DNA from: Ricordea florida
Taxonomy: Eukaryota > Cnidaria > Anthozoa > Corallimorpharia > Ricordeidae
Direction: 5' to 3'
DNA: 64,000 bases
NCBI GenBank assembly: GCA_949710005.1
Contig: OX453274.1
Location: 15,225,695 to 15,289,694 of the forward strand
Part shown: piece after piece, positions 1 through 64,000 of the stretch
Layout of the letters: every line of letters starts with the position of its first letter
How positions within the stretch are numbered: the stretch's first letter is position 1
Translations under genes and position numbers: made by a program
The notes under the pieces: generated by a model
The model's input: the letters and a program-made list of their open reading frames with translations, nothing else
Database searches by the model: none
What the model was told of the DNA's origin: nothing

Positions 1-129
1 ATATGGAGTTCCACCTAGAATGAGAGTAATATGGTAATACAATAACATACCGAAGATATTCATACAAGCACTTAACTCATTAATCTATTCATGAATTTGA
101 AGCAGTGAATAATAAAATATGAATCTTAC

Positions 130-170
130 CCACAGTAAGTATCTCGTAAAGAACAACGCCATAGCTCCAA
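130..170 (-). CDS. Receptor tyrosine kinase, C-lobe exon (kinase subdomain IX)
   Basis: A 41-nt exon reads (x)WSYGVVLYEILTVG, the helix-F region that follows the SDVW motif of tyrosine kinases. The acceptor is ttgttccag and the donor is GTAAGA. It belongs to the same minus-strand gene as the kinase exons at 19.9-21.6 kb, because their HRD and DFG motifs must precede this block. The intron between it and the exon at 19929 is therefore about 19.7 kb and full of mobile elements. The exon carrying the activation-segment end and APE motif should lie in between, but I could not find it. Identification as a tyrosine kinase is secure; the exact subfamily is not. Confidence 0.8.
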
Positions 171-179
171 CTGGAACAA

Positions 180-696
180 GAATGTGTAATGGTTTAGTAT
201 TCAATTGTTTATTTCATTCTAACCGCACTGCTGTTTGTTGATGAAATTTTAATTTCAACTAATATTTGTGGAAATTCGTTAAGGTACATGAAGCGATTAG
301 CCAGCTGAAGCTCAATCAAGTAGTTATTTCTAAATCACATTTAATCGTCATTACCTCGAATCTGATTGGTTGAGAGCATAAAGGTAATTTTCGGTAGTCC
401 AGGAACTTGTTAGTAGCTAATAGAAAATTTTGTAGCGGCTACTGTCAAGTTCAGTCGCGGTCGATTGAACCTCTGGTACTATATAAGAGGCAAGACAAAA
501 ATTTTTTTTATCAAAATAACGATTTAAATATACAAAAAGGTATCATCGATCTTCAGTTATGTGTCTGGAACAATCTGCAGATTAAAACAACTACTAACTT
601 CAGTTTTCCTATGATGTAACCAGTCAAGTATGTGTTATCCGTCACAGCCTACAGCTTCGAGCGGCAGATAACGCAGACCTTCAGTTTAAAAAATCT
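180..696. other. Intronic sequence without recognisable gene
   Basis: AT-rich intron of the kinase gene. Only short, stop-limited reading frames occur on either strand and I see no domain, RNA gene or clear repeat. Confidence 0.5.
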
Positions 697-871
697 AATG
701 TGGTTTAGCGTGGCCTGTACTTTTATCCGCAACGAGTATGCGTAATCCTAGTGGTCAAAATGTTGACGAATCACGAGGGACAACCAAGTGAGTCCAGAAC
801 AAATCTTGACCATTGTGATGACGCATTATCGTTGTCGATAAGAGTACATACAGACAACGCTAAACCACATT
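697..871. repeat. Foldback (MITE-like) repeat
   Basis: About 50-nt imperfect inverted arms: 697-747 (starting AATGTGGTTTAGCGT) against the complement of 820-871. A partial third copy of the arm (CTTATCGACAACG) is near 1075. No coding content. Family not identified. Confidence 0.5.
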
Positions 872-1551
872 CGTTTTGTTTTTTTTTACCACAATATCAA
901 TGTCAAAGAAAAATGTTTTTTTTAAAGCGTGATTAGAGTCGCGACGCAAAGAAAGAGCAAGCATTGTCGTCTATTACTTTCTCGCCATCTGATAGGTTTA
1001 TTCCCCAAAATGAGCGTTTCTGATTGGCCATTGCATTGTGTAACACATTAACGCGAACAGTGTCGTCTGGACTCTTATCGACAACGGAAAATTAGCCAAT
1101 CATATTGCGAGATTAGAAGCATTTGTGGGAAAATTTGTTATCTACAAGATCATGTTCAGCCCTTTATAACAATTATTAATGAACTAAGCAATATAAAGTT
1201 ACTATAGAAGAATCATTAGAGGCTTAAAATGCATCGTCATGATTTTATTTGAAGTCGAGTTGGAAATTGGTTTTCGTTAAAATAAGAGAGCCTTTTTTCT
1301 GCTCCTTTGATTGCCTTTCTAAAACCAAATAATATTCAAACTTTTGTGAGTATCATTAAGTATCAGAATTTCATCTAAAGCTCTGTGCGGATAAAGAATA
1401 AAAGCAAAATAGTGTAAAATACTCACACGTCACTCTGTGTTGTGTACGTTCCATACAACAGAGCCTCATACGCTGTCCACTTTACTGGCAGACGGCCCTA
1501 AAAATTAAGGGCACAAATGGATCATTTGATTGAATACTGAACTTTATTATA
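872..1551. other. Intronic sequence without recognisable gene
   Basis: No supportable ORF, RNA gene or long repeat. It contains scattered poly-T runs and one fragment of the foldback arm seen at 697-747. Confidence 0.4.
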
Positions 1552-1790
1552 AGGCTACGATAGTACGAGCGCTCTCATTGGCTGATGAGCGGGCAAGATT
1601 TTCTTGTAATGACAGGGCATTATGACAATTAATGAAAAAATTAATATGAGCAAAAGGCGTCACGTTTTCAAAGAAACTGTTTCTTCTGTCACTTCTGGTT
1701 TTGATCGCATGGTCAGGTGTGTTTCGTTTCAGTGATCTTGACATCAATGACCTCTTAGGAGCGCAAGCGCATAATTATTGAAAAACCCTT
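1552..1790 (+). repeat. Short interspersed repeat family, copy 1
   Basis: About 240 bp running from ggctacgatagtac to attattgaaaaaccc. Related copies occur at 19212-19452 (same strand) and, inverted, at 15551-15778 and 15838-15990. No coding capacity; probably a MITE or SINE family. It abuts the 5' end of the Helitron. Confidence 0.6.
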
Positions 1791-1910
1791 CCGTTTTTAC
1801 GGTGCTCAAAACTCATTCCTCGCGAAGCGAGGTTACTAATCGTGTCGCTTCCGGTCAGACCACGTGGCTCGCAAGCCCGAGTAAATCGAGCCGAGAGTTT
1901 TTTATATATG

Positions 1911-1948
<38 letters not shown>

Positions 1949-2043
1949 TATAAAGTGCAAAAGTTGATTAATCGTAAAAAAGTGCTCAATACGTGAACGT
2001 AGAGCGAAGTAGTTGTTGCGGGAGAAAAAACACACAAACAAAC

Positions 2044-2090
2044 TACAGGTTTATCCCTACAAGCATGTTTCGTGGTTGCCCACTCATCAG
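2044..2090 (-). ncRNA. Hammerhead ribozyme-like motif, copy A
   Basis: On the minus strand the order is CTGATGA (2090-2084), stem II GTGG-GCAA-CCAC with a GNRA tetraloop, GAAA, a short stem III (CATG/CCTG, one mismatch) and the expected UA cleavage dinucleotide near 2044-2045. The core order matches hammerhead ribozymes known from Penelope-like elements. I do not see a convincing stem I, and the stem III mismatch may weaken this copy. Confidence 0.6.
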
Positions 2091-2169
2091 GGGATATGGT
2101 GGGAATGTCCTTTACCATCGCTTATATACAAAGTAGTTAAATTTACATAATAATAGAGATCGTTAAGTT

Positions 2170-3657
2170 TCAGGTATTGCGTAAGAGGGTTTTGTTTCTG
2201 TGGCGGCAAGAAGACACAAGCTCATTACGTTTGTTTAGCGTGGATAGTTCGGGTCGGCAGATGATTAGGAATTTTTCTTTGAGGCAGAGGTTACATCTTT
2301 TGCTTGAGCTGTTGTATGGCGAGTGTGAAGACAGGATCCGCCAGGAAATAAAGTGTTCAATGTTGTTGTCTTTAAGGGTCCATATGTGTTTGCTGAGCTC
2401 GGTGGAGTTTCTGTGTTTAGCGTGGCGGAAAGATGCGGTGTGGTTTCTGTATCTTGTTTTGAAGTCGTTTTCCGTAAGTCCGATGTAGGTTTGGGACGTG
2501 TTGTTGTCTTTACGCGTAACGGTGGCTTGGTAGATTACCGATGGTTGTAGGCAGTTTCCGCATAGTGGGCAATTGTTCTTTTGTCGGCAGTTGCATGTCT
2601 TTCTTTCTTTAGTGTTAGCGGCGGCAGCATCGTTGGTTTGTGTAGATGTGGTTAAGATGCGTTTATTATGGTTGTCGATTATTTGTTTAGTGTTGTTCAT
2701 GCAGCTGTAACTGATCTTGATGGTGTTGCGGTTGAAGATTTTACGGAGCTCGTGGTCTTTTGGGAAGTGCTTATCTACTAGAGCGAGGGATTTGTGTCCG
2801 ATGTTAGTACTTGTGTTCTTGCTGAAAGGGGGGTTGCACCACAGGATGTTACTGCGTTGGCGGTTTTTTCGCTTGTTAGGTGTGGTTGGTTCGTAGTGTA
2901 GGGTGTAGCTGTATCCGCTTTCGTCGAGTGCTTTCTGGTATGAGGGGGCGGCTTGGTCAAAGGATGCTTTGTCGGATGATAGGGATGATAGTCGTTTGTT
3001 GATGCCAGTGGGAATGTTCTTTGTAGTGATTGGCGGGTGGTTGCTCTCGCGGTGGACGTACTGCAGTGTCGTATTCGGCTTTGTGAAGGGCTTATAGGTG
3101 TTTTGGTTGAGGTTGAATGTGACATCCAGGAAGTTAATTACCTGCTTGTTAGCTTCTATAGTAATGCGTAGTCCGTTATTTTTAAAGACACGGCATATTT
3201 CTTTCTTGATGTTTTCTGTGTCTCTAGGTGTGGTGTTAGTGGTCGCCAGTCCGTCGTCTCGGTAAAGTCCTTCGTTAATATTAAGGTGTTGCAGCTGGGA
3301 TAGGAGAAAACTTCCTACAAGCTCCCATGTTTCCGCGCCGTCGTAGCTGCCCATTGTGACGTCAAATGCTGCGTTACCTTTCTTTTGCCAGGGTTGTTTC
3401 TTGTGGATTAGGATGGAACTTTTAGCATGGATTATGATGTTTCTTTCGTGTGTGGTGATGTTGTCGTGGGCTGAGGCGAAGTCGAGTGCCATGTTATTGA
3501 GGTCTTGGCTGATTGACGGGTAGAATTCTTCAATGTCGAAGCAGATGAAGTTGAGGTGGTGTTTGTCTTTGATGGCTTTAAACCAGTCGATTACAGATGC
3601 AGTGTTTTTCCATTGATTAAAGTTGCATTTTCTTGCGATGTTACAGTAACATCGCAA
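2170..3657 (-). CDS. Penelope-type reverse transcriptase with GIY-YIG endonuclease (5'-truncated)
   Basis: The 495-codon frame begins inside the RT domain. FDIEEFYPSI is the first catalytic aspartate block, MGSYDGAETWELVGSF the next, and YRDDGL the catalytic YRDD box. Downstream is a Cys-rich segment (CNCRQKNNCPLCGNC) followed by the GIY-YIG domain with TYIGLTENDFKTRYRNH and STELSKHIW. RT copies the RNA and GIY-YIG nicks the target. The N-terminal RT portion is missing: the frame runs out of the palindromic junction at 3621-3669, so its first codons come from the junction and are not a real start. The rest is uninterrupted, suggesting a fairly recent insertion. Confidence 0.85.
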   Translation of the reverse strand: MRCYCNIARKCNFNQWKNTASVIDWFKAIKDKHHLNFICFDIEEFYPSISQDLNNMALDFASAHDNITTHERNIIIHAKSSILIHKKQPWQKKGNAAFDVTMGSYDGAETWELVGSFLLSQLQHLNINEGLYRDDGLATTNTTPRDTENIKKEICRVFKNNGLRITIEANKQVINFLDVTFNLNQNTYKPFTKPNTTLQYVHRESNHPPITTKNIPTGINKRLSSLSSDKASFDQAAPSYQKALDESGYSYTLHYEPTTPNKRKNRQRSNILWCNPPFSKNTSTNIGHKSLALVDKHFPKDHELRKIFNRNTIKISYSCMNNTKQIIDNHNKRILTTSTQTNDAAAANTKERKTCNCRQKNNCPLCGNCLQPSVIYQATVTRKDNNTSQTYIGLTENDFKTRYRNHTASFRHAKHRNSTELSKHIWTLKDNNIEHFISWRILSSHSPYNSSSKRCNLCLKEKFLIICRPELSTLNKRNELVSSCRHRNKTLLRNT

Positions 3658-3669
3658 GAAAATGCAACT
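3621..3669. repeat. Perfect palindrome at the Penelope inversion junction
   Basis: Two 24-nt arms (3621-3644 and 3646-3669) are exact complements around a single base. The palindrome marks the head-to-head join between the main copy and the inverted partial copy. Confidence 0.9.
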
Positions 3670-3933
3670 TTAAATGCAACTGGCGGATCCTGTCTTCACA
3701 CTCGCCATACAACAGCTCAAGCAAAAGATGTAACCTCTGCCTCAAAGAAAAATTCCTAATCATCTGCCGACCCGAACTATCCACGCTAAACAAACGTAAT
3801 GAGCTTGTGTCTTCTTGCCGCCACAGAAACAAAACCCTCTTACGCAATACCTGAAACTTAACGATCTCTATTATTATGTAAATTTAACTACTTTGTATAT
3901 AAGCGATGATAAAGGACATTCCCACCATATCCC

Positions 3934-3980
3934 CTGATGAGTGGGCAACCACGAAACAGGCTTGTAGGGATAAACCTGTA
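3934..3980 (+). ncRNA. Hammerhead ribozyme-like motif, copy B
   Basis: CTGATGA (3934-3940), stem II GTGG/CCAC closed by GCAA, GAAA (3953-3956), stem III CAGG/CCTG around a 14-nt loop, then TA at 3979-3980, where cleavage would follow. All conserved core nucleotides are present. This fits the minimal hammerheads known from Penelope-like elements. Stem I is not obvious in the flanks, so activity may need a dimeric or weak-stem fold. Confidence 0.72.
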
Positions 3981-4330
3981 GTTTGTTTGTGTGTTTTTTC
4001 TCCCGCAACAACTATATATATTTATATATATGTTTATATATATATATATATATCTATATTTTAAAGGTGTCCGTTCGCGGTCACGTGTCTCTGTTTACTG
4101 GTAACCTGGCAACAGGATTATCGCGCTTGCGCACAGCGACTGATATCTTGGTTACCTAGCAACAGGACGCATTTTGGTACCGGTTTGAACCGGCTAGAAC
4201 CGGTTTCATAGCAGAGGTGATAAATACTGGTTACGTGCCTCGTTATATACACAGGACTCTACTTAAACTAGCTATGCTAAATAGATGTTCCTGTTAAAAT
4301 ATTGAAATAAAATAAAATAAAATAAAAAAA

Positions 4331-7300
4331 ATGGCGTATTTCAATATTCACTTATTGAGGACCGGAGTGTATTTGATTACTCTCTTGAAAATTATGCAAA
4401 ATTTTGCCGAAACCGATTTCACTCGTCCTGCAAGTACATCCCAACTAGAGGATCGCCGACAGAGAATAAACCAAGCAGCCAGAGATCGTCGCCAAGCGCG
4501 TTTCAGCGCCGAAACATCAGTACAACGACAAGCGCGACTCGAAGCCGAGAGGGAGAGAACACGGCAGCGACGACAACAACAGACATCGGAGCAAAGAGAA
4601 CAACTGCTTGCTCAAAGAAGGCAAAGGAGACAGCAAGAATCAGCGGAGGAAAGGAGCAGGAGACTGGATTACCACAGGCAATACAAACAAAGTATGTTTG
4701 AAAGTGAATGTGTTAGTGATAGACAACGAAGACTTGCTTTAGCTAGACTAAACGTGACAGAACGATTGCATAACGAAACTAACGAACAGCGACAACAGCG
4801 ACTACAAATACTGAGACAAAATTCAGCAGATCGACTTAGGACAGAAACTGAATACGAACGATTTCAACGATTGGAGAGATTGCGGGGAAATATTTCTAAC
4901 AGACTACAAACAGAATCAGAGGAGGAACGGCAAAACAGATTAAGGATTTTACGCGAAAATACTGCTAACAGAATACAGACAGAATCAGAGGAGGAACGGC
5001 AAAACAGGTTAAGGATTTTACGTGAAAATACTGCTAACAGAATACAGACAGAATCAGAGGAGGAACGACAGAACAGATTAAGGATTGTACGCGAAAATAC
5101 TGCTAAGAGAATACAGACTGAATCACAAGACGAGCGGCAAAACAGATTAAGGATTTTACGCCAAACTACTGCTAACAGAATACAGACTGAATCACAAGAC
5201 GAACGGCAAAACAGATTAAGGATTTTACGTGAAAATACTGCTAACAGAATACAGACAGAATCAGAAGACGAACGGCAAAACAGATTAAGGATTTTACGCG
5301 AAAATACTGCTAACAGAATACAGACATAATCACAAGACGAACGGCAAAACAGATTAAGGATTTTACGCGAAAATACTGCTAACAGAATACAGACAGAATC
5401 GGAAGACGAACGGCAAAACAGATTAACGATTTTACGTGAAAATACTGCCAGGATAAGGGGAACAGAAACAGACCAAGAACGACTAAGAAGATTACAGTCA
5501 CTTAGTACTTATAGCGAAATGAGATTACAAGTAGAATCACAGTGTGAACGTAACAGTAGATTACATAATCTTAGATTAAACACAAATCGCGCTTTAGAGA
5601 TGGAAACCGACGAACAAAGATCTTCGAGACTCGAGACGTCACGACAATGCAGCGCTGCACGTAGGCAGGAAGTACAGTTAAACAGACAACACGAGGAACA
5701 GACGAGAGAGGAGTATCTTACACATGGATGGATGAATTCAGAACAGCGACTGCACCAGCAGCAATGGGTTCAAAGTAGCATGTCAGCTTTCCACAACAAC
5801 ATCAACAGCTTGGAACACAGACAGTGTCTAACATGTAAAGAAACATGGCCAACTGTGCAAGGACGTACTCTTCAGACATACCAGTGCCTAAGATGTAAGA
5901 GGAATAAAGAAACTACAAAACTGTTTTCAGCGGAGAATGACATGGATCCGGGCACAGTACCAGATGAATTACAGAATCTTACCGATGTAGAGGAGATGCT
6001 TATCGCTAGAGCTTGCCCAATAATGTGTATTTATCGTAAACATGGAGGACAGCGTGGTTACAAAGGACATGTGTTGAACCTTCCTCAAGACATTCAAGGA
6101 TTCATAACAAGACTGCCACCCAATGTAGAAGAACTTCCCTTCATTGTGATAAGGCGATATGGTGCAGACAAGAGCAGCAGGGACTGCAGAGTTAGAAGAC
6201 ACAAGGTGATGCAAGCACTGGCATAGCTAAAGGACAACAATCCCTACTACTCAGACATTGAAATCAACCATGAAGCTCTTGAGTGCCTACCATGTGATGG
6301 AGTTCCGACAAATTTGCCTACAGTTCATGTCCAAGAGACAGAAGAAGAGCAGCAGATACAAGAAATATGTGAACAGGTACCTTACCAGAATGACGCAAAT
6401 AGTAGTGAACAGGAAAGCAGTTCTTTCCTTCCTTTTCAACAGGTTCAACAACAGGAACAAGACGCTATTCGTGCCTTTATTAATGGCGAAGACCCACTGG
6501 ACTGGCCATCCAATGAAGAAGATCCCATCAATAAATTTCAGACAGAAGGACTAGCTACAATGGCCTTTCCTACACTGTTTCCACATGGAAGAGGAGACCC
6601 CACAAACAAGAGAAGATTAAGGGAGGTAACATTAACTGAGGGTTTTAAACACCTTATCAGGTATGCAGAACATTTCTCAACAGGGCAGTTTGTGTGGAGA
6701 TTTGCATCCCATCCAAGGTTTCCCTACTGGGCACTGAACATGAAGCAGAGGCATCAGTTGCTGTCACAAGCTAGGGTTTACCTCACTCAGAACCCTCAAG
6801 ATGCTAACCTTACCACAGAAGAACTACAAGAAACGGTTCGACAGATGTCCGCACAGCAACTAATGAACAGAGTTCAGCGTTATGTGGCAAAGATTCAAGG
6901 AACAAGACAATACTGGTATCAACGCTACTTGGAACTTAAAGCTCTTATAGAACAGAAGGGAGCACCAACATTTTTCTTCACATTTAGTGCAGCTGACAAC
7001 TACTGGCCTGATCTTCATAAACTGCTAGAGGAACCAAACAATGCAACACCTGCTATACGGATAAAAGCTGTGATAAACCATCCACATATCACAGACTCCC
7101 ACTTCGTAGCAAGACTTGAAGAATTCAATAAACATTGGTTGGATCAAGTTTTGTGCGCTGAATGGAAATGGCTTCGTTATGAATGGCAAGCTCGAGGAAG
7201 TATTCATGCACATGGTTGTGCAAAGCTCAAGAATGACCCAGGACTCTGTGAACTTGTAAAAAAAGCTGCTCAAGGGTGGAAGCTTAAGCAAATATTGGAC

Positions 7301-10217
7301 AGGCAACGTGAAGAATCCAACTATCAAGACATGGTAAATGACTTGACACCAGCGATAGAAGCAGGAATTGAAGCCAAAGCAAGAGTTATTCAATATGCAG
7401 ACTGGCTTCTCACCACCATGAATGAGGCTCTTCCAGATGGAAATTGGGCAGTACCAAACCCACATCCTTCCGCTATACCCATTCAAGAAACTGGAAATGA
7501 AAATGATGACTACCACTCTCTGGTTAATTCAGTGGAACGTCACACCAGGTGCAGTACAGCATATTGTTTACGTAGCAAACATGGACAACAACCACAGTGC
7601 CGATTCAATTACCCAAAGGATTGCACTGAACAGACCAGCATTGACTTTGAGCTAATTGTTAAGGCAGATAATGGTGGACAAGATGAACTGACAGAGCAGC
7701 AGATAACTGAGGCAAGAGTAAGAGCTTCACTTATCACCAAGAGGAATGATGACCGCATCAACTCACACAATCGCTTAATGCTTCAGAACTGGAGAGCAAA
7801 TGTGGATTTGCAAGCAATTGTTGACACTGACCAATGCATTCGCTATAATTTATGGCCAATTATGCAACCAAAGGTGAGCCAAGATCTCAACAGGCAACAG
7901 AGATTCTCCAATCTGCCATCAATAAGTTACGCCATACAGACAGTGCATCATCTGCTTTACGCCGAGTCATGATTAAAGTTGCAGGAGAACGTGACATTGG
8001 ATCTCAGGAAACAGCCCATATGCTTCTTGGAAAACCTTTGTACAGTTGTACTTGCAGCTTTCTCTGCATTTCTCTGGATGGAAGCCAGAGAGTACGTGGA
8101 GGACAAGATGGAGAAGTAAACCACGGTGACAGTGCTTTGGATCCCTCATTGCGTGATCATTATGCATCAAGGGTTCAGTGGCAAGACTAAGTTCCTGGAA
8201 TTATGCGGCTAAATCTACTCCAGTTTGCATCAGATTTTTATATTACAAAGGGAGACATAAGAAAACGTAAACAGGAGGTGATAATCAGAAGCTTTCCAGT
8301 GTTTTCTCCTAATCCTTCTGGTAAGAATTATGGTAAGTACTGTAAATTTCAGCTGGTAAAGTACAAGCCATGGCATCAATCAGTAGACTCTGCTTGGGAT
8401 GGACTTGAGGAAAGTGATGAAGTGTTCATTGAATGCTATAAGAATTTCCTAAATTCTGAGACTGGACAGCAGTGCATACCAACATTTGCTCAGGAGCTTG
8501 AACAAGCAATGGTGCACAATAGGAACAGTGAAAATGATGGGGATGAGAACGATGGTGAGGATGATGAGAATATGATGAACCAACAGCAAGAGGAAGTTGA
8601 AGAATGGATGCTGCTTTGTAGGTTTAACCAAGACTTCAGTAATAGCACAGCTAAAAATGATGCACCTGAGTTTGACTGGACATCTGCCTCAAGAAATATG
8701 CCTCCGAACCTCCTTCGGGAATCAGAGAAGTGGATAGCAAAACAACGAAATGAAGTGAGAGAAGCTGCAAACATACAAGAAATGGAAAGGCAACCTTGGA
8801 TTTAACAGCACTGAACCACAGACAAAATCTTGCATACAGCATTGTTCAGCAACACAAAAGACGCCTAAATGAAAATGTACCTACAGAACCTCTACACATG
8901 ATTATCACAGGAACTGCTGGAACAGGAAAGTCATTTCTAATAAATGCATTGGCTCATCTTCTGGGAGATCAGTGTATTCTCACAGGAACAACTGGAATTG
9001 CTGGTTTCAACATTGCTGGAAGCACTCTTCACTCTACCTTACAACTACCAGTGCGTACTCTAAACAAAACAGATTTGCAAGGAGCAGCCTTACAACGTCT
9101 ACAACTCAGATTACAGGGTAAACATTATCTCATTATAGATGAATTCTCAATGCTTGGACAGAGAACTTTGGCATGGGTTGACAAGCGTCTACGTCAAGCT
9201 TCAGGAAAACTCAACACACCCTTAGGAGGATACTCAGTAATGCTTTTTGGTGACTTTGCACAGTTACCACCTGTAGGAGACAGACCACTTTATTCACCAC
9301 CAGCAGCTACTGTGTTAGCACAACAGGACTATTCAGTTTATACTCTGTTTGAAAATGTGGTTGTATTGAATGAGAATGTTCGACAGAATGGAAATAACCC
9401 TGAAGCAGAGGAATTTAGAGAACTACTATTGAGGATGAGAGATGGAATGGTAACAGAAGAAGACTGGCACAAACTTCAAGAAAGAGCACCACAAAATGTA
9501 AACATGGAAAATTTCAAAGATGCGGTACGACTGTTCTATGATAAGGAAAATGTTGCAAGGTACAACTATGAGAAGTTGTGCAGACTTGGTAATCCTATTG
9601 CAAGAATATCAGCAGTTCACTCAGGTATAGGAGCCAGTGCTGCAAAGTCTGATGATGCAGGAGGCATGCAGTCTGAAGTGTTCCTTTCTCGAGGTGCAAC
9701 TGTCATGTTCACTTCTAACCTTTGGCAAGAAGTTGGACTGTGCAATGGGACCGTTGGCACAGTTCAGGAACTTCTGTTTCATCCAGATAAACCACCACCA
9801 TGCTTACCCATAGCGGTACTTGTACACTTTCCCCACTACAGAGGTCCAGCCTTTATAGATGATGACCCCCTTTCTATACCTGTACCACCTCACCGGTTTG
9901 AATGGGAAGATGACCACAAGAAACTTTCTCGCCATCAATTGCCACTTCGATTGAGCTATGCAATGACTATTCACAAGTCATAAGGACAAACACTTAATAA
10001 AGTAGTCATAGACATTGGAAAATCAGAAAGAGCAGCTGGATGTACCTTTGTTGCAACATCAAGAGTTCGGTCTTTACAGCATGCTGTAATTCAGCCAATG
10101 CCATTCCAAAGACTTCAGGGCATAGGTAAGTGTAAGCGTTTGCAAGAACGACTGACAGAAGAACAAAAACTACTTGACTTAGCAGACAACACATCCATGA
10201 TTTACCAACACATTTAA
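4331..10217 (+). pseudogene. Helitron Rep/helicase transposase, broken
   Basis: Rolling-circle transposase in N-to-C order: an arginine/glutamine-rich coiled-coil repeat region (to about 5460); a Cys-pair zinc-binding segment (CLTCKETW...CLRCK, 5826-5911); the Helitron Rep domain with the HUH-type motif SIHAHG (about 7200) and the Tyr-containing NYATKGE (about 7860); then a PIF1-like helicase with Walker A GTAGTGKS (about 8913) and Walker B LIIDEFSML (about 9130). Lesions: stops at 5327 (TAA inside the repeats), 6224 (TAG), 8188 (TAA) and 9979 (TAA inside the HKS-GQT motif), plus frameshifts near 7850 and 8800. The long conserved frames between lesions suggest a formerly autonomous element. 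Confidence 0.85.
4900..5460 (+). repeat. In-frame 69-bp tandem repeats in the Helitron N-terminus
   Basis: About eight copies of a 23-residue unit (core ERQNRLRILRENTANRIQ) with alternating EE/ED and SE/SQ variants. They encode a charged coiled coil. The TAA at 5327 falls inside one unit through a GAA-to-TAA change. Confidence 0.85.
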
Positions 10218-10674
10218 TTTTTTAATGAACTTAATCATTTTCAAGCAGTCAAGACAGCTGCTACATGTAATCATCCAGGTAAGTTGGAATCTCTTAAAAG
10301 TAGTACAATGTGTTAAAAGAAAATCACAACAAATTTGAATAACAGGTATATTGTAAACTCTCTCACTCCCTATAAATGAGCAGTTCTTCTCTTCAAATCA
10401 ATTCGTTTTCAGTCAGTTGGCAGAATTACGAGCTACATTGAAATTGGCCAATTTGATCTTAAGTATATTGATATTATAAAAAAATACCAAATTGATATTT
10501 TCCAGATAATAAATATATTATATTTCCATTATGAAGAGATTTCCAGTGTAGATTTGGCAATGAACACATTGCAAATTTTACAAGCACTGTTTGTATAATA
10601 CTGTTAATAGTAGTTTCATTTATTGGAAAATAAAGCATTTCTTATTACAAAAATCTGAGTTGTGTTTCTGATCG
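10218..10674. other. Helitron 3' flank, no gene
   Basis: AT-rich, no supportable ORF. It probably contains the Helitron 3' end, but I could not pick a hairpin-CTRR terminus with confidence. Confidence 0.4.
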
Positions 10675-11915
10675 TTACTGTATATCATTGGTTACAGTTA
10701 TGTTTTGGGCAATTGACATTTTGGCATTATAGTTTGTTTTGACAACTTCAATAACTCGAGCTGCAATGACTGTTTTTATAACAAACCATACTTCTATTAA
10801 ATTTCTCTTCTGCAGTTTTTAGAATTGAAATTTTCATATATTCAAAATCATATACTAATCTCTGGTTGGCTAGGCATATTTTGACTATTTCTGTAACAGC
10901 ACAAGTAAACTTTCCTCTGGTGTATACGGTTGACTACTTGATGTTGATTTCACATTAATTTTTTTAAAGCAATATGTAGTGCAGCCATCTTTTTCAGCAT
11001 ATGAACAATTAAATAACTCTTTCTTACACTGTTTTTATGATATGTTCTAAAAATAGCACAACAACCTACTATATAGTTGGCACTCACTATTACCAAACCT
11101 TTAATCAGTCTTTGTACAATTCAATTCTTTCCTCCTCCTCCCCCCGCCCCCCGATTTTTTTTTAATGTTATGACATTGGATCTCACACTTCTGTTGATAT
11201 GGCATCTCTTTTGGGGAAAGAGGAATTTTCTATCTATCACAGGGGGCACCAATGTAACTAAAGAGAGTACATGCACTATTCATTATGTTCTCAATTCTGG
11301 TTTCCTAGGAATGAATTAAATAATGTCTGCAGTAGACAAAATCCCTAATCAGACGATTCTTATTACAATGAATCTCATGCAATGATAACAATAGAATATA
11401 AACAAAAAACAATAGGAGCATTCAACTCATCCTCGGTGTAATTAGAAGCTATTGCGTTAAAAGTGATGTACAACAAAGCAGACGAAGCAATAGAGACTAA
11501 GAAAATAAAACAAAAAAAATCACTGGTTTTTACACTGTGGTAAACACAAGAATTCATATAAATCCTTCAACACTTCACCAGCAAAAGATTTACAATCATT
11601 TTCAATTTCTGGTAAGTGAATCTTATTGTGATACTTCATCGACTCTGTATTCCGGGTAAGGACATAAATTAATTCTATTCTCTCTGGTGCACTCTCAGTG
11701 GCAGTAAGAGAGCTACGTGAAGGCAAATTTATAAGCACTGTGTTCAGCGGTATACTGGTTATGTAATTTGCACAAGGTGTCACTAATTGAGTACCAAACA
11801 TGAAATAACGAATAAAATAATGGGGATTAGGCTGATAGCTAAAAGCATTGTGACTTCTTCAAAAACTAGCTTCGCGAGGTTTTGCGGGAGTCGTATTTCT
11901 AGTATAATAAATAAA
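10675..11915 (+). repeat. Left arm of a long inverted repeat
   Basis: Imperfect complement of 12331-13545 along most of its length. Matching landmarks include cattggttacagtt near 10685 and 13510, tttctgtaacagcac near 10890 and 13360, and ctagcttcgcgagg near 11868 and 12360. No coding frame is conserved. Confidence 0.8.
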
Positions 11916-11965
11916 TTACTAGAAATATGACTCCCGCAAAGCCTCGCGAAGCTAGTTTTTAAGAA
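11868..11965. repeat. Small hairpin at the inner end of the left arm
   Basis: Arms of about 42 nt (CTAGCTTCGCGAGG... and its complement ending near 11958) surround a short AT-rich loop. The same arm occurs a third time at 12332-12375, so this short terminal unit is reused within the structure. Confidence 0.7.
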
Positions 11966-12013
11966 ACTCATAATGGTTTTCGTATCAGGGATAAGACGCC
12001 AATTTATGTAATC

Positions 12014-12311
12014 ACAGGAGCCCATCACGAGGAGCGTTCCTATGCGTTGGGTGGCGTCCCCAGCACAGTAGTAGATGTGGTTATTTTAAGAACTCATATT
12101 CCCGCGAAAGAGGTTTCCGCCATTGTAAAAGCAACAGTAGAAATTCGCATCAGAAATTAACATGTACTTTGCGCAATTTGATTGGTTGTTGTAATAATAT
12201 ATTTGATTTCTTTACCGCAAATAGAAGTTAAAAATAGCACCATCTACTACTGTGCTGGGGCAGAGGACTAATATGGGAGAGGAACGCTCCTGGTAATGGG
12301 CTCCTGGTTAT
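12014..12311. repeat. Foldback element in the centre of the inverted repeat
   Basis: Inverted arms start CAGGAGCCCAT, continue AGGAGCGTTCCT and end near CCCCAGCACAGTAGTAGATG. They run inward from 12014 and, complemented, from 12311. The interior is non-coding. Length and arms fit a MITE; superfamily not assigned. Confidence 0.65.
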
Positions 12312-12330
12312 CGCTAATCATTATATCATT

Positions 12331-13545
12331 ACTAGAAATACGACTCCCGCAAAAACCTCGCGAAGCTAGTTTTTGAAGAAGTCACAATGCTTTCATATTT
12401 TATTCTTTATTTTTTTTTATATTATATATTTTATTTTTTATATTAGCGTAATCCCCATTATTTTATTTCTTATGCTGTGTTTGGTACACAATTAGTGACA
12501 CCTGGTGCAAATTACATGATCAGTATACCGCTCAACACAGTGCTTAAAAATTGACCTTCATTTAGCTCTTTCACTGCCACTGAGATTGCACCAGAGGGAA
12601 TAGAAGTAAAATTATTTATTATCTTGACAGGGAATACAGAGTCGATGAAGTATCACAATAATATTCACTTAACACAAATTGAAAATGATTGTAAATCTTT
12701 TGCAGGTGAAATCTTGGAGAGTTGATATGAATGCTTGTGTTTACCACGGTGTAAAAACCTGTGTTTTTTTTCTTTAGTTCTATTTTCTTAGTCTCTACTG
12801 CTTTGTCTTCTTTGTTGTACATCACTTTTGAACACAATATGTTCTTACACAGAGGATGAGCTGAACGCTCCAATTATTTTTTGTTTATGTTTTTTTGGTT
12901 ATAATTGCATGAGATTCATTGTAAGAAGAATCTTCTGATTAGATATTTTATTGTCTACTGCAGTCATTATTTCATTCCCGGGTAACCACAATTGAGAGCA
13001 TTATGAATAGTGCATGTTTTAATGTGTGTACTCTTTCCAGTTGCAATGGTACCCCCAGTGGTAGATAGAAAAATTCCCCTTCCCTCAAAAGAGATGCCAT
13101 ATCAACAAATTGGGGGTAAAACAATTGGATTCTACAAAAGCTTTGAATAAAGGTTTGGTAATAGTGAGTGCCCACTGTATAGTATGTGGTTGTGCTATTT
13201 TTAGGTCATATCATAAAAACAATACATGTAAGAAAGAGTTATTGAAATCTTAATATGTTCAAAAAGATTGCTGCACTACGTACTCCTGTAAAAAAATAAT
13301 GTGAAATCAACATCAATCAGTCAAAAGTATATACCACATGAAAGTTTAATTGTGCTGTTACAGAAACAGGCAAAATATCCATACCCAACCATAGAATAGT
13401 ACATTATTTTGAATATATGAAAATTTCTATTATAAAAACTGCAGAAGAAAGATTTAATATAAGGACGGTATTTCATCAAAAAAGTCATGGCAGCCAGAGG
13501 TATTGAACTGTAACCAATGACATATAGTAACGAGAAGAACTATCA
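12331..13545 (-). repeat. Right arm of the long inverted repeat
   Basis: Complement of 10675-11915, with scattered substitutions and small indels. Together the arms could form a roughly 1.2-kb RNA duplex if the host intron is transcribed. Confidence 0.8.
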
Positions 13546-13724
13546 TTATATTATTATCATTATTATTATCATTACTATTATTATTACTGGTATTGATATT
13601 ATTATTGTTATATTTTTTATGTTAAACATAATATATTTTTATGGGGTGGGATTCATGTCTTAATCTTGGTAAAGTTATTGTTACTCTACTACTAAAAGCA
13701 ATACAAAAATCTTCTTAATAGGCT

Positions 13725-14165
13725 TTCCATCAGAGGTGGTAGTAATCAAAACAGCTCCAAACAATACCATTTCTTCTAAAAGGCTTAGAATCTAGTGCAG
13801 TCATTTGTCTAGAAAGTTTGTGTGGAAAATCATTATTGAAAGCATAGGGCATTTAGGAAACTTGAAACACTTGTTACTACATACAGCACACTTGCAATGA
13901 ATATATGAGAAACATCATAAACATTTTGGCATTACAAAATTTATTTTCTTCTTTATAAAGTTTTTCCAATGTAAAAGGTTAATTGCATGTTGTGGTTGTT
14001 ATGAAATATTGATATTTGACATAAAAATAAAGTAAACGGCAGAAAGTAACAAAGTTAATATGTTATGTCTAACTTTGCAAATTAAGGCTTGAATTAACAT
14101 TTCATTTGTGAAAAAGGGCAGGGGTTCTAGATAGCAATATTATCAGGGGGGGGGGTCATTGCACT
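13725..14165 (+). repeat. Dispersed repeat, copy 1
   Basis: Shares long stretches with 18785-19200 in the same orientation, including gtgtggaaaatcattattgaaagcatagggcatttagg at both sites (13820s and 18890s). Non-coding and of unknown family. Confidence 0.7.
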
Positions 14166-14244
14166 CTAAGGTAAAACTGACCCATTGTGAAAAGGCTATG
14201 AAACTTGTCTCTACACAATATTATTGAAACCTTTCAATCAGAGA

Positions 14245-14252
<8 letters not shown>

Positions 14253-14297
<45 letters not shown>
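14253..14297. repeat. (TA)n microsatellite
   Basis: Uninterrupted TA dinucleotide run of about 45 nt. Confidence 0.95.
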
Positions 14298-14298
<1 letters not shown>

Positions 14299-14589
14299 CA
14301 AAGAGAAATACTACTCAGAATTCAGTAATCACATTTGCTTTATTTTAAAATGATCACATTGATCACTGATAATATTGCAGAACCAGTACTTTATAGTGAC
14401 ACAGGGTATACATTCTGTTGAAAATGTTTAACATAACTGCTAGATCAAGAAAATTTACAATATTTTCACTGTTGCAATGATATCAGATCACATCGTTATA
14501 AATGATTGCTCTAACAACTGCAACTCTCTGTGTTGGAAATTACTTCAAACTGGAAACGCTATCGTTTTATTATGAAAAATACCTATTTA

Positions 14590-15330
14590 CATTCTCTTGT
14601 AATCTGTTGGTCGTCTTCCGATTCCGGTTTTAGACTAATAGAATTATTTTCCAGAGACATCTCCAATCGTTGAAGTCGTTCTTACTCGGTGTCCCTTCTA
14701 AGTCGTTTTGCTAAATGTAGTACACCAATATATTTCGTTATGTAATCGTTCACTCATGTCCTGTATTTCTATCAATAACACATTCAAATTCAAAACTAAC
14801 TTGATTGAATTCCTGGTCCATTTCCCTGCTGTTTCGTTTGCCTTTTTCTGGAGCGAGCAGTTGTTGTCTTGGCTGCGATTTCTGTTGTTATTCTCCCTGC
14901 TGTCGTTTCTCTATCCCTGCTTTGAGTCGTGCTTTCCTCGTGTTGATTTTCACGGTATTCGAACTTACTCGGCGACGATCTCGTGCTAATATTTCTTGAA
15001 TATCTTGGAGATCACCTTGCTGGGATGTACTTCCAGGACGAGTGAAATCGGTTTCCACAAAATTTACATTACTTTCAAAAAGGCATCACCGAATAATGGC
15101 GGAAATTAAGCGTTCTCAAGTGCGTTACTATTGCCAGGTAACCTGGCCTGCGAACGGACACCTTTAAAATATAGATATATATAAACATATATATAAATAT
15201 ATATATATATATACATATATAAAAACTCTCGGCTCGATTTACTCGGGCTTGCGAGCCACGTGGTCTGACCGGAACCGACAAGATTAGTAACCTCGCTACG
15301 CTCGGCCTTCGGCCTCGCCTCGCGAGGAAT
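14590..15330 (-). mobile_element. Second Helitron copy, 5' fragment only
   Basis: Read on the minus strand it matches the Helitron from the TCCTCGCGA end (near 15330) through the TA tract and the segment beginning AAAGGTGTCCGTTCGC. It continues into the first ~150 codons (ETDFTRP followed by Arg/Gln-rich sequence) and ends near 14590. Frames are broken. It lacks the Penelope insertion, so it serves as an unoccupied reference for that site. Confidence 0.75.
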
Positions 15331-15399
15331 TATTGTTTTTGTACTTTATCATTACTTGTAATTATTATCATTATTATTATCATATACTACTTATTAACA

Positions 15400-15778
15400 G
15401 AGAGTGAGGTCATTAGAGGGAAATCTCGGACCAGGGCATTGATGTATTGACTGAGCGATAGCGAGGTCTGAGGTTTCCTTGTAACGACCGAACGGACAAG
15501 GTTAATAAGTTATTTATTATATGGCCTTTTGGGACTAAAAAAAAAAAAACAGGTTTTTCAATAACTGCTTGCACGCGCAAGATGCCATTCGAGGTCATGT
15601 TCATTGAACCGAAGCACACCTGACCATGCGATCGAAACCAGAAGTGACAGAAGAAACAATTTTTTGAAAATGAGACAACGTTTGTCTATATTAAAAAAAA
15701 ATTGCTCGGTCATCGAGAAAATCTTGCCCACTCAGCAGCCAGTCAGATTGCGCGCACTATTGTAGCCATATAATTGTA
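15400..15778 (-). repeat. Short interspersed repeat family, extended inverted copy
   Basis: Complementary to 19212-19620, covering the ~240-bp unit also found at 1552-1790 plus about 140 bp more containing ctcgct...aatgatctcac. Poly-A/T runs interrupt it. Confidence 0.6.
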
Positions 15779-15837
15779 GCCATATAATAAATTATAATAA
15801 TTATTATTATTATAAATATTATTATTATTATCATGTT

Positions 15838-15990
15838 TATTGAACCGAAACACACCTTACCATGCCATCGAAACCAGAAGTTTTTTTTTTGAAAATAAGA
15901 CAATGTCTATATTAAAAAAAAAATTGAAAAACTTTTTTATCATGCTCGGTCATCACAAGGAAATCTTACCCGCTCAGCGTAGCCATTGTG
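15838..15990 (-). repeat. Short interspersed repeat family, truncated inverted copy
   Basis: A partial tandem neighbour of the previous copy, sharing accgaaacacacctt-accatgc-atcgaaaccagaag and the following poly-A and gctcggtcatc blocks. Confidence 0.55.
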
Positions 15991-16601
15991 CAGGAATTGT
16001 TTTTTTTTTTCAGGTAAACCCCTCTGCACGAATTTTTTTTAAACAGTGAAATCTTGATTCGCTATCTATGTTTTTGTGCTTTATAAGTTATTCTACACTC
16101 ACAACAGATCAAAGGATACAGGCCACTTTAATGCAAAATTTTTTCGAAAATGTACACACAGTGAGAGAGGAGGAAGCCACTTGGAGTGGATGGCTTCCCT
16201 GTGCATTTTTTCAGTCCCTGCCCTCTGGAATTCCTCTCCCATTTTATTATAATACAGTATACAGTATATGTTGTAGGTACACTAGCTACAATTTAAAACA
16301 AAAACAAGGTTTTAATTGTCTCCTTTCAATAAGAAGAAAGTGATTTTTGTTTATTCATATTGTGCCTGGTAATATTGTTGATTTGAACAAAAATCAGAAA
16401 TCAGAAACTCAGACTCGCTGAAAATTCACAATTGGACCTTCCTTCTGCATTAATTTTGTTTTCTTTACCTTCTTCTCTGCATTAATTTTTTTTCTTGGCA
16501 TTTTCTCCTGCATGAATTTTTTTTTGTTTTTTTCCCCACCCCCCCCCCCCCCATAAATTTTCTAATGGTCCGTCCCTAATAAATTATTACTATTATTATT
16601 A
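15991..16601. other. Intronic sequence, low complexity
   Basis: Homopolymer-rich (runs of T, A and a C tract near 16545) with no supportable gene. It ends at the LINE target site. Confidence 0.5.
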
Positions 16602-18749
16602 CAAATATTATATTAAACGAAAATTAATTTCCGACATCATGAACTACACAGAAGAGAACAATATTCCGGGAATCGCCCTATTTATAGACTTCAGAAAAGC
16701 ATTCGATACCATAGAAAGGGATTTTATAAATTCCTGCCTTGAAAAATTCAATTTTGGGCCGAACATCAAAAACTGGGTTAAAATTTTATACAACAATGTT
16801 TCCAGCTGTGTTCTTAACAATGGATTTGCATCGGAATTCTTTTTAGTAGAACGAGGTGTTAGACAAGGTTGTCCGTTGTCCGGACTTTTGTTCGTAATTG
16901 GCATAGAAATACTCGCAAGAGAAATTAAAAATGATACCAGCATAAAAGGTATCAATGTAGGTGAGAAAGAAATTAAAGTTTCTCTATACGCAGATGATAC
17001 CACTATTTTTGTTCGTGACCTGGATTCTGTTTATCACTTACTAACTCTACTTGATAAGTTCAAAAACCTCTCCGGTCTAGAAATTAACACAACAAAGTCC
17101 GAAGGAATGTGGCTTAGTCGATGGAAAAATAAAACCGAAACTCCCTTTGGCTTTCGTTGGCCGCGGGACCCAATAAAAGCTCTTGGTATCTTCTTTTCGT
17201 ATGACACAAATAAAACCACCGAGTTAAACTTTGCAGAGAAAATCCGGAACTTAGAAAAGACGCTTAATAGTTGGAAGAGAAGAAATCTAACACTCTACGG
17301 AAAAATAAACATCGTTAAAACATTTGGACTTTCAAAATTAATCTACAATGCATCTGTTCTTGTTATCCCAGACAATTTTATCAAAAAAATCGAGAAATTG
17401 ATTTTTGATTTTATTTGGGACGGAAAGCCCGCAAAGATAAAAAAATCAACTATTATTGGTGAAAAAAAACACGGCGGTCTTAAAATGACTGACTTTAACA
17501 TCATGAATAAAGCTTTAAAGGTTGCTTGGATACCGCGTTTGCAAACCAATACTGACGCGTCCTGGAAGATAATTCCCGAGATCGCTTTAGAAGATCATGT
17601 AGGCCTCTCTTTTCTGACACACTGCAATTATGATATCAACTCGCTGCAACTTAACCGCCTCCCGGGCTTCTATCACGAAGTCTTAAAACATTGGCAGAGC
17701 TCAAAACAAGCCTTTCAGAACAACACATCTCTACAAAACGAAATAATTTGGAACAACCGTAGCATAAAAATCGGGGGTAAAACATCTTTTTACAAAAATT
17801 GGTTCGAAAAAAATATTCTACGTATCAAGGACCTTCTCCAAAATGATGGTAGTTTCCTTTCTTTTGAAAAATTCTCCGAGAAATTTCATCTTAAACACCT
17901 TTTACTTTATATTTTGGATTGATCAATTCCATTCCGAATGACTGGAAAGTAACAATTAAAAGAACTCCCTGGGAAACAACAGTAGAAAATGGAAATCATA
18001 AAACAAACATAATTTCTACCAAAAACGTCTACTCCGCGATGTTAAAACACGTATTTTCACCCCCAACCGCTGAGAGCAAAATTTTAAGGTATGGTTTTAA
18101 CCGAGCAAACCTAAACAAAGTTTATGAATTACCCTTCCAGATAAAAAATGACATAAAGATATCAATGTTTCAATATAAGCTTATTCATAATATCCTTCCA
18201 ACAAAAGTTAGCCTTTTTAAAGCCAAAATATCAGATAGTGATTTATGCCCTCAATGTCTCACTGACAGACACTCTTTAGATCACATGTTCTTACACTGCT
18301 CTTCAACTTTATTTTTCTGGAATTTATTTCAAAACTGGTGGTCCAGCAAAACTAAAGAAAAGATCACATTATCAAACAGTATGATTTTATATGGAATTCT
18401 TGAGAAAAAGACGCACGCGTACTCTTTAAACTACACGCTCCTCATCGCGAAATACTCTATATTCTGTAAATGCTTGCACGATGAAAAACTATGCTTCGAA
18501 AGTATTCTGTCACTCTTAAAAGAAAGACTTAATATACAAAGAGAAATCGCGACCCAAAATAACAAACTGCCTGAATTCAAAGAAATATATGGAAATCTTC
18601 TGTAGAAGTATGCACTGTATGTAAAACAAATTGTAACGCATATAAATACCTTTATAGTTTTTTTTTTATTATTATAGTTTTCCTTGTACTGTAAGCTCTA
18701 ACACCAATAAAATAAAAAAATTGAAAAAAAAAAACCAAATATTATATTA
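16602..18749 (+). mobile_element. Non-LTR retrotransposon (Tx1/L1-like), 5'-truncated, with target-site duplication
   Basis: The element body is 16616-18735. It is flanked by an exact 14-bp direct repeat, CAAATATTATATTA, at 16602-16615 and 18736-18749. It ends in an A-rich tail. 5' truncation with an A-rich tail and a long target duplication is typical of target-primed reverse transcription. Confidence 0.9.
16639..18605 (+). pseudogene. LINE reverse transcriptase, one frameshift
   Basis: The frame enters inside the RT domain: IALFIDFRKAFDTIE (first catalytic Asp), RQGCPLSGLLFVIGIEIL, then SLYADDTTIF with the YADD box. The C-terminal half carries the zinc-ribbon-like CPQC...H...HC segment (18247-18298) seen after RT in L1/Tx1 elements. 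The endonuclease and 5' region are absent. A single frameshift near 17918 splits the frame (first part ends 17922; the rest continues to 18605). Clade assignment is from motif style only. Confidence 0.85.
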
Positions 18750-18784
18750 TTATTATTAGAGGGTGGAAAAAGGTATACAGTTTG

Positions 18785-19200
18785 CTTCTTGGTTTGCATC
18801 AGACGTGGTAATAATTAAACAGCTTCAAACAATACCATTTCTTCTTTTAGGCGTAGAATCTAGTGTGGTCATTTTTCCAAACAGTAAGTGTGGAAAATCA
18901 TTATTGAAAGCATAGGGCATTTAGGAAAACTTACAATACTCTGTCATTACATACAGCACACTTGCAATGAAGACATAAGAAGAATCTTAAAATGTTTGGC
19001 ATTACAAACTTTAGTTTCTCCTTTAGAGAGTTTTTCCGATGCAATAAGTCTGTTATCAAATATTGGTATTTTACATAACAGAAATGAATTAAACAGCAGT
19101 AAGGAAATAGGTTAAAATGTTGTGTCAAGTTTTGCAAAGTAGGGCTTAAATTAACTTTTTATTTGTGGGAAATACGCAGGGGGCTGAGATATAATACAGG
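18785..19200 (+). repeat. Dispersed repeat, copy 2
   Basis: Direct-orientation relative of 13725-14165, about as long and similarly diverged. The two copies lie either side of the second Helitron fragment and the LINE. Confidence 0.7.
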
Positions 19201-19211
19201 GGGCTGTGTAT

Positions 19212-19620
19212 ATGGCTACAATAGTACGCGCGCTCTGATAGGTTGATGAGCGGGCAAGGTTTTCTTGTAATGACAGGGCAATGTGAAAATTAAAGAAAAA
19301 ACATTAACATGAGCAAGAGTTTAGTTTTCAAAGAAACTGCTTCTTCTGTCACTACTGGTTTCGATCGCATGGTCAGGTGTGTTTCGGCTGAGTGAACATG
19401 ACCTTAATGACCTCTTGCGCGCGCAAGCGGATAATTATTGAAAAACCCTTCTGCTTTTACAGTGCTAAAAAGGCCATATAACAAATAACTTATTAGCATT
19501 GTCCTCTTGGTCATTACTAGGATATCTCAGACCTCGGTTTGACGTATTGACCTCATCGACGCATTGATGGCCTCGCTCCGAAGTTTCTCTGTAATGATCT
19601 CACCCTCGGCTAATTAACAA
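19212..19620 (+). repeat. Short interspersed repeat family, extended copy
   Basis: The 240-bp unit of 1552-1790 followed by the extra segment shared with 15400-15550. It reads through to cctcggctaattaac. Confidence 0.6.
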
Positions 19621-19624
19621 TTAT

Positions 19625-19680
19625 TCGCCTCAGGCTCAGTGAATATTCACCTAGAATCACTGAGTCTGAGGCGAATAACT
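19625..19680. repeat. Hairpin at the end of the repeat
   Basis: attcgcctcaggctcagtga pairs with tcactgagtctgaggcgaat around a short loop, a strong 20-bp stem with about one mismatch. Probably a terminus of the adjoining repeat. Confidence 0.8.
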
Positions 19681-19928
19681 GTTTTAGAATAAATACACGG
19701 GTGATTATTTCCAAAAAAAAAAGAAAAGCATTTTACAACACGAGAAAATTTTATTTCATCAAAAGCGCGCGCACGACTGGCAGCCATTTTGATCGTCGAG
19801 GTGATTGTCGGCTGATAATCCGAGATAGCGAACCAATCAGAGCGTGCGATTTAATATAATCACCTGGGTGTTTCTACTATAAAGTAATATTTATATGGGG
19901 AACCTTAAGCAAACAAGTACTGACTTAC

Positions 19929-20051
19929 CCTACTCTTTCTGGTGTAAATGTCGTCCTGCTCTACGCTTCTTGACATTCCAAAATCAGTCACTTTACACTT
20001 CTCTCCTTCACCAACAAGAACATTCCGTGCAGCTAAGTCTCGATGGATTAT
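19929..20051 (-). CDS. Receptor tyrosine kinase, catalytic-loop exon
   Basis: A 41-codon exon starts [14 protein letters not shown] and continues [23 protein letters not shown]. It holds the catalytic loop HRDLAARN, diagnostic of tyrosine kinases, the DFG magnesium-binding motif, and an activation-loop tyrosine (DIYTRK). The acceptor follows cttctatag and the donor is GTAAGT; both ends are phase 0. The next exon (P+1 loop and APE) should lie to the left but was not found before position 170. Confidence 0.92.
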
Positions 20052-20547
20052 CTATAGAAGAGTTTTCATCAACTAAATTCGTTGTTTTTATATTTCTCAT
20101 AGTCCACATACAGTCGTCAACGTCACCTAGGATTAATTGCAAGATGCATGATGCTTATGAACATAAACGTTTCACAGAGTAAGATGCCTGGGCTTGATGC
20201 TTGAATTTTCCTTTCTACAACATGATTTGTAGTGAAGAACTTTATCTGGGGAAAGGAGGAATGGAGAAAGAACTACATGAAAGTACAACATTTACGACTC
20301 TTTAAATTATCCGCACGACTATTAATAGTCACTACTAAATGTAGGGAGGAAGGAAAAACGCCAACGCACCTATTCTATGGATTGTTTTATATAGATTAGG
20401 CAAAGAAGTTAACTTTACCAGTGTAATGGACACAAGTAAATCGTTTTGTGCCTTACATCCGCTCAACGTGACGCGATAGACCTTTAGGTATTCACGGTTT
20501 ATAATTAAAGCAACGAGTGACATGGTAATCATTAGCTATTTAGATAC

Positions 20548-20738
20548 CTTTCTAGAGGATAAATAACACATTCCATCAGCAATCTGCCAGGCAAACCTCA
20601 AAAGCTGCTCAGCTATTAAACTCGTTTGCGGCTTAACATCTGGGTCTTTGAAATAGGTGTCATTGAGCCCTCGACTCTTTCTCAAGTAGCCCAGCAGATC
20701 ACCGTACGGCACATACGCAATGAGAACGAGCAATGGAT
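20548..20738 (-). CDS. Receptor tyrosine kinase, hinge/helix D-E exon
   Basis: Reads PLLVLIAYVPYGDLLGYLRKSR and ends FAWQIADGMCYLSSRK. This is the hinge (IAYVPYGDL), kinase insert (a short polar stretch around DTYFKDPDVKP) and helix E. It starts in phase 1 after ggtttcag and ends in phase 0 before GTATCT, joining in frame with the HRD exon. The pattern resembles FGFR/RET/Tie-type kinases. Confidence 0.9.
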
Positions 20739-20888
20739 CTGAAACCAACATTACCTTTTAACAAATCGAGAGATTTTCTGCAACACTTAATGCATCAACT
20801 GTTAAGTTAAAAGGCCGATGATTGACTGTTTGTTTCTTAAGTATTATAATGTGTGTTCTTTCTTAACCCATCATCAAAGTCAATTTAC

Positions 20889-20999
20889 CAGACTCTGTTA
20901 CGCATCCAATCAACTTGATAACATGAGGATGAGGCTTCAGTTTTTTCATCAACTCCAGTTCTGACAACAGGTCCTTCCTGTCTGACTCAGGAGCATCCG
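20889..20999 (-). CDS. Receptor tyrosine kinase, helix C exon
   Basis: Reads DAPESDRKDLLSELELMKKL followed by PHPHVIKLIGCVTES. The helix C glutamate (SELELM) pairs with the VAVK lysine of the preceding exon. Phase 1 at both ends, matching its neighbours. Confidence 0.9.
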
Positions 21000-21360
21000 C
21001 TGATCAACAGATAGAATAAAATATATTTACCTTACATTTTCAACACATTTTCTAAAGCCATACTTTGGTAAGAATAAACTTTGGTAAGATCGATACAACT
21101 TTGAAGGAAAAGCATGTAGAATATCAATGACCTTGTCTTCTTAAAAATTCGAAATTAGCAACCAGCAGGCTGAAGAAAAGTTGTGTTAAGAAATTTTTAA
21201 AGGCGATTTTGGGTAGTAGGGAAAAAGGAACAGCTGTTGATAAACGTGACAATGCAGATATGATCGGAGTGAGTTTTTAATGTTTTCTGTATTAAGTTAA
21301 TTAATTGACAAAACCAAGTTAATATCATAGACTAAGAATCCGTAGTTTATGTACATGTAC

Positions 21361-21601
21361 CTTTTAACATTTTTACCGCCACTGTTGTTTTCTGATGATT
21401 CCCACTTATGTCCCAAGCAGTTGCCTTGGCAACTTGAGAAAATGCTCCTTTACCGATAACTTTAACAATATTGACTTGTTCGCGTTTTATTTCCCAGCTT
21501 CTTGTTGAAGGGTGAAGCGACATGTAATCTCCTTTGTTTGGAATTTCGTAAGTTACGTTACCAGACTTTGCCCCTCTTTCAGTTTCTATCACCATGGGAT
21601 T
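21361..21601 (-). CDS. Receptor tyrosine kinase, juxtamembrane and N-lobe exon
   Basis: An 80-codon exon. After the juxtamembrane part (YEIPNKGDYMSLHPSTRSWEI, with candidate phosphotyrosines) come the glycine-rich loop GKGAFSQVAKA and the ATP-binding lysine in VAVKMLK. The acceptor is ttcacag in phase 0. The donor GTACAT is weaker than the others and leaves phase 1, as the helix C exon requires. Confidence 0.9.
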
Positions 21602-21730
21602 CTGTGAAGTGAGACCATATTCGAGCCCATGTCAGCTTTGTTTATTCCATATTTAACACAATTAACTGATTCTATTTGAAAACTACATGTAGTCTGACAT
21701 CTCTTTGCAGCAGTGGTGGAGTGTGTTTAC

Positions 21731-21774
21731 CAGTGCTAAGGCCTGAGACTCAAATATTGCCCGGGAGAAAAATT
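21731..21774 (-). CDS. Receptor tyrosine kinase, small juxtamembrane exon (predicted)
   Basis: A 44-nt exon encoding FFSRAIFESQALAL, between acceptor attcag and donor GTAAAC. Its phases (1 in, 0 out) bridge the neighbouring exons exactly. The acceptor tract is modest, so this is a prediction. Confidence 0.5.
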
Positions 21775-22036
21775 CTGAATTTAAGATTCTGTTTGAAGAG
21801 AGTATGGCAAGGACAAAACCTAACAGAAAGGTGATTTCAGCACATAGCAAGGGAATAAACATAGACATTTTACTGAAAGCTTCTTTTTAACGGCAGTCCT
21901 TATACCCAACATAGCTCAGTGCTCGAAGTGCTTATTCTATCAGGGACCTCTTTACATGTGTGTTGAATCTACCACTCCAAATGTTTCTTCTTATGAGGAA
22001 AATAATTGTATATAAACAAGGCCTGAAACAATTTAC

Positions 22037-22073
22037 CATGGCTATAGTGTCTTTGCATCGCGAGCATGTTCTT
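22037..22073 (-). CDS. Receptor tyrosine kinase, small juxtamembrane exon (predicted)
   Basis: A 37-nt exon encoding KNMLAMQRHYSH after a strong acceptor (ccttttctttgcag) and before GTAAAT. It enters in phase 0, as the TM exon leaves, and exits in phase 1, as the next predicted exon needs. Confidence 0.55.
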
Positions 22074-22079
22074 CTGCAA

Positions 22080-23640
22080 AGAAAAGGCAACGATACTGAT
22101 ATAGTCAGTGTAGTAAGCTGTTAGCCGTACCACGCAGCAGTCGCTTAAAGGCATCGGTGTACTAAAATATTATCAAAGTTATCTTCATGGGTTACAATAA
22201 GTAACTAATTTAGAACTGCGTCCCGTTTCTCCATTTTGGTTTTGAAAATATTTGGCAGTATTTAAGGGGTACTTGAAAGACAATTTTTATAAGTGTAACT
22301 TCAGGTGCCATGAATCGCTTTAAGATGCCGTCTTCAAGCATCGCAATACTCCGGCATATGCTCCATGGAAGAAGGCGGGTAGGACGAGAAAGTTGTTAAA
22401 GATAATCAGTTGTCTTATGGTGGGAAAAGGGTAACAATAGTAACAACCTTTTGCATCTTTGTACGGAATGTTTTCAAAAATTATTTATGATTCCATGATT
22501 GTTTACAATAGCAATAAACTGTCAAATGTTCAAGTGACTGTCAAACATCTCTGTATAACTCAGAAATATAACTCTGAAATAAAAGGCTAGGAATGTATTT
22601 ACGTTGAGGGTTTATTTAGTTAGTTAAGGTAAAGTTTAAAGTTTGAGCTCATCCAAAGGTAAAAGCGGACTTTTTTACTTACCGGTTTTCCCTTGGTAGG
22701 GCTAAAATATAAAAATGATTAAAAGACTAATGAGAGATGAATCGTTTTACAACTCAGCAACCTTGGTATTTGGGGCAATCTGATTGGCTATCCACCTCGG
22801 AATATTCAACACTAGTCACTTTCTAATAGGTCAAGAACACAGGGGGTTCTGGTTACTCCTTGTGCCAACGAGTTTTGGTTGTAGAAAAACAAAATGGCAA
22901 CAAAGCAACTAAAAAAAGAAATGGCAGGCATCAATGCTAGTGTTAAAGCTGTTTCCGAGAGGTATCGATAGAGAAATTAAGCACAATACGACCGCTATTA
23001 AGAAGGGACCAAACAATAGCGCTACTGTGAATGACACTGAAACAGCACACGCAAACTACAAGCTGATAAGATTTTTGGTTGTACACCTACTCTTCAGTTT
23101 CCTCGAGGACGCCTCAGTGTTGAACTGCAAAATATATTGACGAGCTTCTGGATGAATTTCCAACAGTAAAAATTGAAACATTTTTCCATTTGAAATAGAA
23201 AGGAAGTAAAATCATCATGAAACGAGCCTGGCGCCAGTCGCAAAAAAGGTAGGCAGATAAAACTTATCACTGGCCTGTTTTGTTGTTCTTGTCGTCACTG
23301 TCATGGCTTAGACTCCCTACAGAGGTTGTTTTATTGGTATACACTAAAACAACTATTCTCTTCTATTTCGGTGTTAAGAGGCTTTGGAAATATTTATCTC
23401 TATTTCTGAGAATATTGTTAAGTATTTCAATTTATTATATCCAATTTTTAGTGGTCTCCTCAATAGTGATTTGCCATAAAGAAAGACAATAATTAACATG
23501 ATAGCGCGGGAAGTGTGCATTTATAAAAAAGGTTATTAAATTTTTGTTCTGAATATTTCTATGAATGTTATCTCCTACAAACAGTTTACTTTCTGACAGC
23601 GTTTTTTCTTAGGGATCACCTAATACAAATTTTCCTCACC
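22080..23640. other. Kinase gene introns, no other gene seen
   Basis: Only short ORFs without recognisable domains. A 19-nt block near 22690 (ccctaccaagggaaaaccg) sits between an AG and GTAAGT but does not keep the reading phase, so it is not called as an exon. Confidence 0.4.
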
Positions 23641-23759
23641 TGGATGTCTGCGCATTCTCCAAATAATGGCCGTCAGTATAATGATAATCAGTAGCATAAC
23701 GGCGTTGACAGTGAGATAAACAGCGTGAAGAGTTAACTTCTCTTTATCACAAGTGGTAG
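23641..23759 (-). CDS. Receptor tyrosine kinase, transmembrane exon
   Basis: A 39-codon exon with a membrane helix (VYLTVNAVMLLIIIILTAII) followed by the stop-transfer residues WRMRRHP. The acceptor is tttcag in phase 1, as left by the FN3 exon at 51535. The donor is GTGAGG in phase 0. Type I topology is inferred from FN3 upstream and kinase downstream. Confidence 0.85.
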
Positions 23760-24898
23760 CTGAAACATTTCCAAAACATTAAACAAGCAGGTATATACTA
23801 CAAGACATTTAGGACCTAAATGAATTAGATTGTACACTAGATGAGGACAGAACGGGGAAATAAAGGTGAAGTTTCCTCTCGTCTGTTAAGGTGTTATAAG
23901 AATGTTGGAATGCGTTACAATGTCAAATATGCCTTCGTCCTTAAAATAAATTTTAAAGTCGTGTAATCCAAGGTCTAAGTGATCTGAAAAAGTTGAATTC
24001 ACCCGGTAATGAGAGCCCCTTGATCCTAACGTGACCACACCATTTGCCCTTTCATACACATGGTTTACAGTTTTGTCAGCGGGAATTCACTGAATGTGAG
24101 GTTGATAGAAAGAGCACACATTGGTTACCTTTTTCGTTATTAGACTCTTCAGAACCTTAGAAAAAGGGAAAAAATCATATCAGTTTTCTAAAAAGAGAAA
24201 GAAAGTTAGGAAATACAATCAGTTCAATCTCTTTAGTTGCATGGAAAATGCTATAAAAGGCACTGAGAATATTATAAGGTCATACATATCTATACAAGAA
24301 AAAAATGTTGATATCTATAATACTCCCAGGCCCTTAATAATACAGACAGCGCGAACAGGCTAACTCGTTTGTTAGCAGCTGGCCTGGCATGAGTTTTTTA
24401 TAAGCTGACTTATCCTACTACAAGTGAGAAACAAGAACCAAGCATTCTGCTGACAAAACATACTTTGGTTATCGTCCCCTTAAAATTGTAACTTACGCCG
24501 ATTATTGATGTCGTTTTAGCGCTTCTAAAGCAACTTCTGTGCAACTTAAAGTAGGGTAATAACTAGGTGTTCTTTTAGTAACAGGGACAATGAATGTGTA
24601 CGTTGGTGTCTCATTTTAAAATTCTGAAGGTAGATTAATTACATATTCAATTCAATTCAATTTTATTTTTTACACGACGATTACAAGAGAAAAACATAGT
24701 TACAATAGAGGTATTAAAATAAGCCAAGAGGAAAAATTGAAGGAAGAAAAAACGAGATGAATTACTTTGTTGATGTATCGTGTGCAGTGGCCAAGGGAGC
24801 TGAAAGCTTTCGAGTTGGTCACTGCTGACGATGAAGAACAAGAGTGGGATAGATCAGAAAAAATGTCCATGTTCGGACTAAGTTAGGATTGTTAGAGT
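23760..24898. other. Intronic sequence, no gene
   Basis: Nothing supportable on either strand. A cryptic donor-like GTAAGT on the minus strand near 24495 follows a possible 30-nt block, too weak to call. Confidence 0.4.
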
Positions 24899-27388
24899 CT
24901 ACGTTTGGCTTAAGAGGAGCAGTTGTTTATATTTAGACTTAAATGCGAATACGGAGCTGGATTGTTTGATATGAAGGTCTATAGAATCCCAGATTTTATA
25001 AGAGATGAATGCAAATGTTTTTTTGCCATAATTGGTACGTGCTTTTATTCTGCTGAAATTACAATTTGAAGAAAATCTAGTATTGTACGAATGAAGTGTT
25101 GACGCGGTGGTTATAGAATTAGCGAAGGCGGAAAGTACTTGATTGTTGAGTATTCTAAAGGTGAATATGGCGGTTTTCAACTTGAACACATTGTCCACGT
25201 TAAGAATTCCCATTAGATTCAAGTAAGCGGTGGCATTTTCCCCTTGTGCGTGAAGAAAATGCTCTTGACGCATTTATTTTGTGCATTGCGGATTTTGGTT
25301 AAATGTGTGGTGTAGGTGTTTCCCCAGCTCATAATCCCATAATTTAAGTAAGGATAAATAAGGGTGTAATAATTACTGATCGTCATCCAAACCCATTGTT
25401 TTCTGTCTGCATTATATCATTGAATGCCGAGAGAAAAAAAATGCAAAGTAAGTGTATGAGAAAAACGGGTGCGGTCTTTTTTGGTTGCAGGGAAATTATC
25501 AGGGCTAATCTTACACGTGCTAAATCGACACGCAGCACTACTAAGCCACGCAGCATTACTAAACCTAAAACAAGCTGCATTATTAAAAATAATGCTGTGT
25601 GTTTTAGCTATAATAATGCAGCATGCTTTACATGGGTATATCCACTGGTGAGACACTTCCTCGTGTCTTGCCGTCTCTTGTTTCTGAACAACTATTACAA
25701 CATATCAGGTTACACACAACTACGCAAAACTAAAAGAACTGCAACGACTTGTTGAGAATCTTGAGATTGCTTCCAACACTACGTTATGTCTCGATAAACT
25801 CACGTTAGCAAACCACACACGATTGAATAAAATCACGTGTGTAATTCCTCCTCGACGCTGTTGATCGTTTACATTCAGGTATTGTAGCTACAAAAGGTAC
25901 AGGACATTTTTTTCCTTTTCCACGTGCTACTAATGGAGTATTACTTACATCTAAGTGGTTAATCTGTCACTGTTCATTTCCGATCATTTTCCCCACGATT
26001 AAGTGATTGACATGTTTATTTGAAGAAAGTAATGTGAACCCAAACGAATAAATGAGATAATTGATAATGAAAACTAAAACCCTAACATAAACGCGCATTT
26101 TCCGACAAACTGAAAGTAAGTACTTAGCATCATATTCATCCGATGTAACAGCCTTAACAGTAAATGTTGACTGCGTGAGAAATCATTCTTCCTCGGCACT
26201 GATTTCCCAGCAGCTTTCCGCCATAATTCCAAACGACAATGAGTTGACTTTCAGAAACAACTGTGTTTGTCGAGCAATATGCAAATTGCATCTACCTTGA
26301 CAAACGGTCATTAACTCTTTTCTGGTTGCACTTTTCACACGTGCATGTCATGTTATACTCATGAAAACAAAAGCTTATGTAGCCGTTACATTGAATAAAA
26401 ACATCCATTGAACGCCAGGAATTGTTTAATTTATTGTTTCCACAAACATACAAAAGGACGGCGACATTCGGTGATATAATTGCAGACTGAGGCCGCAGCT
26501 GCCTGCATTATATCCAATAATGCTGCGAGCCGAAGTAATTATCTATATCTATTACATAAATCTGAATGAGTGAATTGAGGTCTACATAATAACTTAATTC
26601 GTTAATTTTCCAGTACTCTTTGCAATTTTATCTTTTAACATGTTTAATTTGTTGAACCCATTTAATATGTTTGTCGATATACATTCCTAAATATTTAATG
26701 TAGTCTTTTTGCTCTATATCATGTATTTTGACAATTTGCGCCTTCTTTATAGTTGTTTTTTTTTTCATGTTTATAGATAATTTGTTAACTGAACAGTAGT
26801 ATAATACTGGTCAAATTCTTCATTCATTATTTCAATAACTCCTCCAGAATAAAATACGTTAGTATCATCGGCAAAAAGTCTATACAGGAGCTTCTTTGGG
26901 CAGTTCAGAATATCATTGATATAGAGAAAGAAGAGCAGAGGAAAGAGCGTAAAATCTTGAGGAATACCGCATGTCATGGTTAGAGTGTCAGAGTCCGTAG
27001 TTGCTATTCTTGCATATTGTTTGCGATTATTTAAAAAGTTTTTGAACCAATGTAGGGGTGTTCCACGTATTCCATATCGTTGAAGTTCATCAAGGAAAAT
27101 TTGGTGGTATACAGTATCGAAAGCTTTTGAAAGGTCTAGGAACAGGCCACAGGTGATTCTTTTGTTATCAATTGCGGGTTTTAGGCGGTCGGAAATTTCT
27201 AGAATTGCTTGTTCTGTTGAGTGTCCTTTGCGGAAGCCAAGTTGGTGGTTAAATAATATTAGGTGTTTTTCGATAAAACGTTGAAGTTGTTCGTGAACAC
27301 TTTGAGAACGGCGATAGAGTGGAAATGGAACGATAGTTATAGGGATCGGTGTCGAGGCCACTTTTGTCGATTGGGGTGACTGTAGCAA
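24899..27388 (-). pseudogene. Non-LTR retrotransposon (CR1/L2/Jockey-like) reverse transcriptase, split by an insertion
   Basis: The right part (27388 to about 26570) has FNHQLGFRKGHSTEQAI, FLDLSKAFDTVYH, a GIPQ block and FADDTNVFY, the catalytic box. The left part (about 25390 to 24899) carries the C-terminal region of the same type of protein: LIYPYLNYGIMSWGNTYT, then HSYNTRF...ARTNYGK...IWDSIDL. About 1.2 kb of unrelated DNA separates the halves, and a frameshift lies near 25250. Frames are otherwise long. It is an intronic, inactive copy on the host gene strand. Confidence 0.8.
25392..26565. mobile_element. Insertion splitting the LINE (type unknown)
   Basis: Non-coding DNA between the two LINE halves, with several GCAGCATTATT-like short repeats and a small hairpin (gcattattaaaaataatgc, 25577-25595). 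Ends are approximate. I could not identify convincing terminal repeats. Confidence 0.45.
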
Positions 27389-27595
27389 TTTTCACAATGT
27401 CTGTCATAAGAATATTCGCTGCTCTGTATTAAAAATCAATGTGTATATCTACAGTATATTGTGTGGATAGTTTCTAAAGAAACTGGTGCTGCGTCGGTGA
27501 GAAATTGAAACACAAGAAATTGGGATAATCAAAACGAATTGATTAAGTAAGTTATACCACCGTAGGGTAAAAGGGAGGTGCTGACGTTTCGAGCG

Positions 27596-27865
27596 TTAGC
27601 CCTTCGTCGGCGGTGGAAGATGCTTGTAGAGTGGTTTCACTTTGTACAGCAACACGGCAGAGTAATCATCCAACTTGTCTGTCTTGGTGAAGAAAGCACA
27701 GCCACCATCTTTGTAGCATTTTGTGTAACAGGTGTAGGGAAATGTTTTCGCATGGAAGGTGGTAAATGTGTTTTTACAGAAACCACGAAGCTGTTGTGGT
27801 TGTTCTGGTTTCGCAGGACCGTATGAAAGCATGGTTCCTTGAGGAGGTTCTATAAAGATGCACAT
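27596..27865 (-). CDS. Small ORF of unknown function at the Polinton left flank
   Basis: 89 codons, rich in Cys, Lys and aromatic residues (LRGFCKNTFTTFHAKTFPY). No family recognised. It lies just outside the last recognisable Polinton gene and may be a remnant of it or of another repeat; the DNA under its C-terminus (gtgctgacgtttcgagcgttagcc) looks like part of a dispersed repeat. Confidence 0.25.
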   Translation of the reverse strand: MCIFIEPPQGTMLSYGPAKPEQPQQLRGFCKNTFTTFHAKTFPYTCYTKCYKDGGCAFFTKTDKLDDYSAVLLYKVKPLYKHLPPPTKG

Positions 27866-28048
27866 CTAACAACTTTCGATGATATGTGATGAAATGAAGT
27901 AACATCGTGGCTACTTTAATACACAGTTTGAAAGAAACCGGTTTTTCCTGTTATACCAGGTTTTCCTGTTTAGTAGTTCAAAATGACGTCTCATCACATT
28001 GAATATACTGGTTCCAGCCTATTCCTTTTTCTTTTTTTTTGGCTCTGG

Positions 28049-28567
28049 TCATAGCAGGACTGAAGATGCGTTTGGAGGCGGGTTGTTTTCTTGACAGACC
28101 TTTTCTGGGTGCACAGTAGCGGGTGGAGTTAAGAAGGCGGATGACGTCGTGCTTGATGTGGAGGCGATGGCGGGTGTAAACATGGATTGCAAACTTTCGA
28201 GGATTTCACCAGCTGATCCTTGTGGATCAGCTGCTGGTGGTTGTGGTTGTGGTACAAGAGCGGTTGTATCCAGAGGTGTGGCAAAAGGAAGTCTTCTTGG
28301 TCTCTTGGCAGGTTTTTCTTTGATAATACGTACAGGCGGTACTTGCGATTGATATTGTGCCAATACACCTCTGTAACAATTCATCAGTTGATCGTAAAGC
28401 ATCATTTTCCTATCCGGTGGAATGGTGGTATCATCAAGGATGGCTTTCATTTCAAGATCCATGTTGGTCAGAGAACGAATGTAGGGTGATGTGTTGAATT
28501 TTTTTTCTTGTACCATCGTGACAAGAAGATTTTCTGGTACAAGGGCCATACGTCTTGCACGACTCAT
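28049..28567 (-). CDS. Polinton protein of unknown function, proline-rich C-terminus
   Basis: 172 codons, starting MSRARRMALVPENLL. An alpha-helical N-terminal half (about residues 1-80) is followed by a basic KPAKRPRR patch and a low-complexity Pro/Ser/Thr tail. Its place downstream of the capsid genes on the same strand suggests a virion or DNA-associated role, but no domain is recognised. Confidence 0.7.
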   Translation of the reverse strand: MSRARRMALVPENLLVTMVQEKKFNTSPYIRSLTNMDLEMKAILDDTTIPPDRKMMLYDQLMNCYRGVLAQYQSQVPPVRIIKEKPAKRPRRLPFATPLDTTALVPQPQPPAADPQGSAGEILESLQSMFTPAIASTSSTTSSAFLTPPATVHPEKVCQENNPPPNASSVLL

Positions 28568-28620
28568 GGTGTTGTTGAAAATGTGGACGATGATACTTTA
28601 TGCTTGTGTTTATACTTTTT

Positions 28621-28959
28621 CTAGTGTTTCTTGAAGGCACCGACTAACAAATCTATGGCCGCGGGAATCAGCAGGGAAGCCAGGGTGGCCAAGAATCCTC
28701 CACGTTGATTCAAGATGTTCTTTTTGTGCTTGACAGAGGTCTTTTTCTTGGCCAAAGGCCTCATTTTCTTGGCTTCTTCTTTCAATCTCATTAACTTGGC
28801 GCGACTTAATGGGATGTTTCCTTTCAACAGATTTAAAGATACTTCACTCAATGTGTCAAATTGATCCTTGGTGGCTTTTTGAATGAGACGTTTACGTAGG
28901 GCTGGTGTGCTCTTCACAAGCGTTTGTAAAAACCGTGCGTTTCTTCCTAAGCGGTCCAT
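28621..28959 (-). CDS. Small conserved Polinton protein with hydrophobic C-terminus
   Basis: 112 codons starting MDRLGRNARFLQTL. It has a basic helical region (KSTPALRKRLIQKATKDQFD), a Lys-rich middle, then the glycine/hydrophobic end GGFLATLASLLIPAAIDLLV. Proteins of this layout recur in Polintons. The terminal amphipathic stretch suggests membrane or capsid-interior contact, by analogy only. Intact. Confidence 0.7.
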   Translation of the reverse strand: MDRLGRNARFLQTLVKSTPALRKRLIQKATKDQFDTLSEVSLNLLKGNIPLSRAKLMRLKEEAKKMRPLAKKKTSVKHKKNILNQRGGFLATLASLLIPAAIDLLVGAFKKH

Positions 28960-28974
28960 GGTGGAATGACGGAA

Positions 28975-29472
28975 TTACTCTGGGTTGATGACTTTTGAAC
29001 TCTCTGATTTCTTGTTGTTCTTCTTCTTTTTCACTGCAGTACTGACAGCTTTACGTTTCTTGGGCGGCGGCTTGGGTAGCGATGTTTGCGGTATGGATTC
29101 ATCATCATCATCTCCAAAGTAGTCTTCATACAGATCGGCCTGGTCTGCATGTCTCAGCAACGTTTCCAAATCCCATTCAAAGTAGTGCAGTTGCTTGTAT
29201 TTGCTGATTTTCTCAGCCATGTCCACCTCCAAACCAAAGATAATGGTGAGGAGATGAATGCACGAACAGGCAATCGTATCCATCTCTTCAAAGGTGGCTG
29301 ATTTCAAAGTCTCCCGTTGTTCTACTGGGCTGGCTGCCTTCAACAACATGGATACTATCACACTCTGACAATTGTCTTCGTTGTTCCTCTCTTCACAAAC
29401 CCCGCTGTCTTCGTTGATTTCTTCTGCACACATGGTCTGACAACTTTTTTCGTTGTTACCTTCTTGAGACAT
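28975..29472 (-). CDS. Polinton acidic/basic protein, possible paralogue of the neighbouring gene
   Basis: The ATG at 29472 (MSQEGNNEKSCQTM) is preferred over an upstream alternative start. The middle (KAASPVEQRETLKSATFEEM then ACSCIHLL) resembles the STPALRK...ATKDQFD...LNLL part of the gene at 28621-28959. An acidic patch (YFGDDDDESIP) and a lysine-rich tail with nuclear-localisation character (PPPKKRKAV) follow. Confidence 0.6.
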   Translation of the reverse strand: MSQEGNNEKSCQTMCAEEINEDSGVCEERNNEDNCQSVIVSMLLKAASPVEQRETLKSATFEEMDTIACSCIHLLTIIFGLEVDMAEKISKYKQLHYFEWDLETLLRHADQADLYEDYFGDDDDESIPQTSLPKPPPKKRKAVSTAVKKKKNNKKSESSKVINPE

Positions 29473-30350
29473 GGTAGTAACTGAATGAGGGAAACACACC
29501 CTGTTTGAATTTTATTTTGCGTTTGACGCGTCGAGATTCGAGTCAATCGTGGTCGTTGATTGGCTCCTTTGTTCGTGGTTGTAATCGTTCTCGTTTCAGT
29601 GACTGCCGCAATGCGCCTGCCTCTTGTTGCCTCATCGGCTTGACGTTGTAAATTTTGTACCGTTTGCTGAGTGCGCGGGGTGTTACGTACTCGATTGACC
29701 CATGTTCTTGCTGAACTTGTCGCTGTTCCTCCAGCACCTGTCACGCGGGGAGGAGGACGTACCCTACGCCGAAGACGCCCAATACGGCGTCGTTGCTGCT
29801 GTTGTTGTTGTTGTACACGCCTTCTTCTTCTTGCCACAGGAGTTGAGGTTCTTGGTTTAAGACTGGTTGGTGGTGATGGTGATGCCAATCCCACCCCTGC
29901 TTCTCCAATGGAATGAGGAGGTGTTCGTAATGAAGTCAATTCGGGTGATGACCGAAGTGGTCCTGTGGGAGGTGTTCCTTTGTACGCAATCACACGAGGG
30001 CGATGAGGTTGTGCTACCCTGGCGTTAGGTGATGACAATCCCACTCCGGTAGAAAAAATATTTCTTAGATGAGGTGGGGTGTTGAGAGGAGAAGAACCAT
30101 AACCAAAACTACTAGCAATGGAGGTGGTGAGAGGATCGTAAGCTAGAGGAGGAGTTTGTTGTTGTTGAACACGATTGACTGTGCTATCCCCAAAGGTTTC
30201 ACGAAGGAATCGACGGGAATCAAATTCAGTGGCGGTTCGGTTCGATTCCTCTAGTTCATCCAAGATTTCGCGAGCACTGAAATCATCGAAATCATCAATA
30301 CCCAAAGTCCGAAGATTGCCCGCTTCATCCGTGGGCCACCTTGTTGCCAT
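29358..30350 (-). CDS. Low-complexity Polinton protein, arginine-rich
   Basis: The start at 30350 (MATRWPTDEAGNLRTLGIDD) gives about 330 codons. An acidic N-terminus is followed by Ser/Pro/Thr-rich sequence and an Arg/Gln-rich segment (VARRRRRVQQQQQQQRRR, then GRLRRRVRPP), suggesting nucleic-acid binding like a core or scaffold protein. The last ~40 codons overlap the next gene in another frame, so the true C-terminus may be earlier if a frameshift occurred. Confidence 0.6.
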   Translation of the reverse strand: MATRWPTDEAGNLRTLGIDDFDDFSAREILDELEESNRTATEFDSRRFLRETFGDSTVNRVQQQQTPPLAYDPLTTSIASSFGYGSSPLNTPPHLRNIFSTGVGLSSPNARVAQPHRPRVIAYKGTPPTGPLRSSPELTSLRTPPHSIGEAGVGLASPSPPTSLKPRTSTPVARRRRRVQQQQQQQRRRIGRLRRRVRPPPRVTGAGGTATSSARTWVNRVRNTPRTQQTVQNLQRQADEATRGRRIAAVTETRTITTTNKGANQRPRLTRISTRQTQNKIQTGCVSLIQLLPCLKKVTTKKVVRPCVQKKSTKTAGFVKRGTTKTIVRV

Positions 30351-30384
30351 AATTATGTAGTGGAAACAAATGAAATCGACTATT

Positions 30385-31050
30385 CTAACGCGAGTTTTTT
30401 TTTTTTCTTTTGTAAATAATGGTGTTACCTTGAAAGACATTCGTTCGAAGGCGCAGTTCATCGGGGGATGACGGATGAAGATCAAACAGTAGGTATCCGT
30501 AGGGTTCACTCGTGGCATCTTGAAAACAATCCATCACAAATCCAACACGCCCAGTGTAAGCTTGTTGTGCCAAATTACGAACACCCACCGCATCTCTCGG
30601 GTTTATAAAAGCCACCACATAATGCGAATTTAATGAAATGGTACGTGCATACGTGCCTGGTTGAAATAGATTTTGCGTCAAGTAAATGCAAGTCACATCA
30701 TTGTGATGAGATCCTCTGGTAAAGAGATTAACCACATGTTGATCTTCGCTGCAATCCCGCATTAAATCGTCCAATACCAAAACACCGGGTGTTTGATCTT
30801 GAGGAAATAGAGCATGAATGTTGGAAGGAATCCCTTTGTGAAAATAAATCCCTTGCCTTTGCATGGTATGAAAACACGGTTGAGATTCTCCGTAACAGTA
30901 AACAATGCGTTTGGGTGCTCGATCAAACAACCGTTTGGCATGTTGTAATAGTTGTCTGGTGAAGGTTGTTTTCCCACATTGACTGGGTCCCGCCACAATC
31001 ATACTACACGGTGACTTGAATAAAGGTTCATCGTACATGGACGTCGACAT
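30385..31050 (-). CDS. Genome-packaging ATPase (FtsK/HerA, A32-like)
   Basis: Walker A is VAGPSQCGKTTFTRQLL near the N-terminus and Walker B is PGVLVLDDLM (about residue 97). A sensor-like IYLTQNLF follows and then NPRDAVGVRNLAQQAY, typical of Polinton and NCLDV-like DNA-packaging ATPases. About 222 codons from MSTSMYDEPLFKSP, at most 6 codons shorter than the longest possible frame. Complete, without lesions, unlike most neighbours. It would translocate element DNA into capsids. Confidence 0.9.
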   Translation of the reverse strand: MSTSMYDEPLFKSPCSMIVAGPSQCGKTTFTRQLLQHAKRLFDRAPKRIVYCYGESQPCFHTMQRQGIYFHKGIPSNIHALFPQDQTPGVLVLDDLMRDCSEDQHVVNLFTRGSHHNDVTCIYLTQNLFQPGTYARTISLNSHYVVAFINPRDAVGVRNLAQQAYTGRVGFVMDCFQDATSEPYGYLLFDLHPSSPDELRLRTNVFQGNTIIYKRKKKNSR

Positions 31051-31261
31051 GGTTGTGACACTTTCCAACAGGGAAATGAACTGTCTTTCACAATTTCATC
31101 TTTTTTATTTTCTAGAACGATTGTTACAGCATTGCTTTCGTGATACATTACATTGATTACAATCCTGAACGATGTCACGCATGGTCTGACGACAACGACG
31201 GCGACGAGGTACCAAGTGATGCTTGACAAAAGCTTCCACATGAGCATCGTTGGCTCTGGAA

Positions 31262-31548
31262 TAAACTACCCCTCCAGATCAGACTTTCATCATCAGAGGC
31301 AGTTTTTAAGGCTAATCTTAAGACTTATCTTTTTTAGCGTGCATTTGATTTGTAGTTTTTACTTTTTATTTGTAGCCTGATTGTATTATATAGCGTATTT
31401 AATTCTTAGGATTTTAATTTTAGGATTTAGGATTTTAGGTTTTTAAAGAATTAGGATTTTAATTTTAAAGCATTGTAAAGCGCCATGGACAATTAGTGGA
31501 AAATGGCGCTATATAAATGTATATTTATTTATTTATTTATTTACTTAT
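31262..31548 (+). mobile_element. 3' end of a non-LTR retrotransposon inserted in the Polinton
   Basis: A short coding remnant (LPLQIRLSSSEAVFKANLKT, near 31266-31330) is followed by a 3' UTR ending aatggcgctatataaatg and a (TTTA)n tail. The same ending (aaagcgctatataaatg) recurs at 51030-51060. 5'-truncated LINE between the ATPase and protease remnants. Confidence 0.75.
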
Positions 31549-31861
31549 TCTTGGGGGTGAACGATTGTTCAATGGCTTTCATACTCTTCCCTCTTGTTCG
31601 AAAATACAAATAATACAGACAATAATATCCACATGCAAAGGAGTTGAGGGATTGTAAAGATGTCTTGTTACATATGGTTCTTTTCTTTCCTTTGCTCAAA
31701 TACTTGGTAAAATGGGTAGAATAAAACGAGGGTGGAAATCCATAGCTATCAAAAAATTCACTCTTGGTCTTATCTGGAAAATACATGGCAATCCAATGTT
31801 CTCCTGGTTGACTGGCAGGATCCGTGTTGGCAATAAGAGAGGCTTTTTTGCTTTATTTGCA
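31541..31861 (-). pseudogene. Adenain-like cysteine protease, N-terminally truncated
   Basis: The surviving part contains the catalytic His block (PGEHWIAMYFPDK), an aspartate/aromatic segment (SEFFDSYGFPP) and the catalytic Cys block (FACGYYCLYYLY). These are the hallmarks of the adenovirus/Polinton maturation protease. The N-terminus is missing: a stop lies just upstream and the frame abuts the capsid-protein frame at about 31860, so a deletion fused two genes. It would have cleaved capsid precursors. Confidence 0.85.
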
Positions 31862-33024
31862 GGCCAGGACCTCGGTGCATGTGACCGCTTCCCAACAGCA
31901 GTGAATTGTAACCATTCACGTTACCGTTGTCATCCAATTCAATGGCTGATGTGGGATATTCTTCTCCATTGACTAGCAGCTTCAGGGTCTTCAATCCAAA
32001 CAACTGAAAATTAAAAGGGTTTTCACCCATGTTTCCCACATAGGCATCGTTTCGCACCAATCCAATCACAGCACGTCTGAGTATTTTTCCCAAGAACAGA
32101 TCGTTTCTCTGAAAGCTGGATTATCCACTGGCAATGTTGTAGCCTTGCACATCCCCTCTTTCCAAAGGGTACAGGGCAGATCTTGGGAGGCTTCCTTTCA
32201 CTCTGCCTGTCATGATGTTGAGATGTTGTAGGCGCACAGAATCATTGATTTTTTGCATAACGCACCACAAATTCACAGTCCAGGATTTGCAGTTTTTCGG
32301 TACCAGTCACTGACATAAGGCAGAAGGCTTCATTGTGGATGTAAATGCGAATGTTCATGTTCACATCCCCCACCAGGTACTTGTCTGTGTGGAACAGAGC
32401 ATGAGCAGGAGTCCCTTGCATTTGCACGACACTACTATCATTAATGAACAGTTGTCTTTCCATCAAGTTTGGAATACCAGCACCAGGCTGACCCGTAGTT
32501 GTTTCCGTCAAGTTGAATTTTCCTGATTGATCAATATAACACAAGATACAAGTCAAGTACGATTGAGCACTTGCTGGGTCGTAACTCAACAGACTTTCAA
32601 TGTAAGCTTTGTAAGCATAAGTGTCATTTTGCTGAGTGCCCAAGGTATTGTTGAGCTTGATGGACATCTGTTTGATGATGCTGTGCATGAAATTGTTGAT
32701 CGGAATGCATTTCTTGTCATTCAAATCATCGCCATTGGCTTTGGTGACTTTGAGCTTGACCTTTAAATAACACTTGGATAGATCAATGTAGTCATGGGTT
32801 GTTTCAATGTTGAATTCAATGGGACTGCCACGTTGAATTCTTGATTCCGGGTGATACGATTGCCAACGTCCACTCAGCACACTTGTATCCGTGGGAGGTA
32901 ATTTAAATAATTCCAAAGCAGTATTTCCACCATGCTCTGAGGCATAATGTTTGGGAGCTTGCTCCAATTCCATAATGATGTTATCCTTGTCGTTTCCTAG
33001 CTCCGAATGAGAGTGTTTCACCAC
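31858..33024 (-). pseudogene. Major capsid protein (double jelly-roll, hexon-like), broken
   Basis: The N-terminal 260 codons (32242-33024) are intact, with the typical strand QRGSPIEFNIETTHDYIDLS and NNFMHSIIKQMSIKLN. Then a frameshift near 32245 and a TAA near 32119 interrupt it. A further piece (FLGKILRRAVIGLVRNDAYV...LKTLKLLVNGEEYP) follows before the gene is cut off at about 31860 by the deletion joining it to the protease. Only about two thirds of a usual capsid protein remains. Confidence 0.88.
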
Positions 33025-33035
33025 TGAAAATCGAT

Positions 33036-33654
33036 TTATTCAAAAATGTCCCTTTTTCTTTGAGAATGCGTTTTGCGACGCATGGCTCTTAATTTGCGCA
33101 TAAATCGTTTCGCTTGGGTTGATCCTTTCGCGTATCTTCCTCCTGTTTGTATCACTCTCTGTCTGGCCATTACGATCCTCTGTCTCTTTCTCTTTTTTCT
33201 CACACCTCCTGGATTGACTCCAACCGTTCTTCTTGCGGGTGCTGCTGCTGCTCTTCTTGTTCCCACAGTTCTTCTTGTGGCTTGTCTTCTTCTTTTACTG
33301 GGTGGAGCTCTCAATAAATTTTCTTTCAAATTTTCTTTTGCTCCTTGAACTACTTGAGCTAGTAGAATTGGACCTCTTCGTTCGGGAGCTCTCCTCCTCC
33401 TTCCTGCGACACGTTGGGCGACCACATTCCTGAGAGCCGTGGCACCTTTTCTAAATAATGATCTAGCAATGGATTTGGCTGCTCTTTTGGCAAAGGGTAC
33501 TGCTGTTCTGAGTCCAGCACGAAACAAAGGTCCCAAAAATGCTCCTATACCTCCTCCTCGCATGACCAATATGGGGTACAGCCGCACCTCTAAACACAGT
33601 AATGGATCCTCCTACTTGTCTCATGGGAATGACGTAAGGTGGAGCATGCATCAT
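33036..33654 (-). pseudogene. Basic minor virion protein, frameshifted
   Basis: It starts at the ATG abutting the penton stop (33654, MMHAPPYVIPMRQVGGSITV). After a frameshift near 33560 it continues as RGGGIGAFLGPLFRAGLRTA and then a very basic C-terminus (QRVAGRRRRAP, RKKRKRQRIV). The Gly-rich amphipathic N-terminus plus basic tail is the layout of small Polinton proteins encoded between penton and capsid genes. The MCP follows 12 nt later. Confidence 0.65.
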
Positions 33655-34520
33655 TCAATGCGGTATTCTGCTTCTCTTGAAGTGTAACGTTACCTGGACA
33701 ACAGAGTCTGCGAATGGTATCTCTTGACCCGTGTCATCCATTATAAGGATGCTGATGGTAGCAAACTGTGTTTGGGACAAGTCAAAATACATAGGATTCA
33801 CAAAATCCTGATTCACCACGGGTTCTTTTGAAATGGTCGGCACCACTCGCAGTAGATTTGCATTGATATTTCCCACAGGATGAGGTGCCACAATATCTGT
33901 ATAAACACACATGTTATTGGGTTTGTATTGTTCCGTTTTGTCCAACTTCACCTTATGCTGAGGTGAATAGTAAGCGGTGGCAGTCATTTGTCGTGCCAAC
34001 ATGAGACGATCTTGAGTCAACACAGATTTATCACCTCTTTCACCTTGAATGTATTGGTAAATCTTGAAACTCAGTAGAGGTATAAGAAATCCAAGAGCTA
34101 TGGCTAGAGGAATACTGAATCCCAGTTTTGCTTCCTTTTTCAATTTAGTCGTTGTCAACTTTTCATTGTCCGCATTGTTCTCTATAACGATGTACTCAGC
34201 CAAATCTATACCCTGATGATCGGCGAATATGACGAGTTCATCGTGAATGGTCTGGAAAATGAGTCCACTCGTCGAGAGGTGTTTTGTTCTTGGTAGATGA
34301 AAGTGACCAGAATAGAAATGTCCATCAGGGTTTCCCATTTCCGCATAAGCAAGGTAAGCTCCTTCATCTTGATTATAGACATTGGCATAAATGAGATTGA
34401 CGAGAGCCACTTTCCAATATTGATTCATGTAAAGTCTCTCAGGAAGTTCTATAGTAAAATTGCCTGGTCCGTTGGTTTGACGATTGGTAGCGTCATATAA
34501 AAACTACCATCAGAAGTCAT
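33655..34520 (-). pseudogene. Penton-like minor capsid protein, copy 4 (frameshifted N-terminus)
   Basis: The start ATG at 34520 overlaps the stop of copy 3 (ATGA). After about 20 codons a frameshift moves to the main frame (NQYWKVALVNLIYANVYNQD). An unusual membrane-like helix is present (GFSIPLAIALGFLIPLLSF). The C-terminal jelly-roll end is VYTDIVAPHPVGNINANLLR...VVQVTLHFKR. The internal hydrophobic segment is not seen in copies 2 and 3. Confidence 0.75.
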
Positions 34521-35458
34521 CGTTTTTTCCTGAAATGTAACGTTACTTCCACCACACCATGTAAAAATGGCATTGGTTCCCCTGCATCACCTCTTAAAAG
34601 GATTTCAATGGTGTTGAACGATTTCAAACGTACATCATGATAGAAGAGATTGAAAAAGTTCTCGTAAATAATCTCTCCTGGGTTACCTCTTGGAGCCACT
34701 GCTCGCAAAACGTTGGCACGCACATCACCAACCACCTGGGATGCCACTATATCCGAATAAATGTATATGGTTTGAAAAGAAATGGCTGTTAGAAACCAGT
34801 GAATCGGTTTATCCAAAGTCGTTGCCAACCAATAGGCATCAGTACCATGAGTAAAATCCCCACGATATTCATCAGCACCCAAACGTAAGAAAGTATTAAG
34901 AGGATCAGATGAATCCAAACCACTCTGTCGAAAATAGCGTCTTCCATAAGGTTGATCCCCATACACTTCTGCAATTTCCAATTTGTTGACGATCCAAGGA
35001 TTGATGGCCAGCGCCGACGCTCTCTGGATGGTAATGGTGGGATGATTATTCTCGTAGGTGAATTTGAATTCTTGATCCACCAATCGCGATCGATCTCCAA
35101 AAGTAAATCTCAATCCTCTTTCCATACCTCGAATCACATCTTCAGCGGTTCTGTAATCTCCTTCATGAATATGTAAAGGAACCCAAAGTTCATCCTCATA
35201 CTTTTTGATATCATTAAATTTGTCGGGTCTTCTGCCACGACCAATTCTTGCAAAGAACAGACTCTCTGGTGTATAATGCTGGGATTTACTTATCCATGTG
35301 TGCGGATAAATAATACTAGCCAACGCCACTTGCCATTCATCTCCATGAAGTTCATAGTTGTTGGGTAAGGCAATTTTAAAACTGGATCCGTTGTTGTTCG
35401 GATAAATGTCAGTACTTGCGTTACTCGGAAGAAACAAGTAAAAATCATCCCCATTCAT
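34517..35458 (-). CDS. Penton-like minor capsid protein, copy 3 (intact)
   Basis: 313 codons without lesions. The N-terminal signature is FYLFLPSNASTDIYPNN, then EWQVALASIIYPHTW. The C-terminal part is IYSDIVASQVVGDVRANVLR and GVVEVTLHFRKKR. This is the single-jelly-roll vertex protein of Polintons. Its ATG overlaps the TGA of copy 2 and its TGA overlaps the ATG of copy 4. Confidence 0.85.
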   Translation of the reverse strand: MNGDDFYLFLPSNASTDIYPNNNGSSFKIALPNNYELHGDEWQVALASIIYPHTWISKSQHYTPESLFFARIGRGRRPDKFNDIKKYEDELWVPLHIHEGDYRTAEDVIRGMERGLRFTFGDRSRLVDQEFKFTYENNHPTITIQRASALAINPWIVNKLEIAEVYGDQPYGRRYFRQSGLDSSDPLNTFLRLGADEYRGDFTHGTDAYWLATTLDKPIHWFLTAISFQTIYIYSDIVASQVVGDVRANVLRAVAPRGNPGEIIYENFFNLFYHDVRLKSFNTIEILLRGDAGEPMPFLHGVVEVTLHFRKKR

Positions 35459-36452
35459 TCTCGTTTCTTACGAAAATGTAACGTGAGCGTCACAACACCT
35501 CCTTTGAATGAAATCGGTTCACCTGTGTCTCCTATTAAACGCATTTCAATGGTCTTGATACGATTGAGTCGTACAGGATTGTAAAAGAGCTTGGGAAAAT
35601 TTTCATGAACAATCTCATTCGGTTCTCCTCTTGGTGCAATCACACGAAGCACATTGGCTCGTACATCTCCCACGATCTGTGTTTCCACCACATCTGAATA
35701 AATGTACATGCTCCAGTACTACCATCTTTTCCACCAATAAACCTATATCATTCAAGTTGTGTGGAATTCGGTAAATCGCGTAGTCATCCTGACTAGGTAT
35801 ATCACCTGCAGTAAAAAGGTGACCCCATCCGAATTGGATATAATTCCAATCATCGGACTGACCGGTCTTGGGATTCGGAAAATCGTCATCAATTGGATTA
35901 TATTCATTTCCCTAAGAAGGGTAACCAACTCTTGTAGCATGTTCAAGATCGAGAGCTTTGTACAGATACCTATTAAAGGCCAATCCTGAAATCTTTTTTT
36001 ATCTTCAATTCTGTATGATCATCCACGTCTTTGATTTGCCATTCTTCATTGACCAGATCGTCTCCAAATTCTTTTCGTAAGGCATGATGAACTCCTCTTA
36101 TGATATCCCTTATCGTTTGGTAGTTACCTTCAGCCAAGTAGACTGGCACCCAACTATTGTAATACCCGGGTTTATCCTTGTACTTATCAGATCGGCGATC
36201 CGGACTAAGTAAAGCCATAATTTTTCCCACATGATTGGGTTGAATCTTACTTGCATCATCAGCAGGTGCAATGTTGACCCACGAATGAGGGTAAACAATA
36301 CCGGCTAAGGCCACTTCCCATTCACCGTACAATTCAAGAGTGTTGGGTAGAGTCACTGTTAAACCGGTGGGACCATTGTTGGGAAACGTATTGGTACTTG
36401 CGTTACTTGGTAGATAAAGATAGAAATTGGATGAAGACGTTTCAGTCATCAT
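35455..36452 (-). pseudogene. Penton-like minor capsid protein, copy 2 (broken)
   Basis: The N-terminal piece (FYLYLPSNASTNTFPNNGP, EWEVALAGIVYPHSW) runs to 35973 and the C-terminal piece (YSDVVETQIVGDVRANVLR ... VTLTLHFRKKRE) covers 35709-35455. The middle is out of frame. The start is the ATG at 36452, sharing one base with the stop of copy 1 (TGATG). Confidence 0.82.
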
Positions 36453-37637
36453 CACGGTACCACGTGAATCTTGTTTCTGAAGTGAAGTGTTACTGTCACT
36501 GTTCCTGCATAGAATGGAACTTCTTTCTCTGCATCAAGCTTTAAAGCAATTTCTATTTCGCGTAAACGTTGCTCATGAAGCATCAAACCACGGTTCAATA
36601 TTCAAATTGGATTCAACAAAAAAGGACTCCACAGGTCGATAAGCAACAGGTATATATTTCCTTACCCCGTGGGGTGGATCGATATAAAAAGTCCAGGCTT
36701 CTTCTTGAGGTAAACAAACAAACATGAGATGGGGAAGAGACGAATCGATTCGAAACCGTCCATCCCTGTTAGGCGGTCTAATGTTGTCATTGTTATCCAC
36801 AAATCCCAGGATGCGTGCAAACGGTAACGAAATCCTGAATGTGGCTCCTGGTTGAAGATCAAAACGAAATTTTTCTTGCTCGTATCTCATAGCAATATCA
36901 ACGAAGAAATGAGTCTTGGCCAGGTTCCTCAAAATAATACGAAAACGATGAGAATAGTAATCAATCACATCAATAAAATGGGAAACCAATTTTGTGTCCA
37001 GGTGTTGTTAACACAAAGTCCACATCATTCTCAGTCGCTTCAATAATTCCCATCGTTTCATCATCATCATTGGTGAGTTCAAACCAATGTTTCCCTTAAG
37101 GTATCTTGAATCTATCCGTTTGGTTTGCGAAAGGTGGTACCACCGTATAATCTTGGGCTTGTAACACATCTGAAGAGTCGGGATGTCTCGAAGCGACAAA
37201 TCCCAATAGTCTGGCCATGGGTAATGGGAATCTAAGAGTTCGATCCGCTGGAATGTTCCATCGAGCCTTTCTTGTGGCTGGTTGGTAATTGGATTCGATT
37301 TGATTCTCAGCTAAATCATGCACCATGGCATCCGTGACATGTTCAAACACACTGTAGTAACCAGGATAGGGAGCAGGAGGGAGTTTTTTGGTGACAAAAG
37401 GTTCCCTTCTCCAGTACTGTACTGCCAACTCACACCATGTTTCTCGTCCAGGGATACTTTTCTGGGTTGATACCATGTTTTAAAAAACACAATCTCAGTG
37501 AGTCCAACTTCCCAGTCTCCTTGCAATAGAATCTCTTGAGGCAGCTCGATTTTGTAATGATGAGGTCTGTTATCCAAAAAACGATCATTGAGGGTGTTGC
37601 TTGGAAGAATCAAGTAGAAATCCTCTTGTGCCAACAT
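36452..37637 (-). pseudogene. Penton-like minor capsid protein, copy 1 (broken, divergent)
   Basis: Begins MLAQEDFYLILPSNTLNDRF with GDWEVGLTEIVFFKTWYQP. It passes through several frames (37476, 37199, 36989 pieces, including FPLMARLLG- and FARILGF-type repeats) and ends VTVTLHFRNKIHVVP just before 36452. It appears to contain two related internal blocks (RFPLPMARLLGFV and RISLPFARILGFV), so it is longer than the other copies. Confidence 0.7.
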
Positions 37638-37681
37638 GTTGACATCAATGATTCAAAAACAGTGACAAGAACCCTTTTTAT

Positions 37682-38910
37682 TTACACATCTTTCATGTAA
37701 TGGGCGGAAATCCATTGATCATATTTACTTGGCCACCCTCTCCATCGTACTAAATATTCTTTTCTACGACCCGTCCCTTGAGTATCGAGAATTTGTTCCA
37801 CTTTGAAAAAATCATCCTCCTTGATTCGAACTCGTTCCAGTTCAGGTTCATAGAACATGCCTTTTAACCATGTCCCGTCATATTCCTTTATCGATAGGTG
37901 GGTACTGTGGTACGATTACGTCTGGCCACGGTAAACACTTCTTCCGTCCAATTGGGTGTGAAACCCTTTTCAAAGATACCTCTCTCTTTGGAGATACGTA
38001 CCTGATCCCCCACTTTAAACTTGAAACGCATCCGTTTGACTCGTTTCACAAAATTGTCTCCATACAAATAACGCCATACATCTTGAGCATTGGCCTGGGT
38101 GACAAGGTTGGGAGCAGTTCCTATACTGCGATGTTTTGAACTATTGTAACTTTTCACCAAATCATCCAACACATCCAAGTAACGATAATGATTCACTTGA
38201 GTAAAATATCGCCACATGCGTCCTTTGATGGTTCTGTTCCACGATTTGGGCTTTGGTTTTACTGTAGGTAACAAAATGATCCACGTGTTTGGATTCCAAA
38301 ACTTTTGAAACTGACGGTTCGTGAATTCTGTTCCTTTATCCGTTTGCGAACGTTCAGGGATGCGTTCATCTTGTTTAAAAATGTGATCAAAAGCTTCCAC
38401 CAAACTTTTACCCGTTTTGTTTTTCAAAGGTACCACCCAGGGATATCTGGAGAGAACATCAATGACGGTCAAAAAATAACGAAATCCATTATTCTCCTCC
38501 TTCAATGCTTGTACATCCACAAGATCCGCTTGCCATTGTTCATCCATACCATTGACCACCACCCGACTGCTTCTAAACTGCTTTCGCACAGGTTTGTGTA
38601 ACGTATACGGAAACTGAGATTCGAGCCATTTCCTGGCTATGGAGGGTTTGATTCCTTTGACGCGAGCGGTACCAACCAATCGCTTGGCGCCAACAAACGC
38701 AGGAGGTTTCCCTGGTTTGTAGTACAATCTTTCTAGCATGGGTATGGATTGTCTTTCCGTCTTCACTTCTGCCGCCGCGTCTTCATACTCTTCTTGATCG
38801 TCCGAAATTTCAATCACATTTCCTTTACAACAGGCAATATGACACCTTATCCGTTTAAACAAGTTTCTCAACGTGAGAGAAGGTAGAGATCCACGTCCCA
38901 AGCAAGGCAT
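37682..38910 (-). pseudogene. Retroviral-type integrase with C-terminal chromodomain
   Basis: An N-terminal acidic linker is followed by the catalytic core: first Asp in WQADLVDVQ, second in SQTDKGTEFTNRQF, then GRMWRYFTQVN. The segment that should hold the catalytic Glu (about 38245-38300) is read out of frame between two compensating frameshifts; the IVE block survives in the alternative frame. A third frameshift near 37895 separates the chromodomain (EYLVRWRGWPSKYDQWI). Integrase joins element ends to host DNA, and the chromodomain would target chromatin. Inactive as read. Confidence 0.88.
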
Positions 38911-38946
38911 TGTAAAACTAAAACAAGTTGATCCTCCGGATTGTTT

Positions 38947-39275
38947 TTATGGCTTTCTCATGTAATTATACAAATAAATCATCACCAACCATGGTAAACT
39001 GGGCAGTGTCATATCTTGTTTCGTCAACCACTCCTGTATGACATGTTTTTGTCCCACCGATAAGGTCAGTCAAGCATCCGCATAAACGCTGCTACATGAC
39101 CCCAACATACTGGTGGTTGCTTTTCTTCCACTCTTCTCCAGCATTTTTGTAGATCCCAAACTGTACATGGGAGACAACAGGCAGGAATGTTCAACACATC
39201 GGTTTGGATTGAACGGCTGAACTCTGGATCCATTCTTGCAATAGCATGAATCATGGATAGTTTTATCCTCTTCAT
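38947..39275 (-). pseudogene. Small Polinton accessory ORF, frameshifted; weak Bcl-2-like feel
   Basis: The first frame gives 69 codons (MKRIKLSMIHAIARMDPEFS ... PPVCWGHVAAFMRMLD). After a frameshift near 39070 it continues VGQKHVIQEWLTKQ and LPSLPWLVMIYLYNYMRKP. The CWGHVAAFMRML segment followed by VIQEWL resembles the BH1-to-helix-6 region of Bcl-2 proteins, but no BH3 or clear BH2 is seen. Function unassigned. Confidence 0.4.
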
Positions 39276-39433
39276 CCCTTGGAGATAAAAAAAAAGCTGG
39301 CCGTAACAGAAGGTTTAAGGATTGTAATTGAACACTGTAAAGAAAGAGAGATGCTGCTGATGATGAGGAATCAAGATGGTTCCAGTTAACTGGTGGAATT
39401 AAAAAAAAACCGCATCGGTATAGTGTTTACTCC

Positions 39434-39743
39434 ATGAAGAAGGTTCAATCGCCATATTCGGTGGAGTTAAGAAACCTCATCGCTACAGGTCCGGAACAGT
39501 ATGGACTCCATGAAGAAGAGAGAGAAAAAACGTTCCAAGAAGATATGGCTCGTACCAAACAAACAGATCGTAAATCATTTGTCTGGAAACAGGAATCTGT
39601 TTCGACTAAGTGTCAGTGCGGCACATTTTAACGGCATTATTTACAAAGGTACCACCAAGGAGAAATTATGTAAGAGAACAACAGAAAAAAACGTGAATAT
39701 CAAAGTACCTTTTTTTCCTTCCACCAAAAGGCTTCAACATTAA
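39434..39743 (+). other. Plus-strand ORF pair between accessory gene and polymerase C-terminus
   Basis: Two overlapping short frames: 39434-39631 (65 codons) and 39501-39743 (80 codons, basic, with KKREKKRSKKIWL). One probably became the other through a frameshift. The first contains an internal methionine at 39545 from which the peptide begins MARTKQTDRKS, almost the histone H3 tail. The locus is opposite in strand to its neighbours. Function unknown. Confidence 0.45.
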
Positions 39744-39762
39744 AAAATGTCTTCACTGCACT

Positions 39763-40077
39763 TCAATATCCGTACGGTAGTGTATCATAATCTTGTTTGA
39801 TCACACGCTTCTTATAAACCAGTTTATATTTCTTGTCTTGGGATTGCGTCACCAATTGTTTGTTCTTTGTATCACGTACAATCCTATGAGGGTTATGAAC
39901 AGCGACAGGTTCACAGTCATTGGTTCGTACCATGTCCACCATGGTATGAAAGTTCACTTTCTCTGTCCTCCGGACATTCAACGTAAATCCCCGTACTTTA
40001 CATACAATTTTTCCCTTGTGTGTCTTGTAGGCATAATTCTTGGGGCCTGCCGAAACAAATGTGATAATATGATCATC
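39763..40077 (-). pseudogene. DNA polymerase B, C-terminal part (separated by an insertion)
   Basis: Reads DHIITFVSAGPKNYAYKTHK and CKVRGFTLNVRRTEKVNF and ends DTLPYGY. This is the C-terminal thumb-side region of Polinton protein-primed DNA polymerases. It continues the polymerase frame interrupted at about 43370 (ending DYLGELTNELD). The first codons of the present ORF (40137 to 40078) belong to the inserted transposon. Confidence 0.85.
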
Positions 40078-40140
40078 ACATAGCCAGAAATCCCGTACAG
40101 TCAGCGGCTCGAACGGCGGGCGCGTAAATTTCTGCATTCA

Positions 40141-41125
40141 AGATGGCGGATAAACGAAGAGGAAAGCATTCCCAAGGCTATTATCGGAGCTTAAATGCTC
40201 TCAATACGGCAGATTTCATTGAGAGTCGGTGGAAAAGGAAAAAAGGCCCTTACTTTCAATTGGAAAGAGTTTAAAGCTGCAGGAGAAATAAAGGAAAGGT
40301 AAATAAGACGCTTGTTTGAAGCACGTAACGTCACTAATGAATTGATAACCTTGTGTACACTTTTTACCGCACACATAAACAAGTGTTCTATGTATTTTGT
40401 CTTTAAGAATGAGTACCTAATTCGTTGGAAAGGGTACAGTTCGCTGGAGGACACGTGGGAAGTGGAGGAAAACCTTAATAAAACCGCAATAAGGTGCTTC
40501 TTTTAGCATTATTTTGTCCAGTCAAAATTAAACGTACGAACTTAATCTTTTACTACTCCTCGATCTAGTACGAAATAGTTTCGGACACGAGAAGAGAAGA
40601 TAACAATTTTATGTCATCTTTCGCATTATAAGCAATTTTGTTAGTGTTTTTATTTGGTTATTGTTTCACTTTCTGCAAAAATATTGCATGTATTTTAGAC
40701 AATATTGGATCCCAACTATTTTCTTTAGGGCACTTAGAAACGTCCAAACCCTCAGAGGAAAGAATTAAAGAGGGATCTGATCTACTGGCAGTTGCTATTC
40801 TCCAGCATCTCAAGAGCAAACATCAGACAGCCTCAGCCACAACTGTAGTAGAAATTAGACATGATGTCTTTAATTATATTTTTAGAGGACGAGGAAGACC
40901 CAGCACAAAATCTGGTTGTACTTTGTTAGAGAAGACTGACTTTAACCGCTGTTCTTTTTTAAAAGAATGTCCCGACTGGGACTCTTACATAGACAACCTT
41001 GGAGATGGCACACAAGTCATATTTCCAATTAGAGCAAAACCTTTTGTGAGCTTGGGACCACAGACACATAAACTTGTGGAGGGGAAGCTTGTACCTAAGC
41101 CCAGATACCATTTCCTACCTACTCT
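40141..41125 (+). pseudogene. Chromodomain gene fragment inside the transposon, with introns
   Basis: Exon 1 starts MADKRRGKHSQGYYRSLNAL at 40141 and reads into GPYFQLERV, then loses frame. A donor-like GTAAAT follows near 40299. The next exon opens after tgtctttaag (40407) with EYLIRWKGYSSLEDTWEVEE, the core of a chromodomain. A third open block from about 40727 (after ttttctttag) reads ERIKEGSDLLAVAILQHL to FNRCSFLKECPDWDSYIDNL. I infer one spliced gene, probably degraded. Confidence 0.5.
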
Positions 41126-41732
41126 AGTCAGGAAAGCCTTCAATGTGCGCTGTCTGTTCTTAGTCTCAGAAATTTTTTTTCCATTGTAGGAAAACCCTTC
41201 ATCTTTCTCAAGGCATTTGATATACTCTTGAAGTTGATTGTTGGTATTTTGAAGTTGACATAGTTCCTTACCCATTCTGTTGATAGTGTCCTTCATTTCA
41301 TCAAAAAGGTTTTTTTTTCTGCCTCCAGGTTTGCATGTGCTGCTTTCCATTCTTGTAGATCATTTTGTAGAGAAACTACCTCATCTTCAACCTCTTGGAA
41401 AGAAGCTAATTGGTCTTCATGTAAATGAAATTTCAATGTTTTCTCATCCAATTGCTCCCAGTTTCTCTTACCTTTATTTGTGCAATAAAGTGATAGAACA
41501 TTTGCTGCTCTTTTTGCAAACTGCTCATGGACATTTTGGCGTGTACCCATGTCATCTTTGATTACAAATGCATGTGCATGTGTACACATATCAATTAAAT
41601 CTGGAAACATTAGCTTTCTTCCATCATTGACATAGTAAATCTTGGCCTTCCCATTGCTTTTGGTATATAGAATTCCCTGGAGGCCTCTATAGTTCCAGAG
41701 GAAGTTGATATTCTCAGAGTTGTTTGTAGTTT
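41110..41732 (-). CDS. Coiled-coil gene in the transposon, exon 2
   Basis: The acceptor tttcttttag precedes 41732. The frame reads NINFLWNYRGLQGILYTKSN, then a long charged coiled-coil region (FQEVEDEVVSLQNDLQEWK). After a frameshift near 41320 come MGKELCQLQNTNNQLQEYIK and KNRQRTLKAFLTR. It continues the exon at 42268-42616. I know no function; similar multi-copy genes seem to be cnidarian-specific (recollection, unverified). The 3' limit overlaps the convergent + strand gene. Confidence 0.45.
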
Positions 41733-42267
41733 CTAAAAGAAAATTTAAAAAAATAATCAATAAAAACAAACATACTCTCAGGCATAAATCAATCAATCAA
41801 TGGACAGTATAGAAGAGAATCCTGGCTTTATACACTGTAAATAATCATATTTACTGAAGATATATTTAAAAGAAAATTAAAGGTGAGTGACATTTGAACC
41901 CACAAAAAAAGTATCCACTGAAAAAAGGAGATCCTGTTGATAATAAATTGTATGGTAGATCACAAAATAATGAGGACAAAAATGATGTATTTTGCTCTCA
42001 CATCACCTTTTTTTAGCTGGATAGACTGGCCTTCATCAGGGTCATGTTAAGGCCTCGTGAAGTACATTTTATGCAGCTGAAATGTTGGTGATGATTATAT
42101 ACATATTTTTTTATGTTATGTTACTTTGTATCTTTCATCTTATGGATATTCCCTTCCCCTTTCACTCTCTACCACCCGTACCTTCTTATCAAGGAATCAC
42201 CAGAGAAGGTTAAGAAAATATACCAAAAAGTTTACAAGGTTGTAAATATCAGGACCAAATTACTCAC

Positions 42268-42478
42268 CTTCTTGATGAGAGGAATTAGCATCTTGACCCG
42301 CTGCTTGAAACTTTTCTTGCTCCCTCACAAGGTAATACCACTCTTTAATGGTTGAATATGCCAAAGAAATTGTTAAGGCTACCTTTCTTGTTGCTATGTT
42401 TCTTGCATATTGCAAAGATTTATCTACAATATCGATTTTCCAAGGTTGAAATGATTTATTTGGTGGTAGTTCAGACAT
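42268..42478 (-). CDS. Coiled-coil gene in the transposon, exon 1
   Basis: From MSELPPNKSFQPWKIDIVDK (ATG at 42478; the frame is open back to 42616) to KFQAAGQDANSSHQ, ending at the strong donor GTGAGT (42267 and below). It contains ARNIATRKVALTISLAYSTI. It joins exon 2 at 41732 across a 535-nt intron. Confidence 0.5.
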
Positions 42479-42841
42479 GGCATTTATAAATATTTTATTT
42501 TCCCAAGATTTTCCCGCAATCTTCCCGCTTTTTTCCAAATCCTGCCGGTTCTCATGTTCAGCGGCTTTCCTATTGCAAGAGGGAACACCACTGACCAAGG
42601 AAACGAGGAAAAACAAAATGGCTGTCGAAGAGAACGAAAACAGACAGGAGCAACGGCCATTCTTGCCTCAGTGTAATGGCTCTCACTTCGTTGATGACAT
42701 TTACAGAAAATAGCACTTTTTATCTTGAAATGGCACTGCCTTAGCTGCTGTTTATTTGGGAGAAGATATCTTAATTGGCGAGCTTTTCATCTTATCTTTC
42801 GAATGCAATGCTGGGGAAATGTGTCGGTACGACGATCTTTG

Positions 42842-43032
42842 GGTCAGTAGTTCATGTATGACCCAAAGACCCCATGAAATGTCCTGAGCTACTACAATTA
42901 CTACACTTTTTCACTACAGTTACTTCTATGCCTAGAGTAGCTGTAGTAAGTGAAGAAGCTGTATAAAGTGTAGTAATTGTAGTAGCTCAGGACATTTCAT
43001 GGGGTCTTTGGGTCATACATGAGCTACTGACC
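42842..43032. mobile_element. hAT-like foldback MITE with 8-bp target duplication
   Basis: A 191-bp hairpin whose arms, at least 65 nt long (GGTCAGTAG-T/C-TCATGTATGACCC inward), are nearly perfect complements. It is flanked on both sides by GATCTTTG (42834-42841 and 43033-43040). An 8-bp duplication is the hAT signature. It is nested inside the 3.3-kb transposon. Confidence 0.9.
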
Positions 43033-43369
43033 GATCTTTGCATCAAGAGCTTAAGAAAATATGAAGGTAACCACCATTTACAGAGACTTATGGGAGAAAG
43101 GTACGCTTATTTCTGAGGTTAGGTACCAGTAAAAGGCACCGACTAAAACAATTTTCTCATCGCATGTTGTTCGAATAAACTGTTGTTTATACATTGTGTT
43201 TCGCATTTTTAAGCTGGGGAAAGCTGTGTTTTAGGCAACATTAGCAAAAACTGGCAAAGTTTACATTACTCTCCACACTCTCTCTATGTTCGGCCGCCAT
43301 ATTTAAATCCACATGTGTGCCCCCTGCGCATACTTGGCAGCCATGCTGTATGGAATTTCTGGCTATGCG

Positions 43370-46300
43370 GTCCAACTCGTTGGTGAGTTCACCCAAATAA
43401 TCGCCCAATGAGGGTTCCCACTGTCCTTCTTCCGATATGTAAACAAGGATGTCTGTATCGTAGTAACACACTCTTTCATCCAGTTTCTCCATAACACGGT
43501 ACAATTTAATTCTCGCTTGAGCTGTGGTGAATGCAGCCAAAACAACATTGGTCCTGTCGGAAGCTTCCACAAAGTCATTCTCTTGGACATAACACACTTC
43601 CACCATATCATCAGGGACAAGATGAACATCTTTTATGTTGACACTGGCGCTGGTAAACAGTTCAAAATAACGTTTCGTATCATTCACCACTTCCAACTTG
43701 GGTCTGTTTGGACGCTGTCCCAATTTCCCCCACATGTTTAATATTTGTTTCCACACACTTCTGGCTCCTGTGTTATACTGGATATTCTCCTTATCCAAAA
43801 GAATCCCCTCATGTTGATGGTATTCTTGAATGTACCTGGCTTTGTCTTGGTCGCTCTCACACCAAGAAGGCCAACCCGATGCTTCCTGTTTCTTCTTCAA
43901 AAACATATCGATATAGTCTTTAAACAAAGTTTGACTTTTCTGATCAAAATGCCATACTTCATGTAATTTCACAACCCGGTATCCTATCTCACGTGCCAAG
44001 TCCAGTTCTAGACTCACCCATGTGCCAGTCAAGGTTCTTTTTTCATCCGTGTGTTCACAGGGGGTTTGTTGTAATGTTTCAGCACAGGTTTGACACAATG
44101 CAAACATGAGTTTGTTGTTGCAATTGAATGGTAATACAGAATGATATAAACCGCGGGGGGCAAGCACATCACATTTGATGACACCAAAATAATTTCCAAC
44201 ATGGGCAGGATTTAAATTGTCCGTAAATATTCTGGGATGTCCCACAGGATACACTCCATTCTTATTGATATCTGGGTATAAACTTGTAAAATCCACATAC
44301 TTGATCTTCTTTCCTTCCACCAGCAATTTCGTGGCATTGGTACGTCCCCCATAAAAGGCATCACGCGGGTTCAGGGGAGAAACAAAATTCAATGCATCCA
44401 CAAATGCTTTCACTTCTTGGTTCCTTTTTAGGAGCTCTCGCCACTGACATTCCCACATTTCCACCACGTCAATGCCTTCTTTCTTCAAATAGTTGGTTCT
44501 TTCCAAGGTATGTTGATACAATTCATGCATCGAACAATTGCTGATGCGATTCATGGTGGACCCGGGAAAACATTGGATACAGCCATGAAAAAAGCAACCA
44601 TCAAACTCATAGGCTGTATTGGTAGCTTCACAATATCCATCCAACAAATAGGGTCCCACACGTTTTTCTCCTTCATTTCTTCCATGACGAATCACTGCAT
44701 TGTTCTCATGTGCCACATGAGCCAGCCACTGATAGGCGCAATGCGATTGATTGGCTTTTTTTCTGTAGCCTAGATGAGGGATAATGGCAGTGGTTTTCTC
44801 CTTCAGAAACATGGTACGAAAAATTAAATTGCATAAGGATGCAATGGTCATACTTCTTTGAAAGGGTGAATATGACATAACCCTTTCACTGTTTCTATGA
44901 ATTGACAGCAACATCGCCGCAAAATGTCCACATCAGATCGACAATAAGCCACAAGTTCTTCTTGCATATTAAACACCACATTCTTTGTTTGTTGTTCTTG
45001 GTACCAGGTCAGGAACGCATCACAAGCTTCTGGTTTCATGCCGTCAGGGTCATAGTACTCAACATTTGGTATGGGACCCACATAATGTTGGTTTTCTTCT
45101 GTATTGAAGAAATGGGGGAAATAGCCTTTCTTGAGTTCTTTCATGCCAAATGTTTTGGGTAACTTTGACAGCGGCATAGGAAAAAAAATTTAAACTGTCA
45201 ATAAACGCACATCAACATCTGGTACTCGCATCTCCATGATCTTGGCGCCATTCATGATGAGGGTTGGTTTCACATTTTTCTTGTACAAATAATCCAAAAT
45301 AAAATAGGAATCATAACCCTTAAAGTTATGGGCTATGCAGGTTGCTCCTGGCATCTGGTCAAATAACCAGGAGCAAAGTGCCTCGCACGTTTTAAACATC
45401 CACTCCTTCCCGTGTTGATCTTGTACCACCACAAGATTAGGTACATGGATTCCAGTGTTTTGAGTACATTCAAAATCAAAAAATAAATAAGTGTCATCTT
45501 GTTCCTCATCATTGTCCTCTCTCTTTCTTTTCTTGCCTTGTTTGGGTACTTGCATAAAACACTGATGATTTTTGTCGACAAACTTGTTACACACACGACA
45601 CATCACTTCTCCATATTTGTGTTCATTGACATTGCGCTGAGTCCGGTCCAGCATTTTACCGCAATCTTTACATTTGAGATACTGTTTGCAAACAGACATT
45701 CCACCCTGAGGACCCATTCGACGATGATTCTCAAAACATCCAGGTCCCTAAAATGATCTTCGGCAGTAAGCGCAACAGATCCATGAGGATATATCACCAC
45801 GACATCCTTCTTGAAAACAAGACAAACACTTCTTCTTACATCGATGATGCCTTCCCTCTTCTGTGTTATATCCCTTTTCACATTCCAAACAATAATAAGC
45901 GCGTCCCATGATTCTAGGCATGGAGGCGATGAAATCATAATGGCCATGATGTAAATATAAATAAATCACTTTCTCCTGGGTGGGAACTTTGAAAATAATG
46001 CAGTTAAAATGATCCGCACTGACAATCACCAGTTGATAGTGGGGTAATACGGCTTGAAACTTCTTCGCCTCTTCAATGCCACATGGTTGTAGGGGGACTC
46101 CTGCTTTATGATGTCATTCCAGTGCTCTTCTTCTTTGAATAGGTCTACCCTGTTTTATGAGATCATACTTTGGATCGTTCTCCAATTTGGCCATGCCAAC
46201 TACTATGGCTCGGGCCATACACACTTCATCAGGGTTCCTTATTCGAATAAAACATCGTTTGTCCCTCAAACGCTTGCTCATATTGATGACCTTCCTTCTT

Positions 46301-46891
46301 CCACTCCCCGCGGGAAGAGAAACGTGAACTAAATTCACATCAAATCTTTGATTCACATACAAATCCTCATGGGACTGTAACACTCGTTCCACTTCAAACA
46401 TAATTCTTTGAGATGTGAGGTCTTCTACAGGCATGAATGGTAGACCGATGGGTGAAGATAGTTCGCGAGTTTGCATGACAAAAACGAATCTGATCTCGCT
46501 CATTCATTCCACGAGTCATATCTGCAATGGCTCTTTCCAATACATGGTTCAAATTGGATGCTCCTTCTTGAATAGTCTTGGCTTGGGGAATATCAATGGT
46601 CAAATCATAATCAATACCCGAGGTTTTGAATCTGGGAAGGTGGCGTCGATTCTGTTCTTTCAGATCATAACTGGGTTGTTGTTGTTGTGGCTGTCTTCTC
46701 CCACGATGTCCACCCATTTGCTCACTGCAACATTGAATAGCAAGAATATAAGTTCAAAAATGGAACATGTTGACATCAAAAGCAACAGGCTGAACAATTT
46801 GGTAAAACATATCAACTTGCCCCTCTTCCTGTTGTTGTTGTTGTTGTTCAAGGATGGATACGGCCTGTAATAACTCCTCATCAGTATTCAT
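43370..46891 (-). pseudogene. Protein-primed DNA polymerase B (Polinton type), main part
   Basis: Order from the N-terminus: Gln-rich start (46891), zinc-type Cys pairs (YCLECEKGY, RVCNKFVDKNHQCF), exonuclease motif I YLFFDFECTQN, Exo II IAHNFKGYDSYFIL, Exo III YCRSDVDILRR, polymerase motif A YVDFTSLYPDINK, a motif B-like WGKLGQR, and motif C CYYDTDILVY (usual Ser after DTD replaced by Ile). Lesions: stops near 46755, 46114, 45747 and 45189; frameshifts near 46500 and 44890; then the 3.3-kb insertion. It would replicate the element from a terminal protein. Clearly inactive. Confidence 0.92.
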
Positions 46892-47046
46892 TGGTTCTGA
46901 TAACTATGATCTTTTTCGTATGGAGTTCTATGAGAACATCCATAAGAGGCCTCATTCGCCAAGGACTTGATTCTGTTCCAAAGGCATTCACAATAGACGC
47001 GCCAAAACTGAGCTTCGATATTCTCTTTAGTCTCCTCATCAGCCAT
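46888..47046 (-). CDS. Small ORF upstream of the polymerase
   Basis: 52 codons, MADEETKENIEAQFWRVYCE to DHSYQNQ. Its stop overlaps the polymerase ATG (ATGA at 46891-46888), the same arrangement as between the penton genes. No domain recognised. It sits at the divergent promoter region shared with the RING gene. Confidence 0.5.
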   Translation of the reverse strand: MADEETKENIEAQFWRVYCECLWNRIKSLANEASYGCSHRTPYEKDHSYQNQ

Positions 47047-47215
47047 GGTTCTTCTTCTTCGCTCCACTAGTTGTGATGAAAATACTACAACTCACTCCTC
47101 TTTTATACTCTCTGAGGCATACCCTGTTCTTTACCTGTTTTACCAGTCTTTTCCGGTTCATCAGGTTTTTCATTCCTGTCAAACAAGTTTTTCTTGTAAA
47201 AAAACCTGTTTTGAT

Positions 47216-47238
47216 AGGGGGTACCCCCCACCCCCCTC
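47216..47238. promoter_or_regulatory. G/C palindromic block, copy 1
   Basis: AGGGGGTACCCCCCACCCCCC, upstream of the RING gene promoter. A close relative occurs at 48772-48796 inside the tail-exon array. Role unknown. Confidence 0.4.
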
Positions 47239-47292
47239 TCTTATTTTTAAAAAACCAGTCAAACCAGTTTTAAACCGGCTTCCCCAAAAAAG

Positions 47293-47300
47293 TATATAAA
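47293..47300 (+). promoter_or_regulatory. TATA box of the RING gene
   Basis: TATATAAA lies about 100 nt upstream of the RING start codon and within the gap between the divergent polymerase-side genes and the RING gene. The sequence CAAACCAGTTTTAAACCGG just before it resembles blocks repeated near 50790-50860. Confidence 0.6.
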
Positions 47301-47401
47301 CAATGACGCTGCTTCCAGTCGGTGTCTTTTCGCTCATCTCTTTGTAGGCGAAGGTGATACAGGGTGATATTTGTGCTCTTTTTCCATTTGTCAGTCTCAA
47401 G

Positions 47402-48064
47402 ATGCCGAAACGAAGACAACAGAGCCAAAGAGGTGCTGCCAGAAGACCAGCAACAAGTTCTTTATCTTCTTCCAGCGACCCTGTATCGCCTTCGCCTTCT
47501 GGTTCGTCCCATATGTTTAATTTAAATTTAATCAACGAAGCCGGACCATCCGCTGATCCTGTAACACCATCTACATCCGCTGATCCTGTGACACCACCAT
47601 CTGTTTCTGCCGATGTTGATGCTGATGTGATGCCACCTGAAACAACTCAGCAACAGCCGGTCAACCAGGAACCAGGAGCAGTTGCAGACAATCCTCTGAA
47701 CATACCGCGAGATCCACCCATTGACGGTCCTTGTCTTGTTTGCTTTGATGGAAGCTCATCACCACCCACACCATGCTGCAAAAAGCCACTGTGCGATTCT
47801 TGCCTGAAACATTGTTTGGACAGTACACGGTTCGATTGTCCTCATTGCAGGAACAAATTGCCATCCACGTACATTATGACCTCTGAAGAAGCCACAGATG
47901 CCCTCTTACAAGACCCAGAGTTCCAAAGAAGGATTCGTCTGGTAAGAATTGACTTGAATACAATCATAATAATTTTATTAGTCATACTTGCTCTGTGTTT
48001 CCTGGCCAAAGCCATTTATTATATTTACTCGGCAACAAGAAATGTACAATCTCGTTTACCTTAA
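47402..48064 (+). CDS. RING-type zinc finger protein, unspliced form with transmembrane tail
   Basis: ATG at 47402 (MPKRRQQSQRGAARRP): a basic N-terminus, a Ser/Pro/Thr-rich linker with DPVTP repeats, then the zinc domain at about residues 120-158 (CLVCFDG ... CCKKPLCDSCLKHC ... CPHC), consistent with a RING-like ubiquitin ligase fold. Residue 180 (Leu, CTG) is followed directly by GTAAGA, a strong splice donor in phase 0 at 47942. Without splicing, the frame adds LNTIIIILLVILALCFLAKA, a membrane helix, and stops at 48064. With splicing, eleven alternative tails follow. TATA at 47293. Confidence 0.85.
   Translation: MPKRRQQSQRGAARRPATSSLSSSSDPVSPSPSGSSHMFNLNLINEAGPSADPVTPSTSADPVTPPSVSADVDADVMPPETTQQQPVNQEPGAVADNPLNIPRDPPIDGPCLVCFDGSSSPPTPCCKKPLCDSCLKHCLDSTRFDCPHCRNKLPSTYIMTSEEATDALLQDPEFQRRIRLVRIDLNTIIIILLVILALCFLAKAIYYIYSATRNVQSRLP
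47942..47947 (+). promoter_or_regulatory. Shared 5' splice donor of the RING gene
   Basis: CTG|GTAAGA after complete codon 180. All eleven downstream acceptors listed below restore an open frame in this phase. Confidence 0.8.
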
Positions 48065-48076
48065 TTTTTTTTTTAG

Positions 48077-48262
48077 ACTTATAATGAACTGATACTGAGT
48101 ATGAAGGATAAGCCAGAACGAAACTTGAAATGTTCCAACCTTGATTCGATCGTCAAGATGTTATTGCAAAAAGCCCTTTGTATAGGTTTTAATTTATGGG
48201 ATGATTATAAGCCAATGGATTATTGTGAAAGACGAGTCCTTTTTGATTCGCTCATTGGTTAA
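48077..48262 (+). CDS. RING gene alternative C-terminal exon 1
   Basis: The acceptor (T)10-AG at 48075-48076 lies right after the unspliced stop codon. The phase-0 frame of 61 codons starts TYNELILSMKDKPERNLKC and ends CERRVLFDSLIG, then TAA. The end resembles exon 6 (RTRDYLFDCRRIG). Confidence 0.7.
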   Translation, partial: TYNELILSMKDKPERNLKCSNLDSIVKMLLQKALCIGFNLWDDYKPMDYCERRVLFDSLIG

Positions 48263-48332
48263 TTTTTCTTTTTTTCTTTATGCCTTGATCAAACTCAAAG
48301 CAACCAAATCAACTCTTAAATATAAGTTACAG

Positions 48333-48485
48333 CAGCAAAATAGAATTATAGCCAACCCGTTTCGATTTTTTCACAACTACTATACTATAAGAGAGCTTTT
48401 GGAGAGTGCTACAAGTATTGATGTTATACACAATCCATCATTTGTAAAGGAAGTTTGTGATATTGTATGTATGCGCCATTGTTAA
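48333..48485 (+). CDS. RING gene alternative C-terminal exon 2
   Basis: A phase-0 frame of 50 codons after TTACAG (48327-48332): QQNRIIANPFRFFHNYY to VCDIVCMRHC. The polypyrimidine tract is weak; an AG six nt earlier gives the same phase. It is the least certain acceptor of the array. Confidence 0.45.
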   Translation, partial: QQNRIIANPFRFFHNYYTIRELLESATSIDVIHNPSFVKEVCDIVCMRHC

Positions 48486-48502
48486 ATCTTTTTTTTTTTG
48501 AC

Positions 48503-48612
48503 GTGAGGTTAGGGGTGGCTGTAAGGGGAGGATGGAGGCCACACTGTAAATAAAAAAAAGAAGCGTTATTCTGTGAGGTTAGGGGTGGCTGTAAGGGGAG
48601 GATGGAGGCCAC
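48503..48612 (+). repeat. 40-bp direct repeat pair before tail exon 3
   Basis: GTGAGGTTAGGGGTGGCTGT... at 48503-48542 and identically at 48573-48612, spaced 70 bp. Each copy begins GTGAGG, itself donor-like, and lies just upstream of the exon 3 acceptor. Confidence 0.9.
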
Positions 48613-48642
48613 TAAGAAAAATAACTTTTCTTTTTTTTTCAG

Positions 48643-48726
48643 ACCATGGAGCATATGGTATCATGCATACAGGTTGTCCCAAACACTGAAATTCGTTTAC
48701 ATTTGTATGTACAATATTGTGATTAA
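48643..48726 (+). CDS. RING gene alternative C-terminal exon 3
   Basis: Strong acceptor cttttctttttttttcag. The phase-0 frame TMEHMVSCIQVVPNTEIRLH to QYCD has 27 codons, then TAA. The shortest tail. Confidence 0.65.
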   Translation, partial: TMEHMVSCIQVVPNTEIRLHLYVQYCD

Positions 48727-48771
48727 AAAAACCTTTTTATTTATTTTTTATTTTTTTTAATTTTTTTTTTT

Positions 48772-48796
48772 GGGGTGGGGGGTACCCCCACCCCCC
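48772..48796. promoter_or_regulatory. G/C palindromic block, copy 2
   Basis: GGGGTGGGGGGTACCCCCAC plus CCCCC, a near-perfect palindrome able to form a stem or G-quadruplex in RNA or DNA, between tail exons 3 and 4. Role unknown. Confidence 0.5.
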
Positions 48797-48847
48797 TCAT
48801 CAATGTCTTTAAAAAATATTATTTAATAGACTTTTTTTCTTTCTTAG

Positions 48848-48955
48848 GTGATGAGTAATATCATAAACATTCAAATACCTCATAATATTGTTGTCACCAT
48901 GAAAGTAGGAGATAATGAATATAAGATTGTCAATCTTTACAAACAAACTCTATAA
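48848..48955 (+). CDS. RING gene alternative C-terminal exon 4
   Basis: The acceptor is ttttttctttcttag, and the phase-0 frame has 35 codons: VMSNIINIQIPHNIVVTMKV to VNLYKQTL, then TAA. Confidence 0.65.
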   Translation: MMSNIINIQIPHNIVVTMKVGDNEYKIVNLYKQTL

Positions 48956-48976
48956 ATTGTCTTTTATATTTTCCAG

Positions 48977-49138
48977 ATGTATCCAGAAACACGCTATAAT
49001 CAATCAGAACTACGAATCGACAGATCATTTATAGTCTTTAAAGAGATACGTGAATGGGAATATTCCATGTTACATATTCACAAAGAACTTGTGCTTGATT
49101 TTTACTCAAAACAGTTAAAAGACCCTCTTTTTTCATGA
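48977..49138 (+). CDS. RING gene alternative C-terminal exon 5
   Basis: The acceptor is cttttatattttccag. The phase-0 frame has 53 codons starting MYPETRYNQSELRIDRSFIV, then a charged helix, ending KQLKDPLFS and TGA. It contains the LRIDRSF version of the motif shared with exons 6 and 7. Confidence 0.7.
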   Translation: MYPETRYNQSELRIDRSFIVFKEIREWEYSMLHIHKELVLDFYSKQLKDPLFS

Positions 49139-49179
49139 AGAGAGAACACACATCTTATAGTTTTTTTACCTTTTTACAG

Positions 49180-49353
49180 ATGGTTCGAGCAATTGATGCT
49201 TGTTCAAGTTACATAACTAATAAATATCAAGAACTAGTGGGTGCTCCTATGACTCAATTTGATCTGTTTGATGCTTATAGCCTGTTACGTACTCGTGATT
49301 ATCTATTTGATTGTAGAAGGATAGGTTTTCGTTTATTAACTGATCCTTATTAA
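49180..49353 (+). CDS. RING gene alternative C-terminal exon 6
   Basis: The acceptor is tttttacctttttacag. The phase-0 frame has 57 codons: MVRAIDACSSYITNKYQELV to LLRTRDYLFDCRRIGFRLL, then TAA. It could also start at its own ATG, because the exon begins with it. Confidence 0.7.
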   Translation: MVRAIDACSSYITNKYQELVGAPMTQFDLFDAYSLLRTRDYLFDCRRIGFRLLTDPY

Positions 49354-49376
49354 AAAAAAAAAAATTATCATTACAG

Positions 49377-49532
49377 ATAATGAATGAAACCGTTGACTTT
49401 ATGACATTTGTTATGCATGATTAATACAGTAATTTCAATGGCTATAGTCCACGTGATTATCACACCTTGAGGATTCGTGAAACATTCGATTTTTGTTATC
49501 TAATACTTTGTGGTTTTTTTCGTCCATCGTGA
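49377..49532 (+). pseudogene. RING gene alternative C-terminal exon 7 (frameshifted)
   Basis: The acceptor is attatcattacag. The phase-0 frame opens IMNETVDFMTFVMHD and stops after 15 codons. A neighbouring frame continues YSNFNGYSPRDYHTLRIRET to 49532. The second part matches the exon 5/6 motif, so a small indel probably broke this tail. Confidence 0.55.
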
Positions 49533-49554
49533 ATTTTAATTTTTATTTTTGTAG

Positions 49555-49701
49555 ATTTATTACATGCCTGCTGAATGTGCAAGATATGTTATGGATAAAC
49601 ACAATCAAGCAACTTTACAAGTTGCCAAACTTAGTCTTCAGGAGATATATCTTGACATATCTTTCATCATGAGTGGAATCGAATGGTGTAACACATTATA
49701 G
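49555..49701 (+). CDS. RING gene alternative C-terminal exon 8
   Basis: The acceptor is tttttatttttgtag. The phase-0 frame of 48 codons is IYYMPAECARYVMDKHNQAT to SGIEWCNTL, then TAG. Confidence 0.68.
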   Translation: MYYMPAECARYVMDKHNQATLQVAKLSLQEIYLDISFIMSGIEWCNTL

Positions 49702-49726
49702 TTTTTTTTCTTTTTTTTTTCCCTAG

Positions 49727-49885
49727 ATAAATATAAAAACTGGAGAGTTTACAAGTTTTCTTCGTAATAGATATGGTGTTCCCAATTTACGGGATGCAGA
49801 GGTACCAGTCATTGAACATATTTGTGAAGATTTAGATGTAGTAAGCCGAAGGTTATGGCTTGATTTTATGAGAAAATTCAAATAA
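49727..49885 (+). CDS. RING gene alternative C-terminal exon 9
   Basis: A very strong tract (ctttttttttttccctag). The phase-0 frame has 52 codons: INIKTGEFTSFLRNRYGVPN to RLWLDFMRKFK, then TAA. Confidence 0.7.
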   Translation: MNIKTGEFTSFLRNRYGVPNLRDAEVPVIEHICEDLDVVSRRLWLDFMRKFK

Positions 49886-49909
49886 GTTTTTTTTCTTTTT
49901 TTTTGCCAG

Positions 49910-50116
49910 GATGAAGATAGTGATGATAGTGATAGTGAACTGTTATTTCATTTAGCACAATGTCAATGTGATGAATGCCAACAAGATGTAGATCAATATA
50001 ATTATTGTGGCTGTGATTGTAGTTACTGCTGCCATATGGTTGATGAGATGGATTATTGTGATTTTAAAGGTTGTAATGCTCTCTTCTGGCACGTCAATGT
50101 CTTATCCTTAGAATAA
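49910..50116 (+). CDS. RING gene alternative C-terminal exon 10 (Cys/Asp-rich)
   Basis: Strong acceptor ctttttttttgccag. The phase-0 frame has 68 codons: an acidic run DEDSDDSDSELLFHLAQ, then a cysteine-rich stretch (CQCDECQQD ... CGCDCSYCCHM) that looks metal-binding, ending NVLSLE and TAA. Composition is unlike the other tails. Confidence 0.7.
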   Translation, partial: DEDSDDSDSELLFHLAQCQCDECQQDVDQYNYCGCDCSYCCHMVDEMDYCDFKGCNALFWHVNVLSLE

Positions 50117-50193
50117 AAAAAATATTTCCTTTTTTATTATTTATTAAAAAAAAGATTTTGAATGATAAATTGTGTGTTTTATTTATCTGTTAG

Positions 50194-50304
50194 GAATGCA
50201 TTCAAATGTCATTTAAACCCATTCTACCATTCATTTCTCTTCATTTGAGAGAATGCCTAAGAGGCGACGCATTTAGAGATACACAAGAGTGTTCAAGTGA
50301 ATAA
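50194..50304 (+). CDS. RING gene alternative C-terminal exon 11
   Basis: The acceptor is tgttttatttatctgttag. The phase-0 frame has 36 codons: ECIQMSFKPILPFISLHLRE to TQECSSE, then TAA. The DNA also contains ATGCCTAAGAGGCGACGC in another frame, which may be the start of a degraded basic protein. Confidence 0.55.
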   Translation, partial: ECIQMSFKPILPFISLHLRECLRGDAFRDTQECSSE

Positions 50305-50340
50305 GACAGTACGGAGGCAAACAAAGCAGATTAAGAAAGT

Positions 50341-50586
50341 GGGTTAATCGTTACAGACGCCCTCCACCTTTTATTGGCACTTGGTGATGATGGTAGCAAG
50401 AAAGAAAAAAAAAGAACACAAAGAAGAAGAAGGCGCACCATGTGTAGTAGAGAACTTTCAGTAGCTGAAATCAAAAACAGAGCGGTAAAAAAATATGGCA
50501 AAGGAACCTATGCATACAGAATGGCAAGCTCCGGACTAAAGCCAGCGGTCTCTTTTGTAAATTGGCTCGGTGGAAAAATACACTAA
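50341..50586 (+). CDS. Small basic protein at the right end of the Polinton
   Basis: Open frame with a run of basic residues (KKEKKRTQRRRRR), then MCSRELSVAEIKNRAVKKYG and GLKPAVSFVNWLGGKIH. The start is unclear: there is no upstream ATG in frame after the stop at 50332, the first internal ATG is at 50437, and a spliced start is possible. Likely a nucleic-acid-binding virion protein, by composition only. Confidence 0.5.
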   Translation, partial: GLIVTDALHLLLALGDDGSKKEKKRTQRRRRRTMCSRELSVAEIKNRAVKKYGKGTYAYRMASSGLKPAVSFVNWLGGKIH

Positions 50587-50654
50587 TAAAAACAACATGA
50601 AATGTACCATTGTTTTATTTACGCTCTCGTTCCAAATATGGTGTGGGGGGTTAA

Positions 50655-50765
50655 TAAGCCCAAACCCAGTCCACCCCGGTCAGAACCCAGTCTACTCCGT
50701 CCAAAACACGCTCAAACCCAGTCCACCCCGGTCAGAACCCAGTCCACCCCGTCCAAACATTTCAA
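50655..50765 (+). repeat. Two-copy tandem repeat
   Basis: A unit of about 50 bp (CAAACCCAGTCCACCCCGGT...CCAGTC-ACTCCGTCCAAA) occurs twice with few changes. Located just outside the last Polinton ORF; may belong to its terminal region. Confidence 0.75.
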
Positions 50766-50906
50766 CAGCCAATCAGAAGCCTCTATTTGTTCTCAAACCG
50801 GTTTGGCCAATTTGCTTACTCGTCAAACCGGTTTTTCCATTTGCATAACCGGTTTGACCAGTATGCTAATTTTTCAACAGCCAATCAGAAGCCTCCATTT
50901 GTTCCA
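50764..50906 (+). repeat. Direct repeat and AACCGG motifs
   Basis: CAACAGCCAATCAGAAGCCT at about 50766 and again at about 50879. Between them are three AAACCGGTTTG-type boxes. Similar CCGGTTT boxes lie near 27928 (beyond the left end) and 47270 (RING promoter), so they may be element control sites. Confidence 0.55.
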
Positions 50907-50984
50907 TAGTGTCCCCCTTTACTACTCCTACTATTCACTCTAATAAGATTGTGAACTGCATGGCTGCAATTTGCGCCTTAATAA

Positions 50985-51091
50985 GCAATCTGGCAAAGTC
51001 TCCCACAAAAGTGCTGTAAAGCGCTTTGAGCCTTGGGATAAAGCGCTATATAAATGCGTCGTTATTTCTATTATCATTATTATTATTATTA
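50985..51091 (+). mobile_element. LINE 3'-tail fragment
   Basis: agtgctgtaaagcgctttgagc followed by gcgctatataaatg and (ATT)n, the same type of 3' end as at 31480-31548. Confidence 0.6.
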
Positions 51092-51534
51092 AATAAAAAT
51101 TGAGCTCAGACGCCAGCAACTACGGACAGCTATTTCGGCCTGGTTAGGCCTCATTAGCATGGCACAGCTAGCAAAAGAGCTCTGAGTTCCCACATGATGA
51201 AAGTCATTGTGATGAAAAATGGTACAGTTGTGGGATGTGGCTTGAAATGACAACGTCAAAATGTAGTAAGGGTATGTTAAGGCCATACATATGCGCAATG
51301 AGGCGACAGTGGTAGAAGGGATAAAACCCTATTGCTACCAAAGATCTAGAGGCCGAAACCAAAAGTTCAATCAACGTGTTATTTTCATTTCGCTTTTTGA
51401 AATTCGCATCAGTGTGTATATGCGGGCTTAATGTGTAACGTGAAACAAGAAGAAATGATTTATTTGGTATGGCACCTTACAGACTTTCTGACTTGTAACA
51501 ATACATCGCCTTGTTCAATAAATTTACTACCTAC

Positions 51535-51846
51535 CTCCTAACACCTTTACTCTCTTAATTTTCTCCAATTCTTTGATTCCTTCCCCAAACTTGTTTGTAG
51601 CCGTGATAATGAATTCGTATTCTTTGCCTTTCACTAATTTGACAACATATTCCCGAACTAAAACATTGGTGATAATATGGAGTCTTTCCCATACTCCAGT
51701 GGTACCATCTTCATTCACAGTTCTTTGGTAAACAGTGTATTGAGTGATGGCTGCACCATTGTTATCTGGTTCATTCCATTTCAACGTTACTTCGTCAACC
51801 TCCACCTCACTTGGCAGGTCAACAACTTCAGCTGCTGCTGGTGCAC
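51535..51846 (-). CDS. Receptor tyrosine kinase, fibronectin type III exon
   Basis: A 104-codon exon encoding one FN3 domain: VDEVTLKWNEPDNNGAAITQ (Trp and Pro core), YTVYQR, then EYEFIITATNKFGEG, the classic Tyr/Ala-x-Asn/Gly end. Both splice sites are phase 1 (acceptor cacttag, donor GTAGGT), as usual for extracellular modules. Its exit phase fits the TM exon at 23759. The intron between them is about 27.8 kb and holds the Polinton. Further ectodomain exons should lie beyond the window or are unrecognised. Confidence 0.88.
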
Positions 51847-51848
51847 CT

Positions 51849-52727
51849 AAGTGATGTCACAGTAAACATGTCCGTTATAGCATTTTTCTGATAGCAAAGT
51901 CAAATAACTTTCGACGAGTGTTAGCACTTCGAACTCGAAACATCAGAGATTAAATGAACTATCTTTGCACAAATATGATTCCAGGAGGTGTTCACTCCCC
52001 AACACATTGCTCTGGTCTGTAAGAAATGCTGCGCGCAGAGCCCCTGAATTGACGATTTGAAGAGTTAACTCGTCATGTACGCGGTAATTATCACATTATT
52101 TTCCCTCAATCGGTGAAACTGGTCATGGCAAATAAAACGTTTGGTTTGGGTGTTAAAGCGTTAGTGTGACAAGAATGCTTTTAAAAAGAAGAATTTTTAG
52201 TCATGCCACGTTCACACCAATTTAACTTGCTTAGTTCAAATAGATCTAATCTTTGCATGCTTTGAAAGCATGTGGGTTTAATCATCGTGAATGGAAAACT
52301 GAAATCGTAGTAACTACGTTAGAAGTAGCAACATTCCTTACAAGTCCCTGTCCATAACGATACACCTAGCAACAAATAGCAAAACTCTTTAACTGTCCAC
52401 TTGTTTCCAACAGCTGCAAACTCTGCTATCGTTTCTGAGATAAATAGGTGAGTATGGGAATATATAGCAATTATTTTCGGCACTGTTTTTAACAGAGTAA
52501 GTGCCAGAAAATACAAGCACCCGATAATTTCAGAGATCCAAACTTAAAAAGTCCGAAAAAAAGGTTGCATCCTGGGTTCGATGTAAGAAATCAACCAGAA
52601 AAACTGGATGGAGATGGAGATAAAAATTGGTGTTATAATTTTTTGACGACTATTACATATGCGTTAGTGATCAAGCGTGAGATCAAGATGGCTGTATATT
52701 GGCCGACTTCTTTATTGCGTTATTATT
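51849..52727. other. Intronic sequence, no gene
   Basis: Only short ORFs without domain features on either strand. Confidence 0.4.
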
Positions 52728-54011
52728 CAGGGGCACCCAACGAATGATTTCGGTAAAATATCTGTTCGAATGTAAGGTCGCCTAAATTTTTCGGAAAATT
52801 TCTCCTCAAGGGAAAGAACACGTTGTCTTGATTTTCGGAAAAAAAATTGCCCTAGAATTTGCGTAATTTAGGTGGTCGAGAAAAAGTTGTTCAAGACTTT
52901 TCGTAAACAGTTAGTCAACAGAAAGTTACCCTAGAATTTTCGTTCGAGTTACAACTCGCAATTTCTGGACGTCGTCCGCAAGTTAGGGATGTATAACGCA
53001 TGGGTGCAGAAAATCGAAGCAAGATTTATCCGAGAAGGCAGTCCAAATTCACCAAATCAGAACGTCTTTGTTTAACGTTGTACTCACGTACTGACTTGAA
53101 CGACCTGGTAAGCTTAATTCTCACAGTCTTTATGCTGTTGACCGACCATTCCGACGCGATAAAACTTAGGTCATCCTCATATTTTTTTTTTTTCGTTTAG
53201 CGTCGAATGCGTTTTCTGATATTGGGTCGGTCGGTCGGATTGAAAAAAAAAAGAAAGTTAAAAAAAAAAGTAATAAGAATTATTTCAAGTGAAAAATGGT
53301 CCAACTACGTACTGAGTTACTTTTTTTTAAATGCCAAAAATTTAGGTTGGTCGGACGACGCTAAACGGAGAAAGAAAATAGGATGGCCTTAACGCTTATG
53401 GATAAGCTGGATATGTTTATACTAGATTTGTTTTCTCCTTGTTTAAAACGCTTTTCCGCGATCAAATTAAAAACTGGAAATTTTATCGGTTTCAAACATG
53501 TATAGGTAATAATAATAAACATTCACCTTACATCTAACTGATCTAAGTGATCTGAATGCTTTATTTTTCTAAGTTATGGAAGATATGGTCGACGGTAATG
53601 TCGGCTTCTTTGTCTCTGTTCAGTAGCGTGTGATTTCTTCCCCTAATACTTTCGAATAAAAAAGTTACTCCCCTGCAATCTTCGGATGCGCGTTACGGTT
53701 TGCCTAAAATTTTCGGAATCTCTTCATAGACGCAAGCTTTTACAAAAAGGTCTCCTAAAAATTTCTAACGACAGCAATGCTAGCACGAGTTCTTCATTTT
53801 TCGAACAGACCTATAAAGGTAGCTAAGACTTTCGGATGAGCCAAAAAGGCCGCCTAGGATTTTCGAGACGAACACAGTTCCCCTAAGAAATCCGAACAGA
53901 TAGATAGTTTTTAGGGCAGCTCCAAATTAATGAAACGGGCTTCTAAAATAGAAAATTCTATTTAAGGCACTTCTGAGGTATTTGGAAAAATTTGGTCGTT
54001 GGGTGCCCCTG
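52728..54011. mobile_element. Non-autonomous DNA transposon, hAT-like ends
   Basis: Terminal inverted repeats CAGGGGCACCCAACGA (52728 inward and the complement ending at 54011), flanked on both sides by ATTATT. The interior carries many dispersed variants of CCTAAAATTTTCGGA in both orientations, like hAT subterminal repeats. No transposase. A smaller element is nested at 53168-53393. Confidence 0.75.
53168..53393. mobile_element. MITE nested in the hAT-like element
   Basis: Imperfect terminal inverted repeats (ggtcatcct...ttcgtttagcgtcg at the left; complement at 53353-53393) enclose A/T-rich non-coding DNA. Confidence 0.55.
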
Positions 54012-54332
54012 ATTATTGACCGAGACATGGTCATAGAAAACGAACGAGGGCAATATACATGTACAACCATCTTGACCGAACAAGCTTCGTCAATAAAAGA
54101 TCTATTATACGGCCATTTTGCTTTGTTTTAATTCGAGGGACAACGCGGATAATCCCCAACGTTAAAGATAGGCTAATATTGTTCGCTCGGGTAGCCAATC
54201 AGAACTCAGGACTTGCTTCATCTTACCCCCTCGAAGAAACAGCCATGTAATAAAGTGTCATAATCATACTACTGTAAGCAGGTATCTGGAAACTTGGAAT
54301 GCGACCGGCGCTTTCTGTGTGGGTTATTTTAT
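54012..54332. other. Sequence left of the BEL element, no gene
   Basis: No supportable gene. It does not match the missing 5' half of the left LTR. Confidence 0.5.
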
Positions 54333-54518
54333 TACGATTATTTTAGTTCTCCATTTTCTTCTAGAACCGTTGGATTTAGTTTAGTTGTTCGTTATCTCGT
54401 ACGGCAATTATTTTCTCTAAGTACCAATTACCACGTTTATACGTTCAATATGCCAATGTTGCTATGATGATTGTTAGTTTAAGTAAGAACATGTTTAATT
54501 GTTGTTTTCAGTTCGAAC

Positions 54519-54567
<49 letters not shown>

Positions 54568-54855
54568 CACTACTACTATTACTACTACTACTTCTACCAC
54601 TGCTACCGCTACTATTGTCATCGCTACCGTTTCCCAGCACTACTAGTATCGTTACCGTTAATACTATTGCTATTGCAACGCATCGTTATTGGTTTACGAT
54701 CAATGGTCCGTAATGTTGTGAAACAGAACCTTTGAACTGTGATTAAACCTGTTAGTATCAAGTGGAGTTCGAATCGTCTATTGCCTCGCACCTCGCTACC
54801 CCTGTAATTATTAAGATTGGAGTATCACGCGACCTCAAGAGTCTTAATAGTTACA
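54333..54855 (+). repeat. Left LTR of BEL element, 5'-truncated
   Basis: Matches 61729-62230. It ends ...AATAGTTACA. It contains a (TAC)n tract of about 48 nt (54521-54568). The first ~550 bp of the LTR, including its TG end, are absent. Confidence 0.9.
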
Positions 54856-55072
54856 TTAGTTCGAATTTGATCGCGAACATTGTTCGAAAGGCTATCTTCC
54901 GATTGCGAAGGAATTTAGAACACGTCACGTTGTAGGAAACCACGCAATCACCGTCCCACAGTTAAGCTGTCATCGCGTCTAACGCCGGATGTGATATCGC
55001 TTCTTGGCGTCGCCTAAATCGTATTACCTTTCAGATAACAAGACCGCTAATAGTAATTGAATTATCGCGAAC

Positions 55073-58000
55073 ATGGAAACAAAGAAAGCACGTGGCATTG
55101 CAAGAGCGGTCGTGACCAGAAAGGTCAAAGAAATTATCGAGTTGATGAAAGATGAGAACAATCTTGAACTAGTTAATGAAAAATTCGCCCGGCTTCAGGA
55201 AGCCTTTGAGAACTTTCGATCTATGCACGAAGCATTCCATGTTCAATTAAGTGATGAGGAAGCTATTGAAGAATCAGAGGCTTATTTTGAGCTGGTTTTG
55301 AATCAAGTGAAACAGCTTGAAGATAACGTTCTGCTTTGGTCAACCGGCATAGAGGCTTCAAGAGCAGTTAGGTCTTTCGATGTTCATCCAGATGATAGCG
55401 TTTCAAATGTCGAGTCCCTGCATGAGTCTGTAACGTCACGCAAGTCTGTTTCTCGGAGCACAGTTTCGGATGATAGAGCTAAGGCGGCCGCGAAAAGAGC
55501 AATTTTAGAAGCTGAAGCTGCCACGCTAAAAAAGTTGCACCAGATCGAGGAGGAAGAGTTGAAATTGCGCCAGCGAAAAAACGAGCTCAAACTCGAGACA
55601 GAAATGGCGAAGGCCGAAGAAATCGCGTTCAGTCAGGCAGTACAGCAAGTAAGGACGGCGCGCGAAGTTCAAATAAGAGAAAACAAGCCGGCTAAGTTGC
55701 ATGCTAATGTAGGCCTTAATGAAGGACACGCCCCATGTAGAAATTCTTTAATGAAGGACTCTACCACTCCCGATTTAAGAAATACAAGTGGTCAACCGGA
55801 CAGAAACTCGTCCAGTGTCGTGAAACAAAGTAGGCTATACACTCCACGCCATAACGCCCTAGCTAGGTTCCCAATAACCAGCCAACATCAATTAAGCGCA
55901 GAGGCTCCAGAATGGCGATATGAAGGGTCGATGCAACCCGACCGCGACGCGGTTGTTAGCAGTACTCCGCAGGCACCCCTCGCTTCCGATCAAAACAAGC
56001 ACATTCAACTGCTCCTTCAGCAACAGCAAGAAGCAATTATGGCACTGACCCTTCCACAACCTGACCTCCCCGTTTTTGGTGGTGATCCCATAGAGTACTG
56101 TGACTTTATTAGAGCCTTCGAAAACCTCATCGAAAGAAAGACGAGTAGCGCAAGCGCTAGGCTCTATTACCTGGTGCAGTATACAAGCGGCCAAGTTCGA
56201 AACCTTGTGCGAAGTTGCCTAGCGATGAGAGAGGACGAAGGCTATAGGGAAGCTAGAAGATTACTGGGAGAGAGGTACGGGCAACCATACAAGATTGCAA
56301 GCGCGTATGTCGACCGCCTCATCAATGGCCAGCCAATCAGGGCCGAAGACGGCGCCGCACTTCAGAACTATTCTGTGTTACTAACTAGCTGCAGCAACAC
56401 GCTCCAACAGATTGGCTATATGAACCGCCTGGAAAACCCAGAGGGTCTCAGAAAAATAGTAGACCGGCTGCCATACAATCTTAGGCTAAAGTGGCGCGAA
56501 ATAGCAGACAACATTACTCAGAGGGACAAAAGAGATGCCACCTTAAAGGATATCACCGAGTTCGTAGAAGCAAGGTCTAGAGTAGCAAATCACCCTATCT
56601 TTGGCAAAGTGTCCGTCGCAGAACAGAAGACTGGCAACACCAGCGACAAGGCAAGGCACAGGAAGAGTGTGAGAGCCTTTGCAGTTCAAGGTCAGCGTGA
56701 GGTCTTAAGCGGTAACTCAGGGAACAGAGGTCCGGTCAAGTGTCCGTTTTGTGACAAGAATCACTGGCTGTCACAATGTAACGATTTCAAGAAGCTGCGC
56801 GTAAGCGACCGTTATAAGCTAGTTTACGCTAAGAAGCTTTGCTGTAATTGCTTGGTGGCTGGACATTTCGCAAGGGATTGTCCAAAGAAAAGCTTTTGCC
56901 GCATTCAAGGATGCACGAAAAAGCACTCCACGTTCCTCCACCTTAAGGAAAACAGTATGGAACCACAATTCGGCGGTGAAGTAAACGACGGCAACGCAAA
57001 TCGCACCGAGCCCGCGGAGAACGCCGCACAAGTGAACAACGCCTACGTTCAAGGTGAGACCTGTCAAGCTTCAAGCAGCCCGTCGGTTGTAGCACTGTCG
57101 ATACTCCCCGTGCGAGTAAGAGCAAAGGGTCAAAAGAAGCACGTTGTCACTTATGCGTTCCTCGACTCCGGCTCAAACACCTCCTTTTGTACAGAGAGTC
57201 TACTGAGCAAGCTCAAGGTCAAGGGAAAAAGAACCAGTCTCTCTCTTACCACAATGCAAGCCACGAACCAGGCGATTGAGTGTTCTGTCGTCAATCTTGA
57301 AGTTTCTGGCCTGAACGACGACAAAACTATTGAGCTACCGTTGGTCTACTCCAGGCCAACTCTCCCCGTGTCAACCGACACAATCGCAACCCAGAAAGAT
57401 GTGAAGCGCTGGCCTCACCTGAGTGGCATTGAAATACCAACCGTCGACGCCGAGATTGGTCTCCTGATTGGCAGCGACGCACCACAAGCCCTGCAGCCAA
57501 CAGAAATAAGACAAAGCAAGGATAATGGTCCTTTCGCTATTCGCACAGCTCTCGGTTGGGTGTTAAACGGCCCCATTGGAAGAACGGGAGCCGAAGTCAC
57601 CATCGCGAATTTTATTGATACCAACGCCGAGTTAAGCAAACAGTTCGAGCAATATTGTAATGTAGAATTCAATGATTCAACATACGAACCCAAAACATCA
57701 ATGTCGCAGAATGACCGCCGCGCTCTAGAAATGATGAAAGGTACAGTCAAACTATCAAACGGCCACTATGACATCGGCCTCCCTTGGAGGAACAACCCGC
57801 CGCATCTACAAAGTAACAGGACCCAGGCTGAGCGCAGATTACAGCTGTTGAAAAAACGTCTCCAAAGAGATGATGCCCTTTGTAGCAAATACAAGGATTT
57901 CATGTCCGACTTGCTACATAGGAAGTATGCAAAGAAAGTGAACGCCGAAGAGCTTGCACAAACAGACACATGGTACCTACCGCATCACCCGGTTTTCCAT

Positions 58001-61000
58001 CCACAGAGGCCTAACAAGGTCAGAGTCGTATTTGACTGCTCTGCAAAATATCGTGGCTCCTCCTTAAATGATCAGCTGCTACAGGGGCCGGATCTAACAA
58101 ACACGCTAGTCGGCGTCCTAACGCGATTCCGCCAAGAGCAGGTTGCATTTATGGCAGACATTGAAGCTATGTTTTACCAAGTTCGAGTTCGCCCCAGTGA
58201 CCGCAATTATTTGCGATTTCTCTGGTGGCCAGATGGAGACCTAAACACAGAGCCAGAAGAGTATCAAATGTCAGTACATCTGTTCGGCGGCGCCTCATCT
58301 CCCAGCTGCGCGAATTACGCTCTAAAGAAAACAGCAGAAGATAACAAGGAAGATTTCGACGCAGTCACAGTCGAGACCGTTAAGCAAAATTTCTACGTTG
58401 ATGACTGCCTCCGATCAGTTGCAACAGATTCGAAGGCTGTTCGCTTGGTAGGACAACTTCGCGACTTATTGTCAAGGGGTGGTTTCCGTCTAACCAAATG
58501 GATATCTAACTCTAAGAAGGTCGTTAACTCCATTTCGGAATCAGAAAGAGCGCCTGCAATAAGGGATCTTGATTTTGAAGAGAATGCAGTGCTAATTGAA
58601 CGAGCGCTAGGTGTTCAATGGAACGTTCACGAAGACTCGTTCACATACAAGATAGCCAAGAAGACCAAACCCGCCACAAGAAAGGGAATACTTGCAATCA
58701 TCTGTTCAATTTACGATCCACTGGGTTTTATATCTCCGTGTATCCTACCGGCCAAGTTAATCCAGCAAGACTTGTGCCGCAGGAAAATTGGTTGGGACGA
58801 ACAGGTTCTAGAATCTAGCAACCGCAAATGGCAAGCTTGGCTTAAAGATCTCCCTAAGCTCGAGAGATTCAAAATACCACGATGCTTTAGACCACCAAAC
58901 TTCGCTGAGGTTCAGCAAAGCGAGCTTCACCACTTCGCCGACGCTTCTGATCAGGGTTACGGAGCTGTATCGTATCTCCGTGAAATTGACGCAAACGGTA
59001 AAATTCACTGTTCGCTGGTTATGGCCAAGTCCAGGTTAGCACCACTTAAAACAATCACAACCCCAAGAATGGAATTATCTGCTGCAGTCTTAGCCGCACG
59101 ACTGGATCGGATGATCAGGCAAGAGCTTACTCTGCCCCTCGCTACATCAACGTTTTGGACAGACAGTACTTGTGTCCTGCGTTACCTAGGAAACAAGGAC
59201 GCGAGATTCCAAACGTTCGTTGCGAATCGCGTATCCGCCATATTGGATCAGTCCGAGGCCGCGCAGTGGAGACACGTAGACACCTCACTTAACCCCGCTG
59301 ATGATGCATCAAGAGGAACGACAATCGATGACCTACTGAACAGTGAACGTTGGACTGAAGGACCCCCGTTTCTAAGGCAACCAAAAGAAACATGGCCACA
59401 GGGACCTACCGATCTAGGGAGGATCCCAGACGACGACCCAGAAGTAAGGAAAAACGTAGAAGTGTTTGCTAACCAACAAACCCATCATGGCGATCATATC
59501 GATAAAGCGCTTGAGAAGTTCTCATCGTGGACTCGCCTTAAGAAAGTCATCGCGTGGACTCTGCGTTACATAAAGAACATACAAAAACAGATCCAAAGGC
59601 GAGGAGTGAAAAACAAAACCGTCTGCTATCAGTCATCACTCAGCGAAATCACGCTTCTAAGTGTTAATGAGATAAAGGAAGCAGAAACAGCAATCATCAA
59701 GTACGTTCAGAAGCGCGGTTTTGAAGAAGAATTAATTTCCTTCAGCAATTCGAGTAAACAGAAACAAGAGCAAGGCAGCACAGTTAAGAAAAGTAGCAGT
59801 ATATACAAGCTCAACCCGATCCTGAAGGACGGAGTCATACGAGTCGCTGGACGTCTACGACACGCACCACTCGAGAATGAAACGAAACACCCTGTCATCC
59901 TGCCAAAGAAACACCACATCGTGAAGCTGATAATTGATTGCTACCATCGGGCTTCTGGTCACTCTGGAGTTGAATACACTCTGTCATTAATCAGACAAAG
60001 ATTTTGGATTATGGGAGCACGATCTAGCGTACGCAACATAATTAACAGGTGTTTTGACTGCCGAAGACGCCAAGCACCAGTGATGCAACAAAAAATGGCA
60101 GATCTACCAGAAGATCGCATAACACCTTCCAAGCCGCCATTCACGTACGTGGGCGTGGACTGTTTCGGTCCATTTACAGTTCGTCGCGGCCGGACCACCG
60201 CAAAGAGGTACTGTGTACTATTCACCTGTCTCACAATTCGTGCAGTTCACGTCGAGGTCGTTCAGTCTATGGATACTGAATCTTTCATCAATGCATTGAG
60301 ACGCTTCATCGCCAGGAGAGGACTACCACACGAAATCAGGTCAGATAACGGAGGAAACTTTGTAAGGGGCGAGAGAGAGTTACGGGAAGCACTGGAATCG
60401 TGGAATCAAGCCCAGATTCACGAGTTCCTATTGCAACACGAAATCAGATGGATATTTAACCCACCTGCAGCATCCCACCATGGAGGAGTATGGGAGAGAT
60501 GTATCCGTACGGTGAGGAAAGTGATGAAGGCACTTCTAAGGGAGCAAACCTTGGACGATGAAGGTCTTAACACACTGATGTGCGAACTTGAGTCCGTTGT
60601 AAATGGAAGACCCATCACCAAGGTTTCTGACGATCCAAGAGATCTAAACGCCCTGACGCCTAACCATTTACTACTCCTTCGAGCAGGACCAGCCATTCCC
60701 CCCGGAGTGTTCGAGAAGGAGGACAACTACAGCCATCGAAGGTGGCGCCAAGTGCAGTATCTGACCAATGTATTCTGGCGTCGATGGGTCGGAGAGTATT
60801 TGCCATCATTGCAGCAGCGACAAAAATGGAACAAGCCGCAGAGAAACTTAGCCATAAATGACGTTGTGCTGCTTCTTGACGAAAATACACCCTGCAGTGT
60901 ATGGCCACTAGGACGAGTGTTGGAAGTGTACCACAACCGCAAGGACGGGCTAGTACGTTCAGCCAAAGTGCAGACCAAGTTGTCAGTACTAGTGAGACCT

Positions 61001-61060
61001 GTGGACAAGATTGTTCTCCTCGAGACTGCTGAAGTGGACGATCAAGGAGTAGACAGTTAA
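55073..61060 (+). CDS. BEL/Pao Gag-Pol polyprotein, intact
   Basis: 1995 codons from METKKARGIARAVVTRKVK. Coiled-coil N-terminus; gag-like region (LPQPDLPVFGGDPIEYCDFI, about 325); zinc knuckles CPFCDKNHWLSQC (about 557) and CCNCLVAGHFARDC (about 589); aspartic protease AFLDSGSNTSFC (about 694); RT with FMADIEAMFYQVRV (about 1026) and the catalytic FYVDD (about 1107); Pao-type RNase H HHFADASDQGYGAVSY (about 1286); integrase zinc HH-CC (HRASGHSG...CFDCRRRQ, about 1625); core with GVDCFGPF, RSDNGGNF and HGGVWERC (1692-1802); and a C-terminal WRRWVGEYLPSLQQR domain. The gene has no lesions and could be active. Confidence 0.96.
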   Translation: METKKARGIARAVVTRKVKEIIELMKDENNLELVNEKFARLQEAFENFRSMHEAFHVQLSDEEAIEESEAYFELVLNQVKQLEDNVLLWSTGIEASRAVRSFDVHPDDSVSNVESLHESVTSRKSVSRSTVSDDRAKAAAKRAILEAEAATLKKLHQIEEEELKLRQRKNELKLETEMAKAEEIAFSQAVQQVRTAREVQIRENKPAKLHANVGLNEGHAPCRNSLMKDSTTPDLRNTSGQPDRNSSSVVKQSRLYTPRHNALARFPITSQHQLSAEAPEWRYEGSMQPDRDAVVSSTPQAPLASDQNKHIQLLLQQQQEAIMALTLPQPDLPVFGGDPIEYCDFIRAFENLIERKTSSASARLYYLVQYTSGQVRNLVRSCLAMREDEGYREARRLLGERYGQPYKIASAYVDRLINGQPIRAEDGAALQNYSVLLTSCSNTLQQIGYMNRLENPEGLRKIVDRLPYNLRLKWREIADNITQRDKRDATLKDITEFVEARSRVANHPIFGKVSVAEQKTGNTSDKARHRKSVRAFAVQGQREVLSGNSGNRGPVKCPFCDKNHWLSQCNDFKKLRVSDRYKLVYAKKLCCNCLVAGHFARDCPKKSFCRIQGCTKKHSTFLHLKENSMEPQFGGEVNDGNANRTEPAENAAQVNNAYVQGETCQASSSPSVVALSILPVRVRAKGQKKHVVTYAFLDSGSNTSFCTESLLSKLKVKGKRTSLSLTTMQATNQAIECSVVNLEVSGLNDDKTIELPLVYSRPTLPVSTDTIATQKDVKRWPHLSGIEIPTVDAEIGLLIGSDAPQALQPTEIRQSKDNGPFAIRTALGWVLNGPIGRTGAEVTIANFIDTNAELSKQFEQYCNVEFNDSTYEPKTSMSQNDRRALEMMKGTVKLSNGHYDIGLPWRNNPPHLQSNRTQAERRLQLLKKRLQRDDALCSKYKDFMSDLLHRKYAKKVNAEELAQTDTWYLPHHPVFHPQRPNKVRVVFDCSAKYRGSSLNDQLLQGPDLTNTLVGVLTRFRQEQVAFMADIEAMFYQVRVRPSDRNYLRFLWWPDGDLNTEPEEYQMSVHLFGGASSPSCANYALKKTAEDNKEDFDAVTVETVKQNFYVDDCLRSVATDSKAVRLVGQLRDLLSRGGFRLTKWISNSKKVVNSISESERAPAIRDLDFEENAVLIERALGVQWNVHEDSFTYKIAKKTKPATRKGILAIICSIYDPLGFISPCILPAKLIQQDLCRRKIGWDEQVLESSNRKWQAWLKDLPKLERFKIPRCFRPPNFAEVQQSELHHFADASDQGYGAVSYLREIDANGKIHCSLVMAKSRLAPLKTITTPRMELSAAVLAARLDRMIRQELTLPLATSTFWTDSTCVLRYLGNKDARFQTFVANRVSAILDQSEAAQWRHVDTSLNPADDASRGTTIDDLLNSERWTEGPPFLRQPKETWPQGPTDLGRIPDDDPEVRKNVEVFANQQTHHGDHIDKALEKFSSWTRLKKVIAWTLRYIKNIQKQIQRRGVKNKTVCYQSSLSEITLLSVNEIKEAETAIIKYVQKRGFEEELISFSNSSKQKQEQGSTVKKSSSIYKLNPILKDGVIRVAGRLRHAPLENETKHPVILPKKHHIVKLIIDCYHRASGHSGVEYTLSLIRQRFWIMGARSSVRNIINRCFDCRRRQAPVMQQKMADLPEDRITPSKPPFTYVGVDCFGPFTVRRGRTTAKRYCVLFTCLTIRAVHVEVVQSMDTESFINALRRFIARRGLPHEIRSDNGGNFVRGERELREALESWNQAQIHEFLLQHEIRWIFNPPAASHHGGVWERCIRTVRKVMKALLREQTLDDEGLNTLMCELESVVNGRPITKVSDDPRDLNALTPNHLLLLRAGPAIPPGVFEKEDNYSHRRWRQVQYLTNVFWRRWVGEYLPSLQQRQKWNKPQRNLAINDVVLLLDENTPCSVWPLGRVLEVYHNRKDGLVRSAKVQTKLSVLVRPVDKIVLLETAEVDDQGVDS

Positions 61061-61180
61061 GATAAAACTATGAACATTCTAAGGACTGTATGTCCAGTAG
61101 TTAAGTAATTGAGACTAGCGTTTCAAACCTATTCTAGTTAAATTGTAAAGTCTGTTTACAACGCCTTTAAGGGGCCGGAA

Positions 61181-62230
61181 TGTTAGTTTTGAAACGCCAT
61201 TGTTAAATCTCAACTTCCTTTCTTTGGTATTTTCAACTAGTGATTACAGTTGAATAGAATTTAGCAAACGTGCTTAACACGAATTACGCTTTAGTTTAAG
61301 AATTTGTGGTGTTGCGCTCACCCTTCCCGCTAAAACTGCCGCCAGGAAATATCCTTACGCTTAGATCACACGCTCTCGACGACACCCAGGGCAGAATGCA
61401 CGTAGCAGAATCTAGATAAAGGCTTGCAACTGCCATAGAAATTGTAGTACTTCGTCGCCACGCTACGATCACAGGATCCGCTAATCAGTTCTACCCGCTA
61501 CTATTTGGTGCGAGTCGTCGACCAAAGTGAGTTTTGCATTTTTTGTTATTAGCTAGTTTATGTATCTACTCGTCGTTAGATTTTCAAAGTCAACTCCTCA
61601 ATGAATCATATTAGAATTATTACGCCGATTTACCAATTTTACGGCGTCATTATGCACCAAAGGGAGCTTTAATCTAGGAAACATTCTAAGTTTCATTCCA
61701 TTAGTATATGAGTCAAGCTTAGTATAGTTACGATTATTTTAGTTCTCCATTTTCTTCTAGAACCGTTGGATTTAGTTTAGTTGTTCGTTATCTCGTACGG
61801 CAATTATTTTCTCTAAGTACCAATTACCACGTTTATACGTTCAATATGCCAATGTTGCTATGATGATTGTTAGTTTAAGTAAGAACATGTTTAATTGTTG
61901 TTTTCAGTTCGAACCTACTACTACTACTACTACTACTACTACCACTACTACTATTACTACTACTACTTCTACCACTGCTACCGCTACTATTGTCATCGCT
62001 ACCGTTTCCCAGCACTGCTAGTATCGTTACCGATAATACTATTGCTATTGCAACGCATCGTTATTGGTTTACGATCAATGGTCCGTAATGTTGTGAAACA
62101 GAACCTTTGAACTTTGATTAAATCTGTTAGTATCAAGTGGAGTTCGAATCGTCTATTGCCTCGCACCTCGCTACCCCTGTAATTATTATAATTGGAGTAT
62201 CACGCGACCTCAAGAGTCTTAATAGTTACA
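61181..62230 (+). repeat. Right LTR of BEL element
   Basis: Starts TGTTAGTTTTG after a purine-rich aaggggccggaa (polypurine tract) and ends AATAGTTACA. Its (TAC)n tract is about 27 nt (61917-61943), seven triplets shorter than in the left LTR. Confidence 0.88.
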
Positions 62231-62235
62231 CCTAC

Positions 62236-63570
62236 ATTCCTCTACCCGAACATATAGCCTCTAAAAAAGCGGTTATTAACGTTAAGAACGAACATGATAA
62301 CCAATGTTTTAAATAGGCTATAAATGATGATGATGATGATGAACCTAGGCACTTGCCAACCCAATGATAGTAAAAGCTTCATTCAAAAATGTCAGAAACA
62401 TACTCCTTCCGGGTTCTGTTATTTAACCAAATGTTTTTTTATAACCGGATATATAGACCTAAACTTGAAAGTTATACAGCCAAATCACCGGATGATGGTG
62501 ACGCCAAAGTATTTGTTGGTTGGAGTTTGATATTAGGTGTATTTATAATAAATTCAGATTCCCAAAGAAACTTAATATGACGCCAACGGATAAAGTAAAT
62601 TACAATAACTCCACACACTGCCATATGAGTGAAGGTGAAGATAAAGTATTAGATCACTGTTACTTAACGAGTAAATACAGAGGAGTAGCTCACAAGGCAA
62701 TATAAAATACAAAGTTCCAACGTTATTTTCAGTTATATTTAAAAATCTTACTGGTTATGACTCACATCTGTTCATCAGGAATCTTGGTACATAAGGTACA
62801 CCAAGAGGCAAAATAGCCTGCATAGCTAATAACGAAGAGAAATTTATTTCATTTACCAAGGAAATTATAGTACAACATTTTATGGATAAAGGTAAACATA
62901 AATAGGTTAAACGTGGTATAAGGTTCATAGACAGCTTTAGATTCATGGCAACCAGCCTCGATAGTAAAGTTAATAACCTTCCACGAGACAAATTCATAAA
63001 TGTTGAAAGCTGCTACAAAGAACAGCAATTGGATTTGTTTCTAAGAAAGGGAGTATATCCCTATGACTAAATGGATTGCTTTCATTAACTAAACGATACT
63101 CGACTACCAGCTATCGAGAGCTTGTATTCAAAACTAAACGACGCAGATATTTCTGAAGAGGACTATCTCCATGCAGAGAAAGTCTGGAATACATTCAATA
63201 TGAAGTCAATGCGAGACTATCTATCACTACTACTAGCTCATGTTTTTGAAAACTTTAGACATGTTTGTCTGGAAAACTATAAACTACATCCAGCGTGGTA
63301 TTTCACCGCACCTCAATTAGCATGGGATGCTATGCTTAAACTTACTAAAGTAAATTTAGAACTATTATTTTTTACGCGATTCAGACATGCTACTTATGAA
63401 AGAACAAGGTACTAGAGGTGCCGTTTCGATATGGTAAGGCTAATAACCTCTATATGAAATATTATGATCAAGACGAGCCAACTAAGTACATAACATATCT
63501 CTACTCTAACAATCTATATGGGTGGGCCATGAGTAAACCACTGCCTGCTCACGGCTTTAAAGTTACTGTA
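62236..63570 (+). pseudogene. Second type of DNA polymerase B gene (DNA_pol_B_2-like), decayed
   Basis: Fragments in several frames keep the order of a viral/plasmid-type polymerase B: YIPLPEHIASKKAVINVKNE (62240), DHCYLTSKYRGVAHKA (62650), VIFKNLTGYDSHLFIRNLG (62730; exonuclease region), GIRFIDSFRFMATSLD (62920), LNDADISEEDYLHAEKVW (63125), VFENFRHVCLENYKLHP (63245), then ITYLYSNNLYGWAMSKPLP (63500), where the motif A Asp is replaced by Tyr. At least five stops or frameshifts. It is a different family from the Polinton polymerase at 43-47 kb. The BEL element borders its 5' side. Confidence 0.8.
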
Positions 63571-64000
63571 GACCTTCGGAGGTGTCTTTCGAAGAATCAT
63601 TCGTATGCGCGCCGTTTATATCATAACCATAGGAAAGCATATATCATCGTAAATCTAATAAAATGTAGAATCGGAAAAAATAATTTTTTTAGATTTTATT
63701 TAATGGTGAGCGCGCGCAAGCCTTCAAACGCAAAACTGACACTATTTTTTGAACTGAATTACCTGCCTTCCAGCTCCTAAGTACGACCAAACACACTCCA
63801 CAGCCTCAATCAGAAGGTGATACACTACAAAAGGGTTTAAGGATTTTTTGATATTCCGATTGGTTGCGAGAAAATCTATTTTGAAGTTGGCGAATTGAAT
63901 ATTTGCAGATGTTCGTCACATGAGAGCGCGTACAAGGAGAAGTATTTGGAATAACAAAGAAGCCTCATACCTTTTTTCGCATTGATAGCCAAGGAACATT
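63571..64000. other. No supportable gene
   Basis: After the polymerase remnant only short frames remain; nothing recognised up to the window end. Confidence 0.4.

Follow-up and report, generated by a model that had tools for sequence, protein, structure and literature searches.

The window, a stretch of 64,000 nucleotides from the corallimorpharian Ricordea florida, holds a decayed copy of a mobile element which, by its predicted genes, is of the Polinton/Maverick type (adintovirus-like). As in Polinton/Maverick elements and adintoviruses, a family B DNA polymerase (PolB; PF03175, E 2.7e-20) and an rve integrase (positions 37888-38910; PF00665, E 8.4e-12) are found in the same element, with PolB divergently upstream of a gene that begins with a RING domain (the head). 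An ORF at 32242-33024, which we take to resemble the double jelly-roll major capsid protein (hexon), gave no match in Pfam or PDB sequence searches. As for terminal inverted repeats in this decayed copy, a comparison of 22000-30000 with 49000-56000 gave no exact inverted match of 16 bases, and 26500-52500 contained no inverted pair joining the two element ends. Directly behind the head lies a splice donor, followed by a row of short open frames, here called tails (Table 1).

RING heads were found at about 100 places in the host genome (102 in the PolB tally), and a scored PolB lies within 12 kb upstream of 65 of these 102, on the opposite strand in 65/65. The comparison set consisted of 40 other copies of the head region, all within one host genome. 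In the tail counts, lineage A has 23 copies (window included), B has 9 and C has 5, and there are also lineages D and E. The ENA proteins P0002-P0005 match copies of the same genome at 98.6-100% and are therefore not independent evidence; the relatives of tails 5 and 1 picked up by searching with a profile that combined six unrelated tails are ENA proteins that proved to be copies of this genome. No relative was found in viral_contigs with the head, the head alignment, PolB or the capsid ORF as query, nor in genome_contigs with the head alignment.

Table 1. Features of the head and of the candidate tail exons in the window copy, with occurrence in lineages A to E
Feature	Position	Strand	Remarks
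TATA box of head	47293-47300	+	TATA[AT]A at -109 from ATG
Common head	47402-47941	+	ATG at 47402; 540 nt, 180 codons, ending in phase 0 at the donor; N-terminal part low-complexity; RING at about residues 110-152; conserved end EATDALLQDPEFQRRIRL
Shared splice donor GTAAGA, phase 0	47942-47947	+	CTG/GTAAGA; intron start 47942
Tail 0 (unspliced)	47942-48064	+	40 codons; membrane-helix-like hydrophobic stretch; stop directly before tail 1 acceptor
Tail 1 exon	48077-48262	+	61 codons + stop; acceptor with open phase-0 frame present in 23/23 A, 9/9 B, 3/5 C, and D
Tail 2 exon	48282-48485	+	conserved coding from about 48282, not 48333; 22/23 A, 9/9 B, 4/5 C, D
Tail 3 exon	48643-48726	+	27 codons + stop; 18/23 A and D
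Tail 4 exon	48848-48955	+	35 codons + stop; strict rule 19/23 A, 1/9 B
Tail 5 exon	48977-49138	+	53 codons + stop; strict rule 18/23 A, 3/9 B
Tail 6 exon	49180-49353	+	57 codons + stop; 19/23 A, 8/9 B
Tail 7 exon	49377-49424	+	early stop here; homologous reading runs to about 49529; 17/23 A; homologue B1844
Tail 8 exon	49555-49701	+	48 codons + stop; 19/23 A, 9/9 B; lineage E homologue
Tail 9 exon	49727-49885	+	52 codons + stop; 16/23 A; homologue B2144 in 9/9 B
Tail 10 exon	49910-50116	+	68 codons + stop; acidic, then cysteine-rich; 17/23 A, 7/9 B; lineage E homologue
Tail 11 of the original prediction, doubtful	50194-50304	+	7/23 A only; dN/dS 0.97 in 5 rows
Small basic ORF	50253-50384	+	MPKRRR start in many close copies; interrupted in window copy
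AATAAA, possible common polyadenylation signal of array	50585-50590	+	+2643 from donor

A profile of two sequences (the window head and P0002) matched RING chains in the PDB with values from 4.9e-7 to 1.2e-5, among them Np95-like ring finger protein (4.9e-7), UHRF1 (2.8e-6), TRIM37 and RNF125. P0002 matched zf-RING_2 in Pfam at 3.5e-4, which is below Pfam's cutoff, and the window head alone gave no Pfam family, even at E 10. By its similarity to RING sequences the head would be classed as a RING-type E3 ubiquitin ligase, and it presumably has ligase activity. The AlphaFold2 model of the head (mean pLDDT 48) was too weak for structure searching. The dN/dS ratios of its last 85 codons (0.07 in lineage A and 0.02 in lineage B) indicate that purifying selection acts on the head. 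A TATA box upstream of the head is conserved as well: TATA[AT]A lies within 160 nt upstream of the ATG in all 36 places, the window among them, in which the ATG motif could be located, and between -109 and -115 in 34 of them.

The original prediction, a strong phase-0 donor at the end of the RING ORF followed by eleven AG acceptors, each opening a phase-0 frame of 15-68 codons, was confirmed in the window. GT directly follows head residue 180 in 40/40 other copies, in 38 of them as GTAAG[A/T] (the donor place of L070 was extrapolated by two residues). The eleven AGs are present at 48076, 48332, 48642, 48847, 48976, 49179, 49376, 49554, 49726, 49909 and 50193, with phase-0 runs of 61, 50, 27, 35, 53, 57, 15, 48, 52, 68 and 36 codons, respectively, and of the three phases it is phase 0 that stays open longest at all but one of them (48642). 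A frame-blind acceptor rule (pyrimidines at 13 or more of 19 positions, C or T at -3, and an exclusion zone without AG) selected 10 of the 153 AGs in 47960-50600; nine were among the eleven, with 48332 and 49376 missed and 50111 extra, and phase 0 was longest at 8 of the 10. The agreement in phase exceeds chance. Phase permutation gave p = 0.0002 for the frame-blind set and p = 0.0000175 for the eleven acceptors, and the odds of 1 in 3 to the 11th (5.6e-6) originally attached to this agreement are therefore somewhat too strong, while the non-randomness itself stands.

The list of eleven exons holds in most of its members, and tails 1, 3, 4, 6, 8, 9 and 10 look intact in the window copy; tail 6 is 89% identical to P0003 across all 57 residues. 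The list does, however, need correction at four tails. The AG at 48332 exists but is not the conserved acceptor of tail 2, which lies about 51 nt upstream in 35/35 other copies listed, with the same frame after it; an AG occurs at the place of 48332 in just 6 of 35 other copies. The upstream AG is absent in the window copy, the one lineage A copy of 23 without tail 2 acceptor and ORF. Tail 5 has a frame shift near its end, where its last codons no longer follow the frame of P0004 and copies like it. The early closure of tail 7 is confined to the window copy, the frame being open beyond there in 18/18 other copies listed. Tail 11 is doubtful, and is overlapped by another conserved ORF in a different frame. 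The C-terminal part of the small basic ORF is matched in 16/23 lineage A places (window included) and in L069, and acceptor 50193 may belong to this ORF rather than to tail 11.

Tail 0, the continuation of the head frame past the donor, has been added to the list. It is open for 38-46 codons in 22/23 A copies (window included) and for 51-55 in 9/9 B copies, and its stop lies within 40 nt before tail 1 in 21/23 and 9/9, respectively. In the same region frame 1 closes at once; frame 2 is also open in B (6-64 codons) and is hydrophobic in 4/8. The maximum Kyte-Doolittle value of tail 0 is at least 2.05 in 31/31 scored.

Seven window tails and ten stretches from other lineages, of which nine are spliced tails and one is a tail 0, had no match in Pfam at the curated cutoff. 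Tail 10 had no PDB match below E 0.09, and a relation to cytochrome c3 (E 0.09 and 0.57) was rejected as a match of cysteine composition. Coding log-odds from amino-acid composition were uninformative for several tails.

The same head-plus-tail layout, the search for which had been named as a check of the original prediction, is found in related elements. Lineage B has the tail order of A, with heads 40-46% identical and tails 29-59% identical, and across the 40 other copies the donor, phase 0 and mostly the AG are kept; the frames are thus conserved even between heads as divergent as these. Tails 4 and 5, rare in B under the strict rule, were detected by tblastn in 9/9 B copies (at 37-42%, with AG before codon 1, and at 44-48%, respectively). 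AG precedes codon 1 in all B rows of tails 1, 4, 5, 6, 8 and 9 and in 6/8 rows of tail 10. The start-anchored homologous ORFs between lineages number 28 in phase 0 vs 1 and 1 in the other phases. In blind acceptor scans phase 0 was longest at 18/23 (L058), 16/20 (L060), 17/23 (L056), 18/24 (L050), 9/11 (L069), 13/15 (L034) and 5/8 (L051) acceptors, and the reverse strands of five loci gave no comparable phase-0 bias, except a marginal p of 0.04 in one. The array is absent behind two distant heads, L070 (phase 0 longest at 2/17) and L057 (an inserted ORF; 5/11).

Other lineages carry different, partly duplicated tails. In profile comparisons of tail with tail, 20/595 pairs reached a probability of at least 50 vs 0/595 in column-shuffled controls, and by this measure tail exons have been duplicated. 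This homology emerged only with profiles from several lineages; among the window tails alone it was not clearly above shuffled peptides (best pair, tails 4 and 5, E 0.004 vs 0.007 for the best of 20 shuffles).

Pooled tail dN/dS was 0.28 in B (13 tails), 0.48 in A (11) and 0.58 in C (9), the last value with few changes behind it. Purifying selection, which had been named as a test of the tails, is thus indicated for the tails of lineage B, but in lineage A the ratios of tails 5, 8, 9 and 11 are about 1 or above. Such near-neutral tails, the pooled value of C and the defects of tails 2, 5 and 7 in the window copy would suit an array that is a relic, with frames persisting by descent from a recent amplification and no present function. 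We consider this improbable, as phase, frame and mostly the AG have been kept between lineages with tails so dissimilar, the pooled ratio in B is low, and PolB frames of 1184-1246 codons lie beside 5/9 B copies (one with an internal stop). Several PolB frames of lineage C are about as long as those of B.

The conserved head TATA, the stop closing every tail and the lack of a recurrent GTRAG in most families together favour one promoter and alternative terminal exons. It is highly probable, judged from the DNA, that one promoter and one RING head share one donor which is joined to any of the alternative phase-0 terminal exons. The claim of a single promoter making a RING family that differs in the tail is supported by the head TATA (36/36), the donor, phase 0 and the tail stops. 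The promoter would give a pre-mRNA beginning with the RING E3 ligase head, and the donor at the head end would be joined to any single acceptor in a row of about 10-15 tails. All acceptors are in phase 0, and therefore each choice of exon would give the same RING a C-terminal tail of its own, about 30-95 residues long; without splicing a membrane-anchored version would be made in lineages A and B. The row would evolve via duplication, divergence and loss of exons, and the tails may be substrate or location adaptors by which one ligase reaches many host proteins.

The tails could also be separate small genes with their own starts and promoters, or a polycistronic row, the shared phase being incidental. 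Met lies within the first five residues in 14 of the 35 tail families (for seven of these 35 families L069 is the only source), right at the acceptor in tails 5 and 6. In the 150 nt ahead of tail 5 TATA[AT]A is recurrent (18/18 A, 3/3 B), as it is before the families B2144, B2745 and C2158 and before tail 1 of C. Separate genes are nevertheless very unlikely, as the first 15 residues lack a Met in 19/35 families, the majority have no recurrent TATA, and the cross-lineage ORFs begin at AG, in phase 0. A slightly smaller probability still is given to trans-joining of head and tails from separately transcribed RNAs, as in Drosophila mod(mdg4), where common 5' exons are likewise combined with many alternative 3' exons (PMC12692577). 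The TATA-like motifs ahead of a few tails are in line with this, but the array as a whole occupies just the 2-4 kb immediately following the head, and before most tails no TATA recurs.

Acceptors alternating with open frames would also be seen if one long protein were encoded by many exons, constitutive or cassette. Of the 359 tail exons, each taken with the 30 nt that follow, 63 contain GTRAG, which recurs in only five families: just past the tail 2 stop (20/22 A, 9/9 B), inside tail 9 (8/16 A copies, as GTAAG at codon 38) and B2144 (9/9, as GTAAG), and in B3308 (6/8) and B1844 (5/9). A donor score over 9 positions discriminates poorly here because 11 of the 41 real donors score only 6; GTAAG is present in 39 of the 41. 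A multi-exon protein is hardly credible, however, since its own stop closes each tail, the GTRAG of tail 2 lies beyond the stop, and the remaining families, tails 1 and 3-8 among them, have no recurrent GTRAG. Under alternative terminal exons, there may still be local promoters at the TATA-preceded tails, or extra splicing at the GTRAG-bearing ones. Equally hard to credit is that the tails are DNA cassettes which recombination has placed beside the head, in the manner of phase-variable surface proteins: close copies do look mosaic (synonymous divergence 0.64 in the head vs 0.03-0.15 in tails 4-10), but DNA cassettes do not need the conserved donor and pyrimidine-AG acceptors, and GT and intron, not a tail, follow the head in 40/40 other copies.

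The herpesvirus proteins ICP0 and K3/K5 are viral RING E3 ligases, each one protein with one targeting region, and we know of no tail array in them. The RING described here is similarly encoded by a virus-like element and could in principle redirect host ubiquitin, and its tail 0 form resembles a membrane-anchored ligase. In parvovirus NS1/NS2 and the polyomavirus T antigens a shared N-terminus is combined with different C-termini by acceptor choice, but into two to a few isoforms, whereas here about 10-15 tail exons duplicate and turn over between lineages. Drosophila lola likewise has a common head with alternative 3' exons, and the heads of mod(mdg4) and lola are BTB domains. These are host genes, whereas the RING head belongs to a virus-like mobile element and has its whole array within 2-4 kb. 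For mod(mdg4), over 30 isoforms with common 5' exons and alternative 3' exons are described (PMC12692577). Our locus resembles it, as far as conserved DNA anatomy goes, in having a constant 5' exon for the N-terminal module, one donor and several terminal exons in one phase, whereas mod(mdg4) is trans-spliced from independent promoters, unlike the single promoter proposed for the Ricordea florida element. No RING-plus-tail array in Polinton/Maverick elements or adintoviruses was found in the literature searched, in agreement with the original remark that no described locus of this kind was known.

There is about an even chance that the array is an evolving splice-in targeting library of a virus-like element, in which one promoter yields a ligase panel aimed at different host proteins or membranes. 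If true, a mobile element could obtain many ligases compactly from a single locus, splice phase imposing modularity and exon duplication enlarging the library, and the roughly 100 copies in one genome would be a testbed for splicing logic, exon birth and host-protein targeting. On this view, a part of the accessory "orphan ORFs" of Polintons may be exons belonging to a single gene, a point that bears on the annotation of Polinton elements. At the far end of the array, AATAAA occurs at +3037 to +3073 in the three other close copies examined (L031, L033 and L034), and also elsewhere in the array.

The eleven AG acceptors that the original prediction had placed behind the RING head, each opening a tail exon (t1 to t11) in phase 0 with the shared donor, were all confirmed in the window, and phase 0 is the longest of the three phases at 10 of the 11. 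A frame-blind rule, by which 10 AGs were chosen among 153, found 9 of these acceptors again; phase 0 was longest at 8/10 of the blind-picked sites, and phase permutation gave p = 0.0002 for the blind set and p = 0.0000175 for the predicted set.

In the 538-Mb genome of the host (48 contigs) 135 head matches were found, which merging within 1.5 kb reduced to 102 places, a few interrupted heads being counted twice. The element carries family B DNA polymerase (PolB) and integrase domains, and a scored PolB lies within 12 kb upstream of the head, always divergent (65/65), at 65 of the 102 places, a lower bound, scoring having covered only 78 of the 1596 PolB candidates. Inverted-repeat searches of window regions did not locate the termini of the window copy. 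Forty other copies were analysed, namely the 20 best after the window and 20 chosen from the remainder to cover lower identities; L026 and L029 are among the copies left out. GT stands right behind head residue 180 in 40/40, and the donor reads GTAAGA or GTAAGT in 38/40, the exceptions being L069 and L070, the two most distant heads. By similarity of head and tails the copies fall into lineage A (the window and 22 close copies), B (L058-L066; heads 40-46% identical), C (L050, L055, L056, L067, L068) and the single-copy lineages D (L051), E (L069), F (L070) and G (L057).

Coordinates of features in the window and at two other host loci
Feature	Position	Strand	Description
RING head	47402 (ATG) to 47941	+	180 codons
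Shared donor	47942	+	phase 0
Tail acceptors	48076 to 50193	+	eleven AGs
G-rich sequence	48508-48613		about 40 bases, two occurrences, between tails 2 and 3
Inverted repeat	42842-43032		68 nt, 99% complementary, loop 55 nt
Adjacent ORFs	33655-37637	-	several, sharing a DFYLxLPSNAS-like start; apparently a family of duplicated element genes
Repeat	4888-5448		69 bases, about 8 copies, partly within an ORF that we take to be Helitron-like
Polyprotein ORF	55073-61060		1995 codons, uninterrupted; presumably BEL/Pao-like
Reverse-transcriptase-like ORF	2170-3657		resembled, by eye, by the L057 insert
L057	G000:C7:23240675-23245475		donor conserved; 485-codon ORF inserted shortly behind the tail-1 acceptor, breaking the tail array
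Tandem array of element piece	G000:C8:21370219-21387292		four PolB matches, about 5,314-base spacing, one strand

The preference for phase 0 extends to other copies. In blind scans it was the longest phase at 18/23 acceptors of L058, 16/20 of L060, 17/23 of L056, 18/24 of L050, 9/11 of L069, 13/15 of L034 and 5/8 of L051; no preference was seen in L070 (2/17) or L057 (5/11). The reverse strands of five loci gave no phase bias except for one marginal value (p 0.04, L058). Start-anchored homologous ORF pairs between lineages numbered 28 in phase 0, 1 in phase 1 and 1 in phase 2, drawn from 74, 42 and 19 candidate ORFs, respectively, of five lineage representatives.

A search of relatives for the head-plus-tail layout, which had been proposed as a check, showed that eight tails (t1, t2, t4, t5, t6, t8, t9 and t10) recur in lineage B in unchanged order, with identities of 29-59% (tblastn). 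In these alignments AG lies immediately 5' of codon 1 in all B rows of t1, t4, t5, t6 (8 rows), t8 and t9, and in 6/8 rows of t10. Under a stricter de novo rule (acceptor, phase-0 ORF and aligned start), t1 was recovered in 23/23 A, 9/9 B and 3/5 C copies, t2 in 22/23 A, 9/9 B and 4/5 C, t3 in 18/23 A and also in D, t4 in 19/23 A and only 1/9 B, t5 in 18/23 A and 3/9 B, t6 in 19/23 A and 8/9 B, t8 in 19/23 A and 9/9 B, and t10 in 17/23 A and 7/9 B, while t7 (17/23), t9 (16/23) and t11 (7/23) were confined to lineage A. Profile comparison relates t7 to the tail family B1844 and t9 to B2144, both present in 9/9 B copies. The tails missing in lineage A often share copies, among them L032, L039, L041 and L047, with arrays ending early.

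Interchangeable tails need a common phase, and the shared phase 0 would meet that need. The fixed TATA box of the head (distance fixed in 34/36), the one common donor and the stop in each tail fit a single transcript with alternative terminal exons, in which the head would be joined to one tail of the array. The tails may serve to choose substrates or location. The Drosophila loci lola and mod(mdg4) have architectures of the same sort. The closest known is mod(mdg4) (PMC12692577), the likeness here being one of DNA anatomy. No match to a RING head with a tail array was met in literature of incomplete coverage on Polinton/Maverick and adintovirus splicing or RING/ubiquitin ligase (PMC11071296 included), nor was a similar case found in equally partial literature on viral proteins with shared N-termini.

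Donor-like and TATA motifs are also present within the tail array. Scoring donors over nine positions discriminates poorly, as 11/41 real donors reach only 6. GTRAG, scanned in tail exons and 30 nt past the stop, is present in 63/359 tail exons; it recurs shortly 3' of the t2 stop (window ~48500; 20/22 A, 9/9 B), as GTAAG within t9 (8/16 A) and the homologous B2144 (9/9), and in the families B3308 (6/8) and B1844 (5/9). Few such sites or none occur in the remaining families. These recurrent sites alone do not join the frames of one tail to the next; additional splicing near t2 and t9 is possible, judging from the motifs. TATA[AT]A lies within 150 nt upstream of t5 (18/18 A, 3/3 B), where in the window it coincides with the end of tail 4, and likewise of B2144 (8/9), B2745 (8/8), C2158 (3/3) and t1 in lineage C (3/3).

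Single tails required correction. The acceptor predicted for t2 at 48332 is AG in 6/35 other copies listed and in 0 B rows (tblastn); the conserved AG lies about 51 nt upstream in 35/35, where it opens the same phase-0 frame; it is missing from the window copy. That t7 is closed by its own stop holds for the window, but this truncation is unique to it, 18/18 others listed staying open. The t5 frame ends differently in the window from P0004, an ENA protein from a copy in the same genome, and similar copies. A small basic ORF with matches in 16/23 A places and in L069 overlaps t11, so acceptor 50193 may serve that ORF instead.

Unspliced read-through past the donor (tail 0) is open for 38-46 codons in 22/23 A and 51-55 codons in 9/9 B copies, is hydrophobic in 31/31 scored, and stops just 5' of the t1 acceptor in 21/23 A and 9/9 B. 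Such an isoform is likely, but less certain because tail 0 has dN/dS values of only 0.62 and 0.53, frame 2 of the region is also partly open and hydrophobic in lineage B, and lineage C has a 17-residue version (4/5 copies).

The dN/dS estimates count only rows with an open frame near full length, whereby broken copies were dropped. In the last 85 head codons dN/dS was 0.07 (A) and 0.02 (B). The proposed test of the tails for purifying selection supported it in lineage B (0.16 to 0.47; pooled 0.28, 13 tails); several tails are near or above 1 in lineage A (t5, t8, t9, t11; pooled 0.48, 11 tails); lineage C gave a pooled 0.58 (9 tails) on few changes and few copies. Among close lineage A copies (L031-L054) synonymous divergence is 0.64 in the head versus 0.03-0.15 in t4-t10, a pattern resembling that of an exchange of head and array among elements.

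Some B tails are without counterpart in A. Four adjacent lineage C tails (C2158, C2337, C2507, C2707) match one another and t6, and two of them t9 too; at probability >=50, profiles paired in 20/595 tail pairs versus 0/595 column-shuffled controls. Assigned tail exons number 15 in L058 and 11 each in L034 and L056. Tail length has a median of 56 codons (n = 375 exons), and pyrimidine content, measured on 375 exons, is in part selected for by the scan rule. Ile comes first after the acceptor in 15/35 tail families.
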